Origin: an uncultured Verrucomicrobiota bacterium
GTDB taxonomy: Bacteria; Verrucomicrobiota; Kiritimatiellia; CAJWTS01
DNA length: 64,000 bases
Reading direction: 5' to 3'
Assembly (NCBI GenBank): GCA_913047795.1
Contig: CAJWTS010000012.1
Coordinates: 1-64,000, forward strand
The number at the start of each line of letters is the position of its first letter. Position 1 is the first letter of the stretch. Below are positions 1-64,000 of the stretch, piece after piece. The notes under the pieces were generated by a model. That model was not told where the DNA came from, made no database searches, and was given only the letters and a program-made list of their open reading frames with translations. A program made the position numbers and the translations under genes.

Positions 1-287
1 GCCGGCAGGAACTTTCGTTCACCGATCGACATCCCGTGCAACTCGCCGTCGCAGCGTTGACAACGACTATCATCGGCGGCCTTCGTAACGATGAACTCCG
101 CAGCGCAGGCGCGGGCCTGGCAGAAAACAATGTCGCGCCCGCGCCACGATCCAATCGATTCGGGCAGATTCGCCTGCAGGCCGGCGCTATCGTCCAGCCG
201 CAGGTCGCCCGCGACGGACAGGTACACGATCGTCGCCGCGACAAGGCCCAGGACAATCCCGAGTCGCCTCAGTGTGCCGGTTTCCAT
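1..287 (-). CDS. EpsI-like exosortase-associated protein (3' end beyond window)
   Basis: The frame reads from an ATG at 287 and runs off the left edge, so only the first 95 residues are visible. They begin METGTLRRLGIVLGL, one N-terminal membrane segment, followed by an ESIGSWRGRD stretch. EpsI/DUF3485 proteins are about 200 residues, start with one membrane helix and sit beside exosortases; a G-x-W motif early in the periplasmic part fits. The start overlaps the 3' end of the exosortase gene by 19 bases, suggesting translational coupling. The visible part has four cysteines, including CQARAC and CQRC, which could bind metal or form disulfides. The family call rests mainly on position and architecture. 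Confidence 0.6.
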   Translation of the reverse strand, partial: METGTLRRLGIVLGLVAATIVYLSVAGDLRLDDSAGLQANLPESIGSWRGRDIVFCQARACAAEFIVTKAADDSRCQRCDGELHGMSIGERKFLP

Positions 288-1189
288 TGTGCCATCCATG
301 CGCGGTAATCCTTGTTCACGACCGCCCCGACAAGGAGCATCAGGAGTGTCGAAGCGATGAACACGATGTAGCCCGAGTAATCATGATAGAGCCCCACGGC
401 GAACTCCTGGCCCACCGCGACGGCCGCCAGGGCAATCGCGACAACCCGGGCAATGTTGCCGGCGACAGCCAGGGGAATCGCCGCGAAGAACATGATCCAT
501 TTGCGGGATAGCGTTCGCATGGTCATGTAGGCGTACGCAGTGGTGACCGCCGTCAACGAAAGGAGATATTTGAGGCCGCTGCACGGATCGTCGACGTCGA
601 TATTCAACCCCTGCCCTGCCGCCGACCGTATAACCGTGCCCACGCGCTCGACAGGAATACCCAGGCCGTTGAGCAGGCCGCTTGCAACGGAACTTGCGAT
701 CAATCGCAACGAGAGCGTGTAGCCATCGAGGAACAGGAAAGGGATGCAGAAAACGAGATACACGCATGGGAACAGAATCAGCCGCGCCACGGGCCATCCG
801 TATAGATAGAGCGGAATGCACCAGATTAGGCCGATGAACGCCACCATCGAAATCGTCGTGATACGGGCGCGCAGACCGAGAATGTGTAGCAGCAGACAGC
901 CGACGATCAGCCAGAGACCCAGCTTCGAGGATTGCTTCTCGGCTGCCGCGATCTCCTCGCGACGCCGCCATACAAGGAAGAGCGAGACGAGAGGAACGAG
1001 ATATCCGTGTGAGAACCGCCCGTCGCGTGCCTCCCAAAACGATACCAGCCATTGAAACATGGACGTGCCGACGGTACCCACATCGGCGGTATTCCCGTGA
1101 AAATGAAACAGGCAAATTATCCCGACCACAAGGATGGCTGGCGGCACGATTTGCTTAACACAATTCATCGTCCTGATCTCCGTCGGCAT
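269..1189 (-). CDS. Exosortase (membrane transpeptidase of the EpsH/Xrt family)
   Basis: A 306-residue polytopic membrane protein. Exosortases are thought to process PEP-CTERM-type C-terminal signals on exported proteins in EPS-producing Gram-negative bacteria. The catalytic triad is visible: Cys203 in DDPCSGLKYL, Arg248 in GNIARVV and His269 in GLYHDYSG. Hydrophobic segments fill most of the chain. The ATG at 1189 was kept; an ATG at 1168 (MNCVKQ) is also possible. It is followed at once by the EpsI-like gene, the usual exosortase partner, and lies at the end of a polysaccharide locus. No protein in the window ends in a recognisable PEP-CTERM sorting signal, so its substrates are elsewhere. 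Confidence 0.92.
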   Translation of the reverse strand: MPTEIRTMNCVKQIVPPAILVVGIICLFHFHGNTADVGTVGTSMFQWLVSFWEARDGRFSHGYLVPLVSLFLVWRRREEIAAAEKQSSKLGLWLIVGCLLLHILGLRARITTISMVAFIGLIWCIPLYLYGWPVARLILFPCVYLVFCIPFLFLDGYTLSLRLIASSVASGLLNGLGIPVERVGTVIRSAAGQGLNIDVDDPCSGLKYLLSLTAVTTAYAYMTMRTLSRKWIMFFAAIPLAVAGNIARVVAIALAAVAVGQEFAVGLYHDYSGYIVFIASTLLMLLVGAVVNKDYRAWMAQWKPAH

Positions 1190-1240
1190 CGGCCCTTACA
1201 TCCGGTCGGCACGAGGAATGCGCCCGTTAGCCAGTTCCGG

Positions 1241-2101
1241 CTAAAGTTCATCTAATCCGATATTCGACGAGAACGTCGTCTGGTCCCGCATATGACGCCG
1301 CATCTTGACCCCGCCCGGCACCAGATCGCAGGTCCCGCGCAGCACCAGTTTAAGAACCTCGCGTTTCGCGCGCGCGAAGACCTTGAGCAGTCTGCCCCCC
1401 CATCCTCCGGGAAGACCATGTTCCCGGCGCAGCTGAGACGCTTCCTTGTGCATGTTGTCAGCGACGCGAAGGTCCGCGGTCTGGCCGAATTCATGAATGC
1501 GAAATGCTACAAGAAGGGTCCTGACGTGACCGACCCGGTATCCGTCGCGACCCAGCCGAAGGATAAGATCGTAGTCACAGCAATTGAGAAACTCCCGATG
1601 CCGATATCCCCCGGTTTTTGCATAGGTCTCCTTCGTAAGAAACAGGGTCGGATGCGAGACATAACACATCCCAAAACGCAGAATATCATAGTCATACCCG
1701 GTTTCTTTGCGGCGAAATATTTCGTGCCCTTCGCTGTCCACAAATATAACGTCTCCAAAAAGAGCATCCCAATCGGGATGTGCCCGAAACGCTCGCCCGA
1801 CAGCGTGGAGCGCATGATCGCGATAGCAATCGTCCGCATTGAGAATGCCGATGACATCGCCGCTCGCGGCGGCAACGCCTCGATTCATGGCGTCGTAGTG
1901 GCCCTCATCCTGGCCCGACTGCCAGGCCAGATGGGGATACTCCTTGAGAATTCCGATGGTTCCGTCGGTCGAGCCGCCGTCCATGACAATGTGCTCGAAA
2001 TCGGGATAATTCTGACTTAGAACACTTTCGATCGTCTGCCGTATCGTGTGCTCGCTGTTCAGGCACGGTGTCACGACGGATATCTTTGGGAGCGTGTTCA
2101 T
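1241..2101 (-). CDS. Family 2 glycosyltransferase
   Basis: A 286-residue GT-A fold enzyme that would transfer a sugar from a nucleotide donor during surface polysaccharide assembly. Seen in the sequence: a SVVTPCLN first strand, DGGSTDGT at 41-48, DAMNRG at 70-75 and the metal/donor-binding NADD at 88-91. No membrane helix is evident, so it probably acts at the cytoplasmic face. The frame is open further upstream, but the ATG at 2101 (MNTLPK) puts the first strand of the fold at the N-terminus and is preferred. The exosortase follows 51 bases downstream on the same strand, and the methyltransferase pair diverges from it. Confidence 0.9.
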   Translation of the reverse strand: MNTLPKISVVTPCLNSEHTIRQTIESVLSQNYPDFEHIVMDGGSTDGTIGILKEYPHLAWQSGQDEGHYDAMNRGVAAASGDVIGILNADDCYRDHALHAVGRAFRAHPDWDALFGDVIFVDSEGHEIFRRKETGYDYDILRFGMCYVSHPTLFLTKETYAKTGGYRHREFLNCCDYDLILRLGRDGYRVGHVRTLLVAFRIHEFGQTADLRVADNMHKEASQLRREHGLPGGWGGRLLKVFARAKREVLKLVLRGTCDLVPGGVKMRRHMRDQTTFSSNIGLDEL

Positions 2102-2172
2102 GAATCTAGCCTTTTCCCACACGAGGGCTGCATACAATATAGTCTTCTTTCCAATCTTCTAGCGATCTGAAT

Positions 2173-3000
2173 ATGCGAGAGCCGATCGAGCCATTCTATG
2201 AGGACGTTATCGAGGCGCTTGTTTCCGCGGGAAAACTTACTCGCGACATGCGGATCCTGGTCGTCTGCGCGGGCGAGCTGGACCATGCCGTTCTCCTTGG
2301 CCTCGGCTTTACAAATGTAATCATCTCGAACCTGTCTCCACCCGACGACGCCGACATGTTTGCCCCGTTCGTGTGGCAACAGCAAGACGCCGAACGGCTT
2401 TCACTCGATGACGAAAGCGTGGATTTCTGCATTGTCCATTCGGGGTTGCACCATTGCCGGTCCCCGCATCGTGGCCTGCTCGAGATGTATCGTGTTGCAC
2501 GGCGCGGCCTGCTCCTGTTCGAACCCTACGATAACGTCACGACTCGCCTTGGGCAGCGACTTGGATTCGGCCAGGACTACGAGCATGCCGCTGTGTTCGC
2601 CAACCAATGCGCCGCCGGCGGCGTTTCGAATTCCGGGATCCCGAACTTCGTCTACCGTTGGACGCGCCGCGAAATCGAAAAGACGATCCAGAGTCATGCG
2701 CCCATTGCAAATCATGAACTTCGATACGTTCACCGATTCCGAGTCCCATGGAGCCAGTACCGTCTGCGTCGTAATAGGCTGGTGGGCCTCATCGCCGCGC
2801 TGCTCGTGCCCATCTTCTGGGTCTGCAACATCGTCTGCCCGCGCCTGGGGAACAATTTCGCAGCGGTGGTGCTCAAACCGACCCTGCCCGGGGATCTTTT
2901 TCCATGGCTCACAGCAACCGGCGACGGCGTCCTGATTAACCAGGAGTGGATGCAGACCCGCTACAAGCACGCCGCCTCGCGGGGAGAGTCAGATGCGTAA
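2173..3000 (+). CDS. SAM-dependent class I methyltransferase
   Basis: A 275-residue protein with a Rossmann-type methyltransferase core. The first strand is ILVVCAGELD, a variant of the glycine-rich SAM loop, followed by DAERLSLDDESVDFC and an HHC motif, typical of the Methyltransf_11 family. A hydrophobic stretch (about 197-215) near the C-terminus suggests membrane association. It overlaps the next methyltransferase gene by 8 bases, so the two are probably co-translated. In this setting it likely modifies a sugar or lipid-linked intermediate; the substrate cannot be read from the sequence. The pair is an inserted plus-strand block in a minus-strand glycan locus. Confidence 0.82.
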   Translation: MREPIEPFYEDVIEALVSAGKLTRDMRILVVCAGELDHAVLLGLGFTNVIISNLSPPDDADMFAPFVWQQQDAERLSLDDESVDFCIVHSGLHHCRSPHRGLLEMYRVARRGLLLFEPYDNVTTRLGQRLGFGQDYEHAAVFANQCAAGGVSNSGIPNFVYRWTRREIEKTIQSHAPIANHELRYVHRFRVPWSQYRLRRNRLVGLIAALLVPIFWVCNIVCPRLGNNFAAVVLKPTLPGDLFPWLTATGDGVLINQEWMQTRYKHAASRGESDA

Positions 3001-3880
3001 CGCCAACCTGCGCCGGCTCGCGGGACGCGTGGCGGAGTCCGGACTTTTCCACCGGGCGCGGTCATTGTGGGATGTAAACCAGCGGGACTGGAACTTGCCG
3101 CTCAGCAAGTGGCAGAAGCTGACGACGGGCATGTTCATCATCCTCCGGGACTACGCCACAGGCCGTTTTCCGCCGACATTCGAAGATCAGCAAGTTGCGT
3201 ACGACGCTGAAATCAGCTACAGCACGGCCCTTCCCGGCATGACCCCGGAAGAGATCGCCCTGAACGACATCAGGAAACCCTTCTGGCACGGCGCACTCGG
3301 ACGACGATACATCAACGATTTCACCCGTATCTGCAGAGCGTTGGAGTCCTGCGACGTCGTCCCACCGCAATCGTTGCTCGAGCTCGGATGTGGAAGCGGC
3401 TGGACCGCGGAATTCCTGGCGGCGACCGGCTTTGATGTTCTCGGCACCACACTCTCGCCGGTCGAAGTCGATACGGCCCGCCGACGCATCGACAGCTTGA
3501 CCCGAAAGTGGCCGGCGGCGCACCTGGAGTACCGGTCCGCGCCGATGGAGTCCGTCACCGATGCGGTCGCAGACCGCGCGCCTTTCGACTGTGTCTATGT
3601 CTACGAAGCGCTACATCACGCCTTCGATTGGCGGGCCGCAATCGCGCAGGCCTATGATTGCCTGCGTCCGGGAGGCTGGCTCTTGATCTGCAACGAGCCG
3701 AACATCTTGCACACCTGCATCGCGTACCGGGTCGCCCGCATTGCGAACATTCACGAGATTGGCTTTGGAAGATCGGCACTGCTGCGCGCCCTCGAACAGT
3801 CGGGGTTCAGGCGAACGCGCGTGCTTCGAAATCGCTGCCACCTGTTCGTGCGCCACCACTGGATCGCGGCGCAGAAGTAG
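2993..3880 (+). CDS. SAM-dependent class I methyltransferase (second of pair)
   Basis: A 295-residue methyltransferase with a clear motif I, LLELGCGSGW, at about 124-133, then FDCVYVYEALHH and LRPGGWLLICNEP, the pattern of the Methyltransf_11/25 families. About 120 residues precede the catalytic core and have no recognised domain. The start codon lies inside the end of the preceding methyltransferase gene (8-base overlap). Its stop is two bases from the stop of the convergent glycosyltransferase gene, so no separate terminator fits between them. Its substrate is unknown; methylation of a polysaccharide sugar is an inference from context. Confidence 0.85.
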   Translation: MRNANLRRLAGRVAESGLFHRARSLWDVNQRDWNLPLSKWQKLTTGMFIILRDYATGRFPPTFEDQQVAYDAEISYSTALPGMTPEEIALNDIRKPFWHGALGRRYINDFTRICRALESCDVVPPQSLLELGCGSGWTAEFLAATGFDVLGTTLSPVEVDTARRRIDSLTRKWPAAHLEYRSAPMESVTDAVADRAPFDCVYVYEALHHAFDWRAAIAQAYDCLRPGGWLLICNEPNILHTCIAYRVARIANIHEIGFGRSALLRALEQSGFRRTRVLRNRCHLFVRHHWIAAQK

Positions 3881-3882
3881 CG

Positions 3883-5049
3883 CTACACGCCGGCAACGTG
3901 CCGGTAGACCGCCACCAGGCTTTCGTACCCCGCATCCCGGGAATACTGTTCCTCAAAGACTTCCCGCGCCCTGCGACCAACCTCGCGTGCCGCAACAGGG
4001 TCTCGCAAAATACTCTGCACGGACTCCACCAGGCCGGCGGTATCGTCGTAGTCGTAGAGCCACCCGGTCTTGCCATGATCGACGAGATCGGCCATTGCCC
4101 CGTGGCGCGGGGCCACGACCGGCGTTCCCGCGGCATAGGCCTCGATGATCGTGCGTCCAAACGTCTCGTACCAGCGCGAAGGCATAACCAGGCAGGCCGC
4201 ACACCGGAGCTGCTCGAGCACATCTTCCAGTGGCATGCGGCCGGCCAGGTGAACATTGGTCAGGCCCTTTCGCTCGATAATCGTCTCCAGTGCTGCACGT
4301 TGCGGTCCCTCCCCGATGATACGAAGCTGGATATCGGGCAATTGCCGCCATGCGTCGAGCAGGAAGGCGAGTCCCTTTTCTTCGCTCAAGCGACCGACGA
4401 AGACGGCCCCGCTGCGTTCGTCGCCACCCGGTTCTATATCGTGGTAGAGAAAATTCGGCCGCACCAGGATACGATCCGCGGGCAAGCCGGCCTCGACAAA
4501 CTTGTCGCGGGCGAAAGGGGTCAACGCCACCCAGGCCGAGACCTGGCGATCCCAGGTGCGCATTCGGCGATGGCGCCTGAGCATGAGCGCCACCGCTGCC
4601 GTTTGTACCGCCGACCCGCGGTAACACCGGTGACGAATCCCGGAACCGAGCCCGTTAAGACGACATTCCTCGCAGACGTCCCCGTTGCGAAAATACGTCC
4701 CGGCGGGACACATCAGGCGGTAGTTGTGCAACGTGCTGACCGTCGGCACGCCCCGCGTCGCGTGAAAGACCGACGGCGTGATCAACGGAAAGAAGTTCTG
4801 AACATGGACCACGTCCGGTTGAAACGTCTCGACGTGATTCTCTATTTCCCGGACGGTTCGCGCGGACCATGACGTGCCCATGAACATCTCCGCGCGACGA
4901 TGCAACGGCCACGCCTTAACTTCATCGTTGTGGCGAGCGTAGAGCTGAACCTGATGTCCACGGTCCCGAAGGAGTTGAACCTCCTGATCCGTGCATTCAT
5001 CTTCACCACCACGCTGCTGGTAGTAGTTATGTACCATCAAGATTCGCAT
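3883..5049 (-). CDS. Family 4 glycosyltransferase (GT-B fold)
   Basis: A 388-residue retaining glycosyltransferase. The N-terminal domain begins MRILMVHNYYQQRGGEDE with the G-G-E loop typical of GT4 enzymes. The C-terminal domain carries GRLSEEKGL and the E-x7-E donor motif ETFGRTIIE, followed by AYAAGTPVVAP. A cysteine cluster around CPAGTYFRNGDVCEEC is like that in some GT4 enzymes of EPS loci and could bind zinc. The ATG at 5049 was chosen because the fold starts there; upstream in-frame sequence is not protein-like. It lies 16 bases downstream of the O-antigen polymerase-like gene in the same orientation. Confidence 0.92.
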   Translation of the reverse strand: MRILMVHNYYQQRGGEDECTDQEVQLLRDRGHQVQLYARHNDEVKAWPLHRRAEMFMGTSWSARTVREIENHVETFQPDVVHVQNFFPLITPSVFHATRGVPTVSTLHNYRLMCPAGTYFRNGDVCEECRLNGLGSGIRHRCYRGSAVQTAAVALMLRRHRRMRTWDRQVSAWVALTPFARDKFVEAGLPADRILVRPNFLYHDIEPGGDERSGAVFVGRLSEEKGLAFLLDAWRQLPDIQLRIIGEGPQRAALETIIERKGLTNVHLAGRMPLEDVLEQLRCAACLVMPSRWYETFGRTIIEAYAAGTPVVAPRHGAMADLVDHGKTGWLYDYDDTAGLVESVQSILRDPVAAREVGRRAREVFEEQYSRDAGYESLVAVYRHVAGV

Positions 5050-5065
5050 AACGCCCGCCGAGTCG

Positions 5066-6592
5066 CTACTCCTCACCGGGGTCCGAATCGGATGGTGACG
5101 CTTCGAGCATCGCGGGTTCACCTGCCTGCAGTGCACGATTTGTGCAATACAGGCCGTTCAGAATGACGAACTGAATCATGAGCGCGATCATCGAATCGCT
5201 GGCGTGGCCGTAGACCACGAAGAACCGGAACACGTCGACACAGACGCTGGCAAGTATTGCGATGTGCAACCGTGCCAAACGCAGATCCGGCCACAAGTCA
5301 CGAAGGCGTCGGATGTGCAGGATACAGCCGTAGACCATAAAGCCGGCTCCAAAAAGAAGGCCGAAAATCCCGAGATCGATAAACATCGACAGCGGGCCGT
5401 TGTGGTATGCCCGCGTCGTCACTCGTAGTGAATATTCGGACGAATGGAAGAAATCGAGAAAACTCAACTCGCTGGGATCGAACGCGAAGCCTCGCCCAAG
5501 CAGCCAGTACTCTTTCAGGTAGGGTAGCAGCATGCTCCAGAGATTGATGCGCCAGCGTGTCGTGACGGCCGCCGCCTCGCGCGCTTCAAAGCTGATATCC
5601 GCGAATGGTACCCACGAGACCGCACGCTGGAACGAGAGCGGCAACATGGTGCCGAGCAAACTCAACAGCAACACGCCGCACACAAGCGCAACGATATACA
5701 TGGAAATGAGCGGGAAACTTTTGCGTCGCAAACGAAAGAGAATGAACGTGGGAATGACCAGTACCAGGTATAGCGAGGTACTTCGATGGCCGGATAACCC
5801 CGAAAAAATTACCGCTATCGACAGAAAAAATCCGATCAGGAATCGGTACCTCCCGCGAAAGGGGAAAAGCGCGAGGGAGAGTATAAACAGATAGGAGATC
5901 AGCTTCGAGACCGAGAATCTAAGAATACCGGAACCGGACTCGTAGGCGGTCAACGCCGAACTCGCGGACGTGGCGGCCGGTCGTATGAAATGATAGAGCA
6001 ACTCCATCCCGCTTGTTCGCACGTACACTTGCTCCGCGATGACCGGAAAGAGCACAGCCGCGAAGAACAAAATGACAGTCAGCCGCCACTCCTTCGGCTT
6101 AAGCAGTACTGAATCTGCGACAATGTACAGCGCACAGACGACACAAAGATGCACATAGTGCTTGCCCCCCCAGAGCGAACTTCCAAAAAACCTGATGCCG
6201 AAGCCGCGGACCGACATGGTGATCAGCGTCACGAGCAGGTAGCCGATGATCAAGGAGCGCATGACGCTGCTCGACGGGTATGATATTGGCTCGATAGCGC
6301 GTTTTAGGAGGAGAATGGGCGTCAGCGCTCCCGCGACGATGTAGAACATCGACAATTCGCCAGGAAATCCGGGGACGTATATCCAGCTGTGGAAGGCCGC
6401 GATCATGAAGATGAACGCCCAGTTGATCCTGTTGACCGCCAACACGACCAAGGGCGCGACGGCCAGCATCATTAGGAGCAGCGTGTTCCCGCCAAGGAAA
6501 CCATAAACGGCAAGGATAACCACAGAGGCAGACACGCCGAAGGCGATGGCCCTCAACTTCACAACTTCCGGAATTACAATTGGTGACGGCAT
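5066..6592 (-). CDS. O-antigen ligase/polymerase-like membrane protein (Wzy type)
   Basis: A 508-residue polytopic inner-membrane protein with many hydrophobic segments and a large loop near the middle to C-terminal half containing basic and aromatic residues. This is the layout of the Wzy_C/O-antigen ligase superfamily, which polymerises or transfers undecaprenyl-linked glycans on the periplasmic side. The ATG at 6592 is preceded by a GGAG motif at a plausible distance. The gene lies between a GT9 and a GT4 glycosyltransferase gene. It is one of two polymerase/ligase-like proteins in the locus, so one may be the polymerase and the other a ligase; the sequence alone does not decide which. Confidence 0.8.
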   Translation of the reverse strand: MPSPIVIPEVVKLRAIAFGVSASVVILAVYGFLGGNTLLLMMLAVAPLVVLAVNRINWAFIFMIAAFHSWIYVPGFPGELSMFYIVAGALTPILLLKRAIEPISYPSSSVMRSLIIGYLLVTLITMSVRGFGIRFFGSSLWGGKHYVHLCVVCALYIVADSVLLKPKEWRLTVILFFAAVLFPVIAEQVYVRTSGMELLYHFIRPAATSASSALTAYESGSGILRFSVSKLISYLFILSLALFPFRGRYRFLIGFFLSIAVIFSGLSGHRSTSLYLVLVIPTFILFRLRRKSFPLISMYIVALVCGVLLLSLLGTMLPLSFQRAVSWVPFADISFEAREAAAVTTRWRINLWSMLLPYLKEYWLLGRGFAFDPSELSFLDFFHSSEYSLRVTTRAYHNGPLSMFIDLGIFGLLFGAGFMVYGCILHIRRLRDLWPDLRLARLHIAILASVCVDVFRFFVVYGHASDSMIALMIQFVILNGLYCTNRALQAGEPAMLEASPSDSDPGEE

Positions 6593-6611
6593 CTAGTGGC
6601 GCTCCTTCCGG

Positions 6612-7835
6612 TCAACCGGACGAAGGCAACCGTTCCAGGCAGGACTTCAGTGCCGACCGTACGTCTTCGCTTCGAACACGATGTACCGGCAGGCGGGACC
6701 TTTCTCCACCCTCCGTAACGTCAGCGCCGGACGGATAGACGATCTCGTGCGGCGTCCCCCAGGGATGAAATCCATTCGCGTTCACGAGATCGTCCGACGG
6801 GTCGACTGGATCAAACCAGCAGATTTCGACGACGGGCCGTTTAACCGCAGCCGCCAAATGCATAGGCCCGGAGTCGTTACCCACGAAGACCATGCACCGC
6901 GCCAGCAATGCGGCGGTCTGCCGCAACGTCAGTTCTCCGGCCGCGCTCGCGCAATCTGGACCCAGTTCTTCGACAAAACGACACGCGAGATCCCGGTCGC
7001 ATTCGCCGCCCACCACCACGAGGCTCGTGTTATACGCCTGCATCAGCCATTTACCCACGCCAATGAACCCTTCCGGCGGCCATACCTTTCGTTCGTCGCT
7101 GGCACACGGCGCGATCGCCGCGATGCGCGCTGATTCCTTGAAACCATTTCTCTCGATGAACCGATCGACGTGGGCGGTGTCATCCTCCGACCACCACAGT
7201 TCGAGTTCGCCGTTTTCGACCAACGCCCCCAAGTGGGACAAAAGACCCAGATTGTGTTCTACTTCATGCTGCTCAACTGCGTCGAGAATCGAATCCGTCA
7301 AGAGCCTATCATAACCCCGATTCCACGCACATTTCAACGGATGCACACGTTCACTGAACCCCACTCGCCGGGTACTACCGCTGAAGAACGCCAGGTATGT
7401 CGCGTGATTACGATCAATGCCGCGCCGGGGCAGGATGCAGAGATCGTACTTCCCAGCCGCGAGTCGTCGTCGCGCAAACACAAGGACCCGCCACCATCGG
7501 CGGTACGGATTCACACGCGCGGTATCCACTGCAATAACCTCATCGACGTACGGACAGGTCTCCGCCAGGTTGTACGCGTCGGCACTCACAACCAGTGTCA
7601 GGCGCGCTTTCGGCGCATTCCTGCGCAATTCCCGCAAGAACGATGTGCTGAGCACAAAATCTCCGATGCGGTCGAGGCGAATCACGAGAATCGAGTCGGC
7701 ATCGGTCAGGCTCGCCGAATCCTCGCCACCCGTGGGTACCCCGATGCCCCAGAAGACGCGTCCGATCCAGCGCGTCACCGCAGGCGAGATCGGCCACGTA
7801 TACAGGCGATGCAGGATTGAACGCAATCTAACCAA
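6612..7835 (-). CDS. Family 9 glycosyltransferase (heptosyltransferase-like)
   Basis: A GT-B enzyme of 407 residues related to LPS heptosyltransferases. Visible motifs are ILVIRLDRIGDFVLSTSF near residues 48-65, KVWPPEGF in the linker region and VGNDSGPMHLAAA in the donor-binding C-terminal domain. This family adds heptose or related sugars to lipid A core or other glycans at the cytoplasmic face. The frame has no ATG near its start. TTG at 7835 is the likely initiator, 15 bases after the flippase stop; TTG at 7826 is an alternative. Tight packing with neighbours on both sides points to one polycistronic polysaccharide operon. Confidence 0.9.
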   Translation of the reverse strand: MVRLRSILHRLYTWPISPAVTRWIGRVFWGIGVPTGGEDSASLTDADSILVIRLDRIGDFVLSTSFLRELRRNAPKARLTLVVSADAYNLAETCPYVDEVIAVDTARVNPYRRWWRVLVFARRRLAAGKYDLCILPRRGIDRNHATYLAFFSGSTRRVGFSERVHPLKCAWNRGYDRLLTDSILDAVEQHEVEHNLGLLSHLGALVENGELELWWSEDDTAHVDRFIERNGFKESARIAAIAPCASDERKVWPPEGFIGVGKWLMQAYNTSLVVVGGECDRDLACRFVEELGPDCASAAGELTLRQTAALLARCMVFVGNDSGPMHLAAAVKRPVVEICWFDPVDPSDDLVNANGFHPWGTPHEIVYPSGADVTEGGERSRLPVHRVRSEDVRSALKSCLERLPSSG

Positions 7836-7850
7836 CTGAATTTCTCACAC

Positions 7851-9392
7851 TCATCCGACCGGGATCCATCCCCGTCTCCGACATAACCACAGGATACCAT
7901 AGGCCGCTCCCGCACTCAGCGTGGCGACAACGCCCATGGCCGCGAGCAGGGCCACTACGGACGAGATGCGATGGCCCGCCACAAGCGGTGTCAGCAGCCC
8001 CGCGCAGGCAAAGAGCACAGCGATAGGAATGAAATAAGTCAGCGTCGCGCTAATACCAATCGTGCGCAGGACCCGTCGTTCCACATACCATCGCATGAGC
8101 ACCGCCAGCGGAACGCTTGCCAGTTGTGCCCAGGCGGCCCCCGGGATCCCATACCGCGGAATCAGAAGCACCTGCGCGACGAGAATTGTGCTGGCGGACA
8201 GGAAAACGCTCGCAGTCTGGATCCGGACGCGCCCCATACCCAGGAGGTAGCAACTATTCACGATGCTCAGCGGCAGGACAGCGTATCGAATACATAGCAA
8301 TTGCATCACGAGCGCCGCTCCCGATGCGAACGAATCATTCATCCATATCGCAAGAAGGCTATCGCCGAACATATACAGCGGGACGAGCACTCCCGTCGAG
8401 AGGACCAGAATCGTGGTCGTCGCGCGATGATACACGCTGCGAAGGCGATCGAAGTCTTTCTGCTCGAACAACCGCGCCGCAAACGGAAAGAGAAAAGCGA
8501 ATGCTGCGGCACCCAGAATATGCACCTGCATGATCAGCCTGTTGGCCACGCCGTAATACGCCACGGCTGACGATCCCACGACTGCGACAATCAGGAAGCT
8601 GTCAAGATTGGCCACGGCCTGATGAAGCACGTTCTGAAACCAGGTATAGACACCAAACCCGAAACATTCCTTGAGGGCCTGGCCATCCAGCCGCGGCCAG
8701 TACACCGGATGCGATTTCATCAACCGCTGCGTCGCGACGGCACAGGCAACCCCATTGCCAAACATCATCAGAACGATGATCGTGAGCACCGACGCGAGCC
8801 CATAACCGTTCAGGGCCAAAAAGATACTGATCGCCATGGCGGCCGTGTTTTCCACAATACCGATCACGGCGGCCAGGTCATACCGCTCAAAGCCGTAGAG
8901 GCTCGACTGAAAGACCGATTGGAAGAATCTGACGGCAATGCCGAGTCCCCCGATCCGCAGCGCAAGAATAGTCAATGCGGTGTTTTCATCTGAAATAACG
9001 AAAACCTTGGTGACGAGCAGCGGCGAGACCAGGTAAACGATTCCTGCCCCGAAGGCACCCAGCAGCAGGTATACGCAGAGCGTGGTCTGCACGACCCTGG
9101 CAGCACTCGCGCGATCATGCAGGGCGCGATACTTAGCGACAAATTTGACGGTGGCATCCGTCAGGCCCAGCGATAGAACACCGCCAAGTCCCAGTAAGCT
9201 GTAGACCAACATCATGATACCCAAGACGTTGTCGCCGAATTGCCGGCTAAAAATCGGCACAACGATCAACCATAGAAGCAAGCGAACCACACGTTCGGTC
9301 GAATTGAGACCGGCATTGGACGCGCCGCGTTGAAAGTCCTTACTCCGCCGATTCCATCGATCGGCGAGGCCGGCGATCCGATTGAACGTCAT
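7851..9392 (-). CDS. Polysaccharide flippase (Wzx/MVF-type)
   Basis: A 513-residue membrane protein with about 12-14 hydrophobic segments, matching the length and layout of polysaccharide biosynthesis flippases in the MOP superfamily. These move undecaprenyl-linked repeat units across the inner membrane before polymerisation. N-terminal features are a basic stretch (RWNRRSKDFQRGA) and then the first helix with a conserved-looking FSRQFG. A GGAGG ribosome-binding site lies a few bases before the ATG at 9392. With two Wzy-like proteins in the same locus, it supports a Wzx/Wzy-dependent assembly route. It is the first gene after a gap of about 300 bases, so it may have its own promoter. Confidence 0.88.
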   Translation of the reverse strand: MTFNRIAGLADRWNRRSKDFQRGASNAGLNSTERVVRLLLWLIVVPIFSRQFGDNVLGIMMLVYSLLGLGGVLSLGLTDATVKFVAKYRALHDRASAARVVQTTLCVYLLLGAFGAGIVYLVSPLLVTKVFVISDENTALTILALRIGGLGIAVRFFQSVFQSSLYGFERYDLAAVIGIVENTAAMAISIFLALNGYGLASVLTIIVLMMFGNGVACAVATQRLMKSHPVYWPRLDGQALKECFGFGVYTWFQNVLHQAVANLDSFLIVAVVGSSAVAYYGVANRLIMQVHILGAAAFAFLFPFAARLFEQKDFDRLRSVYHRATTTILVLSTGVLVPLYMFGDSLLAIWMNDSFASGAALVMQLLCIRYAVLPLSIVNSCYLLGMGRVRIQTASVFLSASTILVAQVLLIPRYGIPGAAWAQLASVPLAVLMRWYVERRVLRTIGISATLTYFIPIAVLFACAGLLTPLVAGHRISSVVALLAAMGVVATLSAGAAYGILWLCRRRGWIPVG

Positions 9393-9693
9393 GCCGCCTC
9401 CGACAACATGGCACGGTTCCCCGGGAAGTCATGCGTGGACATGATCATTGTGCTGGAACATTCGAGAGCTTCGATCGAGACTGCCTATTTGCTAACCGGA
9501 CCGCTAGTATAGCCAGCGCGGGAGGCATTGGAAACCGCTGAATACCGGCGCGAAGCGCAGCGGATGTTCGCGAACGCTCGAACGATCTTTGCGCAACGGA
9601 TCTCCATAACGAGCAACATGATCGACAGACTGAACCGCTGCCAAGATGTCGATCCGATACCTGCCCGTGTCCCGGTTGATCGAAACGAAGTTG
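9393..9693. other. Intergenic stretch with no recognisable gene
   Basis: About 300 bases separate the pyruvyl transferase stop from the flippase start. Open frames here on the minus strand run into or out of the neighbouring gene and have no domain-like sequence. The flippase ribosome-binding site lies at the left end. No convincing promoter, terminator or repeat was found. Confidence 0.5.
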
Positions 9694-10815
9694 TCATCTG
9701 ACCTGCGTGGCATCCCCCACAAGCGCAACGTAACGCTCAAACGTGCGGCAGCTGAGTTCATGCAGTCGATCCCGCTGCTCCGCCGCTCCGGCGACGACGC
9801 CTTCCAGTTGAGACTCGAGGTCGTCAACCGAGGCTTCCTTGACATAGCAGGTCGGCAATCCGATCTCGTCGACCATCAGCATCCTTGTGTCTACGCCCAC
9901 CGCGACGGAAGGAATTCCCATTCCGGCAAGGGCCACGCTGGCGTGCAGGCGGTTACACACGGCCGCACGTGCGTGGCGAACCAACGCAGCGTATTCGCCT
10001 GCGTGTCGCGGCCAGATCTTGGGCAATTCAATACCGAGATCATCGCACCATTTCCACTCCTCATGATTGTGGCATAGAAACACAACTGGATAGCGGGTCT
10101 GTAGTCGCTGGATGAGCTCGCGCATCGTGTCGCGCCACGCCACCCTCCCGATGGCCTGACCAAATTCATGATGGCCCGCGCCCGGCATATAGTTGCACAG
10201 GATGGGCCCGTCGGTCGCGGCAGCGGCGACCGTCTCGTTCCCCGCAGCCAACAGAGCCGCACAGGGCAACAGGTGACTCTCAAAGCCCATATCGATCGCA
10301 ACGCGGTGCGCCAGCGGATCGCGGAACGTGTTAAGGCGACAGGCTCCAAACAGTCGTGACAGGTATGCACGATCCCTGTCGTCTTGCAATGCTCGGTCCC
10401 GGCCTTCCCAGGCAAAGGATGCCCCAGACGCGATGTTCAGGATAGTCACCTCCTCGGAAACCCGATGAAGCCCGTGTGTCCACAACAGCTCAGCCCATTC
10501 CGCGCGGAAACATCCGTCCCACATGATGGGCGTCCCACAATAGATCCAGAGTGGCGTACGCTGGAAGACTCCATCATGTAGACCGGAGAATATCCGGCTC
10601 GCCATATTTCCGGCTCGAACCCGCCCCAGAGGAAGCGCGCCTACCCAGCGCACGGGGTGCCAATACGGATACGCACGCCACGGTCGATGCTTATCGATCA
10701 ACCTATACTGGCACGATTGGCGGGCGTAGACGGTCTCGAGCACTCGCTGCAACCCAACCCGGATCAGGTCGTCCCCGATGTTTGTCTCGACGGTTGTGAT
10801 CAGTCCGATGTCCAT
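9694..10815 (-). CDS. Polysaccharide pyruvyl transferase family protein
   Basis: A 373-residue protein of the PS_pyruv_trans family, whose members add ketal-linked pyruvate from phosphoenolpyruvate to glycan hydroxyls. It opens with MDIGLITTVETNIGDDLIRVGL, the N-terminal 'not-lonely/GDD' pattern of the family. It has CGTPIMWDG in the middle and a C-terminal CNRLHASVALAGMGIPSVAVGVD block, which is the family's R-x-H signature followed by a glycine-rich strand. Two ATGs are adjacent (10818 and 10815); the second is preferred because an AGGAG motif would sit too close to the first. It lies within the minus-strand exopolysaccharide operon. Confidence 0.85.
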   Translation of the reverse strand: MDIGLITTVETNIGDDLIRVGLQRVLETVYARQSCQYRLIDKHRPWRAYPYWHPVRWVGALPLGRVRAGNMASRIFSGLHDGVFQRTPLWIYCGTPIMWDGCFRAEWAELLWTHGLHRVSEEVTILNIASGASFAWEGRDRALQDDRDRAYLSRLFGACRLNTFRDPLAHRVAIDMGFESHLLPCAALLAAGNETVAAAATDGPILCNYMPGAGHHEFGQAIGRVAWRDTMRELIQRLQTRYPVVFLCHNHEEWKWCDDLGIELPKIWPRHAGEYAALVRHARAAVCNRLHASVALAGMGIPSVAVGVDTRMLMVDEIGLPTCYVKEASVDDLESQLEGVVAGAAEQRDRLHELSCRTFERYVALVGDATQVR

Positions 10816-10991
10816 CATTCTCCTGCGAAGAACGCCGTGGCATGCTGGTGGACGTTAGTTAGGGGCCGCAACCCACCTCGATGGCATCATCCACACGCGA
10901 CGGCAAAACTGTAGTCGTCAAAGGCCTTCTTCCACCAGTGATTCCAGTTGTCCCCGTAAACACTCGCAGACGGCCCAAATACTTGCAACGT

Positions 10992-11678
10992 TTACTCTTC
11001 GCCCGCAGTGCCGGCTCCGGCCAGCGCGTTCCAATTTTTCAAGTCCAGCCCTGCATCGGTGACGTCAATGTAATGCACAGGCGTTTCCGTCCAGGAACCC
11101 GTATTGATATATCGCACCCCGCCCGCAACGACATCTTCGGCAAAATGCGTGTGGCCGCAGGTAACCGCCTCGAAACCATGCTCCCGTGCATAGTCCGTGG
11201 CGGCGATGAGTACACTGCGACGCAGGTAGCGATAAAGCAGCGACCAGCGCTTGGCGTACTGTGCCACGTGAACCGGTTCGGCGCCGAGCCACATGCGGAA
11301 TCGATGCATGCACCTGAACGAACGCACGAACCACCGGTAGCGACTCATGACACTGTCGAAGTCATATCCGTGGTTGATATACAGTTGCTTGCCGATACGA
11401 AAGTCACGACAGAACTCAATCCGGCCGGCATCTTCCATCTGATACTCGTCGTCGTGGTTGCCGTACACCCATATCACCCGCCGCGAAAGCGACTCATCAC
11501 GCAATCGCTCAAGCAGACGTTGATGCGATTCCGGAAGATCGTGATGGACGAAATCGAGAATGTCCCCGTTCAATATCAGCGCAACACCGTCCGGCAATTC
11601 GTTCAGAAACTGTTCAAGAAGAGCGTCCTGGAAATGCTGTGACCCGAGGTGCACATCGCTGATCACGTACGCTCTCAT
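10992..11678 (-). CDS. Calcineurin-like metallophosphoesterase (LpxH-like)
   Basis: A 228-residue two-metal phosphoesterase. All family motifs are present: DVHLGS at 8-13, GDILDF, GNHDDE, and GHTHF near the C-terminus. Its size and motif spacing resemble UDP-2,3-diacylglucosamine diphosphatase LpxH/LpxG-type enzymes, but its place in an EPS operon leaves a role in polysaccharide or lipid-carrier metabolism possible. The start ATG at 11678 shares an ATGA overlap with the stop of the upstream O-antigen ligase gene. The frame continues upstream of this ATG, but that sequence lies inside the preceding gene. The exact substrate cannot be assigned. Confidence 0.82.
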   Translation of the reverse strand: MRAYVISDVHLGSQHFQDALLEQFLNELPDGVALILNGDILDFVHHDLPESHQRLLERLRDESLSRRVIWVYGNHDDEYQMEDAGRIEFCRDFRIGKQLYINHGYDFDSVMSRYRWFVRSFRCMHRFRMWLGAEPVHVAQYAKRWSLLYRYLRRSVLIAATDYAREHGFEAVTCGHTHFAEDVVAGGVRYINTGSWTETPVHYIDVTDAGLDLKNWNALAGAGTAGEE

Positions 11679-13045
11679 GCCGGGTCTTCGGAATCTATGC
11701 GCCGTTCGAGATCCGTGCCACGGCGCACAATGCCGGCCACGCCAATTCCCAGGATCGCGCCAAACATCCACCCATTCGCCGGGATCTGAAGATTAAAGTC
11801 ACCGACCGAGTGGATCGTCATGGCGCAGATCGCAAACAGCGCACCCAACACCCATTGAAACCGTCTGGACGGTGGTCCGGTGGACGGGGCTTCGCGAAAA
11901 TAGCCAAGCCCGAGCAGCCCCAGGACGCCGGATGCGGCCACGCCGAACAGCACGAAACCGACAATGCCGTACTCCTCAAGCAACTGGACCCAATCGCTGT
12001 GAACCTTGTAGGAGAAAAGGTGAAAGTTCGGTCGTGTCGGCCAACGGCCGGCCGCCCTATCCCCATCCGGTGACGGACCCGTGCGAAGCCAATAATGTTC
12101 GTGCATGCCCGCGCCGACGCCAAAAACCGGCTTCTGCTTCCAGGCGCGGACCGCGGACATGATCATGTTGACACGATGACTATGCTCCAGTTCGGTGTAA
12201 GGGTAACGCTTGAATCGCTCGACGTAAGGGTGTTCCGATTTCAAGAATGCCGCCACGCCGCCCACCAATGCCACGAGCAACACGACGCGCATCGACCAGC
12301 GCAGGATCCGCGGCCATTGCACGAGTCCGATCATGATCGCGAACAAAATCATACCCGCAATCGTGATGCCACCCCCGCGCGACTTGCTCCAGATGACACA
12401 CCATACGGCGACGGCACAGAGCGCCAGGGCGGCAAGTCGCGGGACCGTGCGCGTGGAACGCGCGAACGCGACTCCCAGACCAAGCGCCAGCGCGAACTCC
12501 ATTGCACCGGCGAAATGGTCGGGGCAAAAGTAGCTTCCCGAGGCACGATCGTCCCGCCAGTACTGAATGAATCCATCACGCCAAAGCACGACGCGACTGC
12601 CGTTCAGGGCGTGATTCACCAGCCCGTAAACGCCTTGAACGGCGAGATTAAGAAGGAGGCCAAGATGCAACGCACGAACCTGGCGACCGGAGAACCCGTA
12701 TACGATCTGAACACCGATCAAGAACGGCAGCAAAATAAGCAGAAAACTGCGTTCCGCACTCATGTAGACCTCTGTTTGCAGAAAACGGATAAGTGCGTAG
12801 AGAAGGAACGGGACGCATCCCGCGATCAGAATCCACATCAGGCGGGCATCCGCGGGCGATTCCCTCAGCAACTCGTGGCGGCCGTAACAAAGGCGCAGAC
12901 AGAAAAAAGCGAACCCGAGAAAGATGCAGGCCGCGAAAGGCCAAAACCACCAGAAGGCCCAGGCCCCGAAAATCCAGGGCCCGCCAAAGATTGCTATGGC
13001 CGTAAAGATAAACGAGAACTGTTGCAGCTGGCGGTCGCCGCTCAT
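11675..13045 (-). CDS. O-antigen ligase/polymerase family membrane protein (second copy)
   Basis: A 456-residue polytopic membrane protein. The Wzy_C-type features are a KSRGGG motif in the middle, followed by further helices and a large periplasmic loop with GVGAGMHEHYW and a trailing VHSDWVQLLEEYGIVGF segment, which is characteristic of the O-antigen ligase superfamily. It therefore probably uses undecaprenyl-diphosphate-linked glycans in the periplasm. It overlaps rfbA by four bases (ATGA) upstream and the metallophosphoesterase by four bases downstream, so the three genes are almost certainly co-translated. It is the clearer of the two ligase-type proteins here. Confidence 0.9.
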   Translation of the reverse strand: MSGDRQLQQFSFIFTAIAIFGGPWIFGAWAFWWFWPFAACIFLGFAFFCLRLCYGRHELLRESPADARLMWILIAGCVPFLLYALIRFLQTEVYMSAERSFLLILLPFLIGVQIVYGFSGRQVRALHLGLLLNLAVQGVYGLVNHALNGSRVVLWRDGFIQYWRDDRASGSYFCPDHFAGAMEFALALGLGVAFARSTRTVPRLAALALCAVAVWCVIWSKSRGGGITIAGMILFAIMIGLVQWPRILRWSMRVVLLVALVGGVAAFLKSEHPYVERFKRYPYTELEHSHRVNMIMSAVRAWKQKPVFGVGAGMHEHYWLRTGPSPDGDRAAGRWPTRPNFHLFSYKVHSDWVQLLEEYGIVGFVLFGVAASGVLGLLGLGYFREAPSTGPPSRRFQWVLGALFAICAMTIHSVGDFNLQIPANGWMFGAILGIGVAGIVRRGTDLERRIDSEDPA

Positions 13046-13932
13046 CCCGTATCGTCCGCCAGGTTCATCAGGTACTGTCGGTACGCATTATCTCCGAGGC
13101 CCTCGGCGCTGCGGATCAGCCCGTCGCGATCGATAAAGCCCATGTTATGGGCAACTTCCTCAATGCAACCAATGTTCAAGCCCTGGCGGCTTTCGACGGT
13201 GGCCACAAAGTTCGCCGCTTCCAGCAGGCTCTGCGGCGTTCCGGTGTCGAGCCAGGCGATACCCCGCCCAAGGAGTTCCACATAGAGCTCGTCCCGCTCG
13301 AGGTAAGCGTTATTGAGATCGGTGATCTCGAGCTCGCCGCGCGCGGATGGCGTCAGCCCGCGTGTCAACTGCACGACCTGTTCGTCATAACAATACAGAC
13401 CGGGCACGGCGTAGCGGCTCTTCGGCTGGGCAGGCTTCTCCTCGATGCTGATCACCCGTCCGTCCGAGCCGAACTCCACGACCCCGTATCGTTCGGGGTC
13501 CTGTACAGGATAGCCGAATACCGTCGCGCCATCCGCACGCGCCAGCGCCTTGCGAAAGAAACTCATGTCGCCGTAGAAAAGGTTGTCGCCCAGGATCAAG
13601 CACACGGGCGAACCATCCAGGAAATCCGCTCCCAACAGAAATGCCTGCGCAATCCCCTTTGGCTCGGGTTGTGCCACGTACGAGAAGCGAACGCCAATGC
13701 GCTCCCCGTCGCCCAACAACTCTTCGAACAACGGGAGGTCCTGCGGCGTTGAAATGATCATTATGTCCCGAATGCCACCCAACATCAGGATCGAGAGCGG
13801 GTAATAGACCATCGGCTTATCGTAGACCGGCAACAGCTGCTTGCTCATCAGGCGCGTCATGGGATACAGCCGCGTCCCTGCGCCGCCGGCCAGCACGATG
13901 CCCTTGCGACCTTTATTCGATGTGGCACTCAT
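13042..13932 (-). CDS. rfbA: Glucose-1-phosphate thymidylyltransferase
   Basis: A 296-residue nucleotidyltransferase that makes dTDP-glucose from glucose-1-phosphate and dTTP, the first step toward dTDP-rhamnose and related sugars. The signature GIVLAGGAGTRLYPMT is near residues 11-26, followed by KQLLPVYDKPM, LGDNLFYG, YGVVEF and EEKPAQPKS; all are typical of RmlA/RfbA. The ATG at 13932 gives the usual family length; the longer upstream frame enters the divergent promoter region. rfbB, rfbC and rfbD are not in the window, so the rest of the pathway lies elsewhere. Likely first gene of the minus-strand operon running down to about 9694. Confidence 0.95.
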   Translation of the reverse strand: MSATSNKGRKGIVLAGGAGTRLYPMTRLMSKQLLPVYDKPMVYYPLSILMLGGIRDIMIISTPQDLPLFEELLGDGERIGVRFSYVAQPEPKGIAQAFLLGADFLDGSPVCLILGDNLFYGDMSFFRKALARADGATVFGYPVQDPERYGVVEFGSDGRVISIEEKPAQPKSRYAVPGLYCYDEQVVQLTRGLTPSARGELEITDLNNAYLERDELYVELLGRGIAWLDTGTPQSLLEAANFVATVESRQGLNIGCIEEVAHNMGFIDRDGLIRSAEGLGDNAYRQYLMNLADDTG

Positions 13933-13984
13933 AAGCGCCGCACGGTAGGTTTTTCTATCCCGAATTGGCAAGCGAAAACGGGTT

Positions 13985-14013
13985 TTGACAGTCGCTGGAT
14001 CGCGGAATACCGT
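13985..14013 (+). promoter_or_regulatory. Candidate sigma70-type promoter for the epimerase gene
   Basis: A perfect TTGACA at 13985-13990 is followed after 17 bases by TACCGT at 14008-14013, a weak -10. It lies 22 bases before the ATG at 14035, in the short divergent gap between rfbA and the epimerase gene. The -35 and spacing are good; the -10 matches the consensus at three of six positions. Confidence 0.4.
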
Positions 14014-14034
14014 GCAGGTCCACGTATTCAGTTT

Positions 14035-14985
14035 ATGCGAATTCTTGTTACAGGCGGGGCTGGGTTCATCGGAAGCCATCTAACCGAACGCCTCCTGGCG
14101 CGCGGGGACGAGGTTGTCGTTTTCGATGACTTCAACGACTACTACGATCCGGCCTTGAAACGGGCCAACCTGGCCGATGTAAAAAACGCGGGAACGCTTC
14201 GTATCCTCGAAGGCGACATCCGCGACGCCGCAACGGTGGCCGATGCCTTTGCGAATACGGCCTTCGACGTCGTCGTGCACCTCGCCGCACGCGCCGGCGT
14301 CCGCCCCAGTCTCGAAGACCCGCTGCTCTACGAGGAAGTCAATTGCCTCGGAACCCTCCGGATACTGGAGGAGATGCGTCGCCAGGGTTTGCGGCGACTG
14401 GTTTTTGCATCGTCCTCGAGCGTCTACGGAAACTCCGCGAACCCGCCTTTCACGGAGGACGAGGTCATCAACCGCCCGATCAGCCCGTATGCCGCAACCA
14501 AGGCCGCAGGTGAACTGCTATGCTACAACTACTATCACCTCTACCAAATCTCCGTCACCGCTCTTCGATTCTTTACGGTGTACGGCGCACGCCAGCGGCC
14601 GGACATGGCGATCCGCAAGTTCACGACCATGATCGATCAGGGCGAGCCCATCCCGTTCTACGGCGATGGCTCGACGGAACGGGACTACACGTACTACACC
14701 GACATCGTCGAGGGCGTCGTCGCATCGATCGATCGCGACCTGGGCTACGAGATCGTTAACCTGGGCGAATCGCAGACGACGTCGCTATCGCAGCTGGTCG
14801 GCCTGATCGAGGAAAACCTGGGGAAACAGGCCGTGCGCAACCCACTGCCGATGCAACCGGGAGACGTCGATCGAACCTACGCCGACGTCTCGAAGGCACG
14901 ACGCCTCCTCGACTACAACCCGACAACGCCGATCGCGGACGGAATCCGGGCGTTCGTCGCCTGGCACCTGGCACAGACCCGCTAG
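14035..14985 (+). CDS. NAD-dependent epimerase, UDP-glucuronate 4-epimerase-like
   Basis: A 316-residue extended short-chain dehydrogenase/reductase. It begins MRILVTGGAGFIGSHL (NAD-binding TGGAGFIG) and continues with DDFNDYYDP, a sequence typical of UDP-glucuronate 4-epimerases. The catalytic Ser-Tyr-Lys set is visible as SSSSVYG and SPYAATK (Y-x3-K). The expected product is UDP-galacturonate or a related sugar for the adjacent polysaccharide locus. It is transcribed against the rest of the locus. Its TAG stop abuts the antiterminator gene's stop with no intervening base. Confidence 0.9.
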   Translation: MRILVTGGAGFIGSHLTERLLARGDEVVVFDDFNDYYDPALKRANLADVKNAGTLRILEGDIRDAATVADAFANTAFDVVVHLAARAGVRPSLEDPLLYEEVNCLGTLRILEEMRRQGLRRLVFASSSSVYGNSANPPFTEDEVINRPISPYAATKAAGELLCYNYYHLYQISVTALRFFTVYGARQRPDMAIRKFTTMIDQGEPIPFYGDGSTERDYTYYTDIVEGVVASIDRDLGYEIVNLGESQTTSLSQLVGLIEENLGKQAVRNPLPMQPGDVDRTYADVSKARRLLDYNPTTPIADGIRAFVAWHLAQTR

Positions 14986-15468
14986 CTAGTCGATCGGCTC
15001 GAGCTCGTGCATGGCGACGTCCAGCGCAACGCCCTGCCCAATCATGTCGACGTTGAGAATGACGCGCGTTCCGCCCTTGACCTTCTGTACGCGACCCTCG
15101 ATGCCCTGAAAGGACCCGCTGGTAATCCGCACCTGGCGTCCCTCCGTGAACGCCTCGCAGGCGCCCAGCGTCTCGTCCACCTCGAGCGCCCGGCGCACCT
15201 GGCCAAGCTCGTCGAGAAACGTTGACTGCGCCTGGACCTCGATCACGCGCACCACGTGGTTACTCTTGAGCAGGTCGACGCGGCGCTCCTGATCATAGGC
15301 CGTGAACACATACCCGGGAAAGACCGGCTTCAAGACGTGGACCTTGCGGCGTTGATAAACCTTCGTCTCGGAACGCAGCGGCAGGTAGTGCGGGAAGTCG
15401 TGCACCTTACAGTACTCCGCCAGTTTCTTTTCGCAACGCGGTCGTACATGTATGACGTGCCAGTCCAC
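14986..15468 (-). CDS. NusG-like transcription antiterminator (UpxY/RfaH type)
   Basis: A 160-residue NusG paralogue. The N-terminal NGN domain starts WHVIHVRPRCEKKLAEYC and has FPGYVFTAYD. The C-terminal KOW region is RQVRITSGSFQGIEGRV. Specialised NusG paralogues of the UpxY/LoaP/RfaH group load on RNA polymerase at long polysaccharide operons and suppress termination. The start is GTG at 15468: an in-frame stop lies four codons upstream and the NGN fold begins directly after it. No good Shine-Dalgarno is visible. Transcription proceeds toward the minus-strand polysaccharide genes through the oppositely oriented epimerase gene, so it may be the leader gene of the whole locus. Confidence 0.9.
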   Translation of the reverse strand: MDWHVIHVRPRCEKKLAEYCKVHDFPHYLPLRSETKVYQRRKVHVLKPVFPGYVFTAYDQERRVDLLKSNHVVRVIEVQAQSTFLDELGQVRRALEVDETLGACEAFTEGRQVRITSGSFQGIEGRVQKVKGGTRVILNVDMIGQGVALDVAMHELEPID

Positions 15469-15559
15469 GGGGAGGAATTAAAGGCCAACATCCACTGTCG
15501 GTCCAACGCTAATTCTGATACCTTCGCACGAATTGCCGCGCGAGGCGGACATCTCAAGC

Positions 15560-17515
15560 ATGAGAGAACGGTGCATTCTTAGAACGGGTTTCTTGATTGG
15601 CGCGTTGTTCGGCACGCTCTGCGCGGCAGAACCGATCGTCATTGTGCGCGGCACGCTCTCCGTTCCCGATCGTTCCGAGCTCAGTTTTGCCAACAGCACC
15701 GCAGCCCGCATGGGCGCCTGGTTGACCGCGCTTGGGTTGCCACACAAAACCGTCGACGAAAACGCTGTCCGGCACAAGGGCCTGCCCGCGGGCGGCCTGG
15801 CGATTCTCGCCTATAACCCGCAACTGCCCGCCGACGTCGCGGCGGCCCTGGAGCAATTCGTAAAATCCGGAGGACGCCTTATTGTGTTCTATTCCTCCGA
15901 TGTGGAACTGGCCCGGATCATGCGCGTACGCCTGGGTGCCTATATGCCCCAGACCTACGAGGGACAATGGTCAACGGTTCAATTCACGTCAGCACCGGAA
16001 GGCACCCCCGGGCAAATACGCCAATCCTCATGGAATATCCGCCCGATCTATCCTCTGAAAGGCGACGCATCCAAGGTCATTGCGTGGTGGCACGACGCGG
16101 ACGGAAAGCGGCAGCCACAGCCCGCCTGGGTGCAAACCCCAAACGGCCTCTGGATGTCGCACATCCTGTTGGACGGCGACCGGGAGGCAAAGCAACGCAT
16201 GCTGCTTGCGTTGCTTGCGCAGTACGACCCAACGCTCTGGCGGCATGCCGCCCAGCACCAAATCGGCGCGGTACAAGCCATCGGCCGGTACAAGCAATTG
16301 CGTGACTTTGTGCGTGCGCTGGAGAACACCGAACGCCACTCCGCATCGGGCAAACGCATCAAGGATATCGCGCGCGTCATCAAGTGGAAAGCGCTCGATC
16401 TGCGGCAGCAATTCATGCAGCGGCGCTACAGAGACGTCCTGGACACGGCGGCAGAATTGCGGCCCGCGATGATTGAGGCCTACAGCCGCATGCAGCGTCC
16501 GCGCGCCAAGGAATTCCGGGGCATGTGGGATCATACCGGCGCGGGGCTGTACCCGGGGAAATGGTCGCGCACCTGCCGTACGCTACGCGACGCCGGCATC
16601 ACGGCCGTGTTCCCCAATATCATGTGGGCCGGCGCAGGCCACTACCCCAGTCAACATGTTGCGCCGACCAAAACCCTCGCCGCGCATGGCGATCAACTGG
16701 CGCAATGTCTCGCCGGCGCACGCAAGTACGGGCTCGAATGCCACGTGTGGAAGATCTGCTGGAACCTGGCCGAGGCGCCACCGGAATTCATTGCACAGCT
16801 CAACACGCAGGATCGCCTGCAGAAATCCGCAACCGGTGAGACGATCCATTGGCTCTGCCCGAGTGACCCGCGCAACACGCGCTACGAATTGGACGCCATC
16901 GCCGAAGTGCTCGCGAACTACGCCGTGGACGGCATTCACCTGGACTACATTCGGTACCCGGACGCCGAACATTGCTTTTGTACTGGATGCCGAAACCGCT
17001 TTGAAACCGACACCAAGCGTAAGGTTAGACGCTGGCCCGCTGACGTCCGGCGGGGACGACCCGCCGGCCGTTTCGCGGCATGGCGGCGCACGCAGTTACA
17101 GCACTTCGTGCGCGATGTTCGTGAAACGGTCGCACGCAGCCGGCCCACGGCGAAACTTTCCGCGGCGGTATACGGCTCCTACCCCGGTTGCGCACAGAGC
17201 ATCGGCCAGGACTGGCTCGGCTGGCTTAACCGCGGGTACCTGGACTTCGCCTGTCCGATGAACTACTTCAACGATCTCGACCAATTCACGAAATACGTCC
17301 ATCGTCAGAACGGACTGCGCATCCGACACGGTCGGATCTACCCCGGAATCGGCGTGACCGCGCGCGAAAGTCGATTGTCCGCGGTGCAGACGATCGATCA
17401 GATCAACGTTGTTCGTGCGGAATCCCTCCCCGGCTTCATGCTCTACGGACTGAGTCCCGTCATGCACCGCGAGGTTTTGCCCTTCCTGCGACTGGGAATC
17501 ACAGCGCCGCCGTAG
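15560..17515 (+). CDS. Secreted glycoside-hydrolase-like protein (GHL10/DUF187 type)
   Basis: A 651-residue exported protein. The first 23 residues form a signal peptide ending in an A-A cleavage site. The N-terminal third resembles a glutamine-amidotransferase-like/ThuA-type fold (GGLAILAYNPQ, GGRLIVFYSS). The C-terminal half is a TIM-barrel hydrolase of the GHL10 family: REFRGMWDHTGAG, AGITAVFPNIMW, VDGIHLDYIRYPD (the family's catalytic-region signature) and LDFACPMNYF. Such proteins are thought to cleave glycans or peptidoglycan-related substrates. The ATG at 15560 begins the signal peptide; earlier in-frame codons do not fit. It may trim or turn over the polysaccharide made by the neighbouring locus, but this is inference. 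Confidence 0.85.
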   Translation: MRERCILRTGFLIGALFGTLCAAEPIVIVRGTLSVPDRSELSFANSTAARMGAWLTALGLPHKTVDENAVRHKGLPAGGLAILAYNPQLPADVAAALEQFVKSGGRLIVFYSSDVELARIMRVRLGAYMPQTYEGQWSTVQFTSAPEGTPGQIRQSSWNIRPIYPLKGDASKVIAWWHDADGKRQPQPAWVQTPNGLWMSHILLDGDREAKQRMLLALLAQYDPTLWRHAAQHQIGAVQAIGRYKQLRDFVRALENTERHSASGKRIKDIARVIKWKALDLRQQFMQRRYRDVLDTAAELRPAMIEAYSRMQRPRAKEFRGMWDHTGAGLYPGKWSRTCRTLRDAGITAVFPNIMWAGAGHYPSQHVAPTKTLAAHGDQLAQCLAGARKYGLECHVWKICWNLAEAPPEFIAQLNTQDRLQKSATGETIHWLCPSDPRNTRYELDAIAEVLANYAVDGIHLDYIRYPDAEHCFCTGCRNRFETDTKRKVRRWPADVRRGRPAGRFAAWRRTQLQHFVRDVRETVARSRPTAKLSAAVYGSYPGCAQSIGQDWLGWLNRGYLDFACPMNYFNDLDQFTKYVHRQNGLRIRHGRIYPGIGVTARESRLSAVQTIDQINVVRAESLPGFMLYGLSPVMHREVLPFLRLGITAPP

Positions 17516-17658
17516 TTGCTCACATCGGCACAGACAGGTCCCGATCGACAGCATGTTCGAAACGGGAAAGTCGCTGAAACGCCTTTACCTTTTCCGTGCG
17601 ATCGACGGACGCGCCGTTCCAGTGAGCCGTATGCGTCGCTCCACGACCGTCGAAAACT

Positions 17659-18453
17659 TTATGGCTTCTGTGCGACCAGCGTACAGAGCGTTCCCACGGA
17701 TGGAAACAGCCGTGTCAACGGGACGATCAGTGCACGTTTGCAGTCGCGCAGCATACTCTTGTCATCACGGTTTTGAAACGTGTGCACATGCTGTAGCCGT
17801 ATGATTTCGAACGATTGCGCGGCAAACAAGCTGCCCAGTTCGGAAAGCACGTATTCCCGCCAGTGGAAACCGTAATACCTTGATCCGGCTCGCGCCTCGT
17901 AATCCTGGATCGGCGTCTGAATGGATCGGCCCATGAGCAGCCGAAGCCGGACATCGAGCTTCGCCATGTTGGGCACCGTGACATACACGCGGCCGCCAGG
18001 AGCCAGGATGCGATAAATCTCCCGGACAAAAAGAACCGGGTTAAAATTGAAATGCTCCATGGTTTCCCAACACGTAATGGCGTGAAACTTGTTATCTGGA
18101 TACGGCAAGGTATTGCTCGCGTCGCGCAAATCTCCGAAGATATCCAATAGATCGATAAATCGAATGTCGATTCCATTATCTTCGTACAACGGTTTCAGGC
18201 GATACGCTTCAGGATCATCGCCCTCAATCACCGAAACCCGCTCGGCGACATCACGCTTATAGACAAAAGGCAGATAGCTATAGAAGGGGCCGATTTCGAG
18301 TAACTCGTCGACGCGCAGGTCTTCGAGCCCGAAATCCACGTAGCAGGTGTAGAAGCGATCACGGTGGATGCGCCAGTACTCATGCGCGCCGTCCACGACG
18401 CCGGCCTGCTCAGCCAATGATCGGGCGAATTCGAAATACTCTTGCTTTGTCAT
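17659..18453 (-). CDS. SAM-dependent methyltransferase
   Basis: A 264-residue class I methyltransferase. The SAM-binding first strand is variant, ELLEIGPFYSYLP near residues 50-62. It is followed by an acidic VIEGDD, FHAITCWETMEHF and ILAPGGRVYVTVPNM, which is the Methyltransf_11/23 pattern. The N-terminal 45 residues (YWRIHRDRFY) have no recognised domain. It lies convergent with the GHL10-like gene. Substrate unknown; proximity to glycan genes suggests sugar or lipid methylation. About 215 bases separate it from the HAD gene upstream; no gene was found in that gap. Confidence 0.82.
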   Translation of the reverse strand: MTKQEYFEFARSLAEQAGVVDGAHEYWRIHRDRFYTCYVDFGLEDLRVDELLEIGPFYSYLPFVYKRDVAERVSVIEGDDPEAYRLKPLYEDNGIDIRFIDLLDIFGDLRDASNTLPYPDNKFHAITCWETMEHFNFNPVLFVREIYRILAPGGRVYVTVPNMAKLDVRLRLLMGRSIQTPIQDYEARAGSRYYGFHWREYVLSELGSLFAAQSFEIIRLQHVHTFQNRDDKSMLRDCKRALIVPLTRLFPSVGTLCTLVAQKP

Positions 18454-18668
18454 CGCACGGGGCAGGCACTGAGATCCAGGCTACCGGCCCTTGGTGAATG
18501 TCACGGATCGGCCAGCGAGATGTCAAACCGTATCCGATCAAACTCAGAAATGCAATCACGGCCGGGATGCCACGTGCATCTCTGTTAACGCGAGGACAAC
18601 GATTGTACTCTGGCGTCCCGGCGCTACCGCAAATCTTGGCCGATGTAATCGAAGACATGCCGGTAGAG

Positions 18669-19313
18669 CTAAAGCAGAGTCGGCACGTCCTGTGGCGCCG
18701 CGCAAAGATGCGCTGCTCCATGTGCGCGCAATTCCTGTTCCGAGCGAAATCCCCAGAGCGCGCCAACCGGGGTCATGCCCGCCGCAACAGCGGTTCGCAT
18801 ATCGGTGTCCGTGTCCCCGATGTAGAGAATCTCGGCCGGGCATAAGCCCCAGTCACGCGCGATCTCGAGTGCCCCCCTCGGGTCCGGTTTGAGCGGCGTT
18901 CCCTCGCGCGCACCGCGCACGATCGCGAAGGTCCCGGCCTCGAAATACCGGTCCACCACCCGCTGCGTGGCTTCATCGGGCTTATTGGAGAGCACGGCCA
19001 TTGGGATCTGCCTGGCCTCCAGGTCGGCCAGCAGGTTCGTTATGCCGTCGTACGGCCGTGTCTTGTCGAAACAACGGCGACCATATTCGACCCGCATCTC
19101 CTCCATGCAGACGGCAACATGACCCTCCGCGTCTTCCGGAAGCGCACGCCGCACAAGTGGCTCTACCCCGTCGCCGACGAATTGCTTATAGGCCGCCACG
19201 GGATGCAGAGGGAAACCATTACGCTCCAGAACGGCGTTCATCGCGTCCGCGAGATCGTCGATCGTGTCCAGCAAGGTTCCGTCGAGATCAAAGATAACAG
19301 CGCTGTGCATCAT
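18669..19313 (-). CDS. HAD-family phosphatase, phosphoglycolate phosphatase-like
   Basis: A 214-residue HAD hydrolase of the Gph/HAD-IA type. Motif I is FDLDGTLLDT near the N-terminus, motif II is LSNKPD, motif III lysine is in LKPDP and motif IV is IGDTDTDM. A helical cap sits between motifs I and II, as in phosphoglycolate phosphatase, and the protein ends with the typical WGFRSEQEL segment. This makes Gph or a related small-sugar-phosphate phosphatase likely. Two ATGs are adjacent; 19313 is given, 19310 is equivalent. It could dephosphorylate 2-phosphoglycolate or a sugar phosphate. Confidence 0.87.
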   Translation of the reverse strand: MMHSAVIFDLDGTLLDTIDDLADAMNAVLERNGFPLHPVAAYKQFVGDGVEPLVRRALPEDAEGHVAVCMEEMRVEYGRRCFDKTRPYDGITNLLADLEARQIPMAVLSNKPDEATQRVVDRYFEAGTFAIVRGAREGTPLKPDPRGALEIARDWGLCPAEILYIGDTDTDMRTAVAAGMTPVGALWGFRSEQELRAHGAAHLCAAPQDVPTLL

Positions 19314-19482
19314 AAGCGGTACGCGGACAGGCATCGCGGCGTCTATCGCCGCCGCACCCGGTCGATCGGATGCGCTCTTGCCGGCGGGCGCACCCGCTGG
19401 AATGCGGCGCAGAAGTTAATAAACCAGCATATCCGCAGGGCCAGTCGTCTACGCCCGAGTATGCTGATGCATGCACCCGTCG

Positions 19483-20106
19483 TCAATGATTCCACGCATC
19501 ACCCACCACGATCGCGAGGACTTCGTCAAGTCGATCGATCGTGTAGTCCGGGTGCGTGGTCGTCATCGCCTGGCCGTTTGTAAGAAAGGCGGAAAGACAA
19601 CCCGCCCGGCGCGCGATCTCAACGTCGAAGTCATAATCTCCAACACAGAGGATCGACGGCACGGAAACCCTTAGCATCGAGGCCAATCGAAAAATCCCCT
19701 CCGGATCCGGCTTCGGCCGTATGTCATCGTCGCGCGCGATCATGGCCACAAAGTGCTCCGGCCCGAGGCGCGGAAAATTTTCGAGGGACCGGACAACCGC
19801 GCGCCGCATGTTGCGTGTCAGAATGGCGAGTGGCAGGCCGTGTTCGACCAAAGCCAGTACGAGATCCTCCGCCCCAACGTTCGGCTCGGCGCGTTCGGCG
19901 GCCTCCATTTCGTAGCGATCGAGCACGGATTCCGGGTCCGCGCGATCGCCCGGCAGGTTATGCACGTATTCCAGGATCGGCGTCCCTACGGGACATCCAA
20001 GCTCGCGGCGGATACCGGCAAAATCGATCTCGCCGGGACGTGTCAGCGTGCCGTCGAAGTCAAAGACGACCGCCGCGACGCAGGCTGGCTGATGGTCAGG
20101 CCTCAC
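19483..20106 (-). CDS. HAD-family hydrolase
   Basis: A second, distinct HAD phosphatase of about 207 residues: VVFDFDGTLTRP (motif I), LAILTRNM (motif II), RPKPDPE (motif III) and CVGDYDFDVE (motif IV). The cap is short and helical. It overlaps the end of the GH95 gene: GTG at 20106 gives an 11-base overlap, and an upstream GTG at 20127 is the alternative. No ATG start exists in this frame near motif I. The overlap implies co-translation with the GH95 gene, so it may act on a phosphorylated product of that pathway; no specific substrate is visible. Confidence 0.8.
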   Translation of the reverse strand: MRPDHQPACVAAVVFDFDGTLTRPGEIDFAGIRRELGCPVGTPILEYVHNLPGDRADPESVLDRYEMEAAERAEPNVGAEDLVLALVEHGLPLAILTRNMRRAVVRSLENFPRLGPEHFVAMIARDDDIRPKPDPEGIFRLASMLRVSVPSILCVGDYDFDVEIARRAGCLSAFLTNGQAMTTTHPDYTIDRLDEVLAIVVGDAWNH

Positions 20107-22315
20107 GTATACACGCCTGTGCCCCACGTGGAATTCGAATCGAGATCACCCGTCCGGCGCGCCGTGAAAGCTTTTCTCCACAGCTCACGCGAGCCCCGCC
20201 CGGCCATGGATTTGCGATCTTGAACGTACCCCCGGTTTCGCACTCTACAACGATCGAGACCGTCTGCCCCTTCTCACGAACCGCGCTGACCAGGAAGGCG
20301 CCCTCCGTACGCATGCGGCTGAAGGAGCAGTTGCGCCAGCGCCAGGGAACACCGGCAAAGATGTGGTTCACGCCCCGACGGGTGTGTAGAAACATCTCCT
20401 GAATCGCCGCAACGGATCCCATCGCGCCGTCGACCTGCATCACATCGATCAACGTCTCCCGATTGGGCGGCCGCGCACCGCGGCCCACTAACGAAAACCC
20501 CGATGCCCATGCGTCGTGCACCGTGCCGCCGCCTTCGTTGGTGAAAAAGCGATCGAACGCTTCGAGATAAAATTCGGCCGCCTCCCCATTCCCAAGCCGG
20601 CAATGCAGCGCCGACGCCCAGGAGAGGCACCATCCACTCCAACGTCCGGGTCCGTGCCGAATCCAATCTGCGACGCTTTCGTCCACGACAGCGGCCCAGT
20701 CGGGATCGTTCGGATCGATCACGTCGAAAGGCGTAATCGCGCCCAGGTGAGAGTGATGCCGGTGACTCTCCTCGAGCCGCAGACCGTCCCACAGCCCGAT
20801 GGATGCCGGGCGATCGCCGCCGGGACCGTCAACCAGGGCCGCCTTGGGCAGTTTCGCCATGATGCGTGCCCACACCGGCCGCGGTTTACGACGCAGGATC
20901 CGTGAGGCATCCGTACAGGCTTCGGCCAGCGCGTGAACACAGGCCAACTGGAAACTCGCATTCTTACCCCATGCATTCATCTCGGCCCCGCGATACTCCG
21001 GCGACACGCTGACAGGTAAACACAACCGGCTCCCATCGCGCTCCAGCATCTCTTCGTACACGCGCATGGCGCTGACCATGAAGGGGTAAGCGCGCTTGAG
21101 AAACGCTCGATCGTCAGCGTAGCGGTAGTAGCGGTACATCATCAACGCCACCCAGGCCGTACAGCCGTGGTCCACGCTGCCGGTCCAGAACCCGCCCATG
21201 CACATGCACCGGTCATCGACGGCGTGTGGCAACATCATGCCGTCATCGATACCCAGGAAAACATGCGCGTTTTTGCGCAGCTCAGACTCCCAGGAGAAGA
21301 TCAGATCGAAAAGCGGCAAGAGGTGCTCCAGGCGATTGCCGTGATAGGCCGGCTGGTAGCACATCTGTACGTTGATGTTGAAGTGATAGTCGCTGGACCA
21401 CGGCGGCATGCGATATTCTTCGATCCACGGGCCTTGCAGCGTCGCCGGGACCCCCGCCGGATTCGTAAACCCGGCGAACTTGTACATGCCATAGCGGTAC
21501 AGAAACGCCAGGCGTTCATTGGGTATCACAAGATCCGGTACGTCACGCCAGTAGCGCGTCCACCACTTCCGGTTCGCTCGCTCGACTGTTTTCGCGCGAT
21601 CCGATGCTACCTCGCAAGCCGTCGCCGAGGCCGCGGCGCGGGCAGATTTCTCATGCTCGCCACGCTCGACCCCAATCACGACACCCGCCGCCGTGCGCCG
21701 GCAGGCAACGCAGACTGCGGGATCGGCGGGCAGGGCCTGGGTCCACCCAAACACGCCGGACGATCGAAATTTTCGTGGCGCTGCGAACGAAATCGATCGC
21801 AGGTATTCCTCCAGGAAACTCCAGGCCGTCACCGTCCGGATCGGGGTATTTGCGAGTGATCGCGGTAGGGACACCGTCACCGCGTTCGACTCCATCGCAA
21901 GCACGATGCGGACGCGATAGCGATGCTTTCCACGCACGGCATGGATAACGGCCGTGCCGTCGCCCGTTTCCAGCACCCCGCGAGTTAATTCCACGCCCGG
22001 ACCAAGGTCGATATCAATCCGACCCAGCGGCAGCACGCTCGGCCGCTCAGGCTCCCCCTTCACCCCGTCGCCGGTCTCAAAGAGTTGTCGCAAGGACGTT
22101 TCATCGCCACGTTCCAGGCAACGGCGGATACTGGCGTACGACATCCCTTCGCGCCATGCCATGCCGCCGCGGTGATCCCAGAGATCCGCCCGCCCCAGCG
22201 TGATGCGCAGCCAGCGCCCCTCGCCCCATATCATCGCGCCCAGCGTGCCGTTGCCCTGCAGAATCCCGGTATGCGTGCGCGGCAGGGGGAAATCCCATTC
22301 GTATGCCGTCTTCAT
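20096..22315 (-). CDS. Glycoside hydrolase family 95-like protein
   Basis: A 739-residue protein of the GH95 clan of inverting alpha-L-fucosidases/galactosidases. An N-terminal beta-sandwich has LQGNGTLGAMIWGEG. The (alpha/alpha)6 barrel contains FNINVQM (the two asparagines that in GH95 activate water), SVSPEYRG (candidate general acid Glu), HRHHSHLG and MQVDGAMG (family pattern QIDGNFG, here with N to A). No signal peptide is present, unlike most secreted GH95 enzymes, so it may be cytoplasmic. The ATG at 22315 has an AAGGAG motif nine bases upstream. It is followed by an overlapping HAD phosphatase gene. Confidence 0.85.
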   Translation of the reverse strand: MKTAYEWDFPLPRTHTGILQGNGTLGAMIWGEGRWLRITLGRADLWDHRGGMAWREGMSYASIRRCLERGDETSLRQLFETGDGVKGEPERPSVLPLGRIDIDLGPGVELTRGVLETGDGTAVIHAVRGKHRYRVRIVLAMESNAVTVSLPRSLANTPIRTVTAWSFLEEYLRSISFAAPRKFRSSGVFGWTQALPADPAVCVACRRTAAGVVIGVERGEHEKSARAAASATACEVASDRAKTVERANRKWWTRYWRDVPDLVIPNERLAFLYRYGMYKFAGFTNPAGVPATLQGPWIEEYRMPPWSSDYHFNINVQMCYQPAYHGNRLEHLLPLFDLIFSWESELRKNAHVFLGIDDGMMLPHAVDDRCMCMGGFWTGSVDHGCTAWVALMMYRYYRYADDRAFLKRAYPFMVSAMRVYEEMLERDGSRLCLPVSVSPEYRGAEMNAWGKNASFQLACVHALAEACTDASRILRRKPRPVWARIMAKLPKAALVDGPGGDRPASIGLWDGLRLEESHRHHSHLGAITPFDVIDPNDPDWAAVVDESVADWIRHGPGRWSGWCLSWASALHCRLGNGEAAEFYLEAFDRFFTNEGGGTVHDAWASGFSLVGRGARPPNRETLIDVMQVDGAMGSVAAIQEMFLHTRRGVNHIFAGVPWRWRNCSFSRMRTEGAFLVSAVREKGQTVSIVVECETGGTFKIANPWPGGARVSCGEKLSRRAGRVISIRIPRGAQACIREA

Positions 22316-22475
22316 CGTCAACGTCTCCTTACGGATCTGATTAAGGCAGTAGAAAAGCGGTCGTCGGAACAAATGTCGAGTTCCTTTGCGGGAGGGTTAT
22401 TCTGAAGGTTTGCACACGCCGGAAGAAAACGATATGGATGCGGTACAGGAGAAGCTCAAGGAGATTGCGGTTTAG

Positions 22476-23201
22476 ATGAATACTCACCAGCAGGCAGACC
22501 AGAACCTCGCGGCGTTGCGTGCCAACTCCTATCCGGGACGCGGAATCGTCATTGGGCAGACCGGCGACGGCGCTCGGTTCGTTCAGGTCTATTGGATCAT
22601 GGGACGTAGCGCAAACAGTCGGAATCGCGTATTTGTCCAGGACGGAAACGTTGTTCGTACAGCACCCTACGATGAGTCTAGGGTCGAGGACCCATCGCTG
22701 ATCATCTACAACTGCACGCGCATTCTCGACCGTGCACATATCGTCACGAACGGCGATCACACCGATACGATTCACGATGGGCTCGCCGGCGGTGAGTCAT
22801 TTGAATCATCTCTGCACGCACGCACGTACGAGCCCGATGCCCCTAACTACACCCCGCGAATCGCCGGAATGGTGGATCTCGCCGCGCCCGTGCACGCCTA
22901 CCAGTTCGCCGTGCTCAAAACTATCGACAACGATCCCTCGCTTCCCGTGCGGCATTTCTACGCATTCGAGCGGGGCATGCCCGGTATCGGTCACATGGTC
23001 ACGACCTACGACGGTGACGGTGACCCTCTGCCCTCCTTCAGTGGTGACCCGCAACCCGTCCCGGTTCCGGATTCGGTCGATGCGGCGCTCGAGCTCTACT
23101 GGTCCGCGATGAACGCGGACAACAAGGTGTCCTTGCTCGTCAAGTTCATCGATCCCGTGTCGGGCGCCTGCGAGACCCGGATTACGAACAAACACGACTG
23201 A
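22476..23201 (+). CDS. purO: IMP cyclohydrolase, archaeal PurO type
   Basis: A 241-residue protein matching the IMP_cyclohyd family (PurO), which closes the purine ring by converting FAICAR to IMP. The N-terminus NSYPGRGIVIG (17-27), YWIMGRSANSRNR (39-51) and VTNGDHTD are the family's conserved blocks. In most bacteria this step is done by the N-terminal domain of bifunctional PurH; PurO was first described in archaea and is also known in some bacteria. No other purine gene is nearby. An AAGGAG motif lies about 12 bases upstream, and a 13-codon reading frame ends directly before this ATG. Confidence 0.88.
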   Translation: MNTHQQADQNLAALRANSYPGRGIVIGQTGDGARFVQVYWIMGRSANSRNRVFVQDGNVVRTAPYDESRVEDPSLIIYNCTRILDRAHIVTNGDHTDTIHDGLAGGESFESSLHARTYEPDAPNYTPRIAGMVDLAAPVHAYQFAVLKTIDNDPSLPVRHFYAFERGMPGIGHMVTTYDGDGDPLPSFSGDPQPVPVPDSVDAALELYWSAMNADNKVSLLVKFIDPVSGACETRITNKHD

Positions 23202-23506
23202 ATACGCAACGGGCTGGGTCGGCCATGGCTGCTGTGGTCGGCGCGGGAATCCATACGCCCCTGATCTCGGCAGGAAATGTGATCCGGGCCGGTACCCGGT
23301 GTCGCATCGGCAAGAAATTCTCCTCCGTTATCGAGTGGCACCCTCCTGCCGATCGGCGCGATTTTCCCCGCCAAACCCGTGGGTATAAAAGATCAGGGGT
23401 TACGCCTTACGAGAATTGTGCTTTTGGTGCGATTTCGGCTTGCGTTTGTCTGGTTTTTCTAATATCTTTAACGGTCCGGTTCGGGATTAGGAGGAACTCT
23501 ACTGGT
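23202..23506. other. Non-coding stretch before the small membrane protein gene
   Basis: About 300 bases with no supported gene. An AT-rich block around 23390-23490 (TATAAAAG and TCTAATATC) contrasts with the GC-rich surroundings and may hold the promoter of the membrane protein gene, but no clear -35/-10 pair was found. A long in-frame extension of that gene through this stretch is not protein-like. Confidence 0.45.
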
Positions 23507-23824
23507 ATGAAGCGGCTTCTTGCAATGGTGATGGATTTTCTGGACGGGCGCTATCTCGCCTTTGACACCCCTGGCGATACACGCTCGTTTTTTGCCACGG
23601 GTGTGGTCGCATCTGCCGGCATTTATGAGTTGAGCTCGCTCTGGCCGTTCCTGATCGAGGCCACGCCAATACAGCTATTGTTCCTTCTCGTCGTATTCTT
23701 CACCGTCATGGCGATCTGCGTCGCCCTGATCCGCGAGTGCCTCTCGACGCGAACCGCGGCATTGCTCGGTCTCTGCGGCTGGAGTCTCGCACTGGCTCAA
23801 ATCGTCGCCATGGCCGTCCGTTAA
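23507..23824 (+). CDS. Small membrane protein of unknown function
   Basis: A 105-residue protein with three probable membrane segments: FFATGVVASAGIYELSSLWPF, IQLLFLLVVFFTVMAICVAL and ALLGLCGWSLALAQIVAMAV. It begins MKRLLAMVMDFLDGRYLAFD. An AGGAGG ribosome-binding site lies nine bases before the ATG at 23507, which decides the start; the in-frame sequence upstream is not protein-like. I do not recognise a family. Neighbours (PurO upstream, a secreted barrel-like protein downstream) give no functional clue. Confidence 0.65.
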   Translation: MKRLLAMVMDFLDGRYLAFDTPGDTRSFFATGVVASAGIYELSSLWPFLIEATPIQLLFLLVVFFTVMAICVALIRECLSTRTAALLGLCGWSLALAQIVAMAVR

Positions 23825-23988
23825 TCCGGCCACAGCCGATAGCGATGCACCTCCCCGTCCCGTCACGGGCGTTCTCTGGCCGCGATCGTAGTTGACATCG
23901 TGCAAATGGCCTGCAAAACATCATTTTCTCGTGATCGATGGCGAAACCCTCGCAGATGGTTCTGACTGATATACTTGCCGATATCGTG

Positions 23989-23994
23989 TATAAT
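23989..23994 (+). promoter_or_regulatory. Candidate -10 element upstream of the small barrel-like gene
   Basis: A perfect TATAAT, preceded by GTG, lies 70 bases before the ATG at 24064. No convincing -35 hexamer was found at the right distance, so only the -10 is offered. Confidence 0.35.
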
Positions 23995-24063
23995 GTACCT
24001 GAGAGGCCGATCGAACCATCGACATCCCCCATCAGGTCCACTCGCGAAGGAGATCGATACAAC

Positions 24064-24603
24064 ATGAAGGCACGGTCGAACCGCAGGTTGCATGCGCGGT
24101 CTACGGCGAGCGCGCCGACAGCGCATGCCATGGCAGGCCTGGCGATATTCGCCGCTGTCTCTCTCATCGGCGGAAGCCTTCAGGCCCAGATGCCTTCGAT
24201 GGATCACCGGTCGACCGAGCCCTGGCTCGGCAACGTCGTGCTGACTGCGCGGGCGACGACGCCGCAGTCGGCGAGCCTTTCCGTCGGTCTCTGGCTTGAT
24301 GACGTGTGGATCGCGAAGTGCGGGGGAGCGTTCCTGCTACAGATTGAACCCGGACTGGACGGCATCAAGGCGCACGTCGGTTACGGCGGGCGCTATTGGA
24401 TCGTGGCCGGCGCCATCAAGTTATCGGCACTCTACACATGGTCCAACCCGATCGACGCGGACCCCGATCAGTTCTACATCGGCGCAGAAACGGAACTCGC
24501 CTTTGGCTACGCGATTGGCAGCGTAGGCGTCTATACGCACGTGGATGGCGACGACCACGATCACTCGACAATCGTATCCACGTCCCTCGGGATTGCCTTC
24601 TAG
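24064..24603 (+). CDS. Secreted protein, probable small outer-membrane beta-barrel
   Basis: A 179-residue exported protein. The N-terminus is basic (MKARSNRRLHARS), followed by a hydrophobic core AGLAIFAAVSLIGG and a cleavage site near LQA/QM at about 42. The mature part alternates polar and aromatic residues in short stretches (GYGGRYWIVAGAIKLSALYTW, FYIGAETELAFGYAIGSVGVY) and ends in phenylalanine (LGIAF), the terminal residue pattern recognised by the BAM machinery. These features suggest an outer-membrane barrel, but no named family is recognised. An AAGGAG motif lies 11 bases before the ATG. A GCCCG/CGGGC hairpin follows the stop. Confidence 0.6.
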   Translation: MKARSNRRLHARSTASAPTAHAMAGLAIFAAVSLIGGSLQAQMPSMDHRSTEPWLGNVVLTARATTPQSASLSVGLWLDDVWIAKCGGAFLLQIEPGLDGIKAHVGYGGRYWIVAGAIKLSALYTWSNPIDADPDQFYIGAETELAFGYAIGSVGVYTHVDGDDHDHSTIVSTSLGIAF

Positions 24604-24668
24604 CCCGACCCACGGGCACTTGATTTTCGGTCCATGACCGCGCATACTTCTCGCCTGAGATTCGCGTA

Positions 24669-25907
24669 ATGATCGGCATAACTTCCAGACTTCAGCTCAT
24701 TATCGCGCTCGGCTTGCTTTCCGTCGCGTGTTGTCCGTCGCAGGCCGATGACTGGACTTTCTTTCGCGGCCCCCATCTGAACGGTACGTCTGACGAAGCG
24801 GACTGGTCGGCCATCTATCCCGAGACGGGGCCCCGCATCGCATGGGAAAAAGCGGTCGGTAACGGCGCGTCCAGCGTCGTGGTCGCCGGCAACCGTGTCG
24901 TCACCATGGGCAACCGCGCCGGCAAAGACGTTGTCGCCTGCCTCAGCGCGGACGACGGCGAAGTCCTGTGGGAATTTGCATATGACTGCGCCTTCGAGGC
25001 CCGCATGTTCGACGGAGGCACGGCTTCAACGCCGACGATTGACGGAGATCGCGTCTACACGCTCAGCTACCTCGGGCATATCTTCTGCCTCGGCCTCGCC
25101 GATGGAAAAGAAATATGGAAGGCGCACGCCAATGACTCCGGTGGCTCTCCGCCTCGCTGGAAATATGCCGGATCGCCCCTCGTCGATGGCGATCTTGTCA
25201 TCTTCGACATCGGCGGCAAGGACGCCTCGACATTGGCTCTCGACAGGAAGACCGGCAAGCGGGCCTGGGCCGCCGGCACCGATCCGCCGGGTTACGCCAG
25301 CCCGATTCCCTACACCTATAATGGTCAACGCGCCGTGCTGGTTTTCAAGTCGCGGGCGATGATCAGTGTTGAAGCCGCCTCGGGTAAAGAACTGTGGCGC
25401 CTGCCCTGGCGATCCGCATACGACGTGAACGCGTCGACTCCGATTGTGCTCGACGACCGTGTGCTAATCTCGTCGGGCTACCCCGGCGGACGGGCCGCCA
25501 TGTTTCAGCTTACGGATGGCGATCCACGGCGTCTCTGGCGCAACGATGACATCAAAACCAAGATGAGCAGCCTGGCCGTTCACGCCGGGCATGCCTACGG
25601 AATATCTGAACGCGGCGGACGACTCCTCTGCATCCGTCTCGAAACCGGCAAGAACGTGTGGGAGCAAAAGGGGTTCGGTCGCTTCGGAACATTGATGATT
25701 GCCGGGGACAAGCTCGTGATTCTCACTGACAGTGGCGAACTGGTTATCGCGGACGCTTCCTCAAAGGCCTACAGCGAACATGCGCGTGCAAGTGTACTGC
25801 GCGGCACATGCTGGGTGAACCCGGTCCTCGCGAACGGTCGCATCTACTGTCGCAACAACATCGGCACGCTGCGCTGCGTCGACGTACGTTCCGCCGCCGG
25901 GGAGTAG
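24669..25907 (+). CDS. Secreted PQQ-like beta-propeller protein
   Basis: A 412-residue exported protein with a signal peptide ending near SQA/DD (26). DWTFFRGPHLNGTS follows directly, a start common in PVC-group PQQ-like propellers. The rest is a run of beta-propeller repeats with the W-like pattern 'G-x-x-x-W' (ADDGEVLWEF, LADGKEIWKA, DRKTGKRAWAA, ASGKELWRLPW, LETGKNVWEQ), related to BamB and quinoprotein alcohol dehydrogenases. There is no obvious catalytic quinoprotein signature, so it may be a binding or scaffold protein in the periplasm. It opens a plus-strand gene run, with the sugar-isomerase-type genes starting 35 bases downstream. Confidence 0.87.
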   Translation: MIGITSRLQLIIALGLLSVACCPSQADDWTFFRGPHLNGTSDEADWSAIYPETGPRIAWEKAVGNGASSVVVAGNRVVTMGNRAGKDVVACLSADDGEVLWEFAYDCAFEARMFDGGTASTPTIDGDRVYTLSYLGHIFCLGLADGKEIWKAHANDSGGSPPRWKYAGSPLVDGDLVIFDIGGKDASTLALDRKTGKRAWAAGTDPPGYASPIPYTYNGQRAVLVFKSRAMISVEAASGKELWRLPWRSAYDVNASTPIVLDDRVLISSGYPGGRAAMFQLTDGDPRRLWRNDDIKTKMSSLAVHAGHAYGISERGGRLLCIRLETGKNVWEQKGFGRFGTLMIAGDKLVILTDSGELVIADASSKAYSEHARASVLRGTCWVNPVLANGRIYCRNNIGTLRCVDVRSAAGE

Positions 25908-25942
25908 CCCGCCGATCCGGTGCGGTTGCAGTCTGACTCGCA

Positions 25943-26827
25943 ATGAAGCTCGGAATTCTTCTCAACGCGTTCTACACAAGTATTCCGAACCCGCACGTAC
26001 GCGGGCGGCCGCTTGACCCTGCAGATCCGAACCTCAACCTCGCTGACCAGTTGACCGTGGCGCAGGAGATCGGCATCAAGAACGTCGAGATCCAGGCGCC
26101 GCTACAACACGCCACGCCGAAACAGATCCAGGCCCTCAAGCAGGCCCTCGATGCCGCGGATGTCCGCGCAGGCTCCGTGCACGCACCCTTCCCCGTCTAT
26201 GACGAGGGTGCGATGGACGATATTTCTTCACCCGACGAAGCAGTACGCGATGCCGCGGTCGCGACGATCGCGGCCGCCATCGACCTTGTGGCGCCGCTGC
26301 AACCGGACGCGCTGGTCTTGCACCCCTGTGGCGCGCGAATGGGCGACGGCCTTCAACTGGATCAAGACGAGACCCGACTACAGGCACGAACGGAGGCCTG
26401 TGTGGAGAGCCTCGTTCGGTTGAGCGAACACAGCCAGGCACAGGCGATCTCCCTGGCGCTCGAAAACACCCTGCCCGGCGACCTTGAGCAACCCGATGAC
26501 CTGATCACGATCGTGGATCGCGTCGCCCGTCCGAACGTCGGGCTCTGCCTCGATACCGGACACGCCATGATCGCAGGCGTCGATCCGGGCGAAACCGTGC
26601 ACCGGATGGGTTCGCGCCTGCGCCACATCCACGCCCACGACAATCACGGAGTCGTCGACGAACATCTGTTCCCGTTTCTCGGAGACGTGCCCTGGCGCTC
26701 TCTTTTCGACGCCCTGCACGCGGTCGCGTTCGAGGGAATTTTCATGCTCGAGGTCGCATCGATCAATGCCGCAGCAAATCGAGACCAACTTGCACAGCTT
26801 CGCGAGATGGGTTCGTTCATGGAATGA
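25943..26827 (+). CDS. Sugar phosphate isomerase/epimerase (TIM barrel)
   Basis: A 294-residue xylose-isomerase-like TIM barrel (AP_endonuc_2). Probable metal ligands are visible along the strands: Glu in ISLALENTLPG, Asp and His in GLCLDTGHAMI, His in RHIHAHDNHG and Glu near the C-terminus in FMLEVASI. The family isomerises or epimerises free sugars, keto-sugars or polyols and also includes dehydratases; the substrate is not readable. Its stop overlaps the start of the next gene (HAD) as ATGA, so the two are translationally coupled. First gene of a four-gene cassette. Confidence 0.85.
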   Translation: MKLGILLNAFYTSIPNPHVRGRPLDPADPNLNLADQLTVAQEIGIKNVEIQAPLQHATPKQIQALKQALDAADVRAGSVHAPFPVYDEGAMDDISSPDEAVRDAAVATIAAAIDLVAPLQPDALVLHPCGARMGDGLQLDQDETRLQARTEACVESLVRLSEHSQAQAISLALENTLPGDLEQPDDLITIVDRVARPNVGLCLDTGHAMIAGVDPGETVHRMGSRLRHIHAHDNHGVVDEHLFPFLGDVPWRSLFDALHAVAFEGIFMLEVASINAAANRDQLAQLREMGSFME

Positions 26828-27579
26828 CACACGTGCGCCGGCACCTTTTTTTCGATTTTGGCAACACCCTTGTCGACAGTGACGCTGCGGCGGGCGCGGC
26901 GCGACGTGCTGTTACGGTGCGTGCCGCATCAGGGAGCGGGATCGAGCCAACGGCTAATGAGCTGCATACCCGGTCGGAGCACGCCTGGGTCGCAGCCGCG
27001 GAGAAAGTCGACCGCGACTACTATGCTCCGCTCGGCGACGGCCCGATTGACTCCCAACTCGCCGCCGAGCTCGTCATCGCGGCATACAGCCGTCACCTGC
27101 TTGCCGCGTTCGGATCTGAGCTCACCTCGTCGGCCGTCCGCACCCTATCCGACGCCTACCTGCAGGAACTGGCACTCAGCACAGCGCTTCTCCCGGGCGT
27201 CGGCGAGGCGCTGGCCGAACTCTCGTCGGCCGGATTCAGAATGGGAATCATCTCGGACAATATGGTCGAGTACGTCGAACCCCCACTGCGCCACCTGGGG
27301 CTTGCCGATCACTTTGAGCCCGTGATAATTTCAGGACGAGAAGGGCCGGGCGTCATTAAGCCCAATCCCGAAATCTTCCGGCGCGCCCTGCGGGCCGCCA
27401 ACTGTGAGGCATCGAACGCGGTCATGATCGGAGACAACCTTGAATGCGACATCGCGGGTGCGCGGACCTGCGGCATGCGGGCCGTCTGGTTCAACCGAGC
27501 AGCAGACATTCAGGCCTCCGATCAGGAGCCGTACGCGATTGTGGACGATCTACGCGAACTTCCCGATCTCTTAATCTGA
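26824..27579 (+). CDS. HAD-family hydrolase with DxGxT motif
   Basis: A 251-residue HAD-IA hydrolase. Motif I is FFDFGNTLVD: the nucleophile Asp is present, but the second, general-acid Asp of phosphatases (DxDGT) is replaced by Gly, as in the DLGGT subgroup. Motif II is IISDN, motif III lysine is in VIKPNPEIF and motif IV is MIGDNLECDI. A large helical cap separates motifs I and II. It starts inside the stop of the upstream isomerase (ATGA) and ends 10 bases before a second TIM-barrel gene. It probably removes phosphate from an intermediate of this cassette. Confidence 0.85.
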   Translation: MTHVRRHLFFDFGNTLVDSDAAAGAARRAVTVRAASGSGIEPTANELHTRSEHAWVAAAEKVDRDYYAPLGDGPIDSQLAAELVIAAYSRHLLAAFGSELTSSAVRTLSDAYLQELALSTALLPGVGEALAELSSAGFRMGIISDNMVEYVEPPLRHLGLADHFEPVIISGREGPGVIKPNPEIFRRALRAANCEASNAVMIGDNLECDIAGARTCGMRAVWFNRAADIQASDQEPYAIVDDLRELPDLLI

Positions 27580-27589
27580 GCAACGCCGC

Positions 27590-28462
27590 ATGACATCCGA
27601 TCAATTTGGCTTCAATGCGTTCTGGTGGGAAACCCTGAGCACGAAAGCGGAGATCGTTGCGGTGACCGAAGAACTTGCCGGCATGGGCTATCGGTACATC
27701 GAGTGGAAGGATACCAGCTTTGCGCCGGACCTGGCCCGCGGCCTGCGTCTCGCCGTGGACGCGGGTCGAGACGCGGGACTGCGCGTCAGCAATCTCGTCA
27801 TGTTGCGCGACCCGGCGGGAGACGACGCCGACCGGGCCGTGGCGGACTTGAAGGCCGCGATCGATGCCGCAGCGGATTGCGAGATCGGGATCCTGAATAC
27901 CAACACGGGATGGCCACCGCCGCCCGGCGCAGCGGACGGCGAGCAATGGTGGATGCCACCCGCGCCGAAAACCGGTCTCGCATGGGATCGTCTCTTCACC
28001 TCGATGGAGGCAATCCTGAAACATGCCGAAGCACGCGGGGTGGTCATTGCAATCGAATCCGTGGTGGGTAGCATGTGTCACGACTTTCACAGCACAGAGA
28101 CCCTTCTACGGCGTTTCCAGAGCGATGCACTGGCGTTGACCTTCGACCCCTCCCACTTTTTTCTGTCGCGTGACGACATCCCGTGGATCATTCGGCACTG
28201 GGGCGCATTGATTCGCCACGTACACGTCAAGGACGCGGTCGGATCGCCGGGCGTGCCGGGCCGGGATTTCCTCTTTCCTCTACTTGGCGAAGGAGGAATC
28301 GACTTCAGCTCCATGTTCGCTGCGCTTGAGGACATCGGCTACGCCGGCGCGTTGTCCTGTGAATTCGAGTCGTTCCGCTACATGCACGATGTGCTGCAGA
28401 ACGACTACGCAGCGGCGGCGCGCATGACGATGGACACATTACAGAAGATATGGAAGACGTGA
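27590..28462 (+). CDS. Sugar phosphate isomerase/epimerase (second TIM barrel)
   Basis: A 290-residue TIM barrel of the same superfamily as the gene 1.6 kb upstream but clearly different in sequence. Candidate ligands: Glu in VVIAIESVVG, Asp and His in LTFDPSHFFLS, His in IRHVHVKDAVG and Glu in LSCEFESFRYM. An H-V-K-D motif after the third metal site and the tryptophan-rich NTGWPPPPG and EQWWMPPAP segments distinguish it. It overlaps the following SDR gene by 13 bases. Two divergent isomerase-like barrels in one short operon suggest consecutive steps on one sugar. Confidence 0.85.
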   Translation: MTSDQFGFNAFWWETLSTKAEIVAVTEELAGMGYRYIEWKDTSFAPDLARGLRLAVDAGRDAGLRVSNLVMLRDPAGDDADRAVADLKAAIDAAADCEIGILNTNTGWPPPPGAADGEQWWMPPAPKTGLAWDRLFTSMEAILKHAEARGVVIAIESVVGSMCHDFHSTETLLRRFQSDALALTFDPSHFFLSRDDIPWIIRHWGALIRHVHVKDAVGSPGVPGRDFLFPLLGEGGIDFSSMFAALEDIGYAGALSCEFESFRYMHDVLQNDYAAAARMTMDTLQKIWKT

Positions 28463-29331
28463 GGCGCGTTCTGATAACGGGCGCCGGCGGCGGCGTTGGC
28501 CATTTCCTTATCGACGCGCTCCGGGCGGATTACGATATCGTCGCCTTTGATCTCGTCCCGCCGCGTGACGAAACCGTCGCGTTCATACAGGGCGATGTAA
28601 CGGACCGCGACGCCGTATTCGCGGCGAGCACCGGGGTCGACGTGATCGTTCACCTGGCGGCCGTGCTCCGCATGCGCGACGGGGCAGACGGCCTGCCCTA
28701 TGTCACCGATCCCCAGGAACATGATCGTGTTAACCTCGGCGGAACGCGCCATGTGCTCGAATCCGCAGCGGCCAACCATGTGGGACGTGTCGTCTTCGCC
28801 GGAAGCGATTCGGCTTACGGGTTCGTCTTCGCCGAGGAATCTTTTCAACCCCGGCAATTGCCGATCGATGAGGAACACCCATTGCAGGCGATGGACCCCT
28901 ACGGCCGGTCGAAAGCCGCGGGGGAAGACGAATGCCGCGTCTTCAGCGCCGAACACGATCTAAGCATCATCGCGTTGCGCTGTTGCCTGATTGCGTTTCC
29001 CGACTTCTACGACGGACTCGACCGCACCCGTGCGCTTGGGTTTCTCAATCACAAGCGAAACTGGGGTTATGTTGACGTGCGCGATGTCTGTTCGGCCTAC
29101 CGTCTCGCGATTGAGGCCGAGATGTCCGGCTTCCAAACGTACCTGATTTCCGCACACGACACCTACGCCGACCACCCCACGCACGATCTGCTTACGAACG
29201 AATATTCGGACGTGCCGCTTTCCGCCGGATTTCCCGCCACGCCCTATGCATCGCTTTTCACGACCGCGCGAGCGGAGCGTGAGCTTGGCTTCCAACCGCG
29301 ATTCTCGTGCCGGTCAGCACCGACAGGTTGA
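28450..29331 (+). CDS. NAD-dependent epimerase/dehydratase family protein (SDR)
   Basis: A 293-residue extended SDR. NAD-binding RVLITGAGGGVGHFL opens the protein; FIQGDVTDRD, VIVHLAAVLRM, FAGSDSAYG (catalytic Ser) and DPYGRSKAAGE (catalytic Tyr-x3-Lys) follow. The acidic residue ending the second strand favours NAD over NADP. The late part (RNWGYVDVRDVCSAYRLA, FQTYLISAHDTYAD) resembles the SDR group that includes uronate dehydrogenases, so it may oxidise a sugar or sugar acid rather than epimerise. It overlaps the second TIM-barrel gene by 13 bases, completing the cassette. Confidence 0.85.
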   Translation: MEDVRRVLITGAGGGVGHFLIDALRADYDIVAFDLVPPRDETVAFIQGDVTDRDAVFAASTGVDVIVHLAAVLRMRDGADGLPYVTDPQEHDRVNLGGTRHVLESAAANHVGRVVFAGSDSAYGFVFAEESFQPRQLPIDEEHPLQAMDPYGRSKAAGEDECRVFSAEHDLSIIALRCCLIAFPDFYDGLDRTRALGFLNHKRNWGYVDVRDVCSAYRLAIEAEMSGFQTYLISAHDTYADHPTHDLLTNEYSDVPLSAGFPATPYASLFTTARAERELGFQPRFSCRSAPTG

Positions 29332-29400
29332 GGCGCCACACTCCAACTGGACGATCGCCGTCGACATCGTATACGATGCCGCTTGAACCTCGGAGAACGC

Positions 29401-29721
29401 ATGACTGAAGATCAACGCCACAACAGACTCGAAGACCACCTGCGCCTGATCGAATCGCGCCTCGCGGAGATCAAAATACTGCTGTCATTGCTCGTCGTGC
29501 TGGTCCTCGTCGCGCTATTCATTCCCACCGAAAAGATGAGAGCGGCCGGGGCCACCGTGTTCTTTTGCGTACTGGCCTGCGCCCTGATGTATCTTGTCGC
29601 CGTGCTCGTTCAAAAATGGATGACTTCCCGGCGGGGGCCGAGTGCGGACGAATTGCTTTCCCGGGATCTCGTGCGCGACGATGACTCCGCGGACGATCCC
29701 GACGCGCCGGGATCCCCATGA
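29401..29721 (+). CDS. Small membrane protein of unknown function
   Basis: A 106-residue protein with a charged N-terminal helix (DHLRLIESRLAEIK), two membrane segments (ILLSLLVVLVLVALFI and GATVFFCVLACALMYLVAVLV) and an acidic, proline-containing tail (RDDDSADDPDAPGSP). The ATG at 29401 is chosen because GGAGA lies six bases upstream; an upstream TTG in frame is less likely. It overlaps the SrkA-like kinase gene by four bases and is co-translated with it. No family recognised. Confidence 0.65.
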   Translation: MTEDQRHNRLEDHLRLIESRLAEIKILLSLLVVLVLVALFIPTEKMRAAGATVFFCVLACALMYLVAVLVQKWMTSRRGPSADELLSRDLVRDDDSADDPDAPGSP

Positions 29722-30698
29722 GCGAGACCACCTTGTTCGAAGACCTGACGTATGACCGCGTCATAGATCTCGCGGAGCAGGCGCTCGGCGAACGTTGCAC
29801 CAACCGTTGTCGGCCACTCAACAGCTACATCAATCGTGTATACGAAATCGAGCTCGAGTCCGGCGAGATGGTCGTCGCGAAATTCTTTCGTCCGGGCCGC
29901 TGGTCGCGCGAGGCCCTGATCGACGAGCAGATTTTTCTATTCGCCCTGCAGGATGCGGATGTGCCCGTCATTCCGCCGCTGGGCAACAGCCCGCAGGAAG
30001 CTTTGCACGACGCGAACGGCATGTCGTATGCAATTTATCCCAAGAAAGGCGGCCGAATCTGCGACGAACCGACGGAGGAGGAGTGGAAACAACTCGGGCG
30101 GCTCATTGGCCGGGCCCATCAGGTTGGCGCCGCCGGAGAGGCCCCTCATCGCATCACGATGCACCCGCGAGAATCAACGGAATATCAGTTGCAATACATC
30201 ATGGAGTCCGGCGAAGTGGATGCGCAATGGGAGCATCACTACGAAGACGTCGCTGATCAAATCCTGGACCGAATTGATCCGTATTTCGAGGATGTCGGCA
30301 TGATACGCATCCACGGGGACCTGCATCCTCAGAACGTGATCTATCGCCCGGACGAAGCGTTCTTCCTGATTGATTTTGACGACATGGCCATGGGACCGGC
30401 CGTGCAGGACATCTGGATGTTACTTCCCGGTCGTGTCGTCGACGCCCGCCGTGAGTTGAATCTTTTCCTCAGCGGATACGAACTCTTTCGCGAATTCGAG
30501 GATTCAGAGCTCAAACTCATCGAACCCCTGCGTGCGATGCGATTCATTCATTACACTGCGTGGTGCGTGCACCAGGCCGAGGATGGCGGGGCCGAACGGC
30601 TGGCAACGGACTGGGGCACGCCCGGCTACTGGCGTCAATCTGTCGAGGAGTTGCGAACGCAGCTAACAGAAATCGATGATGACGGCGGCGACTCCTGA
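29718..30698 (+). CDS. srkA: Stress response Ser/Thr kinase SrkA-like
   Basis: A 326-residue kinase of the APH/SrkA (YihE/RdoA) family. Visible elements are NSYINRVYEIELESGEMVVAKFFRPGRW (substrate/nucleotide strands, in the family's YENRVY position), the catalytic loop IRIHGDLHPQNVIY (HGD), the Mg-binding LIDFDDMAMGPAVQDIWMLL (D-F-D) and a C-terminal helical region. E. coli SrkA is a Ser/Thr kinase tied to envelope stress and cell survival. Its start overlaps the upstream small membrane protein gene by four bases. It is convergent with slyX, 15 bases apart. Confidence 0.88.
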   Translation: MSETTLFEDLTYDRVIDLAEQALGERCTNRCRPLNSYINRVYEIELESGEMVVAKFFRPGRWSREALIDEQIFLFALQDADVPVIPPLGNSPQEALHDANGMSYAIYPKKGGRICDEPTEEEWKQLGRLIGRAHQVGAAGEAPHRITMHPRESTEYQLQYIMESGEVDAQWEHHYEDVADQILDRIDPYFEDVGMIRIHGDLHPQNVIYRPDEAFFLIDFDDMAMGPAVQDIWMLLPGRVVDARRELNLFLSGYELFREFEDSELKLIEPLRAMRFIHYTAWCVHQAEDGGAERLATDWGTPGYWRQSVEELRTQLTEIDDDGGDS

Positions 30699-30713
30699 TC
30701 CGGTCGATTTCGA

Positions 30714-30920
30714 TCAATAATGCGGGGGTTTTTCGTCTGCGGACGAGTCACCCGTCATCTTATCGGCCAGCGCTTTCGATTCGTGCGCGAGGTCCCCGCA
30801 GATTTCCTCCAACCGATCAATCTGCTTCTGCTGCGCATAGACGACCTGATTCAAATCGCTTACGGTACGATCCAGGAAGGCAAGCTTGGTTTCGAGTTCG
30901 TTAACGATATCGTCGCCCAT
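30714..30920 (-). CDS. slyX: SlyX family protein
   Basis: A 68-residue protein with the full SlyX layout: a predicted coiled coil (LETKLAFLDRTVSDLNQVV, QQKQIDRLEE) and the invariant family ending PPHY. Function is uncertain in the family. Its ATG at 30920 faces a 267-base gap that also serves the desaturase gene on the other strand; no clear promoter was found in that gap. Confidence 0.9.
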   Translation of the reverse strand: MGDDIVNELETKLAFLDRTVSDLNQVVYAQQKQIDRLEEICGDLAHESKALADKMTGDSSADEKPPHY

Positions 30921-31187
30921 TGCGTCACGGTAGCATAGTTAACCGACTCGGCCAACGGGGGCAATTTAGTGGACAGAATGTGTCGCAAATCGCCCAACTA
31001 TAACGATATACAAGCATTGATGAAGTATTCTCTTGTAACCGGCCCACAAGGCTGACAGAGTTCGGGATGCTTGGTATGGCTATCTTCTTGGCCGCATTCC
31101 CCGCTCTGCGAGGTTCGTGTCGAAAATCAACGTGACACTCGCCGCACACCCGATCTCCTTCATACCTGCGCCAACACAATAAAAGAT

Positions 31188-32135
31188 ATGACAACTTCTG
31201 ACACAACGCTGAAGACGGCAACGGCTGACGAACCGCAGATGAGCAAACTAAACCTTATCGAGTGGGGACGGGGCAGTTTCCTGATCCTGATCCACATAGT
31301 GACGCTGATCACCGTTCCGCTGTATTTTATATTTGGGAATCCCTCGCTCGGAATCATTCTGACGGCAGCCGCCGTGTACCTGGTCTGTAATATCGGCGTC
31401 ACGGCGGGCTATCACAGGCTGTACGCTCATCGAAGCTACGCCATTCGCAGCCGTCTCGTCGAAGCACTGGTTCTCATGGGAGGCACCCTGACCCTCCAGG
31501 ACAGCGTGTTCTTCTGGGCCCACGATCACCGGCGCCACCACCGCTATGTCGATACCGACAAGGATCCCTATGCGATCACGAAGGGATTCTGGCATGCTCA
31601 TTTCCTATGGATGATGATGAAGCGCGATACATACGACCCGAGCGGTATTCGCGATCTGACGGCACGCCCCTTGCTGCGCTTTCAGAACCGGTGGTATATG
31701 CCGCTGGCGCTGGGTCTCAACGTCGCTGTCACCATATTCGCCGGAATCATCTTTCACGACTTCTTTGGCGCCATCGCGTTGGTGCTCCTGGCGCGCCTGG
31801 TCCTCGTCTACCAGAGCACCTGGTTCGTCAATTCACTCGCACATTTCTGGGGAACCAAGCCGTTCTCGAAAGAACACACGGCCGTGAACAACTGGATCGT
31901 GGCCCTGTTGACCGGCGGTGAGGGCTATCACAACTTTCACCATACGTTTCCCAGCGATTATCGTAATGGTGTGCGCTGGTACCAATGGGATCCCACCCGG
32001 GTTTTCATCTGGACGCTGAGCAAACTGAAGCTGGCATCCAATTTACGATTCGTCGATCGCGCCACGATCCAGGAACGCATTGCGCGCGAACGCAGAGAGA
32101 CGATGGCCGCCACAGCGGCCGCGGCAAAGGCCTGA
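31188..32135 (+). CDS. Fatty acid desaturase (acyl-CoA/acyl-lipid delta-9 type)
   Basis: A 315-residue integral membrane di-iron desaturase. The three histidine boxes are visible: GYHRLYAHRSY (H-x4-H), HDHRRHHRYVD (H-x2-HH) and GYHNFHHTFPSDYRNG (HNFHH), spaced as in acyl-CoA desaturases. Four hydrophobic segments flank them. It introduces a cis double bond in a membrane fatty acid, consistent with control of membrane fluidity. The ATG at 31188 was chosen; an earlier in-frame start would add an atypical N-terminus, and ATG at MSKLN is another option. No strong Shine-Dalgarno is visible. Confidence 0.92.
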   Translation: MTTSDTTLKTATADEPQMSKLNLIEWGRGSFLILIHIVTLITVPLYFIFGNPSLGIILTAAAVYLVCNIGVTAGYHRLYAHRSYAIRSRLVEALVLMGGTLTLQDSVFFWAHDHRRHHRYVDTDKDPYAITKGFWHAHFLWMMMKRDTYDPSGIRDLTARPLLRFQNRWYMPLALGLNVAVTIFAGIIFHDFFGAIALVLLARLVLVYQSTWFVNSLAHFWGTKPFSKEHTAVNNWIVALLTGGEGYHNFHHTFPSDYRNGVRWYQWDPTRVFIWTLSKLKLASNLRFVDRATIQERIARERRETMAATAAAAKA

Positions 32136-32363
32136 TCTCGAGTGCAGGCCGGGGGAACCGAAGCGACCCGCACGGTCTTGTCCCTCGCGCAGCGTTCGTC
32201 CATCTCGTCGAGACCCGTACTTGCGGGTACCAGCCACACGCCCGGGATCTGTGATCAGGCGCCTCATATACGCTCGCCTTGATGAGGTCGGTGGGATAAC
32301 GCCGCCAGTACGCAGCAGGTTACCCTTCTTCCGCAGATAAGATGTATCTGTCTGCTGCGATAG

Positions 32364-32451
<88 letters not shown>

Positions 32452-32521
32452 GGAAGGTTCCGCTCCGCAAACCGTCGCGCACTATATCATGCGTTCAGGC
32501 GGGACCAAGGCGGAATTTCTG

Positions 32522-32549
32522 TTGACACCCGCGCGGTGCTATGACAAAT
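32522..32549 (+). promoter_or_regulatory. Candidate promoter for the zinc-ribbon/PTS-IIA gene
   Basis: A perfect TTGACA at 32522-32527 is followed after 16 bases by ACAAAT at 32544-32549, a poor -10. It lies about 47 bases before the ATG of the fusion gene and is divergent from the tRNA gene. Only the -35 is strong. Confidence 0.3.
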
Positions 32550-32595
32550 CGAACTGATCCAGTCCCCGCACGAATAACAGAACAAGGAGTCCTAG

Positions 32596-33432
32596 ATGCA
32601 TCCAGCCGCGAACCACCTGATCCAGCTACAAGAGCTATCCCTCATTCGGGACGAACGCAAGGTCACCGCAGGCGGCAAACAATTGGAACAACTCAACGAG
32701 TCGATCGAAAAAATGACGGATGAACTACCGAACGACGTTCGAACCATGTTCATCAAGCTGTCCGAAAAGGACCACACCATCATCGTACCCACCTCCGCCG
32801 GCAACTGCGCCGGCTGCGGGCTCAAGCTCCCCATCAGCCTCGTCCAGGTCGTGCGCGTCGCAAAAGAGCTTCACCACTGCCCAAGTTGTACACGGTTCTT
32901 GTACTTCCAGGAGGAATCCCCTCGACGCACGACAAAAGGCCACACGCGCAGTGAACCCCGCAAAGTAGGTATTGCTCGATTTTCAGCGGAATCGCTCATG
33001 ATCCCGCGCCTTGCGGCGACCGATCGTGATGGCGTGATATCCGAATTAGCGCACCAGATGGCGCAGGAAGGCTTTGTCGAGCACGAGGATCGTCTCGTTC
33101 GTGAGGCACTGCGCCGCGAAACAATCATCGGAACTGCCATCGAGAATGGACTCGCGTTTCCCCACGTGCGCGGCGTAGAGGGAGGCGGACTGACCATGGC
33201 GTTCGGCGTCAGCGCCAAGGGGATCAAGTTCGGTGGGACCGGAAAGACCCTCACGCGACTTATCTTCTTTATGGTGATTCCCACCGCGGCGAGCGCGTTC
33301 TACCTGAAACTTCTGGCGGGACTGACCCAGACCCTCACGGACGCATCCAAGCGAAAGGCGCTTGCCTCAGAAACCACGCAAAAGGGTCTCTGGAAGGCGC
33401 TCTGCAAGGCGACGCGGACGACGATCAAGTAA
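32596..33432 (+). CDS. C4 zinc-ribbon / PTS EIIA-2 fusion protein
   Basis: A 278-residue two-domain protein. The N-terminal part is a coiled-coil-like helix region (LQELSLIRDERKV, LEQLNESIEKM), then a C4 zinc ribbon with Cys71, Cys74, Cys95 and Cys98 (CAGC, CPSC), like the zf-RING_7 domain. Residues about 125-275 form a PTS_EIIA_2 (fructose/nitrogen type) domain with the phospho-acceptor His190 in LAFPHVRGV. A zinc ribbon fused to an EIIA is unusual for sugar uptake and points to a regulatory role, as with PtsN. An AAGGAG motif before the ATG decides the start. No other PTS component is nearby. Confidence 0.85.
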   Translation: MHPAANHLIQLQELSLIRDERKVTAGGKQLEQLNESIEKMTDELPNDVRTMFIKLSEKDHTIIVPTSAGNCAGCGLKLPISLVQVVRVAKELHHCPSCTRFLYFQEESPRRTTKGHTRSEPRKVGIARFSAESLMIPRLAATDRDGVISELAHQMAQEGFVEHEDRLVREALRRETIIGTAIENGLAFPHVRGVEGGGLTMAFGVSAKGIKFGGTGKTLTRLIFFMVIPTAASAFYLKLLAGLTQTLTDASKRKALASETTQKGLWKALCKATRTTIK

Positions 33433-33441
33433 GGCTTCGCC

Positions 33442-34368
33442 TTACTCGGCTGCCGAAGTCTCGGCATCGGAAGAAGCCTCTTCGGAAGATCCACCGCCTT
33501 TTTTCAGAAATCCCGTAACGCCACCGATCAATTTTTTCGCGCCGGATCCGACCACCTTTCCGGTTCCCTTGACAACATCCGTGGCGACACCGGCCGCCGC
33601 GCCGGCCCCTTTCAGCGCTTCTTCGCCCACGGCGCCAACGCCGTCGACCACCCCCCCGCCAACAGCCAGGGCACCCTCGCCAACGGCTACCACGCCTTCG
33701 CCGACCCGCTTACCAGTCGAGGCAACGACACCCGTAACGCCGTGTAAAACAGCGGAAACGATCTCCCCGATCGCCTCTGCGAAGGTGACGCCGCCGGTCT
33801 CTTTCCCGATGTCTTTGAGCGTAATCGTCGGCAGGGGCATTCCCGCCGCTTTCCCGCCCAGGCCCGTGATGCTGAGTCGAACCTTCGCGTTCGAAATGAT
33901 CACCTCGTCAATTACGACCTTCTTACCACCCTCGGAGTCCCCCTCCTCCTCAGTGTCGCTGTCGTCCGTCCCGAGGTTCTCTTCGATCTGTTTCATCAAA
34001 GCCGTGATGTTGTTGCCCTTGAGCCCCTGCTCATAGGTGATCATGGGCCCGTCGATCTGAATGCTCTCGATCTGGATCTCATCCGACAGGACGGACTGGA
34101 TCGTCAATTTCACCTTGAGGTCATTCAACTCGAACATGCTCGGCGTCTTAAACCCTTCGGGGTTACCGACGATGAGGCCCTTCAGCTTCGCCTCGCCACG
34201 CATCGGCGACACAGATGCTTTCTCCAGAGTAACGGGCACGCCGGTTACAACCGGTCCGACCGTCTCAACGCCCGTCTTGATGGCCGCTCCCAACCCGAAC
34301 GCGACGACTAGGCCGATCACGATGATCAGTGCGACGAAAATTCCAATCAGCCATTTCACAACCTTCAT
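33442..34368 (-). CDS. AsmA-like membrane-anchored protein
   Basis: A 308-residue protein anchored by one N-terminal membrane helix (VVKWLIGIFVALIIVIGLVVAFGLG). Residues about 30-130 show the AsmA-type pattern GVPVTLEKASVSPMRGEAKLKGLIVGNPEGF, then an acidic linker (TDDSDTEEEGDSEGG). The C-terminal 100 residues are rich in Gly, Val and Ala (GEGVVAVGEGALAVGGG) and form imperfect amphipathic repeats. AsmA-family proteins are implicated in outer-membrane biogenesis and inter-membrane lipid transfer. An AAAGGA motif precedes the ATG at 34368. It is convergent with the EIIA fusion gene. Confidence 0.78.
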   Translation of the reverse strand: MKVVKWLIGIFVALIIVIGLVVAFGLGAAIKTGVETVGPVVTGVPVTLEKASVSPMRGEAKLKGLIVGNPEGFKTPSMFELNDLKVKLTIQSVLSDEIQIESIQIDGPMITYEQGLKGNNITALMKQIEENLGTDDSDTEEEGDSEGGKKVVIDEVIISNAKVRLSITGLGGKAAGMPLPTITLKDIGKETGGVTFAEAIGEIVSAVLHGVTGVVASTGKRVGEGVVAVGEGALAVGGGVVDGVGAVGEEALKGAGAAAGVATDVVKGTGKVVGSGAKKLIGGVTGFLKKGGGSSEEASSDAETSAAE

Positions 34369-34403
34369 GCCCTATTCCTTTCTCCGATTAACAGTCACAA
34401 ACG

Positions 34404-35324
34404 TCACGCGGCAGAATCTCCCGCTCCAACGCGCTCGCCCCAGATCGCAGCGACGATACGATCACAACTCGCAACATCCTGCCGCACTTCTACATGTTCA
34501 TACCCCTCCTGCACCAGCCATTTCTCCACGGATGCGCCCTGGCCGGCGCCAATTTCAAGGAGAATGGTTCCGCGATCGGTGAGCCGGGCGCAAGCGGCAG
34601 TCACGAGCCGTCGCACGATGGCAAGGCCGTCCGCTCCCCCGGCCAACGCGATCCGGGGTTCATGGCCGCGCACCCTGGGCGCGAGCCTGTCGCATTCGTC
34701 ATCGGGCACATAGGGAAGATTCGCGACAATCGCATCGAACGTTTCCCCTGCCGGCAAGCCGTCGAGAATGTCGCCCTGCGCGAATCGAATTCCAACGGCG
34801 CCAAGCCGGGCCGCATTTTCTGCGGCGAGTTCGAGCGCCAACGAACTGGTATCTACCGCTGTCAGGTCCCAATCCGGGCGAGCGAGGGCCAGGCTCACCG
34901 CAATGCAGCCGGAGCCGGTTCCCACGTCGACGACGCGGAGTTCGTCGCCCGGCAGATCGAGCGCGCGTTCGACGAGCAACTCCGTTTCGGGGCGCGGAAT
35001 CAGGGCGCGCGCATCCGTCTGAACGATATGGCCACAGAATTCCGTACAGCCCATGACATATTGAAGCGGTTCGTTCGCAGCCAGGCGTCCGATCCCGTGC
35101 CGGTACCGCGCCTGGTCAGCAGCCGCCAGAGACCGGGTGACCGCCAACGGTAATTCGAGCCGGCGACAGTCTACAATATGAGCTAACAAGTGCACCGCCA
35201 ACAGACGCGCCTCGTCGATCCCGGCGGATTCCAGGTCGTGGATACCGTCACCCAGGGCCGTGCCGATCGTGGCCGTCTGCATCTCGATCCGGTGGGGCTC
35301 AGGAGACGTTACCGCCAAGCCCAT
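34404..35324 (-). CDS. prmC: Peptide chain release factor N5-glutamine methyltransferase
   Basis: A 306-residue class I methyltransferase that methylates the Gln of the GGQ loop of release factors. An N-terminal helical domain (about 1-85) precedes a SAM fold with [17 protein letters not shown]. The substrate-binding motif reads NLPYVPDD rather than the canonical NPPY; this variant is tolerated in some homologues. [13 protein letters not shown] is a PrmC hallmark. The gene starts 26 bases before the prfA stop, with a GGAGATGAAGG site inside prfA, so translation is coupled to its substrate gene. Confidence 0.93.
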
Positions 35325-36405
35325 CCTTCATCTCCGTTTTAAGCCGTTCTTCCAGGTCGCACTCGCCCAGCGTGACAATCACCTCATCCAACTCGCCCTC
35401 CATGATGCGGTCGAGGCTATAAAGCGTGAGGTTGATCCGATGTTCTGTGAGTCGGTTTTGGGGGAAATTGTACGTTCGCGTACGTTCACTGCGGTCGCCG
35501 GACCCAATCTGGCTTCGGCGCGCATCGCCCATTCGTTCGGATTCTTCGCGACGGCGATGGTCGAGGATGCGGGATCGCAGGACCCCCATCGCCTTGTCCT
35601 TGTTGCGATGCTGCGACCGCTCGTCCTGACTCTGCGCCACGAGACCGGTCGGTATATGCGTAATCCGCACGGCGGAATATGTCGTGTTGACGCTCTGCCC
35701 ACCGGGTCCGGACGCACAGAAAAGATCGATTCGCAGCTCATCCGGATCGATCTCGATATCATCCTGTTCGTCGGCCTCCGGAAAGACAGCCACCGTAGCA
35801 GCCGACGTATGGATGCGCCCCTGCGATTCGGTGGCCGGAACGCGCTGGACGCGATGCACACCACTCTCGAACTTGAAGTGCTTGTAAGCATTCTCGCCGC
35901 GCAGCGTGCACAGAATCTCCTTGTACCCACCCACATCTGATGCGCTTGCGTCCACGATTTCGATCGTCATATCATGCCGCTCCGCGTAGCGGGTGTACAT
36001 ACGCAGGAGATCGCCCGCGAAGAGGCCTGCCTCATCACCACCGGTCCCCGCCCGAATTTCCATGACCGCCGCCCGCGCGTCGTCCGGGTCTTCCGGTATG
36101 AGCGAAACCGTAAACTCACGTTCAACGACGGGCAACCGCGCCTCCAAACCCTGGAGCTCCTCGCGTGCCAGCTCCGCCAATTCGGCATCCGTCTCGGGCG
36201 CGGCGATCAGGGCCTGATGCTCCGCGATCTCCTGGCTAACGTTCAGGCAGGCTTCGGCCTTCTCGAGTCGCCTGCGAACGGTGGCATGATCACGCACCAA
36301 TTCGCGATAACGCTTTTGATTGGCCATGAGGTCGGGTTCGGAGAACTGAGCTTCGAGACCTCCAAGTCGTGCCTTCATATCCTCGATGTATGTCTCGTCA
36401 ATCAT
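35299..36405 (-). CDS. prfA: Peptide chain release factor 1
   Basis: A 368-residue class I release factor. The codon-recognition motif reads [10 protein letters not shown], whose P-A-T identifies RF1 (UAA/UAG) rather than RF2. The catalytic GGQ lies in [11 protein letters not shown], followed by [16 protein letters not shown]. The peptidyl-tRNA hydrolysis and tRNA-mimicry domains appear complete. The ATG at 36405 (MIDETYIED) gives the normal length; the in-frame extension upstream overlaps the rpmE terminator and is rejected. The order prfA-prmC is widely conserved. Confidence 0.97.
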
Positions 36406-36454
36406 CGCTTTTCGGTTCCGGGTTGCACCATCAAGTGCGATCCGCATGGGACAG

Positions 36455-36494
36455 AAAAAGGGCCGGATCATGCGGAATGCATGTGCCGGCCCTT
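36455..36494 (-). terminator. Rho-independent terminator after rpmE
   Basis: On the minus strand a 9-bp outer stem (AAGGGCCGG with CCGGCCCTT) encloses an inner CATGC/GCATG stem, and the outer arm runs into a T5 tract. It begins 14 bases after the rpmE stop and ends before prfA, so it separates L31 expression from prfA-prmC. Confidence 0.72.
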
Positions 36495-36507
36495 AAACGA
36501 ATTCCAG

Positions 36508-36708
36508 CTATTTCTTTCCGTATCGCTTGAGGAACTGCTCGACACGGCCTTCCGAGTCGAGGAGTTTCGCCTCCCCGGTATAAAACGGGTGGCAGGCAGA
36601 GCACGTGTTAATATGCATGCTCTTCACCGTCGAACGCGTACTGATCACGTTTCCGCAAGCGCAGGTGATCGTCGCGTCTTCGTACTTTGGATGGATATCT
36701 GATTTCAT
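36508..36708 (-). CDS. rpmE: 50S ribosomal protein L31, zinc-binding form
   Basis: A 66-residue L31. The four cysteines that bind zinc in the type A form are present: Cys16 and Cys18 (C-A-C), Cys36 and Cys39 (C-S-A-C). It begins MKSDIHPKY and ends FLKRYGKK, as in typical L31. The zinc-binding form is generally used when zinc is plentiful. The gene has a probable promoter and its own terminator, so it is likely a single-gene transcript. Confidence 0.97.
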   Translation of the reverse strand: MKSDIHPKYEDATITCACGNVISTRSTVKSMHINTCSACHPFYTGEAKLLDSEGRVEQFLKRYGKK

Positions 36709-36737
36709 CTAAATGGCCTAAGAATTCGAGGCGGGAT

Positions 36738-36766
36738 AATTTAGGCTGGGGCCGGATCGAATGCAA
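36738..36766 (-). promoter_or_regulatory. Candidate promoter for rpmE
   Basis: On the minus strand TTGCAT (36766-36761) and TAAATT (36743-36738) are separated by 17 bases and lie 30 bases before the rpmE ATG. The -10 matches at four positions and the -35 at three. Confidence 0.35.
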
Positions 36767-36858
36767 CCGCAATTTTGCGGGTCCGGGCCGGGTCAATTTC
36801 ATGCTGATCGGACTTTTGATTCTGGATCTTGCTGGCAAAGGGGCTATATCATTGAAGA

Positions 36859-38421
36859 ATGGGTCCACGCATAGATCGAACCGCTTGCACCCGCTCTCCG
36901 AGAGCGGGTGCGAACGGGTATTTTTTGCTGATCGGCGCAATCGTGGCCCTTGTTTCGGGGTGCAATTCCGGCTCACAGCCGGCATATCTCAGATCCGGTA
37001 TCGAGAAACTCCGCCTGGGCAAGGTTAAGATCGCGACCATTTACCTGGAAAAAGCAGCTGAACACGATCCTCAGAATTACTCCGCGCAAATGCATCTTGG
37101 CATCGCGTTGATCCAGATTGCGAGCCCACGCCGCGCCATACCCATCTTCCAGAAGGCTGCCCAACTTGACGCCGAAGATACACGAGCGTACGAGTACCTC
37201 GCCCACGCCCACGTCCTACTCGCCGAATGGGATGCCGCCGATCGGGCACTCGCCGAGGCGGCGTCGATCCAATCGACTGCCCGGATTCTGACGGCGCGGG
37301 CGGTGGTCGCCTTGCGTCTGGAGCGCCTCGAGGAGGCCGCGTCCCTCCTGTCGCGCGCGCTGGAACTCGAGGAAAGCTATCCGCCGGCACTCTACAACCG
37401 CGCACTCATCGCCCGCCACTGGCGCAACGATGCAGCGGCAGCCGACGCGTACCTGGCCAACTTTCGACTGTTGGATGATGCCGAACGTGTTGCCCGACTA
37501 GAACGCGCGTTCGAGTACTTTTCAACGGACGCACCTCAGCCGCCTCAGGAAGCGCCCCCCGAACGTATCGAACAGCCCGAGTCAACGACCGAGACTCTGC
37601 AACCCGTCGAAGATGCCGACAGCCTCGTCGCCGTAGATTCGACCTGGACGCTCGCGCAGGTCGAGCAGGCGCTGAGTCGGCGGGACTTTGATGTTGCACT
37701 GGTCACACTGAAGAAACTGCTCGCCGATGCACCGGATCACGCTGATGCCCACTGGATGCTGGCCCGAATGTACGATCAGCATCTCAACCGGGCCGAGGAG
37801 GCCACGCGCGCCTACCTCATCTTTGCCGATCAACACCCGGAAGATCACCGCGCTCAAGAGGCCGTGGAACTGGCCTGGGATCTTCAGAAACGGATAACCG
37901 CGGAGGAGGGCGTGGTGGAATCCGCCGAACCCGAAACGCCGGTGCCTTCGATCGAAGCACTGGAGGCGTCCAAGGCCGCGTTTCAAGATGGATTCCGCGC
38001 CTATCGGCGCAAGGAATGGGCTGCCGCGGCGGCATCCTACCGTCAAGCCGTCGAACAGAATCCCGGCTTCGCCGAGGGATATTACCATCTCGGGCTGTCA
38101 CACCGTCGCCTGGGCAGTGCGGATCAAGCCCGCCAGGCACTTCAGAACGCCGTCCGCCTTAAGCCCGGCATGACCGAAGCGCATTACATGCTCGCGGCCG
38201 TTTACCGCGAAGCCGAACGGAACGAACTCGCGCGTGACCACCTGATCAAGCTTCTCGCAGCGGACCCGCATTACGCCGATGCACATTTCCTGATCGGCCT
38301 CGTCTATCGGGACCTGCAGGAACCTGCGCGAACGCAAACCCATTTTGAACAGTATCTGCGTGTTTCACCCGAAGGCCAGCACGCTGCAGGAATCCGCCAC
38401 TGGCTGAAGCTAAACCCGTAA
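36859..38421 (+). CDS. TPR-repeat lipoprotein
   Basis: A 520-residue lipoprotein. The N-terminus has a basic stretch, a hydrophobic core (YFLLIGAIVALVSGC) and a lipobox with Cys35. The rest is tetratricopeptide repeats in two blocks, about 42-200 (GKVKIATIYLEKAAEHDPQ, AQMHLGIALIQ) and about 260-520 (AYRRKEWAAAAASYRQAVEQNPG, AEGYYHLGLSHRRLGSADQA, AHYMLAAVYREAE), joined by a Pro/Glu-rich linker. TPR lipoproteins commonly scaffold envelope complexes. A 13-bp inverted repeat lies in the first codons (see findings). It ends 12 bases before dnaG. No partner can be named. Confidence 0.85.
   Translation: MGPRIDRTACTRSPRAGANGYFLLIGAIVALVSGCNSGSQPAYLRSGIEKLRLGKVKIATIYLEKAAEHDPQNYSAQMHLGIALIQIASPRRAIPIFQKAAQLDAEDTRAYEYLAHAHVLLAEWDAADRALAEAASIQSTARILTARAVVALRLERLEEAASLLSRALELEESYPPALYNRALIARHWRNDAAAADAYLANFRLLDDAERVARLERAFEYFSTDAPQPPQEAPPERIEQPESTTETLQPVEDADSLVAVDSTWTLAQVEQALSRRDFDVALVTLKKLLADAPDHADAHWMLARMYDQHLNRAEEATRAYLIFADQHPEDHRAQEAVELAWDLQKRITAEEGVVESAEPETPVPSIEALEASKAAFQDGFRAYRRKEWAAAAASYRQAVEQNPGFAEGYYHLGLSHRRLGSADQARQALQNAVRLKPGMTEAHYMLAAVYREAERNELARDHLIKLLAADPHYADAHFLIGLVYRDLQEPARTQTHFEQYLRVSPEGQHAAGIRHWLKLNP
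36885..36913. repeat. Strong inverted repeat within the signal-peptide codons
   Basis: GCACCCGCTCT and AGAGCGGGTGC (11 perfect bp, extended by a wobble and one A-T pair) flank a three-base loop. It sits 26 bases inside the TPR lipoprotein gene and is followed nine bases later by T6. Confidence 0.75.
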
Positions 38422-38433
38422 CAAACCTGTACC

Positions 38434-40287
38434 ATGTCGCCCATCGTATCCAAGCGAAGCCTCGAAGACCTGCGCCACAAGTGCGACATCGCAGAAGTTA
38501 TCGGGGCCGCGATGACATTGAAACGTGCCGGCACGTCACTCAAAGGTCTCTGTCCCTTTCACAAGGAGAAAACGCCATCCTTCTCGGTCAACCCCCAGCG
38601 CCAGATCTTTCATTGCTTCGGTTGCGGAGCGGGCGGCGACGTCTTCAAGTTCCTCATGGATTTCGAAGGTGTCGATTTCGTAACCGCCGTGCGCATGTTG
38701 GCCGACCGCTGTGGCGCAAAACTCGAATATGAAGACGGTGAGCCCTCGCCAACGGGTGGGCGTGACCATCTATTCCGGATTCTTAGCGAAGTGGCCGACT
38801 CCTTTCACCGTTGCCTGATCGAGAAATCCAATGCGGTGGAGGCACGAACTTATCTCAAGGAGCGCGACCTGGCGTCCGAAACGACCGAAGCCTTCCTGAT
38901 CGGTTTCGCCCCCGATAAATGGGATTCCATGCTGACGTGGGGACGCCACAAGGGCTATAGCCCGGAACAACTGGAAGAGGCGGGACTCGTGATTCGCTCC
39001 GATAAGCCGAATCCGAGGAATCCGTTCTACGATCGTTTTCGAAACCGTCTGATGTTCCCAATTCACGATGAGCAGGCGCGAATCGTTGGCTTCAGCGGCC
39101 GTGTATTGAGCGCGAGCGATACCAGCGCGAAATACGTCAATAGTCCTGAAACACCGGTCTTTCATAAGAGTCGTTTGCTATACGGTCTGGACAAGGCCCG
39201 CCGCCACATCGTGCAGGAACGCCGGGCCACGCTCTGCGAGGGTCAGATCGACGTCATCCGTTGTCACCAGGCCGGACTGACACACGCCGTCTGCGCACAG
39301 GGCACCGCCTTCACCGAGCAGCATGCGCGAATCCTGAAACGCTATGCGGACAGCGTCGTCATCGTGTTTGATTCGGACAAGGCCGGACGGGACGCAGCGA
39401 TCCGCGCCGCCGCCGTCCTCATTGACGTCGGCCTCGTGGCGAAAATTGCGGAACTCCCAAACGGAGAGGACCCCGACTCGTTCATACGGACTCAGGGCAT
39501 CGAGGCCTTCCAGGCAGCCCTCGATAACTCCCGATCGACCGTCGATTTCCAAATCAACGTCCTCTCGGAGGAACACGATCCCCGCTCCGAGATTGGCATC
39601 ATGCGGATCACACGCGAAGTTTTGATGACCATTGCGCGTACGCCCAACGCCGTACAGCAGGCGAAACTCATTCAACAATGCGCGCAGCGGCTGAACGTAC
39701 CGATCGAGGCGCTGCAGACCGAACTGCGCCGCATCCGTCTGCCCGCCCCACGGCGCGAGATGGAACAACCAGAGACGCGACCGGACCATCCGGCAGCGGA
39801 ACTGGAACTTGCGCGTCATCTATGCCAGTGCCTGGACAACCCCGAAACTGTTGATCTCGTACGCCAATACCTTCCGTTGTCCATGCTTCAAGACACGGTC
39901 TGCCGCGTGCTGGTCGAAATCGCGATCGAAGCGCGCGACAGCGGCCGGCCGTTTCACGACATCGTCGCGGATCATAACGAACCCAGCGGCGAGTTATCCC
40001 GACTGGCTGCCGCCGTACAGGAAGGCCCGACTAAGACCGGGGGCGAATACACCCACCATGACGCGGTGCGGGACCTTATCCTGTTCATTCACCGTCGCGA
40101 GCTCAAGCGCGAACGACTGGAACTGGACGAGCGCATGCGTGGTGATAGCAACCCGGACGACGAACTGCGCGTCCGTAGTGCACAGTTGCGAAGGGATCTG
40201 AAGACGCTACAGCAATGGGATACGGCGCTACCCCTGCTGAAAATGCACAGTGAGCCGGCCGCACCATCCGGGCCCAGCGGCGCCTGA
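38434..40287 (+). CDS. dnaG: DNA primase
   Basis: A 617-residue primase that makes RNA primers for replication. The N-terminal CHC2 zinc domain has Cys40, His43, Cys61 and Cys64 (CPFHKEKTPSFSV, FHCFGCGAGGD). The TOPRIM core has LCEGQIDVIR (usually EGYMD) and VVIVFDSDKAGRDAA. The C-terminal about 180 residues are helical and would bind DnaB. It follows the TPR lipoprotein gene by 12 bases and is convergent with ftsW, five bases apart. Confidence 0.97.
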   Translation: MSPIVSKRSLEDLRHKCDIAEVIGAAMTLKRAGTSLKGLCPFHKEKTPSFSVNPQRQIFHCFGCGAGGDVFKFLMDFEGVDFVTAVRMLADRCGAKLEYEDGEPSPTGGRDHLFRILSEVADSFHRCLIEKSNAVEARTYLKERDLASETTEAFLIGFAPDKWDSMLTWGRHKGYSPEQLEEAGLVIRSDKPNPRNPFYDRFRNRLMFPIHDEQARIVGFSGRVLSASDTSAKYVNSPETPVFHKSRLLYGLDKARRHIVQERRATLCEGQIDVIRCHQAGLTHAVCAQGTAFTEQHARILKRYADSVVIVFDSDKAGRDAAIRAAAVLIDVGLVAKIAELPNGEDPDSFIRTQGIEAFQAALDNSRSTVDFQINVLSEEHDPRSEIGIMRITREVLMTIARTPNAVQQAKLIQQCAQRLNVPIEALQTELRRIRLPAPRREMEQPETRPDHPAAELELARHLCQCLDNPETVDLVRQYLPLSMLQDTVCRVLVEIAIEARDSGRPFHDIVADHNEPSGELSRLAAAVQEGPTKTGGEYTHHDAVRDLILFIHRRELKRERLELDERMRGDSNPDDELRVRSAQLRRDLKTLQQWDTALPLLKMHSEPAAPSGPSGA

Positions 40288-40292
40288 GCGGG

Positions 40293-41423
40293 CTAGATCC
40301 GGTGCGCGCGATCCTTGATCGCCGCGCCGGACCGATCGCCCCGTGGTCCATCGGCAGACTTGCGCGCAACACTCAGAACCAGGCCCACGAATATGAGTGA
40401 TATGACGAGGCTGGACCCACCGTAGCTAATGAATGGAAGCGGCAGCCCCTTGGTTGGCAGCAAGCCGGTCACGACGCCGACATTGATCGACGCCTGGAGC
40501 GTCAACATAATCGTCGCGCCGAACGCCAGAAACCTCCCGAACTGATCCGGTGCGCGCTCGCTTACAATCATGCCGCAATAAAGGATCCCCAGGAACAGCA
40601 GAACAATAACGCAGGTGACCGACCCGAGTTCTTCGCCGATGATCGGCAGAATGAAATCTGTGTGTGCCTCCGGAAGGTAAAAATGTTTCTGCGAACTGTT
40701 GCCGAGCCCGACACCAAACGGACCACCCAGGACAAACGCGTTCTTCGCCTCGATCACCTGGAAGGCGGCATCGCGATTCGCTTCCGGATTGAGAAAGGCG
40801 AGGATACGTTCCGATCGTTCCGCGTCCTGCATGATCGCGAGCGACATGACACAGACGCCAACGGTTCCAACAATCAAGAGATGGCCCGGACGGGATCCGC
40901 CAACAAACATCATGGTTAGAGCGGCCGCCGCGATCAGCGCCGTGGTACCGTAGTCCGGTTCCCATAAGATGAGCCCGCAGATAAGACCGAGGCCAAGCAA
41001 GGGAAAGAGCAACCCTTCCTTGAATCGCGCGGCGTGCGGACCCACGTGGGTCATCCATGCGGAGAGCATCAACACGACGGCCAGCTTGGCTATTTCCGAT
41101 GGTTGAATACTCAGTGCGCCGACACGAATCCAACGTTGACTGCCGTTGATTTCCGGACCGACAACAAGGACCGCCGCCAACAGTACAATCGCGCCAGCCG
41201 CCAACGGAAACGCCAGCCTGCGCCAGATGCGATAGTCCAGCACGGCCACGACAAAGCCCACAATCAGGGCCACAACGAGCCAGACGAATTGACGCTTAAC
41301 GTAATACCCCGGATCTCCCGTGCTGAATTCACCCCTGACGCCACTCGTACTGGCGAGCATCACGATGCCAAGCGCCAACAGGACGAGGACAATCCCCGCC
41401 AAAACACTGGAAATCTTCCACAT
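40293..41423 (-). CDS. ftsW: Peptidoglycan glycosyltransferase FtsW (SEDS)
   Basis: A 376-residue polytopic SEDS-family protein that polymerises septal glycan strands with FtsI. Diagnostic sequences are NGSQRWIRVGALSIQPSEIAKL, ILWEPDYGTT (the catalytic Asp), KNAFVLGGPFGVGLGNSSQKHFYLPEAHTDFI and LPFISYGGSSL near the C-terminus. Its ATG overlaps the stop of the LysM lipoprotein gene as TAATG, so the two are coupled. It is the last gene of this dcw cluster; murG does not follow, dnaG is convergent. Confidence 0.95.
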   Translation of the reverse strand: MWKISSVLAGIVLVLLALGIVMLASTSGVRGEFSTGDPGYYVKRQFVWLVVALIVGFVVAVLDYRIWRRLAFPLAAGAIVLLAAVLVVGPEINGSQRWIRVGALSIQPSEIAKLAVVLMLSAWMTHVGPHAARFKEGLLFPLLGLGLICGLILWEPDYGTTALIAAAALTMMFVGGSRPGHLLIVGTVGVCVMSLAIMQDAERSERILAFLNPEANRDAAFQVIEAKNAFVLGGPFGVGLGNSSQKHFYLPEAHTDFILPIIGEELGSVTCVIVLLFLGILYCGMIVSERAPDQFGRFLAFGATIMLTLQASINVGVVTGLLPTKGLPLPFISYGGSSLVISLIFVGLVLSVARKSADGPRGDRSGAAIKDRAHRI

Positions 41424-42352
41424 TAACGGCCGGGTCGGGGTATCTTGAGCTTTTGCCCAACTTCTAACTCGTTACTCGTCAATTTGTTGAGCCGTTTCAG
41501 CTCTTCGGGCAGCACGGTATAGTTCATCGCGATCGAGTACACATCCTCGTCCTCTTCCACGATGTGAATCACGAAATCCCCCTCCGCCGCCGGCGGATCC
41601 GCCTTTTTCACCACGGGCGACGGCGCGACCACCGCCGGCTTCGGCGCAGTCACACGCGGCGGTGCGGCCGCGCGGGGCGCCTTCACAATCGTTCGCGTGG
41701 GCACAGGTGCCACAGGTGGCTTCGCCGTCGGAACGCGCGCACTGCGAACGGTCGGCGCGGGATTCGATCCTTCGCGTGGTATCGCAAGCACCTGCCCGAT
41801 CAAGATGCGGTCTGACGTCAACTTGTTCGCATCGCGAAGCGCCCGAACAGTTGTCTCGAACGTCACCGCTATCTTCGACAGCGAATCGCCCTTGCGCACG
41901 ATGTAATCGTTACTGCCGGGGGTTCGTCTTGCGGTCGTTTTTTTCGCGGTGGGAGTTGGTGCCTTCCGATTGAGATCGACCTTCCCGGGCAGACGCAGCT
42001 TCTGGCCGGCATAGATTTTGTCGGCATCGGCAATCTTGTTGAGATCGATAATCGCGCGCACGCTGACACCCAGTCGCTTGGCGACCGTGGACAGGTTCTC
42101 ACCCTTCTTGATCACGTAGGTCGTCGTCTCGCCCTGCCACGCGCCAACGCCAGTCGTCGCACCCGGCACGGGCATCACGATTCGCGTACGCGGCTCCTCG
42201 CGCGGCATGACCATTGGCGGCATGGGACGATCGGCCGGCGCCGAGAGTGTCGTATCCGCGCGTGGCGTACCGCAGCCCTGAATCAGCATCACGCACAATA
42301 CGGCGACGCAGTGAACAAAAAATACAACTGTCACGACAACTTTCGGCTTCAT
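41423..42352 (-). CDS. Lipoprotein with three LysM domains in the dcw cluster
   Basis: A 309-residue lipoprotein: signal peptide with lipobox (MLIQGC, Cys27), then a proline-rich linker and three LysM peptidoglycan-binding domains, TYVIKKGENLSTVAKRLGVS (about 80-125), YIVRKGDSLSKIAVTFETT (about 145-190) and FVIHIVEEDEDVYSIAMNY (about 260-305), the last divergent. A Pro/Ala/Lys-rich stretch separates the second and third. No enzyme domain is attached. It sits between murD (one-base gap) and ftsW (overlap), suggesting a role in division-site peptidoglycan binding; this is an inference. Confidence 0.9.
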   Translation of the reverse strand: MKPKVVVTVVFFVHCVAVLCVMLIQGCGTPRADTTLSAPADRPMPPMVMPREEPRTRIVMPVPGATTGVGAWQGETTTYVIKKGENLSTVAKRLGVSVRAIIDLNKIADADKIYAGQKLRLPGKVDLNRKAPTPTAKKTTARRTPGSNDYIVRKGDSLSKIAVTFETTVRALRDANKLTSDRILIGQVLAIPREGSNPAPTVRSARVPTAKPPVAPVPTRTIVKAPRAAAPPRVTAPKPAVVAPSPVVKKADPPAAEGDFVIHIVEEDEDVYSIAMNYTVLPEELKRLNKLTSNELEVGQKLKIPRPGR

Positions 42353-42353
42353 C

Positions 42354-43694
42354 TCATTCCCTCTTTTTGTTGTGGCGCAATCCTTGCGCCAATTTTGCAA
42401 ACTCGTCTCCGCGTTCCTCGAAACTCGCAAACTGGTCGAAACTTGCGCACGCCGGCGAGAGCAGGATAACCTCCCCTTCCTGCGCTTCGTCCCAGGCACG
42501 CTGTACAGCATCGGCAAGATGGCGACAAACGCGACAAGGAACGCTGTCGTTCCATGCGGCCTCGAGTGCGTCCTTCGCGGCGCCGATAAGATAAACCCCG
42601 GCCACCTTCCCCGCCAACAGTTTTTTGACGCCGGCCAGGTCGTGTTCCTTCAATACGCCGCCGGCAATCAGCCGAATGGGCCCACGTAGCATGCGCAACG
42701 CGGCACCCATCGCCATCAGGTTGGTCGCCTTCGAATCGTCCACAAATCGTACGCCGTCGATCTCGGCGACGGGCTGCATTCGATGCGGAAGCGGCTTAAA
42801 GTCCCGCGCGGCATCCGCGACGACCTCCGCCGGCTGACCGCTGGCGCGAATCGCCGCGACGCTCGCCGCCGCGGTCGCACCCATAATCGGGTTGTCGAAG
42901 ATCGTGTCCGCCATGCTTACGCTACCCCCGGGGAATGCTATCGCGCCTTCGCGATAGCACACGTCGGCATCCGCCGCGCCATCGAAGGAGATCCACTGGC
43001 ATTGCCCCGCTGTGAGCGATTGAATAACCGGCAACGCCGGCGCATAGACAATACCGATGTCTTCGCCGCGCATATTCGCGAACAAACGCGATTTTATTGC
43101 GGTGTACACGGCAGCGTCACCGTGCCGATCCAGGTGATTGGCGTGTACATTCAACAGGATCCCGATATCTGGCCGAAACTCACGCACGCCCTCTAATTGA
43201 AAGGAACTGACCTCCACGACGATCCAATCCCAGGTCTCCTTGGCATCCACGACATCACACAAGGGCGTGCCGTAATTCCCGGCGATCGTGACACGCAGTC
43301 CGGCACGTGTCAGCGCCTCGGCACAAAGCTTCGCGCATGTGCTCTTCCCATTTGACCCGGTGACAGCCAGTATCCGCGTCGCAACATGCCGCCAGCCAAG
43401 CTCGAGCTCGGCGATAACCGGGACATTCCGCGACGCCAGCTCTCGCATCCACGATGCATCAGCGGGGACACCGGGACTGACCACAGCAAGCTCGAAACGT
43501 TCGTCCGGGAGCGCGCCCGGTCCGAGGCAGACGCGACCGCCTTGGTCGCAGATTTCGGCGGCATGCTGCTGCATATCGACATCCTCGCGATCATCGACGA
43601 CGAAAACCTTCACGCCACGACGTTGTAGCAAACGCGCGGCCGCCCGTCCACTAACGCCCAGTCCGAGCACAAGCGCCTGTTTGGTTTTGTTCAT
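42354..43694 (-). CDS. murD: UDP-N-acetylmuramoyl-L-alanine--D-glutamate ligase
   Basis: A 446-residue Mur ligase that adds D-glutamate to UDP-MurNAc-L-Ala. The N-terminal Rossmann-like domain starts ALVLGLGVSGRAAARLL. The ATP loop is AVTGSNGKSTCAKL, and the C-terminal domain has FVDDSKATN (DSKATN, a MurD hallmark) and ILLSPACASFDQF. The start overlaps the mraY stop by four bases (ATGA). Confidence 0.96.
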   Translation of the reverse strand: MNKTKQALVLGLGVSGRAAARLLQRRGVKVFVVDDREDVDMQQHAAEICDQGGRVCLGPGALPDERFELAVVSPGVPADASWMRELASRNVPVIAELELGWRHVATRILAVTGSNGKSTCAKLCAEALTRAGLRVTIAGNYGTPLCDVVDAKETWDWIVVEVSSFQLEGVREFRPDIGILLNVHANHLDRHGDAAVYTAIKSRLFANMRGEDIGIVYAPALPVIQSLTAGQCQWISFDGAADADVCYREGAIAFPGGSVSMADTIFDNPIMGATAAASVAAIRASGQPAEVVADAARDFKPLPHRMQPVAEIDGVRFVDDSKATNLMAMGAALRMLRGPIRLIAGGVLKEHDLAGVKKLLAGKVAGVYLIGAAKDALEAAWNDSVPCRVCRHLADAVQRAWDEAQEGEVILLSPACASFDQFASFEERGDEFAKLAQGLRHNKKRE

Positions 43695-44791
43695 CGGATT
43701 TTCAACGTCAACAGGCCAAGCAAAGCGAAGATGATGGAGAGAATCCAGAAACGAACGGTGACCTGGGTCTCGCTCCAGTCCTTAAGCTCGAAATGATGAT
43801 GAATCGGAGCCATCGCGAAAACGCGGCGCCCCGTCAACCGGAACGAAATCACCTGTACAATCACACTCAGGGCCTCGACTACAAATACACCGCCCACAAT
43901 CACAAGCAAGAGTTCCTGCTTAATCAGGATGGCCACGGCGGCTATGCTGCCGCCCAGGGCCAGGCTCCCCGTGTCCCCCATGAATATCCGTGCCGGATGA
44001 CAATTGAACCACAGGAATCCGAGGCAGGCACCCAGTAAGGCGCCACAAAATACGGCCAATTCGCCCGATCCGGCGAGATAGGGCACCAACAGATAGCCCG
44101 CCAGGGCCGCGTGCCCGGCCACGTAGGCGAGCGCCAGGTACGACAACGCCACCGACGCACTGCACCCGATTGCAAGTCCGTCGACGCCGTCCGTCAGGTT
44201 TACCGCGTTTGTGGCCCCCAGCAAAACGATCGCGACAAACAGAAACGTGAAAAAAATCCCCATGTCCTGCACGAGAGGCTCCTTCGCAAACGGCGCCATG
44301 AGCTGGCTGGCGGAGGATCGCGTGGCCGGCAGATTGACCAGCAGCACGACCATGATCACGGCCCAGACCGCCTGCATGATCAGCTTGTATCGTGCCCGCA
44401 AGCCCGTGGCGTTGGCACCCTTCTGTTTCAGAACGTCATCGCAGAGACCAACACCACCCATGAAACACATCGTTGCCAGGGCGATCCAGACGAAGGCATT
44501 GTCAGGTCGTGCCCAGAGCAGCACGGACACAAGGACGGCGACGATAATCAATAAACCGCCCATCGTGGGCGTGCCCTGCTTGGGTGCATGCTGGGGCGCC
44601 GCCACGTGATCCGTTGCCGTGCGCACATGTTGTCCGATTTTACGCCGTTGCAAATACGTAATGAGCGTCGGTCCCACCGCGAGGCACATGACAAAGGCGG
44701 TTGCCGCGGCACCGAACCCGCGCACCGTGATGTACTGGAAGACGCGCAACGGCGAGAACACGTCCATCCATTCATGCAGATAATAGAACAA
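43691..44791 (-). CDS. mraY: Phospho-N-acetylmuramoyl-pentapeptide transferase
   Basis: A 366-residue polytopic enzyme that makes lipid I from UDP-MurNAc-pentapeptide and undecaprenyl phosphate. Landmarks are QGTPTMGGLLI, LCDDVLKQK (the D-D pair), NAVNLTDGVDGLA, FLWFNCHPARIFMGDTGSLALGG and the MraY HHH motif in APIHHHFEL. The initiator is TTG at 44791: a strong GGAGG lies eight bases upstream and the N-terminus FYYLHEW matches the family, whereas the first ATG (44767) would trim it. Overlaps murF by 20 bases. Confidence 0.95.
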   Translation of the reverse strand: MFYYLHEWMDVFSPLRVFQYITVRGFGAAATAFVMCLAVGPTLITYLQRRKIGQHVRTATDHVAAPQHAPKQGTPTMGGLLIIVAVLVSVLLWARPDNAFVWIALATMCFMGGVGLCDDVLKQKGANATGLRARYKLIMQAVWAVIMVVLLVNLPATRSSASQLMAPFAKEPLVQDMGIFFTFLFVAIVLLGATNAVNLTDGVDGLAIGCSASVALSYLALAYVAGHAALAGYLLVPYLAGSGELAVFCGALLGACLGFLWFNCHPARIFMGDTGSLALGGSIAAVAILIKQELLLVIVGGVFVVEALSVIVQVISFRLTGRRVFAMAPIHHHFELKDWSETQVTVRFWILSIIFALLGLLTLKIR

Positions 44792-46163
44792 CGATTTCCT
44801 CCAATTTCATTCCTCGTGAACCCTTCAACAGGACCGAATCATCAGCTTTAACCCAGTTTTTCAGGATGGCCGCGGCCGCCTCATTACAATCAACCGATGC
44901 GACATTGTCAGCCGCAAACCCGGCCGCGCATGCACCCTCCGCGATGCGTTGAGCCCGCGGGCCGACTGTAATGACGCCCGCCCACGGGTCACCCGCGACA
45001 ATCGTTCCGATCTTTCGATGCTCGTCATCTTCGGCGTCCCCGAGTTCGAGCATGTCACCCAACACGAGCCATTTCCGACCCTCCCCGGACTCGCGTGCAA
45101 ACGCGGATAATGCGGCACGCACGCTTAGCGGATTGGCATTGTAAGCGTCATTCACGATCGCGACGCCGGCGACAGACAGGCGTTCCCAGCGCATTGCCGA
45201 TGGTCTAAATTGCTCGACTGCCGCCCGAATACCGTCCACGCCCACGCCGGCTTCGCGCGCGATAGCAACGGCAAACAGGACATTCGTGACGTTGTGACGG
45301 CCCGCAAGGGGCGCACGAAAATCAATCACTTCGCCGGTGGCGGCCTCACGGATCGAAACCTGGCCGCCATCGGCATCATAGTCGACGCAGACGTAGTCCG
45401 CGTCCTGGGACCAGGACAGCGTGGTGACGCGACAGGTTGCCGCATCGGCCAGGTACTCGAAGTAGCGGTCGTCGCGGCAAAGACAGGCGAGACCTGTATC
45501 CGGAAGGCAACGTAGAACACTCGCCTTTTCATCTGCAATCGCATCGATCGATTCAAAATAAGCCGTATGTGCCGCACCGACTGTCGTGACGACTCCCCAG
45601 GCCGGTCGCAGAATGTCGCACAGGGCGCCGACCTCCCCCGGATGATTCGTTCCGATTTCGAAGACGCCGTACTGGTCGGTATCGTGCATGCGCAGCATGC
45701 TCAGCGGCAAACCGATGTGGTTGTTCCAGTTGCCTGGTGTTGCCGCGACATCACATTCGGCGCGTAACGCGCAGGCTACCATGTCTTTCACGGTCGTCTT
45801 GCCGGCACTGCCGGTTATCGCAATGGCTGTCGCACGGCAGCGCTCACGATGGCCGGCCGCAATCTGGCGTAGCGCGTACTCCGGATCACGAACCTTTAGC
45901 AGCGGTCCCACGTCCGTCAACACCGGGACGCGGTCGGCCTGGACCACGGCGGCCGCAGCTCCGCGCCTGAAAGCATCAGCGACAAACGTGTGCCCGTCGA
46001 AATTATCCCCGCACAACGCAATGTAGATTTCTCCCGGGTCCAAGGTTCTCGAATCGGTGGACACACCCCGGATCGACTCGGGCACCGTTCCGTGCCAGTG
46101 ACCCTCGCACCATTCCGCGATTGCCGCGGGATCAAAACTGATATCGACCGCCATGTCAGGCAT
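44772..46163 (-). CDS. murF: UDP-N-acetylmuramoyl-tripeptide--D-Ala-D-Ala ligase
   Basis: A 463-residue Mur ligase. The N-terminal UDP-binding region has GVSTDSRTLDPGEIYIAL, the ATP loop is AITGSAGKTTVKDM, the central domain has NWNNHIGLPLSML, typical of MurF, and the C-terminal domain has IVNDAYNANPLSVRAAL, a MurF hallmark. It joins D-Ala-D-Ala to the stem peptide. ATG at 46163 overlaps the murE stop by eight bases; ATG at 46154 is an alternative. Confidence 0.95.
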   Translation of the reverse strand: MPDMAVDISFDPAAIAEWCEGHWHGTVPESIRGVSTDSRTLDPGEIYIALCGDNFDGHTFVADAFRRGAAAAVVQADRVPVLTDVGPLLKVRDPEYALRQIAAGHRERCRATAIAITGSAGKTTVKDMVACALRAECDVAATPGNWNNHIGLPLSMLRMHDTDQYGVFEIGTNHPGEVGALCDILRPAWGVVTTVGAAHTAYFESIDAIADEKASVLRCLPDTGLACLCRDDRYFEYLADAATCRVTTLSWSQDADYVCVDYDADGGQVSIREAATGEVIDFRAPLAGRHNVTNVLFAVAIAREAGVGVDGIRAAVEQFRPSAMRWERLSVAGVAIVNDAYNANPLSVRAALSAFARESGEGRKWLVLGDMLELGDAEDDEHRKIGTIVAGDPWAGVITVGPRAQRIAEGACAAGFAADNVASVDCNEAAAAILKNWVKADDSVLLKGSRGMKLEEIVVLLSA

Positions 46164-47631
46164 CCTGATTCACGAGTTCGTTAATGACTCCATGGTCATC
46201 GAAAGGCAAAACCGTGTTCGCGAGTTCCTGAACGCCTTCGTGACCCTTACCCGCGACAAGTACAATATCGCCATCCGCAGCCATGGCCAGCGCATTCTGG
46301 ATGGCGGCACGCCGATCCTCGATGACCTCGTAGCAGCATCCGGCATCGAATCCGCTGACGATGTCGTGAATAATCTGCGCCGGATCTTCGCCGCGTGGAT
46401 TGTCGGATGTTAGAATCGTATGATCGGCCAACGCGCAGGCCGCGCGTCCCATTTCCGGTCGTTTACCCCGGTCGCGCTCGCCGCCGCATCCAAAAACGAG
46501 GATAATGCGCGCCGCCGCGATCTCCCGTATGGTCTCCAGGACTTTGCGCAGCGCGTCTCCCGTGTGTGCGTAATCCACGAAGACCTGGTATCCCGCGTCC
46601 AGCGGAACGGATTCGAGCCGACCGGGGACCTGCGGCATCGCATGCAACCAGCCCGCCATGGCCTGCAGGTCCAGCCCCATCGTGGCGCCAACCGTCAGCG
46701 CGGCCAGCTCGTTGCTCACGTTGAACCGGCCAAGTAATGAACTGCGGACATCCGCTTCGCCCCAGGCGCTGCGCACGTGATAGCGATTCCCGTCGTGACC
46801 CAACTGGAGGTCGGTCGCCCGCACCGCGGCATCGGCGTCCATGCCAAAGGTAACAAGGTCCGCCGCGAGCGTTCCCGATTCGGCTAACCGACGGCCCCAG
46901 GAATCGTCGATGTTGACCACGGCCGTCGCGACCGTCTCTCCGCCACGTAGTCCGCGCATAAACGTTGACTTGGCATCGAAGTAGTTTTCCATCGTGCCGT
47001 GATAGTCCAGGTGGTCGCCCGAAAGGTTTGCAAATACGCCGATATCGTAATCGATACCGCCAATTCGATTCTGGACGATCGCGTGTGATGACACTTCCAT
47101 GATCGCCACCGTGCAATCGGCGGCGACCATCTCGGCCAGCAGTGCCTGCAAGTCGACTGACTCGGGGGTTGTGCGCGCAGCGGGAATCTCGCGCGGACCG
47201 ATGCGATACGCCACGGTGCCCAACAAACCCGGAACACGGCCGGCCTTCTTGAGCAGAAAATCCACCAGGTATGCAATGGTCGTCTTGCCGTTGGTACCGG
47301 TGATGCCGATCGTGGCCAGGTGTTCGGCGGGCCTACCGTGGAATACGCAGGCAGCCGCCGCAAGCGCGGCACGCGCATTGGATACGCGGATGAAGGTCAC
47401 GTTGGGATCGAACGGCTCGCCTTCTTCATGTAGAACACATGTCGCACCGCGTGCGATGGCATCGGCAACGTAGGTCCACCCGTTCGAGCGCGCACCGGGC
47501 AGGGCTGCGAAAAGGTATCCGTCGTGCACCTGGTGCGAGTCATACGCCAGGCCCCGGATCTCAGCGTCAGCCGGACCGCCCATCGAATCGACGGCGAGCA
47601 CCTCAACAATGTCTTTCACGCGAATTCCCAT
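46156..47631 (-). CDS. murE: UDP-MurNAc-L-Ala-D-Glu:meso-DAP ligase
   Basis: A 491-residue Mur ligase. ATP loop GTNGKTT is at 112-118, the carbamylated Lys is probably Lys221 in DAKSTF, and the third-residue selectivity motif DNPR is at 410-413. DNPR is the signature of enzymes that add meso-diaminopimelate rather than lysine, so the peptidoglycan should be of the mDAP type. The gene starts nine bases after the ftsI stop and overlaps murF. Confidence 0.96.
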   Translation of the reverse strand: MGIRVKDIVEVLAVDSMGGPADAEIRGLAYDSHQVHDGYLFAALPGARSNGWTYVADAIARGATCVLHEEGEPFDPNVTFIRVSNARAALAAAACVFHGRPAEHLATIGITGTNGKTTIAYLVDFLLKKAGRVPGLLGTVAYRIGPREIPAARTTPESVDLQALLAEMVAADCTVAIMEVSSHAIVQNRIGGIDYDIGVFANLSGDHLDYHGTMENYFDAKSTFMRGLRGGETVATAVVNIDDSWGRRLAESGTLAADLVTFGMDADAAVRATDLQLGHDGNRYHVRSAWGEADVRSSLLGRFNVSNELAALTVGATMGLDLQAMAGWLHAMPQVPGRLESVPLDAGYQVFVDYAHTGDALRKVLETIREIAAARIILVFGCGGERDRGKRPEMGRAACALADHTILTSDNPRGEDPAQIIHDIVSGFDAGCCYEVIEDRRAAIQNALAMAADGDIVLVAGKGHEGVQELANTVLPFDDHGVINELVNQDA

Positions 47632-47640
47632 GCCGACCCA

Positions 47641-49362
47641 TCAGCGCGTACGCCCCGCCAGTTCCACCCCTGAAGCGCTGATATCGAGGTAGCGCACCGC
47701 CTCCGCTGCTATTTCGCGGAAGGCCGGGGCCGCCACGAGCCCGCCGTAGTACTCTTCGGCCGGATCGTCGACCACAACGAGAATCCCGATCTCCGGCGCA
47801 TCGGCAGGTACAAACCCGACAAACGAGGCGACGAAGTTCGTCTCGGAGTATCCGCCGTGCTCCGGCTTCTGCGCCGTCCCGGTCTTGCCTGCAACCCGGA
47901 CACCCTCCACGGCGGCGCGCCGACCCGTTCCACCCTTCTCGGTGACGCGCTCCAGCATGTCGCGCATCTGGCCAGCCGTCCGCGGCGTGATCGGCCGCGA
48001 CAGCACTTCCGGCCGAGTGGAACGCAGCACATTCCCGTCCGGATCGACAACTTTCTTGATCACGTACGGCCGCATCCGCACCCCCTCATTCGCGATCGTG
48101 CAATACACGCCTAACAGTTGAATCCCCGTCACTGCGACGCCCTGACCAATCGATATTCGCGTGATCGCGATGCCCGGCCATTTGCCTACCGGATGAAGAA
48201 TCCCGTGCTCCTCGCCCGGAAGGTCGATGCCGGTGCGCTGCCCCAAGCCGAAATCGGAGAGGTAACGCGCCAATCGCGACTTGCCCAATCGAATCGCGAT
48301 CTTGGCCGATCCGATGTTACTCGATTTCTTGACGATGTCTCTAACCGTAAGTTCTCCGTACCCGTGCGAGTCGCGCAGGGGGCGTCCGAAAGCGGACCAT
48401 AACCCGTTCTCGCAGAAGAATCGCGAGTCGGGGGTGACCACCCCTTCGTTAAGAGCAGCGGCGACCGTTGCCGCCTTCAGCGTTGACCCTGGTTCGAAGA
48501 CGATGCCGATCGACCGATTCAAACGATCGCCGGCCGATACGTTGCGATAGTCGTTCAGGTCGTATCCCGGCCTCGACACCATCGCAAGAATCTCGCCCGT
48601 CGCGACGCGTTGAATGATTACATGGCAGCTCAGCGGCGCGTGCTGCTCCACCACGCGGTCCAGCGCCCGCTCGGCCATGTACTGCAACTGCTGATCGATC
48701 GTCAGGTGAACGTTTGCGCCATGCTGCGGTGCAATGTGTAGCGTTCGTCGGTCATAGCGCCGATGTCGACGTCCATCGACCTCCGTCTCGTACAACCCGC
48801 TACTGCCGCGTAGAAACCGGTCACAGGACTGTTCAATGCCGGCGCAACCCTTGCCTTCAAGATTCGTGAACCCCAGAACGTGGCACATGAAATTGTGGTG
48901 CGGGTAGTGGCGGCGAAGGGCCTCCTCGAAGAAGACACCCTCCATTCCCAGCGTACGCACTTCCCGCACGACGGGATCGCGCACGAATCGCGCGACGTAC
49001 GCAAAACGCCGGTCTTCGCGGACCAGTCGCGCGCGGACGCGATCGCGTTCGATGTCTACGATTTTGCCCACCTGCTCGAGCAACTGATCGACCGTGCCGT
49101 TACGAGAGATTACCTGGGGATCAGCACATACATCGTGGACGCTCAGGTCGATGGCCAGAATGCCGTCGCGGCCTATGCAATCGACGATCGCACCACGGCG
49201 CACGCGAACGGTCTGCTCGATTGTCTTACGATCGACAAGTCCGACGCGTTGGGAACCTGCCCGAAAATGCAACAGGGCCAGGCGACTGCCCAGCCCCATC
49301 AGGACGCAAGTAAAGAATACCGTGACCAGCAGACACCGCCGTCGTATCTGGCCATCATTCAT
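47641..49362 (-). CDS. ftsI: Penicillin-binding protein 3 / FtsI-like transpeptidase
   Basis: A 573-residue class B PBP that cross-links septal peptidoglycan. One N-terminal membrane helix (LVTVFFTCVLMGLGSRLALL) precedes a dimerisation domain and the transpeptidase domain. Active-site motifs are S293-T-L-K (EPGSTLK), S-S-N in VKKSSNIGSAK and K-T-G in VAGKTGTAQ. The C-terminus ends without PASTA domains. Start overlaps the ftsL-like gene by eight bases. Partner of the SEDS protein FtsW encoded downstream. Confidence 0.95.
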   Translation of the reverse strand: MNDGQIRRRCLLVTVFFTCVLMGLGSRLALLHFRAGSQRVGLVDRKTIEQTVRVRRGAIVDCIGRDGILAIDLSVHDVCADPQVISRNGTVDQLLEQVGKIVDIERDRVRARLVREDRRFAYVARFVRDPVVREVRTLGMEGVFFEEALRRHYPHHNFMCHVLGFTNLEGKGCAGIEQSCDRFLRGSSGLYETEVDGRRHRRYDRRTLHIAPQHGANVHLTIDQQLQYMAERALDRVVEQHAPLSCHVIIQRVATGEILAMVSRPGYDLNDYRNVSAGDRLNRSIGIVFEPGSTLKAATVAAALNEGVVTPDSRFFCENGLWSAFGRPLRDSHGYGELTVRDIVKKSSNIGSAKIAIRLGKSRLARYLSDFGLGQRTGIDLPGEEHGILHPVGKWPGIAITRISIGQGVAVTGIQLLGVYCTIANEGVRMRPYVIKKVVDPDGNVLRSTRPEVLSRPITPRTAGQMRDMLERVTEKGGTGRRAAVEGVRVAGKTGTAQKPEHGGYSETNFVASFVGFVPADAPEIGILVVVDDPAEEYYGGLVAAPAFREIAAEAVRYLDISASGVELAGRTR

Positions 49363-49750
49363 TCAGACCGGTCCGCGTCAGGCCCGCAATACGCACATCA
49401 TTTTCTGCGTCGGCGTCGGTTACTCCGGGGTCATGCCGGGCAGGTTCAAGTCGCACAACCTGTTCCCGCTGTGGCCAGTTCATGTATAGATTGTTGCGCA
49501 ACAGGACCGTCTTGAGATTGGCGGGCGCAATTGTCTGTGACCATTTGTACTGCTCGTTTGAAAGTCTTCGTTGATACTCGTCGAGCGTCGCGTCGCGTTC
49601 GCGCAGATCGCGCCCGAGGGCTTCGCAGCGGGTCACGATCGTCAGATAGCCCAGCGCCAGCGTCGATGCAACCAGCAGCACGATCGCCAATGGTGCCGGG
49701 AAGTCCAGATTGACGTCGAGCTTCTTGTTTTTCCTACGCCTCTTCGCCAT
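49355..49750 (-). CDS. FtsL-like cell division protein
   Basis: A 131-residue bitopic protein: a lysine/arginine-rich cytoplasmic tail (MAKRRRKNKK), one membrane helix (LAIVLLVASTLALGYLTIV) and a periplasmic coiled coil (LGRDLRERDATLDEYQRRLSNEQYKW). FtsL is weakly conserved and defined by this layout and by its position between rsmH and ftsI, which is met exactly. The ATG at 49750 lies inside the rsmH end. The coiled coil would pair with FtsB-like partners. Confidence 0.75.
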   Translation of the reverse strand: MAKRRRKNKKLDVNLDFPAPLAIVLLVASTLALGYLTIVTRCEALGRDLRERDATLDEYQRRLSNEQYKWSQTIAPANLKTVLLRNNLYMNWPQREQVVRLEPARHDPGVTDADAENDVRIAGLTRTGLNE

Positions 49751-50672
49751 CGGGTATCCTTTCCAGCATGCGTAATTTCGCCGAACGCGCGCGCGGGTTC
49801 CGAGCGCATTCATCGGCGCTCGGCGTGATCGGACGACGATTCAGCCTCCGCACGCGCGGATAGGCTCCGTGCCATGCGCGGCCCCCGGCGGCCAGTGATT
49901 CCCAGCGACCCTCATGCTCCCGAAAAATATTCTTCACACGGCCGTCCTCGAGGCTATGGAAGCTGATCACGGCCAGGCGGCCCCCGTCAGCCAGCAGGTC
50001 GATCGCGGCGCGCACACCACAATCAAGCGATTCGAGTTCGGCGTTCACGGCCATGCGAATGGCCTGAAAAACGCGTGTCGCCGGGTGTATCTTCCCACGC
50101 CGACCGCGACGTGCCCGCTCGACAATCTCCGCCAGGCGACCGGTCGTCGCAATCGGGTCTCGTTCGCGTTCGCGCACGATCGCGCGTGCGATCCGCCGGG
50201 CCGAACCCCTCTCGCCTGATTCAATGAAGATTGTGACGAGCCGATCTTCCGGCCAGTCGTTGACAACCCGTGACGCGGTCAGATCGGCTGTGCGATCCAT
50301 TCTCATATCCAACGGACCATCCTGTGCGAAACTGAAGCCGCGCTCGGCCGTATCGACCTGATCCGACGATAAACCGACGTCGAGCACGACCGCCTGCGCC
50401 GAACGCATGCCCGACTGTTCCGCGATGGCCGTGAGATCGGCAAAGTTGCCGTGCACAAATGCGCATTGCTTTCGATACGGTGCCAGTCGTTGTTCGACGC
50501 GTTCGAGCGCTTCCCGATCGCGATCGATGAGCAATGCGCGACCGCCGGGCCCCAGGCGTTCGATCGCGGCATGGGCATGGCCACCCGCACCTGTTGTCCC
50601 GTCGACGTAGTTTGTCCCGGCATGTATTTCAAGTCCTGCCAGCACCTCTTCAAGCAACACAGGTCGGTGCAT
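49734..50672 (-). CDS. rsmH: 16S rRNA m4C1402 methyltransferase
   Basis: A 312-residue SAM methyltransferase that N4-methylates C1402 in the ribosomal decoding centre. It starts MHRPVLLEEVLAGL, then YVDGTTGAGGHA (the RsmH form of motif I), DRDREAL, VVLDVGLSSDQVD and GPLDMRMD; a helical insertion follows, and the end has VISFHSLEDGRVKN, the family's hallmark. Located just after mraZ as in most dcw clusters. Confidence 0.96.
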   Translation of the reverse strand: MHRPVLLEEVLAGLEIHAGTNYVDGTTGAGGHAHAAIERLGPGGRALLIDRDREALERVEQRLAPYRKQCAFVHGNFADLTAIAEQSGMRSAQAVVLDVGLSSDQVDTAERGFSFAQDGPLDMRMDRTADLTASRVVNDWPEDRLVTIFIESGERGSARRIARAIVRERERDPIATTGRLAEIVERARRGRRGKIHPATRVFQAIRMAVNAELESLDCGVRAAIDLLADGGRLAVISFHSLEDGRVKNIFREHEGRWESLAAGGRAWHGAYPRVRRLNRRPITPSADECARNPRARSAKLRMLERIPDGEEA

Positions 50673-50709
50673 GGCTCATCCCGTTCGTCAGCGTTTTCTA
50701 CCAAGCCCT

Positions 50710-51171
50710 CTAGAAACCTACGTATTCGGCCGCATCGGTAAAACTGGCCGGATCCATTGAACCCGTGGCTTCCCAATTCTCGGGACTCCATATCTCGATC
50801 AAATCCAGCGCACCGATCAATACCACCTGGTCGACCAGCCCGGCATAGGCCAGGAGTTCATCTTTGACCCGAATGCGTCCCTGTCCGTCCCAGGCCACGA
50901 GATCCGAGCGAGAGCCGAGCGACCGTGCAAATTGCCGTGCGCGCGTGTCCGCAATGGAACGGCTTCGCACGCGCTCAAGGCGCGGGCCGAAATCACGGGC
51001 CGGATACGCGTAGATACAATTGTTCGGAATCCCGGGCAGAAGATAGAGCGCCGGCGGCTCCCCAACTTGATCGCGCCACTCAGACGGAATCGTGAGGCGT
51101 TTCTTGGGATCGAGATTGTGGACGTATCGATGGACGAATACGCCCTGCGAGACTGGTGTATTCTCTGACAT
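50710..51171 (-). CDS. mraZ: Transcriptional regulator MraZ
   Basis: A 153-residue MraZ with two tandem AbrB-like halves: VHNLDPKKRLTIPSEWRDQ in the first (family D-x-K-G-R-hydrophobic pattern) and AWDGQGRIRVKDELLAYAGL in the second, followed by IEIWSPENWE. MraZ binds repeats upstream of its own operon and usually represses it. The operator and a -35 TTGACA are visible about 30-65 bases before the ATG. First gene of the dcw cluster. Confidence 0.94.
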   Translation of the reverse strand: MSENTPVSQGVFVHRYVHNLDPKKRLTIPSEWRDQVGEPPALYLLPGIPNNCIYAYPARDFGPRLERVRSRSIADTRARQFARSLGSRSDLVAWDGQGRIRVKDELLAYAGLVDQVVLIGALDLIEIWSPENWEATGSMDPASFTDAAEYVGF

Positions 51172-51203
51172 GGGCCGTCGAAGCTAATTCCAAACATTTC
51201 GAG

Positions 51204-51230
51204 CCACAATGCACCACATCGCCCCACCAC
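51204..51230 (-). promoter_or_regulatory. MraZ operator (three GTGG repeats, 10-bp period)
   Basis: Read on the minus strand, GTGG occurs at 51227-51224, 51217-51214 and 51207-51204, each exactly 10 bases apart, with an extra overlapping GTGG at 51230. MraZ is known to bind direct GTGGG-type repeats at 10-base spacing upstream of mraZ. The repeats lie just downstream of TTGACA (51237-51232), so bound MraZ would cover the promoter. Confidence 0.75.
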
Positions 51231-51237
51231 CTGTCAA
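51209..51237 (-). promoter_or_regulatory. Candidate promoter of the mraZ-dcw operon
   Basis: A perfect TTGACA (51237-51232) is followed after 17-18 bases by a weak -10 (GTGCAT or TGCATT) that overlaps the MraZ repeats. The coincidence with the operator supports its role more than the -10 does. Confidence 0.45.
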
Positions 51238-51346
51238 CAAAAACTAGCAATAATTGGCCTGTTTTCATTAGAAAAAGTCCCTCGAAATGCGATTTTACGA
51301 AGAAAACGGCATGTCGGCGGATCAGTGCGAGGCGAACCGTCTTACC

Positions 51347-53257
51347 TTAGCGGACCTCGGCTCCGCTCGGAATATCGCCATCCGGGGTCAAGAGGCGCAG
51401 AACGTCACCGTCCGATGCGGCCAGCAGCATACCATTCGACACTTCGCCGCGGATCTTCGCGGGTTTCAGATTCGCGACAACAACAACCGTCTTACCAACC
51501 AGATCCTCGGGCGTGTAGTGCTGCGCGATGCCCGCGACGACCTGGCGTTCTTCGCCGGCTACCTCCACCTGCAACTTCAGCAGACGGTCCGCGCCCTCGA
51601 CGCGGTCCGCGCCAATAATCTTCGCCGTCTTCAATTCGAGATTCTGGAACTCCGTAATATCAATCAAGTTGTCATCCGTCATCGGAGAATCCTCTTTCTT
51701 CTTTAATTCTTTTTTCTTTGGCGCCTCGATCCGCGGAAACAACGCGGGTCCTTTCTCCACTCGTGACCCAACCGGCAACACGGCCCAGCGCCCGAGATTT
51801 TCAAAGTCCGGTTCGTCGGCCGTCAATCCAAGCGCGGACCGACAAGCGGTCATCCGATCGGGCATGATCGGGTGTAACAACCCGCTCGCGATGCGCAAGA
51901 CGTCGGCGGCATGGTACAGAACCGTTCCAAGCGATGCCTTGTCTCCGTCGCGCGCAAGATTCCAAGGCTGACGCCGTTCGAGATATCGATTCGTCTCGCG
52001 AATAAGATCCGCAACGGCCCCCACAGCCGCGTCGAGTCGCACGCGCTCCACCGCTTCGTGCACGCGCCCCGCCGTCGCTGTGGCCAGGTCTTGAAGCGCG
52101 CGATCGTCGTCGGTCAATTCGGAGACCTCAGGAATACGGCCGTCACAGTGCTTCACGATCAGGGTCGTAACGCGACTGAGGATGTTGCCCAGATCATTCG
52201 CAAGGTCTGCGTTGTATCTTCGCGCAAATGCCTCCGGCGTAAAATTTGCCTCCTGCCCCACGACCATCTCCGCTATCAGAAAATACCGAAAGGCATCGAC
52301 ACCGTGCCGATCGATATACTCCATCGGATCCACCACGTTGCCGGTCGTCTTGCTCATACGCGAATCCCCCGATAACCACCAGCCATGGGCCAGCACGGTA
52401 CGCGGCAGCGGCAAGCCCATCGCCTTCAGCATGGTGGGCCAATAGACCGTGTGGGTCGTCAGAATGTCCTTCCCAATCAAGTGATAGGCGGCCGGCCACA
52501 ACGCCGCAAACTGCTCGTCGTCACGCCGATAACCGATTGCGCTGATGTAGTTGACGAGCGCGTCGAACCAGACATACGTTACGAAATCCGCATCGAAGGG
52601 CAATTCGATGCCCCACGAAAGACGGCTCTTGGGGCGCGAAATGCACAGATCCGTCAACTCCTGCCGGAGGAACCCCAGCGTCTCGTTGCGCCGAAAATCG
52701 GGCTGAATGAATGTCGGATTCTGATCGATATAGTCGATTAACCATTGCTGGTAGTTACTCATCCGGAAAAAATAGTTCGCCTCGGCAATGCGCTCCACGG
52801 CCCGCCCGCAGCCCGGCTCCGGACACTTTCCATCGACAAGATCCTTCTCCGTATAAAATCGCTCACAGGTGACGCAGTACCAGCCGTCGTACTCGTCGCG
52901 GTAGATTTCGCCGCGGTCGTACAGATCCTGCAGGATTTCCTGCACAATGACTTTGTGACGTTCGTCCGTCGTGCGAATAAAATCATCATTCGTTATCTCC
53001 AGCGTTTTCCAGAGCTCCTGGAACCGGACGACAGTTTCATCGGCGTGTGCCTGAGGCGTGGTATGGCGCGCCTCGGCGGCGCGCTGGACCTTCTGCCCGT
53101 GCTCGTCGGTGCCGGTCAAGAAATACGTCTGTCTGCCGAACAGACGCGCGTAACGCACCAGCACATCCGCCAGGATGGTGGTATACGCATGGCCGATGTG
53201 CGGCTTGTCGTTGACGTAATAGATCGGCGTTGTGACGTAAAAGCTCGAGTCCGGCAT
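51347..53257 (-). CDS. metG: Methionyl-tRNA synthetase with C-terminal tRNA-binding domain
   Basis: A 636-residue class I synthetase. The HIGH motif is PHIGHAYTT at 18-26, a zinc knuckle reads CVTCERFYTEKD with CPEPGC, and the KMSKS motif appears as SRMSKTTGN. After the anticodon-binding domain and a lysine-rich linker (KKKELKKKED), the last about 105 residues form an EMAP-II/Trbp111-like tRNA-binding domain (FQNLELKTAKIIGADRVEGADRLLKLQVE). It charges both initiator and elongator tRNA-Met. It lies between priA and mraZ in the same direction. Confidence 0.97.
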   Translation of the reverse strand: MPDSSFYVTTPIYYVNDKPHIGHAYTTILADVLVRYARLFGRQTYFLTGTDEHGQKVQRAAEARHTTPQAHADETVVRFQELWKTLEITNDDFIRTTDERHKVIVQEILQDLYDRGEIYRDEYDGWYCVTCERFYTEKDLVDGKCPEPGCGRAVERIAEANYFFRMSNYQQWLIDYIDQNPTFIQPDFRRNETLGFLRQELTDLCISRPKSRLSWGIELPFDADFVTYVWFDALVNYISAIGYRRDDEQFAALWPAAYHLIGKDILTTHTVYWPTMLKAMGLPLPRTVLAHGWWLSGDSRMSKTTGNVVDPMEYIDRHGVDAFRYFLIAEMVVGQEANFTPEAFARRYNADLANDLGNILSRVTTLIVKHCDGRIPEVSELTDDDRALQDLATATAGRVHEAVERVRLDAAVGAVADLIRETNRYLERRQPWNLARDGDKASLGTVLYHAADVLRIASGLLHPIMPDRMTACRSALGLTADEPDFENLGRWAVLPVGSRVEKGPALFPRIEAPKKKELKKKEDSPMTDDNLIDITEFQNLELKTAKIIGADRVEGADRLLKLQVEVAGEERQVVAGIAQHYTPEDLVGKTVVVVANLKPAKIRGEVSNGMLLAASDGDVLRLLTPDGDIPSGAEVR

Positions 53258-53325
53258 GGCGGGACCTCCAGTGGCCGCGGATTATAGAGCCGCCGGCGCA
53301 TGGAGTGCAATGACCTTCGCCGGCA

Positions 53326-55539
53326 TCACATCAGTGAGACGGCGTCGATATCGACCACACACAGGATTCCGTTCGGCCAACGGAAATCGCGCGACAGCCG
53401 ACGCAGCACCTCGGCCATGGCTCGATGCGACGGAGATCGAACGATGATCTGGACACGGTAGTACCCTTTCGCGCGTGCGAGCGGGGCCGGGCAGGGCCCG
53501 GCAACGAGTACGTCTGACGCGACGGCACTACGCAGCTCCACGGCGAAGGCCCCGGCACTATCCATCAGTTGGCCTTCGGACCGTCCGCGCACCGTAATAC
53601 AGGCAAGATGACTGAACGGCGGATACATCAATTCGCGCCGGAACTCGATCTCCTGGTCATAGAAGCCGTCGTAGTCCAGCCGGCGCGCGGCCTGGACCGC
53701 CGCATGAAAAGGGGTGTAGGTCTGAACAATCACGTGGCCGCGAACGTCGCCACGACCCGCACGGCCGGCGACCTGGGTCAGGAGTTGGAACGTTCTTTCA
53801 CCCGCACGAAAGTCGGGCTTGTGCAGGCTCAGGTCCGCGTTGATGACGCCGATCAACGTCACATTCGGAAAATGCAAACCCTTGGCAATCATCTGGGTAC
53901 CAACGATGATATCCGTTTTGCCGCTCCGGAAATCGCCCAGGATCTTCTCGAAGGCATGGCGGCGACGCGTCACGTCGGTATCGAGCCGGGCAACCCGTGC
54001 GCCGACAAAGAGCTTGGCAATGATGTCCTCTACGCGCTGGGTGCCCAGGCCGGCAAACCGGAACTCCGGGACGCCACAGCCGGGACAGGCGTCGGGGACC
54101 CTGCGATCATCGCCGCAAATGTGGCAACGCAAACGCTCATCGACCTTGTGGTACGTGAACGCCAGACTGCAGGCGGCGCACTCAGCGACGTGCCCGCACT
54201 TGGGACAGATGAGCGATGTCGCGTATCCGCGCCGGTTCAGGAAAAAGATGGATTGCTCCCCCCGGTCCAGGCGTTGACGTGTCGCATCGACCAGCACCTG
54301 CGAGAAGACCGCGACGCGTCCCGTGCGCTCGGCCTCGACACGCATGTCGACGATCTGCATCGTCGGCATTTGCCGGTGATCAACGCGATCGGGCAGCACA
54401 GCCACGGCGTATTTACCGCGGCGCGCGTTTGTCGTCGATTCGAGCGCAGGCGTGGCGGAACCCAGCAGCACGGCACAGCCGTGCATCTTTCCCCGCATGA
54501 CGGCCATGTCACGCGCGTTGTAACGCGGCGACTCCTCCTGCTTGTAGCTCGGTTCGTGTTCCTCGTCGACCACGATCAGCCCCAGGTCACGAACGGGAGC
54601 GAAGACGGCCGAGCGAGCGCCGATCACGATGCGCGCCTCGCCAGAACGAATGCGATGCCATTCGTCATGCCGTTCGCCTTCCGCAAGATGGCTATGCAGC
54701 ACGGCGATGCGATCACCGAAGCGCGCGAAGAATCGTTCAACGGTTTGCGGCGTCAATGAGATCTCAGGCACGAGCACGATCGCACCGCGATCCTGTTCAA
54801 GCGCATGCGCGATGGCCTGCAGGTAGACCTCCGTCTTGCCGCTGCCGGTCACCCCGTGCAACAGAACCACCGGCGGATCGAGTCCGTCGATCGCCACACA
54901 GACAAGTTTGAGCGCCTCGGCCTGGGCCGGCATGAGTTCCATGGGCTCCGTCGGCAGGATCTCGTGTTCAGTGAGCGGGTTGCGGCGAACCGTCAGGGGC
55001 GCCATTCGAACCAGTCCCTTCTTCTGCAGCGCGCGTACGGTTCCGGAACTGGTTCCGGTCGCGGCAATCAAATCGGTCAGGAACAGGCCCTGCCCATCGC
55101 GCAGGGCGTCGATCACGGCCGCCTGGCGTGGCGCGCGGGCGCGCAGAACCTGCAGGGCATCGCCCTCCGGGCTGTCCGGTTCGAGCTCGACAAAAAGACG
55201 CTCCTTGCTGCGCGCGTCCGTGCGCCGCACCGCGCCCGGCAAGACAGTCCGAATCGCCTGTTCGAGCGGCGCGCAGTAATAGACGGACATCCAGCGCGCG
55301 AGTTCCAGCATACCATCGGCAATCAACGGCTCCGTGCCCACGACCGACGTGATCGCCTTCAGATCCGCGCGTTCCGAATGATCCGCCAGCGCGATCACGA
55401 AACCCTCCTTGCGCGACTTGCCAAAGGGAACATGCACACGCGAGCCGACGCGAACATCCGGCACGAGATGGTCCGGAATTCGGTAGTCGAATTCCCGGTC
55501 GAGGGAAAGATCGACCGCTATTTTTGCTATAGACGCCAT
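53326..55539 (-). CDS. priA: Primosomal replication-restart helicase
   Basis: A 737-residue superfamily 2 helicase that reloads the replisome at stalled forks. The N-terminal DNA-binding region has VGSRVHVPFGKSRKEGFV, Walker A is HGVTGSGKTEVYL, Walker B is VVDEEHE (with SYKQEESPRYNARD following), and the zinc-binding cysteines appear as CPKCGHVAECAAC and CHICGDD with CPGC. QMIAKGLHFPNVTLIGV is a late helicase motif. The protein is complete. Confidence 0.97.
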   Translation of the reverse strand: MASIAKIAVDLSLDREFDYRIPDHLVPDVRVGSRVHVPFGKSRKEGFVIALADHSERADLKAITSVVGTEPLIADGMLELARWMSVYYCAPLEQAIRTVLPGAVRRTDARSKERLFVELEPDSPEGDALQVLRARAPRQAAVIDALRDGQGLFLTDLIAATGTSSGTVRALQKKGLVRMAPLTVRRNPLTEHEILPTEPMELMPAQAEALKLVCVAIDGLDPPVVLLHGVTGSGKTEVYLQAIAHALEQDRGAIVLVPEISLTPQTVERFFARFGDRIAVLHSHLAEGERHDEWHRIRSGEARIVIGARSAVFAPVRDLGLIVVDEEHEPSYKQEESPRYNARDMAVMRGKMHGCAVLLGSATPALESTTNARRGKYAVAVLPDRVDHRQMPTMQIVDMRVEAERTGRVAVFSQVLVDATRQRLDRGEQSIFFLNRRGYATSLICPKCGHVAECAACSLAFTYHKVDERLRCHICGDDRRVPDACPGCGVPEFRFAGLGTQRVEDIIAKLFVGARVARLDTDVTRRRHAFEKILGDFRSGKTDIIVGTQMIAKGLHFPNVTLIGVINADLSLHKPDFRAGERTFQLLTQVAGRAGRGDVRGHVIVQTYTPFHAAVQAARRLDYDGFYDQEIEFRRELMYPPFSHLACITVRGRSEGQLMDSAGAFAVELRSAVASDVLVAGPCPAPLARAKGYYRVQIIVRSPSHRAMAEVLRRLSRDFRWPNGILCVVDIDAVSLM

Positions 55540-55644
55540 GATTCATGGTACGCGGCCACCGCTGATTGACAAACCCACGATGAGGGCTCGATCGATTATG
55601 GCCTGACCGACGCCATCCGCGCCGAGGCGATTCTGCAACGGATC

Positions 55645-55677
55645 AAAAAAAAATGGGAGCGAAAATCGCTCCCATTT
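55645..55677 (-). terminator. Rho-independent terminator of the pseudopilin gene
   Basis: A 12-bp perfect stem (55651-55662 with 55666-55677) with a three-base loop is followed on the minus strand by an uninterrupted T tract (T9 including the stem end). It starts 34 bases after the pseudopilin stop. Confidence 0.9.
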
Positions 55678-55710
55678 CTTCGGTCCGGGGACCGTAAGGG
55701 GTGTCTCTAT

Positions 55711-56409
55711 CTAGTGCGTCTCATACGGGGTCAGCACCGAATTCGTCGCGCCAGCCGTATTGAACGCCCTATCCATCGCACGCTGACGGACCGTAAACCC
55801 GGCGCCGCCCTTGTTAATCATGACAAGGCCCTTTCGACCGTAGGGATTGTCGTTCAGTAGCGGATAGTTGGTGGTACCGCCGCTTCCGATTTCATCGCCG
55901 AGCTGATCCCCTGTATTGGCGTAGGCGAGATTGCGCGTAAACAGAAACGGTACGGAGTCCGGGGTCGAATCACTCACACCCGACACGACGTTCCAAGCGT
56001 TGTTCGTCTCCGTCCAATTAGCGGAGTTGACCGACGAGACCAGCGCCGTGCTGGGCGTCAGACCTGGTCCCGAGAAAAACGACATATCCGTCGAAATGAT
56101 TTCGTTCGTTACCAGCCAGGCAATCCAACCCGTAGAGGTCTTGAACACACCACTCGGGGCGTTTTCCGTCGCGTTGAACTTCGGCCACGGCGCTATTTCG
56201 CCAGTCACCTCCGAGTCAACCGCTGCCGCGAAAACGGACTGATAGATATTTTTTCCGTTGCTCATCGTGCGAATCATCTTGCCCTTGGTCAGCGCGCCTT
56301 GAATCGCCGGGAAAAGCAAAGCTGCCAAAATCGCGATGATCGCGATCACGACAAGCAGTTCAACCAAAGTAAATCCGCGATTTTTCATCATTCTCCACTT
56401 CATAGCCAT
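55711..56409 (-). CDS. Type II secretion/type IV pseudopilin (PulG-like)
   Basis: A 232-residue prepilin-like protein. A short basic leader (MAMKWRMMKNRG) ends in Gly-Phe for prepilin peptidase; the mature N-terminus FTLVELLVVIAIIAILAALLFPAI carries the conserved Glu5 and a long hydrophobic helix. The rest is a globular domain with no recognised catalytic site, rich in Thr, Ser and Asn and including an NPYGRKGLVMINKGGAGF segment. PVC bacteria encode many such major-pseudopilin-like proteins. AAAGGA lies before the ATG; promoter and terminator make it a single-gene transcript. Confidence 0.88.
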   Translation of the reverse strand: MAMKWRMMKNRGFTLVELLVVIAIIAILAALLFPAIQGALTKGKMIRTMSNGKNIYQSVFAAAVDSEVTGEIAPWPKFNATENAPSGVFKTSTGWIAWLVTNEIISTDMSFFSGPGLTPSTALVSSVNSANWTETNNAWNVVSGVSDSTPDSVPFLFTRNLAYANTGDQLGDEIGSGGTTNYPLLNDNPYGRKGLVMINKGGAGFTVRQRAMDRAFNTAGATNSVLTPYETH

Positions 56410-56477
56410 AACTCGGTTCCTTTCGATATATTTTCGTCACCGTCTCGAGCAAACGAACTTGTCACGCAATCGGGGTA

Positions 56478-56506
56478 TAGATAGCCAAATGAGCCATCCG
56501 GGTCAA
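56478..56506 (-). promoter_or_regulatory. Candidate promoter of the pseudopilin gene
   Basis: On the minus strand TTGACC (56506-56501) and TATCTA (56483-56478) are separated by 17 bases, 68 bases before the ATG. The -35 matches at five of six positions, the -10 at three. Confidence 0.45.
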
Positions 56507-56650
56507 CGTCGAATTTCCATCCTTCACACTTCGTATCACCTTCCTGCGTGGCCGTCCATCCGATGCTCCCATCCTTTCATATATTCCGGGGCCAGGCGGA
56601 AAAGTTCAGTCGAACCGCCTTTTCCCGCTGATCCGGCGGAAGGGCAAGAC

Positions 56651-57682
56651 CTAGGGGAGAATCAGCATGCAGTCACCGTAGCTGTAAAAGCGGTACTTCT
56701 GCTGAATCGCCGCTGCGTAGGCCTGCCAGAGGAGATCTGTTCCGCAGAATGCTCCGACCAGCATCAGCAGCGTGGACCCCGGAAGGTGGAAATTCGTAAG
56801 AATAATGTCAACGATCTGAAAATCGTACGGGGGATAGATAAAGAGCTCACTACGCCCGGCGCCGGGGGCCAGAGCGCCATTTGGGCCGGCGGTTTCGAGC
56901 GTGCGGACCGTCGTCGTGCCCACCGCCACGACACGGCCTCCGGATGATCGGGTCGTGGTTACACGCTGCACGGTTTTGGGCGGGATCTCGTAGCGCTCTT
57001 CATCCATATGATGCATGGCCGGGTCATCCACGCGAACGGGTTTGAACGTGCCCCACCCCACGTGCAAGGTCAGAAACGCCTGATTCACCCCCCGCTCACG
57101 AAGTTCGTCGAGCAGTTGCGACGTGAAATGTAACCCGGCGGTCGGGGCCGCCACGGCGCCGACCCGGTCGGCGTACACGGTCTGGTACCGTTCGTCGTCG
57201 GCCCTGTCCGCTTCGCGCCGAATGTAAGGCGGCAGGGGGAGAACGCCGCGCCGTTCGAGCACGGTGGGCAGGTCATCGTCGTGCTGGAGCTCAAGATAAA
57301 CTTCCCCCCGATCACCGATTGCGGCTACGCGCGCGCGCACCTCGCCTTCTGCGAGATCCATCTCCATGCCGACACGGGCCGGGCGCGATGCGTGCAGCAA
57401 CGCGCGCCAGGTGCCCGCCGGGGTTTCCTCCAACAGAAGGATCTCGACCCGGCCACCTGATGCGTGCTTCGTTCCATACAATCGTGCGCGCATGACACGC
57501 GTGTCGTTGAACACGGCGAGGTCACCCGGTGCCAGGTAAGCCGGAAGATCCGACACCATCTTGTGCTCAATCGCCTCGCTCCCCCGGTGAACGACCATCA
57601 TGCGGGACGCCGCACGCTCCGGCAAAGGATGCTGGGCAATGAGCTCCGGTGGCAATTCGTAGTGAAAATCAGACGTTTTCAT
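56651..57682 (-). CDS. queA: tRNA preQ1(34) S-adenosylmethionine ribosyltransferase-isomerase
   Basis: A 343-residue QueA, which transfers and isomerises the ribosyl of SAM onto preQ1 in tRNA to form epoxyqueuosine. Typical blocks: DFHYELPPELIAQHPLPERAASRMM, FNDTRVMRARLYG, GAVAAPTAGLHFT, HVGWGTFKPV, VGTTTVRTLE and the C-terminal NFHLPGSTLLMLV. The ATG at 57682 (MKTSDF) starts the family alignment; the in-frame extension upstream is not protein-like. tgt and other queuosine genes are not in the window. About 240 non-coding bases lie downstream, before the pseudopilin promoter. Confidence 0.96.
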   Translation of the reverse strand: MKTSDFHYELPPELIAQHPLPERAASRMMVVHRGSEAIEHKMVSDLPAYLAPGDLAVFNDTRVMRARLYGTKHASGGRVEILLLEETPAGTWRALLHASRPARVGMEMDLAEGEVRARVAAIGDRGEVYLELQHDDDLPTVLERRGVLPLPPYIRREADRADDERYQTVYADRVGAVAAPTAGLHFTSQLLDELRERGVNQAFLTLHVGWGTFKPVRVDDPAMHHMDEERYEIPPKTVQRVTTTRSSGGRVVAVGTTTVRTLETAGPNGALAPGAGRSELFIYPPYDFQIVDIILTNFHLPGSTLLMLVGAFCGTDLLWQAYAAAIQQKYRFYSYGDCMLILP

Positions 57683-57786
57683 CGATGGAGGACTGGTCGA
57701 ACGGGAATTGGAAATTGTATGGCTAGCCCCGCCCACCGGTACCCGCAATATCAGATCCCCAATAATCCGTCTTCAATGCCGAACCC

Positions 57787-58203
57787 CTACTCTCCGATAA
57801 TCTTTACCAGCACGCGCTTTCGCCGCTTGCCGTCCCACTCCCCATAGTGGATGCGTTCCCAGGGGCCGAAATCGAGCTCGCCGTCGCTGATGGCTACGAC
57901 CACCTCGCGTCCCATGATCGTGCGCTTGAGATGTGCATCCGCGTTGTCTTCGGCACCGTTGTGTGCGTACTGGGAGTACGGCTTCTCCGGAGCGAGCGTC
58001 TCCAGCCATTTCTCGTAGTCTCCGTACAATCCCCGCTCCGCATCGTTGATAAACACGCTCGCCGTGATGTGCATCGCGTTGACCAGCACGAGGCCCTCGC
58101 GCACGCCGCTCTCGTGCAGGCAGGTCTCGATATCTGACGTGATGTCTCTGATCTCCCGCCGCTGTTTCGTGTCGAACCACAGTTCCTTGCGATAAGATTT
58201 CAT
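57787..58203 (-). CDS. YjbQ family protein (UPF0047)
   Basis: A 138-residue protein of the YjbQ/UPF0047 family, compact beta-rich proteins with some thiamine-phosphate-synthase-like activity reported for members. Family features: [18 protein letters not shown] with a conserved His, [20 protein letters not shown] (the second His-containing block) and [11 protein letters not shown]. The ATG at 58203 has AAAGGAGG seven bases upstream, which decides against the longer frame. No thiamine gene is nearby. Confidence 0.9.
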
Positions 58204-58316
58204 TGCCCATCCTCCTTTCAAACCCATTCAATCGTTCTCATGATGGGTTGTCGACCCCCGATACGCGTTGCCACCGGATCGAATCCTTGTTATGATTGCG
58301 GCGATGAGGCCGAGTC

Positions 58317-58967
58317 ATGAAACGATTTAGTATCACGTTGATCGGATTGTCGCTCTTGTGCGGCGATCTGCAGGCGGACGACACGCTGCGTGGCGGATTA
58401 ATCGGGGCAGCCATCGGTGGACTCGTTGGTCACCATTCAAGCGACATTGATACCGCGATCGCCGTGCCTGCCTTTGCGGCAGCCGGGGCCCTGATCGGCA
58501 GCGCATCTGACGACGATTGGCATGTTTCATCGGGATACGGATGGGGCTACGGCTATGGTTATAACCCCGGATGGGACTATCGCTACGGATCTTATCCGCG
58601 ACGCCACAACTACCATTACCCCCACTTTCGCTATCACCATTCGCGGAGTCGCCCTTACCGGGATGCGCGACCCCAGAGGCGTATCGCCAAAACGGCAAGC
58701 AAGGAGCCCCGCCCTGATCCCCACCCTGCTGCAAATCTCCACCCGGGAGTCACAATCACACACATCTCCGTGCCGATGGCCAATGGCATCCTTCTCGATT
58801 TCCGCATTCTACAGGTGAACGGTCGCTTTATCGGTCCAAACGGCGACGCGTTTGATGACATGCCCTCCGTAGACACGCTTGCGCGAAGATACGTTCCCGA
58901 AAAACTGCGCCTCGCGCGGAACGCACATGGCGCAACATCAGTCCGACCTCAGATCCGCGACTCCTGA
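58317..58967 (+). CDS. Secreted glycine-zipper, Tyr/His-rich protein
   Basis: A 216-residue exported protein: signal peptide (MKRFSITLIGLSLLCGDLQA, cleavage about 20), a glycine-zipper segment (GGLIGAAIGGLVGHHSSDIDTAIAVPAFAAAGALIG), then a low-complexity Gly/Tyr/Trp and Arg/His/Tyr-rich stretch (GYGWGYGYGYNPGWDYRYG, YHYPHFRYHH). The last about 70 residues look globular (HISVPMANGILLDFRILQVNG). Glycine-zipper segments can insert in membranes. I do not recognise a named family; function unknown. Confidence 0.65.
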   Translation: MKRFSITLIGLSLLCGDLQADDTLRGGLIGAAIGGLVGHHSSDIDTAIAVPAFAAAGALIGSASDDDWHVSSGYGWGYGYGYNPGWDYRYGSYPRRHNYHYPHFRYHHSRSRPYRDARPQRRIAKTASKEPRPDPHPAANLHPGVTITHISVPMANGILLDFRILQVNGRFIGPNGDAFDDMPSVDTLARRYVPEKLRLARNAHGATSVRPQIRDS

Positions 58968-58979
58968 CCGGGAGCCCCT

Positions 58980-59181
58980 TCAGGCCTCTCGCTTCAGCAG
59001 CTCGTGCAGGACGCCGTTAATCATCAGCGCCGCGAGGGCCCCCGCCGGTACCCCATGCAAGCACCGTGGACCAGGCTACTTCTCCCCGGTTCTCTCAGGC
59101 GCCCAGCCAGATGTTCAGAACGGCCCACGGCGCGGTGACGACCAGAGCCAGATACCAGGCATGTTTGATGCGAAAGGTCAT
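58980..59181 (-). pseudogene. Possible remnant of a small two-helix membrane protein
   Basis: Downstream of the ABC exporter gene the minus strand encodes MTFRIKHAWYLALVV-TAPWAVLNIWLGA and then a TGA (59095-59097). In the same frame ENRGEVAWSTVLAWGTG follows, and after a frame change VPAGALAALMINGVLHELLKREA ends at 58980. Together these read like a two-helix small protein broken by a stop and a frameshift. A functional 28-residue peptide (59095-59181) is the alternative. There is no strong ribosome-binding site. Confidence 0.35.
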
Positions 59182-59241
59182 GTCGCCGCCGACGCACAGC
59201 ATCGGGCGCGCGGGCCATCGGCCGTTTTCCGAGGGTCCAGG

Positions 59242-60999
59242 CTAGCCCTCAAACTGAAGGTCGTACAAACGCCTATAGATGCCGCCAACACTGAGCAATT
59301 CGTCATGCGTTCCCGATTCCACGAGTTCGCCGGCATCCAGAACGATGATTCGATCGCAGTTTACAATCGTCGACAGGCGATGCGCGATAGCGAAGACGGT
59401 ACGCCCGGCCATGATCTCATCAATGGCCGCCTGCACCAGGCGCTCCGACTCCGTATCGAGCGCACTCGTGGCCTCGTCAAGGATCAGCACCGGCGGATTG
59501 TTCAGAATGGCACGTGCGATGGCGAGCCGTTGTCGTTGACCGCCCGAGAGGCGTACGCCGCGCTCGCCGATGACCGTTTCGTACTTCTCCGGAAGCTGAT
59601 CGATAAACTCTGCCGCGTGTGCACGGCGGGCGGCTTCCTCAAGTGCATCCTGCGCTGCGTCTTCGGTACCATAGGCAATGTTCTCGCGAACCGTCATATT
59701 GAACAGCACGATTTCCTGGGTGACCAATCCAATCTGGCGTCGAATGGAGTCCATCGTCAGTTCGCGCAAATCTCGACCGTTGATCAATACGGCCCCGGCC
59801 GTGACATCGAAAAATCGGGGGATCAGGTTCACGAGCGACGTCTTGCCCGCCCCCGAACTGCCCACGACCGCAACGCGCTCGCCGGCCGTGACGCTGAACG
59901 AGATGTCGCGCAATACAGGCGTATCTTCGTAGGCGAATGACACACCCTTGAATTCAATTCGTTCGACGGGCGATTCGCATTCGACGGCATCCGGACAGTC
60001 CTGAACAAGGCCGCTGGTATCCAGAATTTCAAACACGCGGTCGGCCGCGGCTGAACTGCGCTGAATTTCCATGTGGAGTTTGCCGAGCCGCTTGATCGGA
60101 TCGTACATCAGAAACATGGCACCGCCGAAAGTGATCAGATCGGGAAAGGGCACCTGGGTCCAACCCGCGTAAATGAAGATCAGCAGGAAGACCACCGCCG
60201 AGAGGACGACCATCACCGGCTCCATCATCTCGCGTGCGCGCACGATCCGCATCATGCGCCCAAAGAGTGCCTTGCACTCGACGGCGAAACGGTTGACCTC
60301 GTGGGTCTCCATGCGAAACGCCTTCACCACGCGGACACCGAGAATGACTTCCTGCATAATCGACATCATGTCCGCAATGCGCTCCTGTCCCTGCTTGGCG
60401 GCACGGCGAACCTTACGCCCGAAAACCGCAATCGGGTAAGCCGTGGCAGGGATCAGGATCAGACTCGCCAGGGCCAGCTTCCAATCGAGGTAGACGATGG
60501 TCGCCAGTGCCCCGACGGCAATGAAGGGTTGTCGCACGAGGTCCGTCACGACGGTCGAAACCGCCCGTTCAATCAATGTCGTATCGTTCACCGTGCGCGA
60601 GATCATCTCGCCCGTCTTATTGCTGTCGTAGTAACCGACAGAGAGATTTTGCAAATGGGCGTAGGTCTCGACACGCACATCCATGACAACACGGTTGCCC
60701 ACCCACTTGACGAGATAACCGCTTGCGTATTGGGCGATGCCGCGCACGACGGCCAGCAGGGGCAAAAGTGAAGCATAGAGCGCGGCGCGTCCAAGATCGA
60801 TGTCATCGTAATTGATGAACGCTTGCAGATTTTTGCGAAAGGCATGTAAGAGGCCAACCGTTGCCCCACTGAAGAGAATACCAAAAAGCCCGCCGGTGAC
60901 CAATCGACCGATATAGGGACGCGCATACGCGAGAAGGCGGCAATAGGTCGCCCAGTCCGTGGCCTCCCCGCTGCGGCGTCTGGCTGCCGCAGGAGTCAT
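59242..60999 (-). CDS. ABC exporter, MsbA-like (fused membrane and ATPase domains)
   Basis: A 585-residue half-transporter. Six membrane helices (about 1-330) are followed by an ATPase domain with Walker A GSSGAGKTSLVNLI, signature LSGGQRQR, Walker B VLILDEATSALD and H-loop AHRLSTI. It closely fits lipid A/phospholipid flippases of the MsbA group. The ATG at 60999 overlaps the trxB stop by four bases (ATGA); the long in-frame extension upstream lies inside trxB and is rejected. Confidence 0.92.
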   Translation of the reverse strand: MTPAAARRRSGEATDWATYCRLLAYARPYIGRLVTGGLFGILFSGATVGLLHAFRKNLQAFINYDDIDLGRAALYASLLPLLAVVRGIAQYASGYLVKWVGNRVVMDVRVETYAHLQNLSVGYYDSNKTGEMISRTVNDTTLIERAVSTVVTDLVRQPFIAVGALATIVYLDWKLALASLILIPATAYPIAVFGRKVRRAAKQGQERIADMMSIMQEVILGVRVVKAFRMETHEVNRFAVECKALFGRMMRIVRAREMMEPVMVVLSAVVFLLIFIYAGWTQVPFPDLITFGGAMFLMYDPIKRLGKLHMEIQRSSAAADRVFEILDTSGLVQDCPDAVECESPVERIEFKGVSFAYEDTPVLRDISFSVTAGERVAVVGSSGAGKTSLVNLIPRFFDVTAGAVLINGRDLRELTMDSIRRQIGLVTQEIVLFNMTVRENIAYGTEDAAQDALEEAARRAHAAEFIDQLPEKYETVIGERGVRLSGGQRQRLAIARAILNNPPVLILDEATSALDTESERLVQAAIDEIMAGRTVFAIAHRLSTIVNCDRIIVLDAGELVESGTHDELLSVGGIYRRLYDLQFEG

Positions 61000-61919
61000 T
61001 GGCCTTGCGCCTCGAGATACCGCTCGGCCTCGAGTGCGGCCATGCAACCTGAACCCGCAGCCGTGATTGCCTGCCGGTAGGTGGGATCGGTCACATCTCC
61101 AGCCGCGAAAACGCCGGCAACATTGGTACGTGTGTTTTGCGCGAGGATATAGCCGACGTCGTCCGTATCGACCTGCCCCTTGAAGACGTCCGTGTTTGGC
61201 TGGTGCCCGATCGCAACGAACAGGCCGTCGACCGTGAGGTCGGAGCATTCGTCGGTCTTAACGTTCTTGAGGCGCAGTCCGCTGACGAGATTTTTCTCAA
61301 CGCCGTACACCTCATCCACCACGGTATTCCAGGCGACGTCGATTTTTTCGTGAGCCAGCGTCCGTTCCGCCATGATCTTCGAGGCTCGAAATTCGTCGCG
61401 ACGATGAATAACCGTCACTTGCGAAGCGAAACGTGTCAGAAACAGTGCTTCCTCCATGGCCGTGTCTCCACCACCCACGACAGCGACCGGCATATCGCGG
61501 TAGAATGCGCCGTCACAGGTGGCGCAGGAAGTTACGCCATGGCCGATCAGTTTCTGTTCGGACTCCAGCCCGATGTACTTCGCGCTGGCTCCGGTCGCGA
61601 TGATCACGACCGCCGTTTCGATCGTGTCTCCGCCGTCCAACTCAAGACGAAAAGGTTGTTTCGAAAGGTCCGCCTTCACGACGGTTTTGAATTGGCAATC
61701 CGCGCCGAAGCGCTGCGCCTGTTTCCGCATCTCGTCGATCAACTGCGGCCCCTGGATTCCCTCCGGAAATCCGGGATAGTTCTCTACGTCCGTCGTGGTC
61801 GTTAACTGTCCGCCGGGCTCAATGCCCTCCAGGACAAGTGGCTTCAGGTTGGCCCGGGCCGTGTAGAGCGCCGCGGTCAGCCCCGCGGGACCACTCCCGA
61901 TAATGACGACTTTTTGCAT
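60996..61919 (-). CDS. trxB: Thioredoxin-disulfide reductase
   Basis: A 307-residue low-molecular-weight thioredoxin reductase. The FAD-binding IIGSGPAGLTAALY opens the protein, the redox-active C-A-T-C is Cys132/Cys135, the NADPH-binding GGGDTAMEEA follows, and the second FAD motif is GVFAAGDVTDP. It reduces thioredoxin with NADPH. It overlaps the MsbA-like gene by four bases, an unusual partner. Confidence 0.97.
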   Translation of the reverse strand: MQKVVIIGSGPAGLTAALYTARANLKPLVLEGIEPGGQLTTTTDVENYPGFPEGIQGPQLIDEMRKQAQRFGADCQFKTVVKADLSKQPFRLELDGGDTIETAVVIIATGASAKYIGLESEQKLIGHGVTSCATCDGAFYRDMPVAVVGGGDTAMEEALFLTRFASQVTVIHRRDEFRASKIMAERTLAHEKIDVAWNTVVDEVYGVEKNLVSGLRLKNVKTDECSDLTVDGLFVAIGHQPNTDVFKGQVDTDDVGYILAQNTRTNVAGVFAAGDVTDPTYRQAITAAGSGCMAALEAERYLEAQGQ

Positions 61920-62011
61920 TGCTATTACTCCCCTTAATTCATGGTCTCAATATAGATAACAGAGAAAGCACCCACGCAGGAAGACATCAGCGGTTATGCC
62001 GCCGGGCTCCA

Positions 62012-63721
62012 TCACGTGTAACGTATCACTTCGTCGACGGTCGTGTACCCGTCGAGGATGTTTCGCACCCCGTCCTCGCGCAATGTACGCATGCCCAATT
62101 CACGGGCCTTCTCGCGTATGACAAGGGTCGGGCTGCGATCGTTGATCAATTCGCGGATCGGATCCGTGACCGAAAGGTACTCGTAGATTCCCCGGCGACC
62201 ACGATATCCGGTGTTGCTGCAGTGCGCACATCCGCTGCCATATTGAAACTCGCGATCGCCTACTTCATCAGCCGTGATCTCAAGTTGCTCAAGGATCGTG
62301 ATGTCCGGTGAATAGCCCGTCTTGCAACGATCGCAGATGACGCGCAGCAGTCGCTGGCCAACGATTGCCTCGAGGGTGGACGAAGCAAGATAGGGTTCGA
62401 CGCCCATGTCGATCAGGCGCGTGACGGAGCCGGCGGCGTCATTGGTATGGAGCGTACTGAAGACGAGGTGACCCGTGAGCGAGGCCTGGATTGCGATCTG
62501 CGCGGTCTCGAGATCACGTATTTCACCGACCATCATCACGTCCGGGTCCTGTCGCAAGAAGGCACGCAGCACAATCGGAAATGTATTCCCGGTCGCTTCG
62601 CTGATCGGCACCTGCATGATTCCCTCGATGTCGTACTCCACCGGCTCCTCGCAGGTCAGCAGCTTACGCTCGACTGTATTGATCCGCATCAGAGCGGAAT
62701 AAAGCGTGGTCGTTTTGCCGGAGCCGGTCGGACCGGTCACAATGATGATGCCGTTGGGCTTTTCAATATCCACAGAGAACGTGTGGTACACATCTTCCGG
62801 GATGCCGAGATTCTCCAGGTCGAGTTGTACGGTCGAACGGTCGAGCACGCGCAGCACACAGCTTTCCAGGCCGGATTGCGTGGGCAGCGTGGAGACACGC
62901 AGGTCGATCATGCGGCCCGCCACCGTGAGATTGATCCGCCCGTCCTGCGGCAAGCGCCGCTCGGCGATATTCATGTTAGCCATGACCTTGATGCGCGAGG
63001 TTACCGGGCCGGCCAGCCGCTTCGGAGGCGGCGTCATCTCGTACAGCGAACCGTCGACGCGGTACCGGATCTTGAATTCGTTTTCGAACGGTTCGAAGTG
63101 GATATCCGAAGCGCGGTCCTGAATCGCCTGGTACAGCACGAGGTTCACGAACCGGATAACGGGCGTCGACCCGGCGGCCTCCTCGATGCCCTCTTCGTCC
63201 AGATCAGCGCCGTCACCCGCCGTCGCGCGCTCGAAGTCCTCCTCGAGCGAGGAGAGCATGTCGTTAACCGATTCGCTCGTATCGCCATAATACTGGTTGA
63301 CGCAGGTTCGCACGTCTTCTTCGCGCGCGAGCACGAACCCGACTTCCCTGGTCAGGACAAAGCGAAGTTCTTCCAGTATGGCCTGTGTCACGAGGTCGGA
63401 TGTCGCGAGCGTGATGCTCTCCGCCGTCATGTCGACCGGAATCACGTTGTACATGCGAGCGGTACTCGCGGGGATGCTGTGCAGGATATCCGGAGGAATC
63501 TCCGTCGCCGGAAGATTGATGACCTGGGTGCCGAGGTATCCGGCGATGATCTCGAGCACCTCGTCTTCCTCCATGAACTCCAGGTCGACGACCAGGTCGC
63601 GCGCAGACTTGGCGGACTCCTCCTGTTCCGCAAGCAGGGTCTCGATCTGATCGTCGCGCAGCAGCCCCTGATCATGCAGGATCTGCAGCAAGACGTCGTC
63701 AAATAGAAGCTCGGACTCCAT
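62012..63721 (-). CDS. Type IV pilus assembly / type II secretion ATPase (PilB/GspE)
   Basis: A 569-residue secretion ATPase. An N-terminal MshEN-type domain (LLFDDVLLQILHDQGLL, LPATEIPPDILHSIPA) is followed by the T2SSE core: Walker A VTGPTGSGKTTTLYSAL, Asp box CEEPVEYDIEG, Walker B VGEIRDLETAQIA, His box LHTNDA and a tetracysteine CDRCKTGY with GCAHC. It powers pilus or pseudopilus extension from the cytoplasm. It follows the pilT-like gene by three bases. Confidence 0.94.
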   Translation of the reverse strand: MESELLFDDVLLQILHDQGLLRDDQIETLLAEQEESAKSARDLVVDLEFMEEDEVLEIIAGYLGTQVINLPATEIPPDILHSIPASTARMYNVIPVDMTAESITLATSDLVTQAILEELRFVLTREVGFVLAREEDVRTCVNQYYGDTSESVNDMLSSLEEDFERATAGDGADLDEEGIEEAAGSTPVIRFVNLVLYQAIQDRASDIHFEPFENEFKIRYRVDGSLYEMTPPPKRLAGPVTSRIKVMANMNIAERRLPQDGRINLTVAGRMIDLRVSTLPTQSGLESCVLRVLDRSTVQLDLENLGIPEDVYHTFSVDIEKPNGIIIVTGPTGSGKTTTLYSALMRINTVERKLLTCEEPVEYDIEGIMQVPISEATGNTFPIVLRAFLRQDPDVMMVGEIRDLETAQIAIQASLTGHLVFSTLHTNDAAGSVTRLIDMGVEPYLASSTLEAIVGQRLLRVICDRCKTGYSPDITILEQLEITADEVGDREFQYGSGCAHCSNTGYRGRRGIYEYLSVTDPIRELINDRSPTLVIREKARELGMRTLREDGVRNILDGYTTVDEVIRYT

Positions 63722-63724
63722 GGA

Positions 63725-64000
63725 CTATTTCTTCTTTCCGGACCCCGCCAGTTTATCGAGTATCCCTTCGGGCTCGTTGGCCTTGGTAATCAGATCCTCG
63801 TAAGAAATCTGCCCCGCCTCATACAGCGCCATCATGTGCGCATCCAGGGTGATCATGCCGTGCTTCGCGCCCGTCTGTATATCCGAGGTGATGCGAAAGG
63901 TTTTGTTGTCGCGAATCAGTGCCTCGATGGACGGTGTTGAAATCATGATTTCAAACGCGGCGACGCGACCGGGCCGATCGATACGCATGAGCAGCAATTG
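63725..64000 (-). CDS. PilT-like retraction ATPase (3' end; 5' end beyond window)
   Basis: The last 91 codons of a PilT/PilU-type ATPase. The visible part, [28 protein letters not shown], then [16 protein letters not shown] and [17 protein letters not shown], matches the C-terminal domain of PilT (R-x-A-x-E-I, M-x-T-x-D). Walker motifs lie outside the window. Its stop is three bases from the pilB/gspE start, so the pair is one operon. Confidence 0.85.

Follow-up and report, generated by a model that had tools for sequence, protein, structure and literature searches.

Two divergent PF01261 TIM barrels, a HAD hydrolase and an extended SDR in an operon-like cassette of an uncultured Verrucomicrobiota bacterium

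Analysis of a 64,000-nucleotide stretch of DNA from an uncultured Verrucomicrobiota bacterium, hereafter the window, revealed a cassette of four genes on the + strand (positions 25943-29331), encoding two TIM barrel proteins of the PF01261 family, a HAD hydrolase and an extended SDR. The cassette is a new arrangement of known enzyme kinds, real but unconserved in the genomes searched. As a tentative reading, we favour a lineage-restricted operon acting on a carbohydrate or cyclitol that is phosphorylated or phosphodiester-linked, via a phosphodiesterase, a HAD phosphatase, an epimerase or isomerase and a dehydrogenase.

The gene for barrel 1 (25943-26827, 294 aa; PF01261, 3.8e-36) shares four bases (ATGA, 26824-26827) with that for the HAD hydrolase (26824-27579, 251 aa; PF00702, 3.3e-25), which is followed after a 10-base gap by the gene for barrel 2 (27590-28462, 290 aa; PF01261, 4e-33); the latter overlaps the SDR gene (28450-29331, 293 aa; PF01370, 3.1e-28) by 13 bases (28450-28462). 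ORF, Pfam and NCBIfam analyses agree with the coordinates, families and overlaps of 4 and 13 bases given in a preliminary description of this DNA, which had left the 10-base gap unmentioned. Its portrayal of the group as one tightly packed unit of overlapping, same-strand genes also stands, as does the term divergent for the two barrels, which share 24% identity over 194 aa. The two overlaps and the 10-base junction suggest that the cassette forms one operon-like unit and is co-transcribed. No clear ribosome-binding site was present in the sequences upstream of the cassette genes and no promoter candidate above chance was found upstream, which counts against the favoured reading. In codon usage and G+C content the four genes do not stand out from the rest of the window; recent transfer is thus not visible by composition, which is still compatible with an old transfer.

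Physical linkage has to be weighed against the abundance of these families, as all four are common and the genome encodes 19 PF01261 barrels. When 19 barrels were placed at random, assuming 2900 genes, 21% of the trials contained a pair within two gene positions; it is therefore the overlaps, not the pairing of the barrels, that argue for a single transcript. The same figures, together with the abundance of barrels, HADs and SDRs in the lineage and two more HAD-type genes in the window (18669-20127), favour a chance or local pile-up, in which co-transcribed but independent accessory enzymes would each repair or salvage a different metabolite. We regard this reading, with no single pathway, as almost as likely as the phosphodiesterase-phosphatase-epimerase-dehydrogenase model, although the two overlapping junctions and the 10-base junction point to co-transcription and relatives of barrel 2 tend to sit near dehydrogenases (see below).

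A gene for a secreted-type PQQ/BamB-like propeller (24669..25907, +; PF13360, 7.7e-35) ends 35 bases upstream of the barrel 1 gene and is a possible first gene of the cassette transcript. Its product carries an N-terminal signal-like stretch, judged by eye, in agreement with the secreted beta-propeller (PQQ_2/BamB-type) previously placed ahead of the cassette, and scores far under the cut-off of NCBIfam TIGR03300. Downstream of the SDR gene lie a small membrane-protein-like ORF and a gene for a protein kinase of the SrkA type (29718-30698; NF008738, 311 bits against a cut-off of 194). A sugar kinase and a transporter are absent from the group, as had been noted before, and from its vicinity, which speaks against the favoured model. 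Elsewhere in the window, the - strand of 18669-22372 carries a GH95-type (alpha-L-fucosidase family) gene whose 3' end is overlapped by a HAD gene, together with another HAD/Gph-like ORF at 18669-19334. Positions 269-15468 hold a polysaccharide-type cluster with glycosyltransferase-like ORFs, a sugar epimerase-like ORF and a NusG/RfaH-like ORF, as read from translations only.

None of the four cassette proteins reached a curated NCBIfam equivalog cut-off, and therefore no named function was assigned to any of them. The best NCBIfam match of barrel 1 is the cobamide-remodelling phosphodiesterase CbiR (NF041277), with 87.9 bits where 105 would be needed, followed by a second match at 51.5 bits; in a genome-wide CbiR search it scored 87.6 bits and was the sole strong CbiR-like match. 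The best PDB match is MJ1311 (3wqo, 2e-15), whose entry name gives no function, followed by D-psicose 3-epimerase (5e-7). Both barrels were compared with characterised or annotated E. coli K-12 proteins, namely Nfo, UlaE, Hyi, YgbM, YcjR and FrlC. We take the zinc ligands of endonuclease IV (Nfo) to be H69, H109, E145, D179, H182, H216, D229, H231 and E261, the letters of which were confirmed against the E. coli Nfo sequence. In a global alignment barrel 1 matches all nine (H80, H127, E174, D204, H207, H230, D239, H241 and E270), despite low overall identity to Nfo and MJ1311. Seven of these are stable across alignment methods, whereas H80 and E270, the equivalents of H69 and E261, were found by globalpair and displaced by genafpair; an independent alignment with MJ1311, which keeps the same residues as barrel 1 at the Nfo ligand positions, backs both. 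Two of the three relatives of barrel 1 have Gln at the H69 position. Among the reference barrels, UlaE, Hyi, YgbM and YcjR possess neither the DxH pair nor an H109 equivalent, and FrlC has the DxH pair but no equivalents of H109 and H182.

Given the nine Nfo ligands and the best matches to MJ1311 and CbiR, barrel 1 resembles, at the level of sequence, the phosphodiesterase side of the PF01261 superfamily. It scored well under the cut-offs of the deoxyribonuclease IV models NF002198 and NF002196 (30.7 against 244 and 22.8 against 333 bits), and the cassette neighbours do not suggest the DNA-repair role of Nfo. The isomerisation step previously proposed for barrel 1 is thus unsupported. In a superfamily tree, a check called for in the preliminary description for both barrels, barrel 2 fell with its relatives in a supported clade and barrel 1 was left unplaced, at an open node and with a long Nfo branch.

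These results bear on two other readings. A linear sugar pathway, with an isomerase or epimerase step for each barrel, removal of phosphate by the HAD enzyme and oxidation by the SDR, is in keeping with the operon-like unit, the membership of both barrels in PF01261 and the numerous sugar epimerases and isomerases that they match weakly; the extra endonuclease IV His/Asp ligands of barrel 1, its proximity to MJ1311 and CbiR rather than to epimerases, and a gene order that is not conserved make it unlikely. CbiR shares with barrel 1 the superfamily and conserved metal-binding His, Asp and Glu residues, and being the best NCBIfam match it raises the reading of barrel 1 as CbiR and of the cassette as cobamide salvage. 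The homologues from which the CbiR clade was defined had cobamide genes as neighbours (PMC7733943), whereas none of the four cassette genes is a cobamide gene. With barrel 1 below the curated cut-off and no CobS in the assembly (93.5% complete), cobamide remodelling was rejected, and we consider this reading very improbable.

The HAD hydrolase belongs to a TIGR02253/YjjG-like subfamily, with scores under the cut-offs. Motifs II-IV are present, and motif I reads DFGNT, without the usual second Asp, which renders a role as phosphatase less certain. In E. coli YihX, which carries the annotation of a glucose-1-phosphate phosphatase, motif I reads DLGNV, so the missing second Asp does not imply an inactive enzyme. 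The dephosphorylation step suggested earlier is therefore uncertain.

Barrel 2 represents a rare PF01261 subfamily whose closest members start with QFGFNAFWWE. Together with five relatives it keeps E156, D186, H189, H212 and E258, plus K214-D215 after the His pair; E156, D186, H212 and E258 are invariant in all six aligned sequences and correspond to the E, D, H and E ligands of the ketose 3-epimerase type. Equivalents of Nfo H69, H109, D229 and H231 are missing, leaving only the epimerase-type E/D/H/H/E set. The barrel 2 clade lies apart from the E. coli reference barrels, in a tree built without the 3-epimerases of the PDB. An AlphaFold model of barrel 2 (pLDDT 72, pTM 0.78) matched ketose 3-epimerases, UlaE, Art22, the hydratase AtHYD and YcjR about equally (TM ~0.6), and the fold search therefore singles out no function. 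Scores against NF051856, NF041099 and NF007360 (20.8 against 300, 35.5 against 300 and 21.7 against 305 bits) are far under the equivalog cut-offs. It is reasonable, from sequence and predicted fold, to regard barrel 2 as a putative sugar isomerase, epimerase or hydratase, and here the ligand set, sequence and fold agree with the isomerisation proposed before.

The SDR is of the extended type, in the NAD-dependent epimerase/dehydratase family, and resembles uronate dehydrogenases and NDP-sugar epimerases. Its nucleotide-binding motif (TGAGGGVG at position 10) and catalytic residues (S119, Y151 and K155; S...YGRSK) are intact, in line with its first designation as an SDR oxidoreductase. A single-sequence structure model of it reached a pLDDT of 31.

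A cross-genome search for the four-gene order, set beforehand as a test, found it in no relative searched. The genomes included one of the same family, the genus being otherwise unrepresented, and in the phylum searches the best six or seven candidates were scored per genome. Barrel 2 had no match besides itself in 97 relatives or, at E<=1e-15, in 388 genomes of the phylum. A single-sequence scan of GTDB contigs yielded matches in a Phycisphaeraceae MAG (L015, 46% identity) and an Actinomycetota MAG (L016, 39-40%) as well as a third, fragmentary one, and three more relatives (35-36%) came from searching with a profile in the class of L015. These five loci (35-46% identity) have nothing but the barrel in common with the cassette; a different dehydrogenase is usually encoded nearby, and neither a HAD nor a barrel 1 gene lies beside the barrel at any of them. 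The neighbours at L033 include a transketolase gene and three genes for oxidoreductases, namely one of the Gfo/Idh type, a classical SDR, and an extended SDR that lies two genes from the barrel and has 25% identity to the cassette SDR; at L032 a classical SDR gene adjoins. Such dehydrogenase neighbours in carbohydrate-type operons speak for the favoured model. Barrel 1 had three partial relatives (31-37%) among the 97 genomes, the other three cassette genes being absent alongside. Weak relatives of the HAD enzyme and the SDR occurred in 8 and 24 other genomes, respectively, of the 388-genome phylum sample, and those examined had no counted cassette-gene neighbour within about 1.5 kb. The sole cross-match, at L065, was not counted as synteny, because it is a weak match to barrel 1 in an ORF partly overlapping an SDR-like ORF. 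Functional linkage of the four genes therefore rests on one genome, and the chance pile-up gains from the fact that no pair of cassette genes recurs elsewhere, except at L033, where a distant relative of barrel 2 lies close to an extended SDR, though a different one.

Several of these loci have features of their own. URO-D-family (PF01208) genes adjoin a barrel 1 relative (L036, 1610-2629) and a barrel 2 relative (L016, 1-492), a pairing that may point to a methyltransferase-linked pathway. In L016 the barrel 2 relative is immediately followed by a transposase-like ORF (1532-3091; translation judged by eye), which suggests mobility of that locus. Besides the barrel 2 relative, the L015 locus (5438-12532) contains two further ORFs that resemble a barrel and a propeller, a classical SDR and a protein of 1164 aa that matched no Pfam family. 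On a Salipiger plasmid (L013), a distant relative of barrel 2 shares an operon with a TPP enzyme, an NAD(P)-dependent oxidoreductase, a TRAP transporter, a semialdehyde dehydrogenase and a dihydroxy-acid dehydratase.

The preliminary description had recognised no described pathway with this gene set, and comparison with known systems likewise found no named pathway that fits. The E. coli ycjQRSTU genes, annotated as encoding glucoside 3-dehydrogenases, the 3-dehydro-guloside 4-epimerase YcjR, a kojibiose phosphorylase and a beta-phosphoglucomutase, resemble the cassette in that one operon brings together an epimerase of PF01261, oxidoreductases of the NAD type and an enzyme with the HAD fold. 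The beta-phosphoglucomutase has the HAD fold, and the glucoside/guloside 3-dehydrogenases are of the Gfo/Idh/MocA type. The ycj system differs in having these dehydrogenases in place of an extended SDR, in its phosphorylase and transporter genes and in its single barrel. The threonate/erythronate pathway (DenD or LtnD, OtnI, OtnK and OtnC) also combines a dehydrogenase with a TIM barrel isomerase; it was rejected at 30 bits for the SDR and 23 bits for barrel 2, each against a cut-off of 325, and neither the kinase OtnK nor OtnC (decarboxylase/aldolase) has a counterpart in the four-gene group. Inositol catabolism was excluded with the myo-inosose dehydratase IolE (TIGR04379, cut-off 290), to which barrels 1 and 2 scored 44.1 and 45.3 bits, and the 5-keto-gluconate, hydroxypyruvate, psicose and fructoselysine pathways by scores far under the cut-offs. 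The D-tagatose, L-ribulose and D-allulose 3-epimerases share fold and ligand set with barrel 2 at ~20% identity. The six-gene ebo operon likewise encodes a TIM barrel similar to xylose isomerase, as well as an enzyme of the phosphoesterase type, whereas its prenyl transferase, sugar phosphate cyclase, EboA and EboB have no counterparts in the cassette (PMC5133447). A literature search on the gene set, Art22, AtHYD and MJ1311 returned nothing usable.

In the favoured model, barrel 1 would use a three-metal centre of the endonuclease IV/CbiR kind to cleave a phosphodiester bond, after which the HAD enzyme would take off the remaining phosphate; barrel 2, with its single metal site, would then epimerise or isomerise the keto-sugar so released, and the SDR would oxidise or reduce the product with NAD(P). 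Each of these reactions, as well as the substrate, the order of the steps and the membership of all four enzymes in a single pathway, is what we infer from the families and conserved residues described above. The order first put forward, namely isomerise, dephosphorylate, isomerise and oxidise, is only partly right, because barrel 1 has the metal site of a phosphodiester-cutting enzyme; the assignments of barrel 2 and the SDR are supported and that of the HAD enzyme is uncertain.

It is improbable, in our estimate, that the cassette is a new route in which a three-metal phosphodiesterase of the MJ1311 side, acting on neither DNA nor cobamide, feeds a HAD phosphatase, an epimerase of a new subfamily and an SDR to release and convert a phosphodiester-linked sugar. 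At present, the cassette is one more small enzyme operon of an uncultured lineage. If the favoured model is true, MJ1311-like proteins, in which the endonuclease IV metal site is retained, would gain a genomic context through barrel 1, and barrel 2 would define a new subfamily of epimerases or isomerases.
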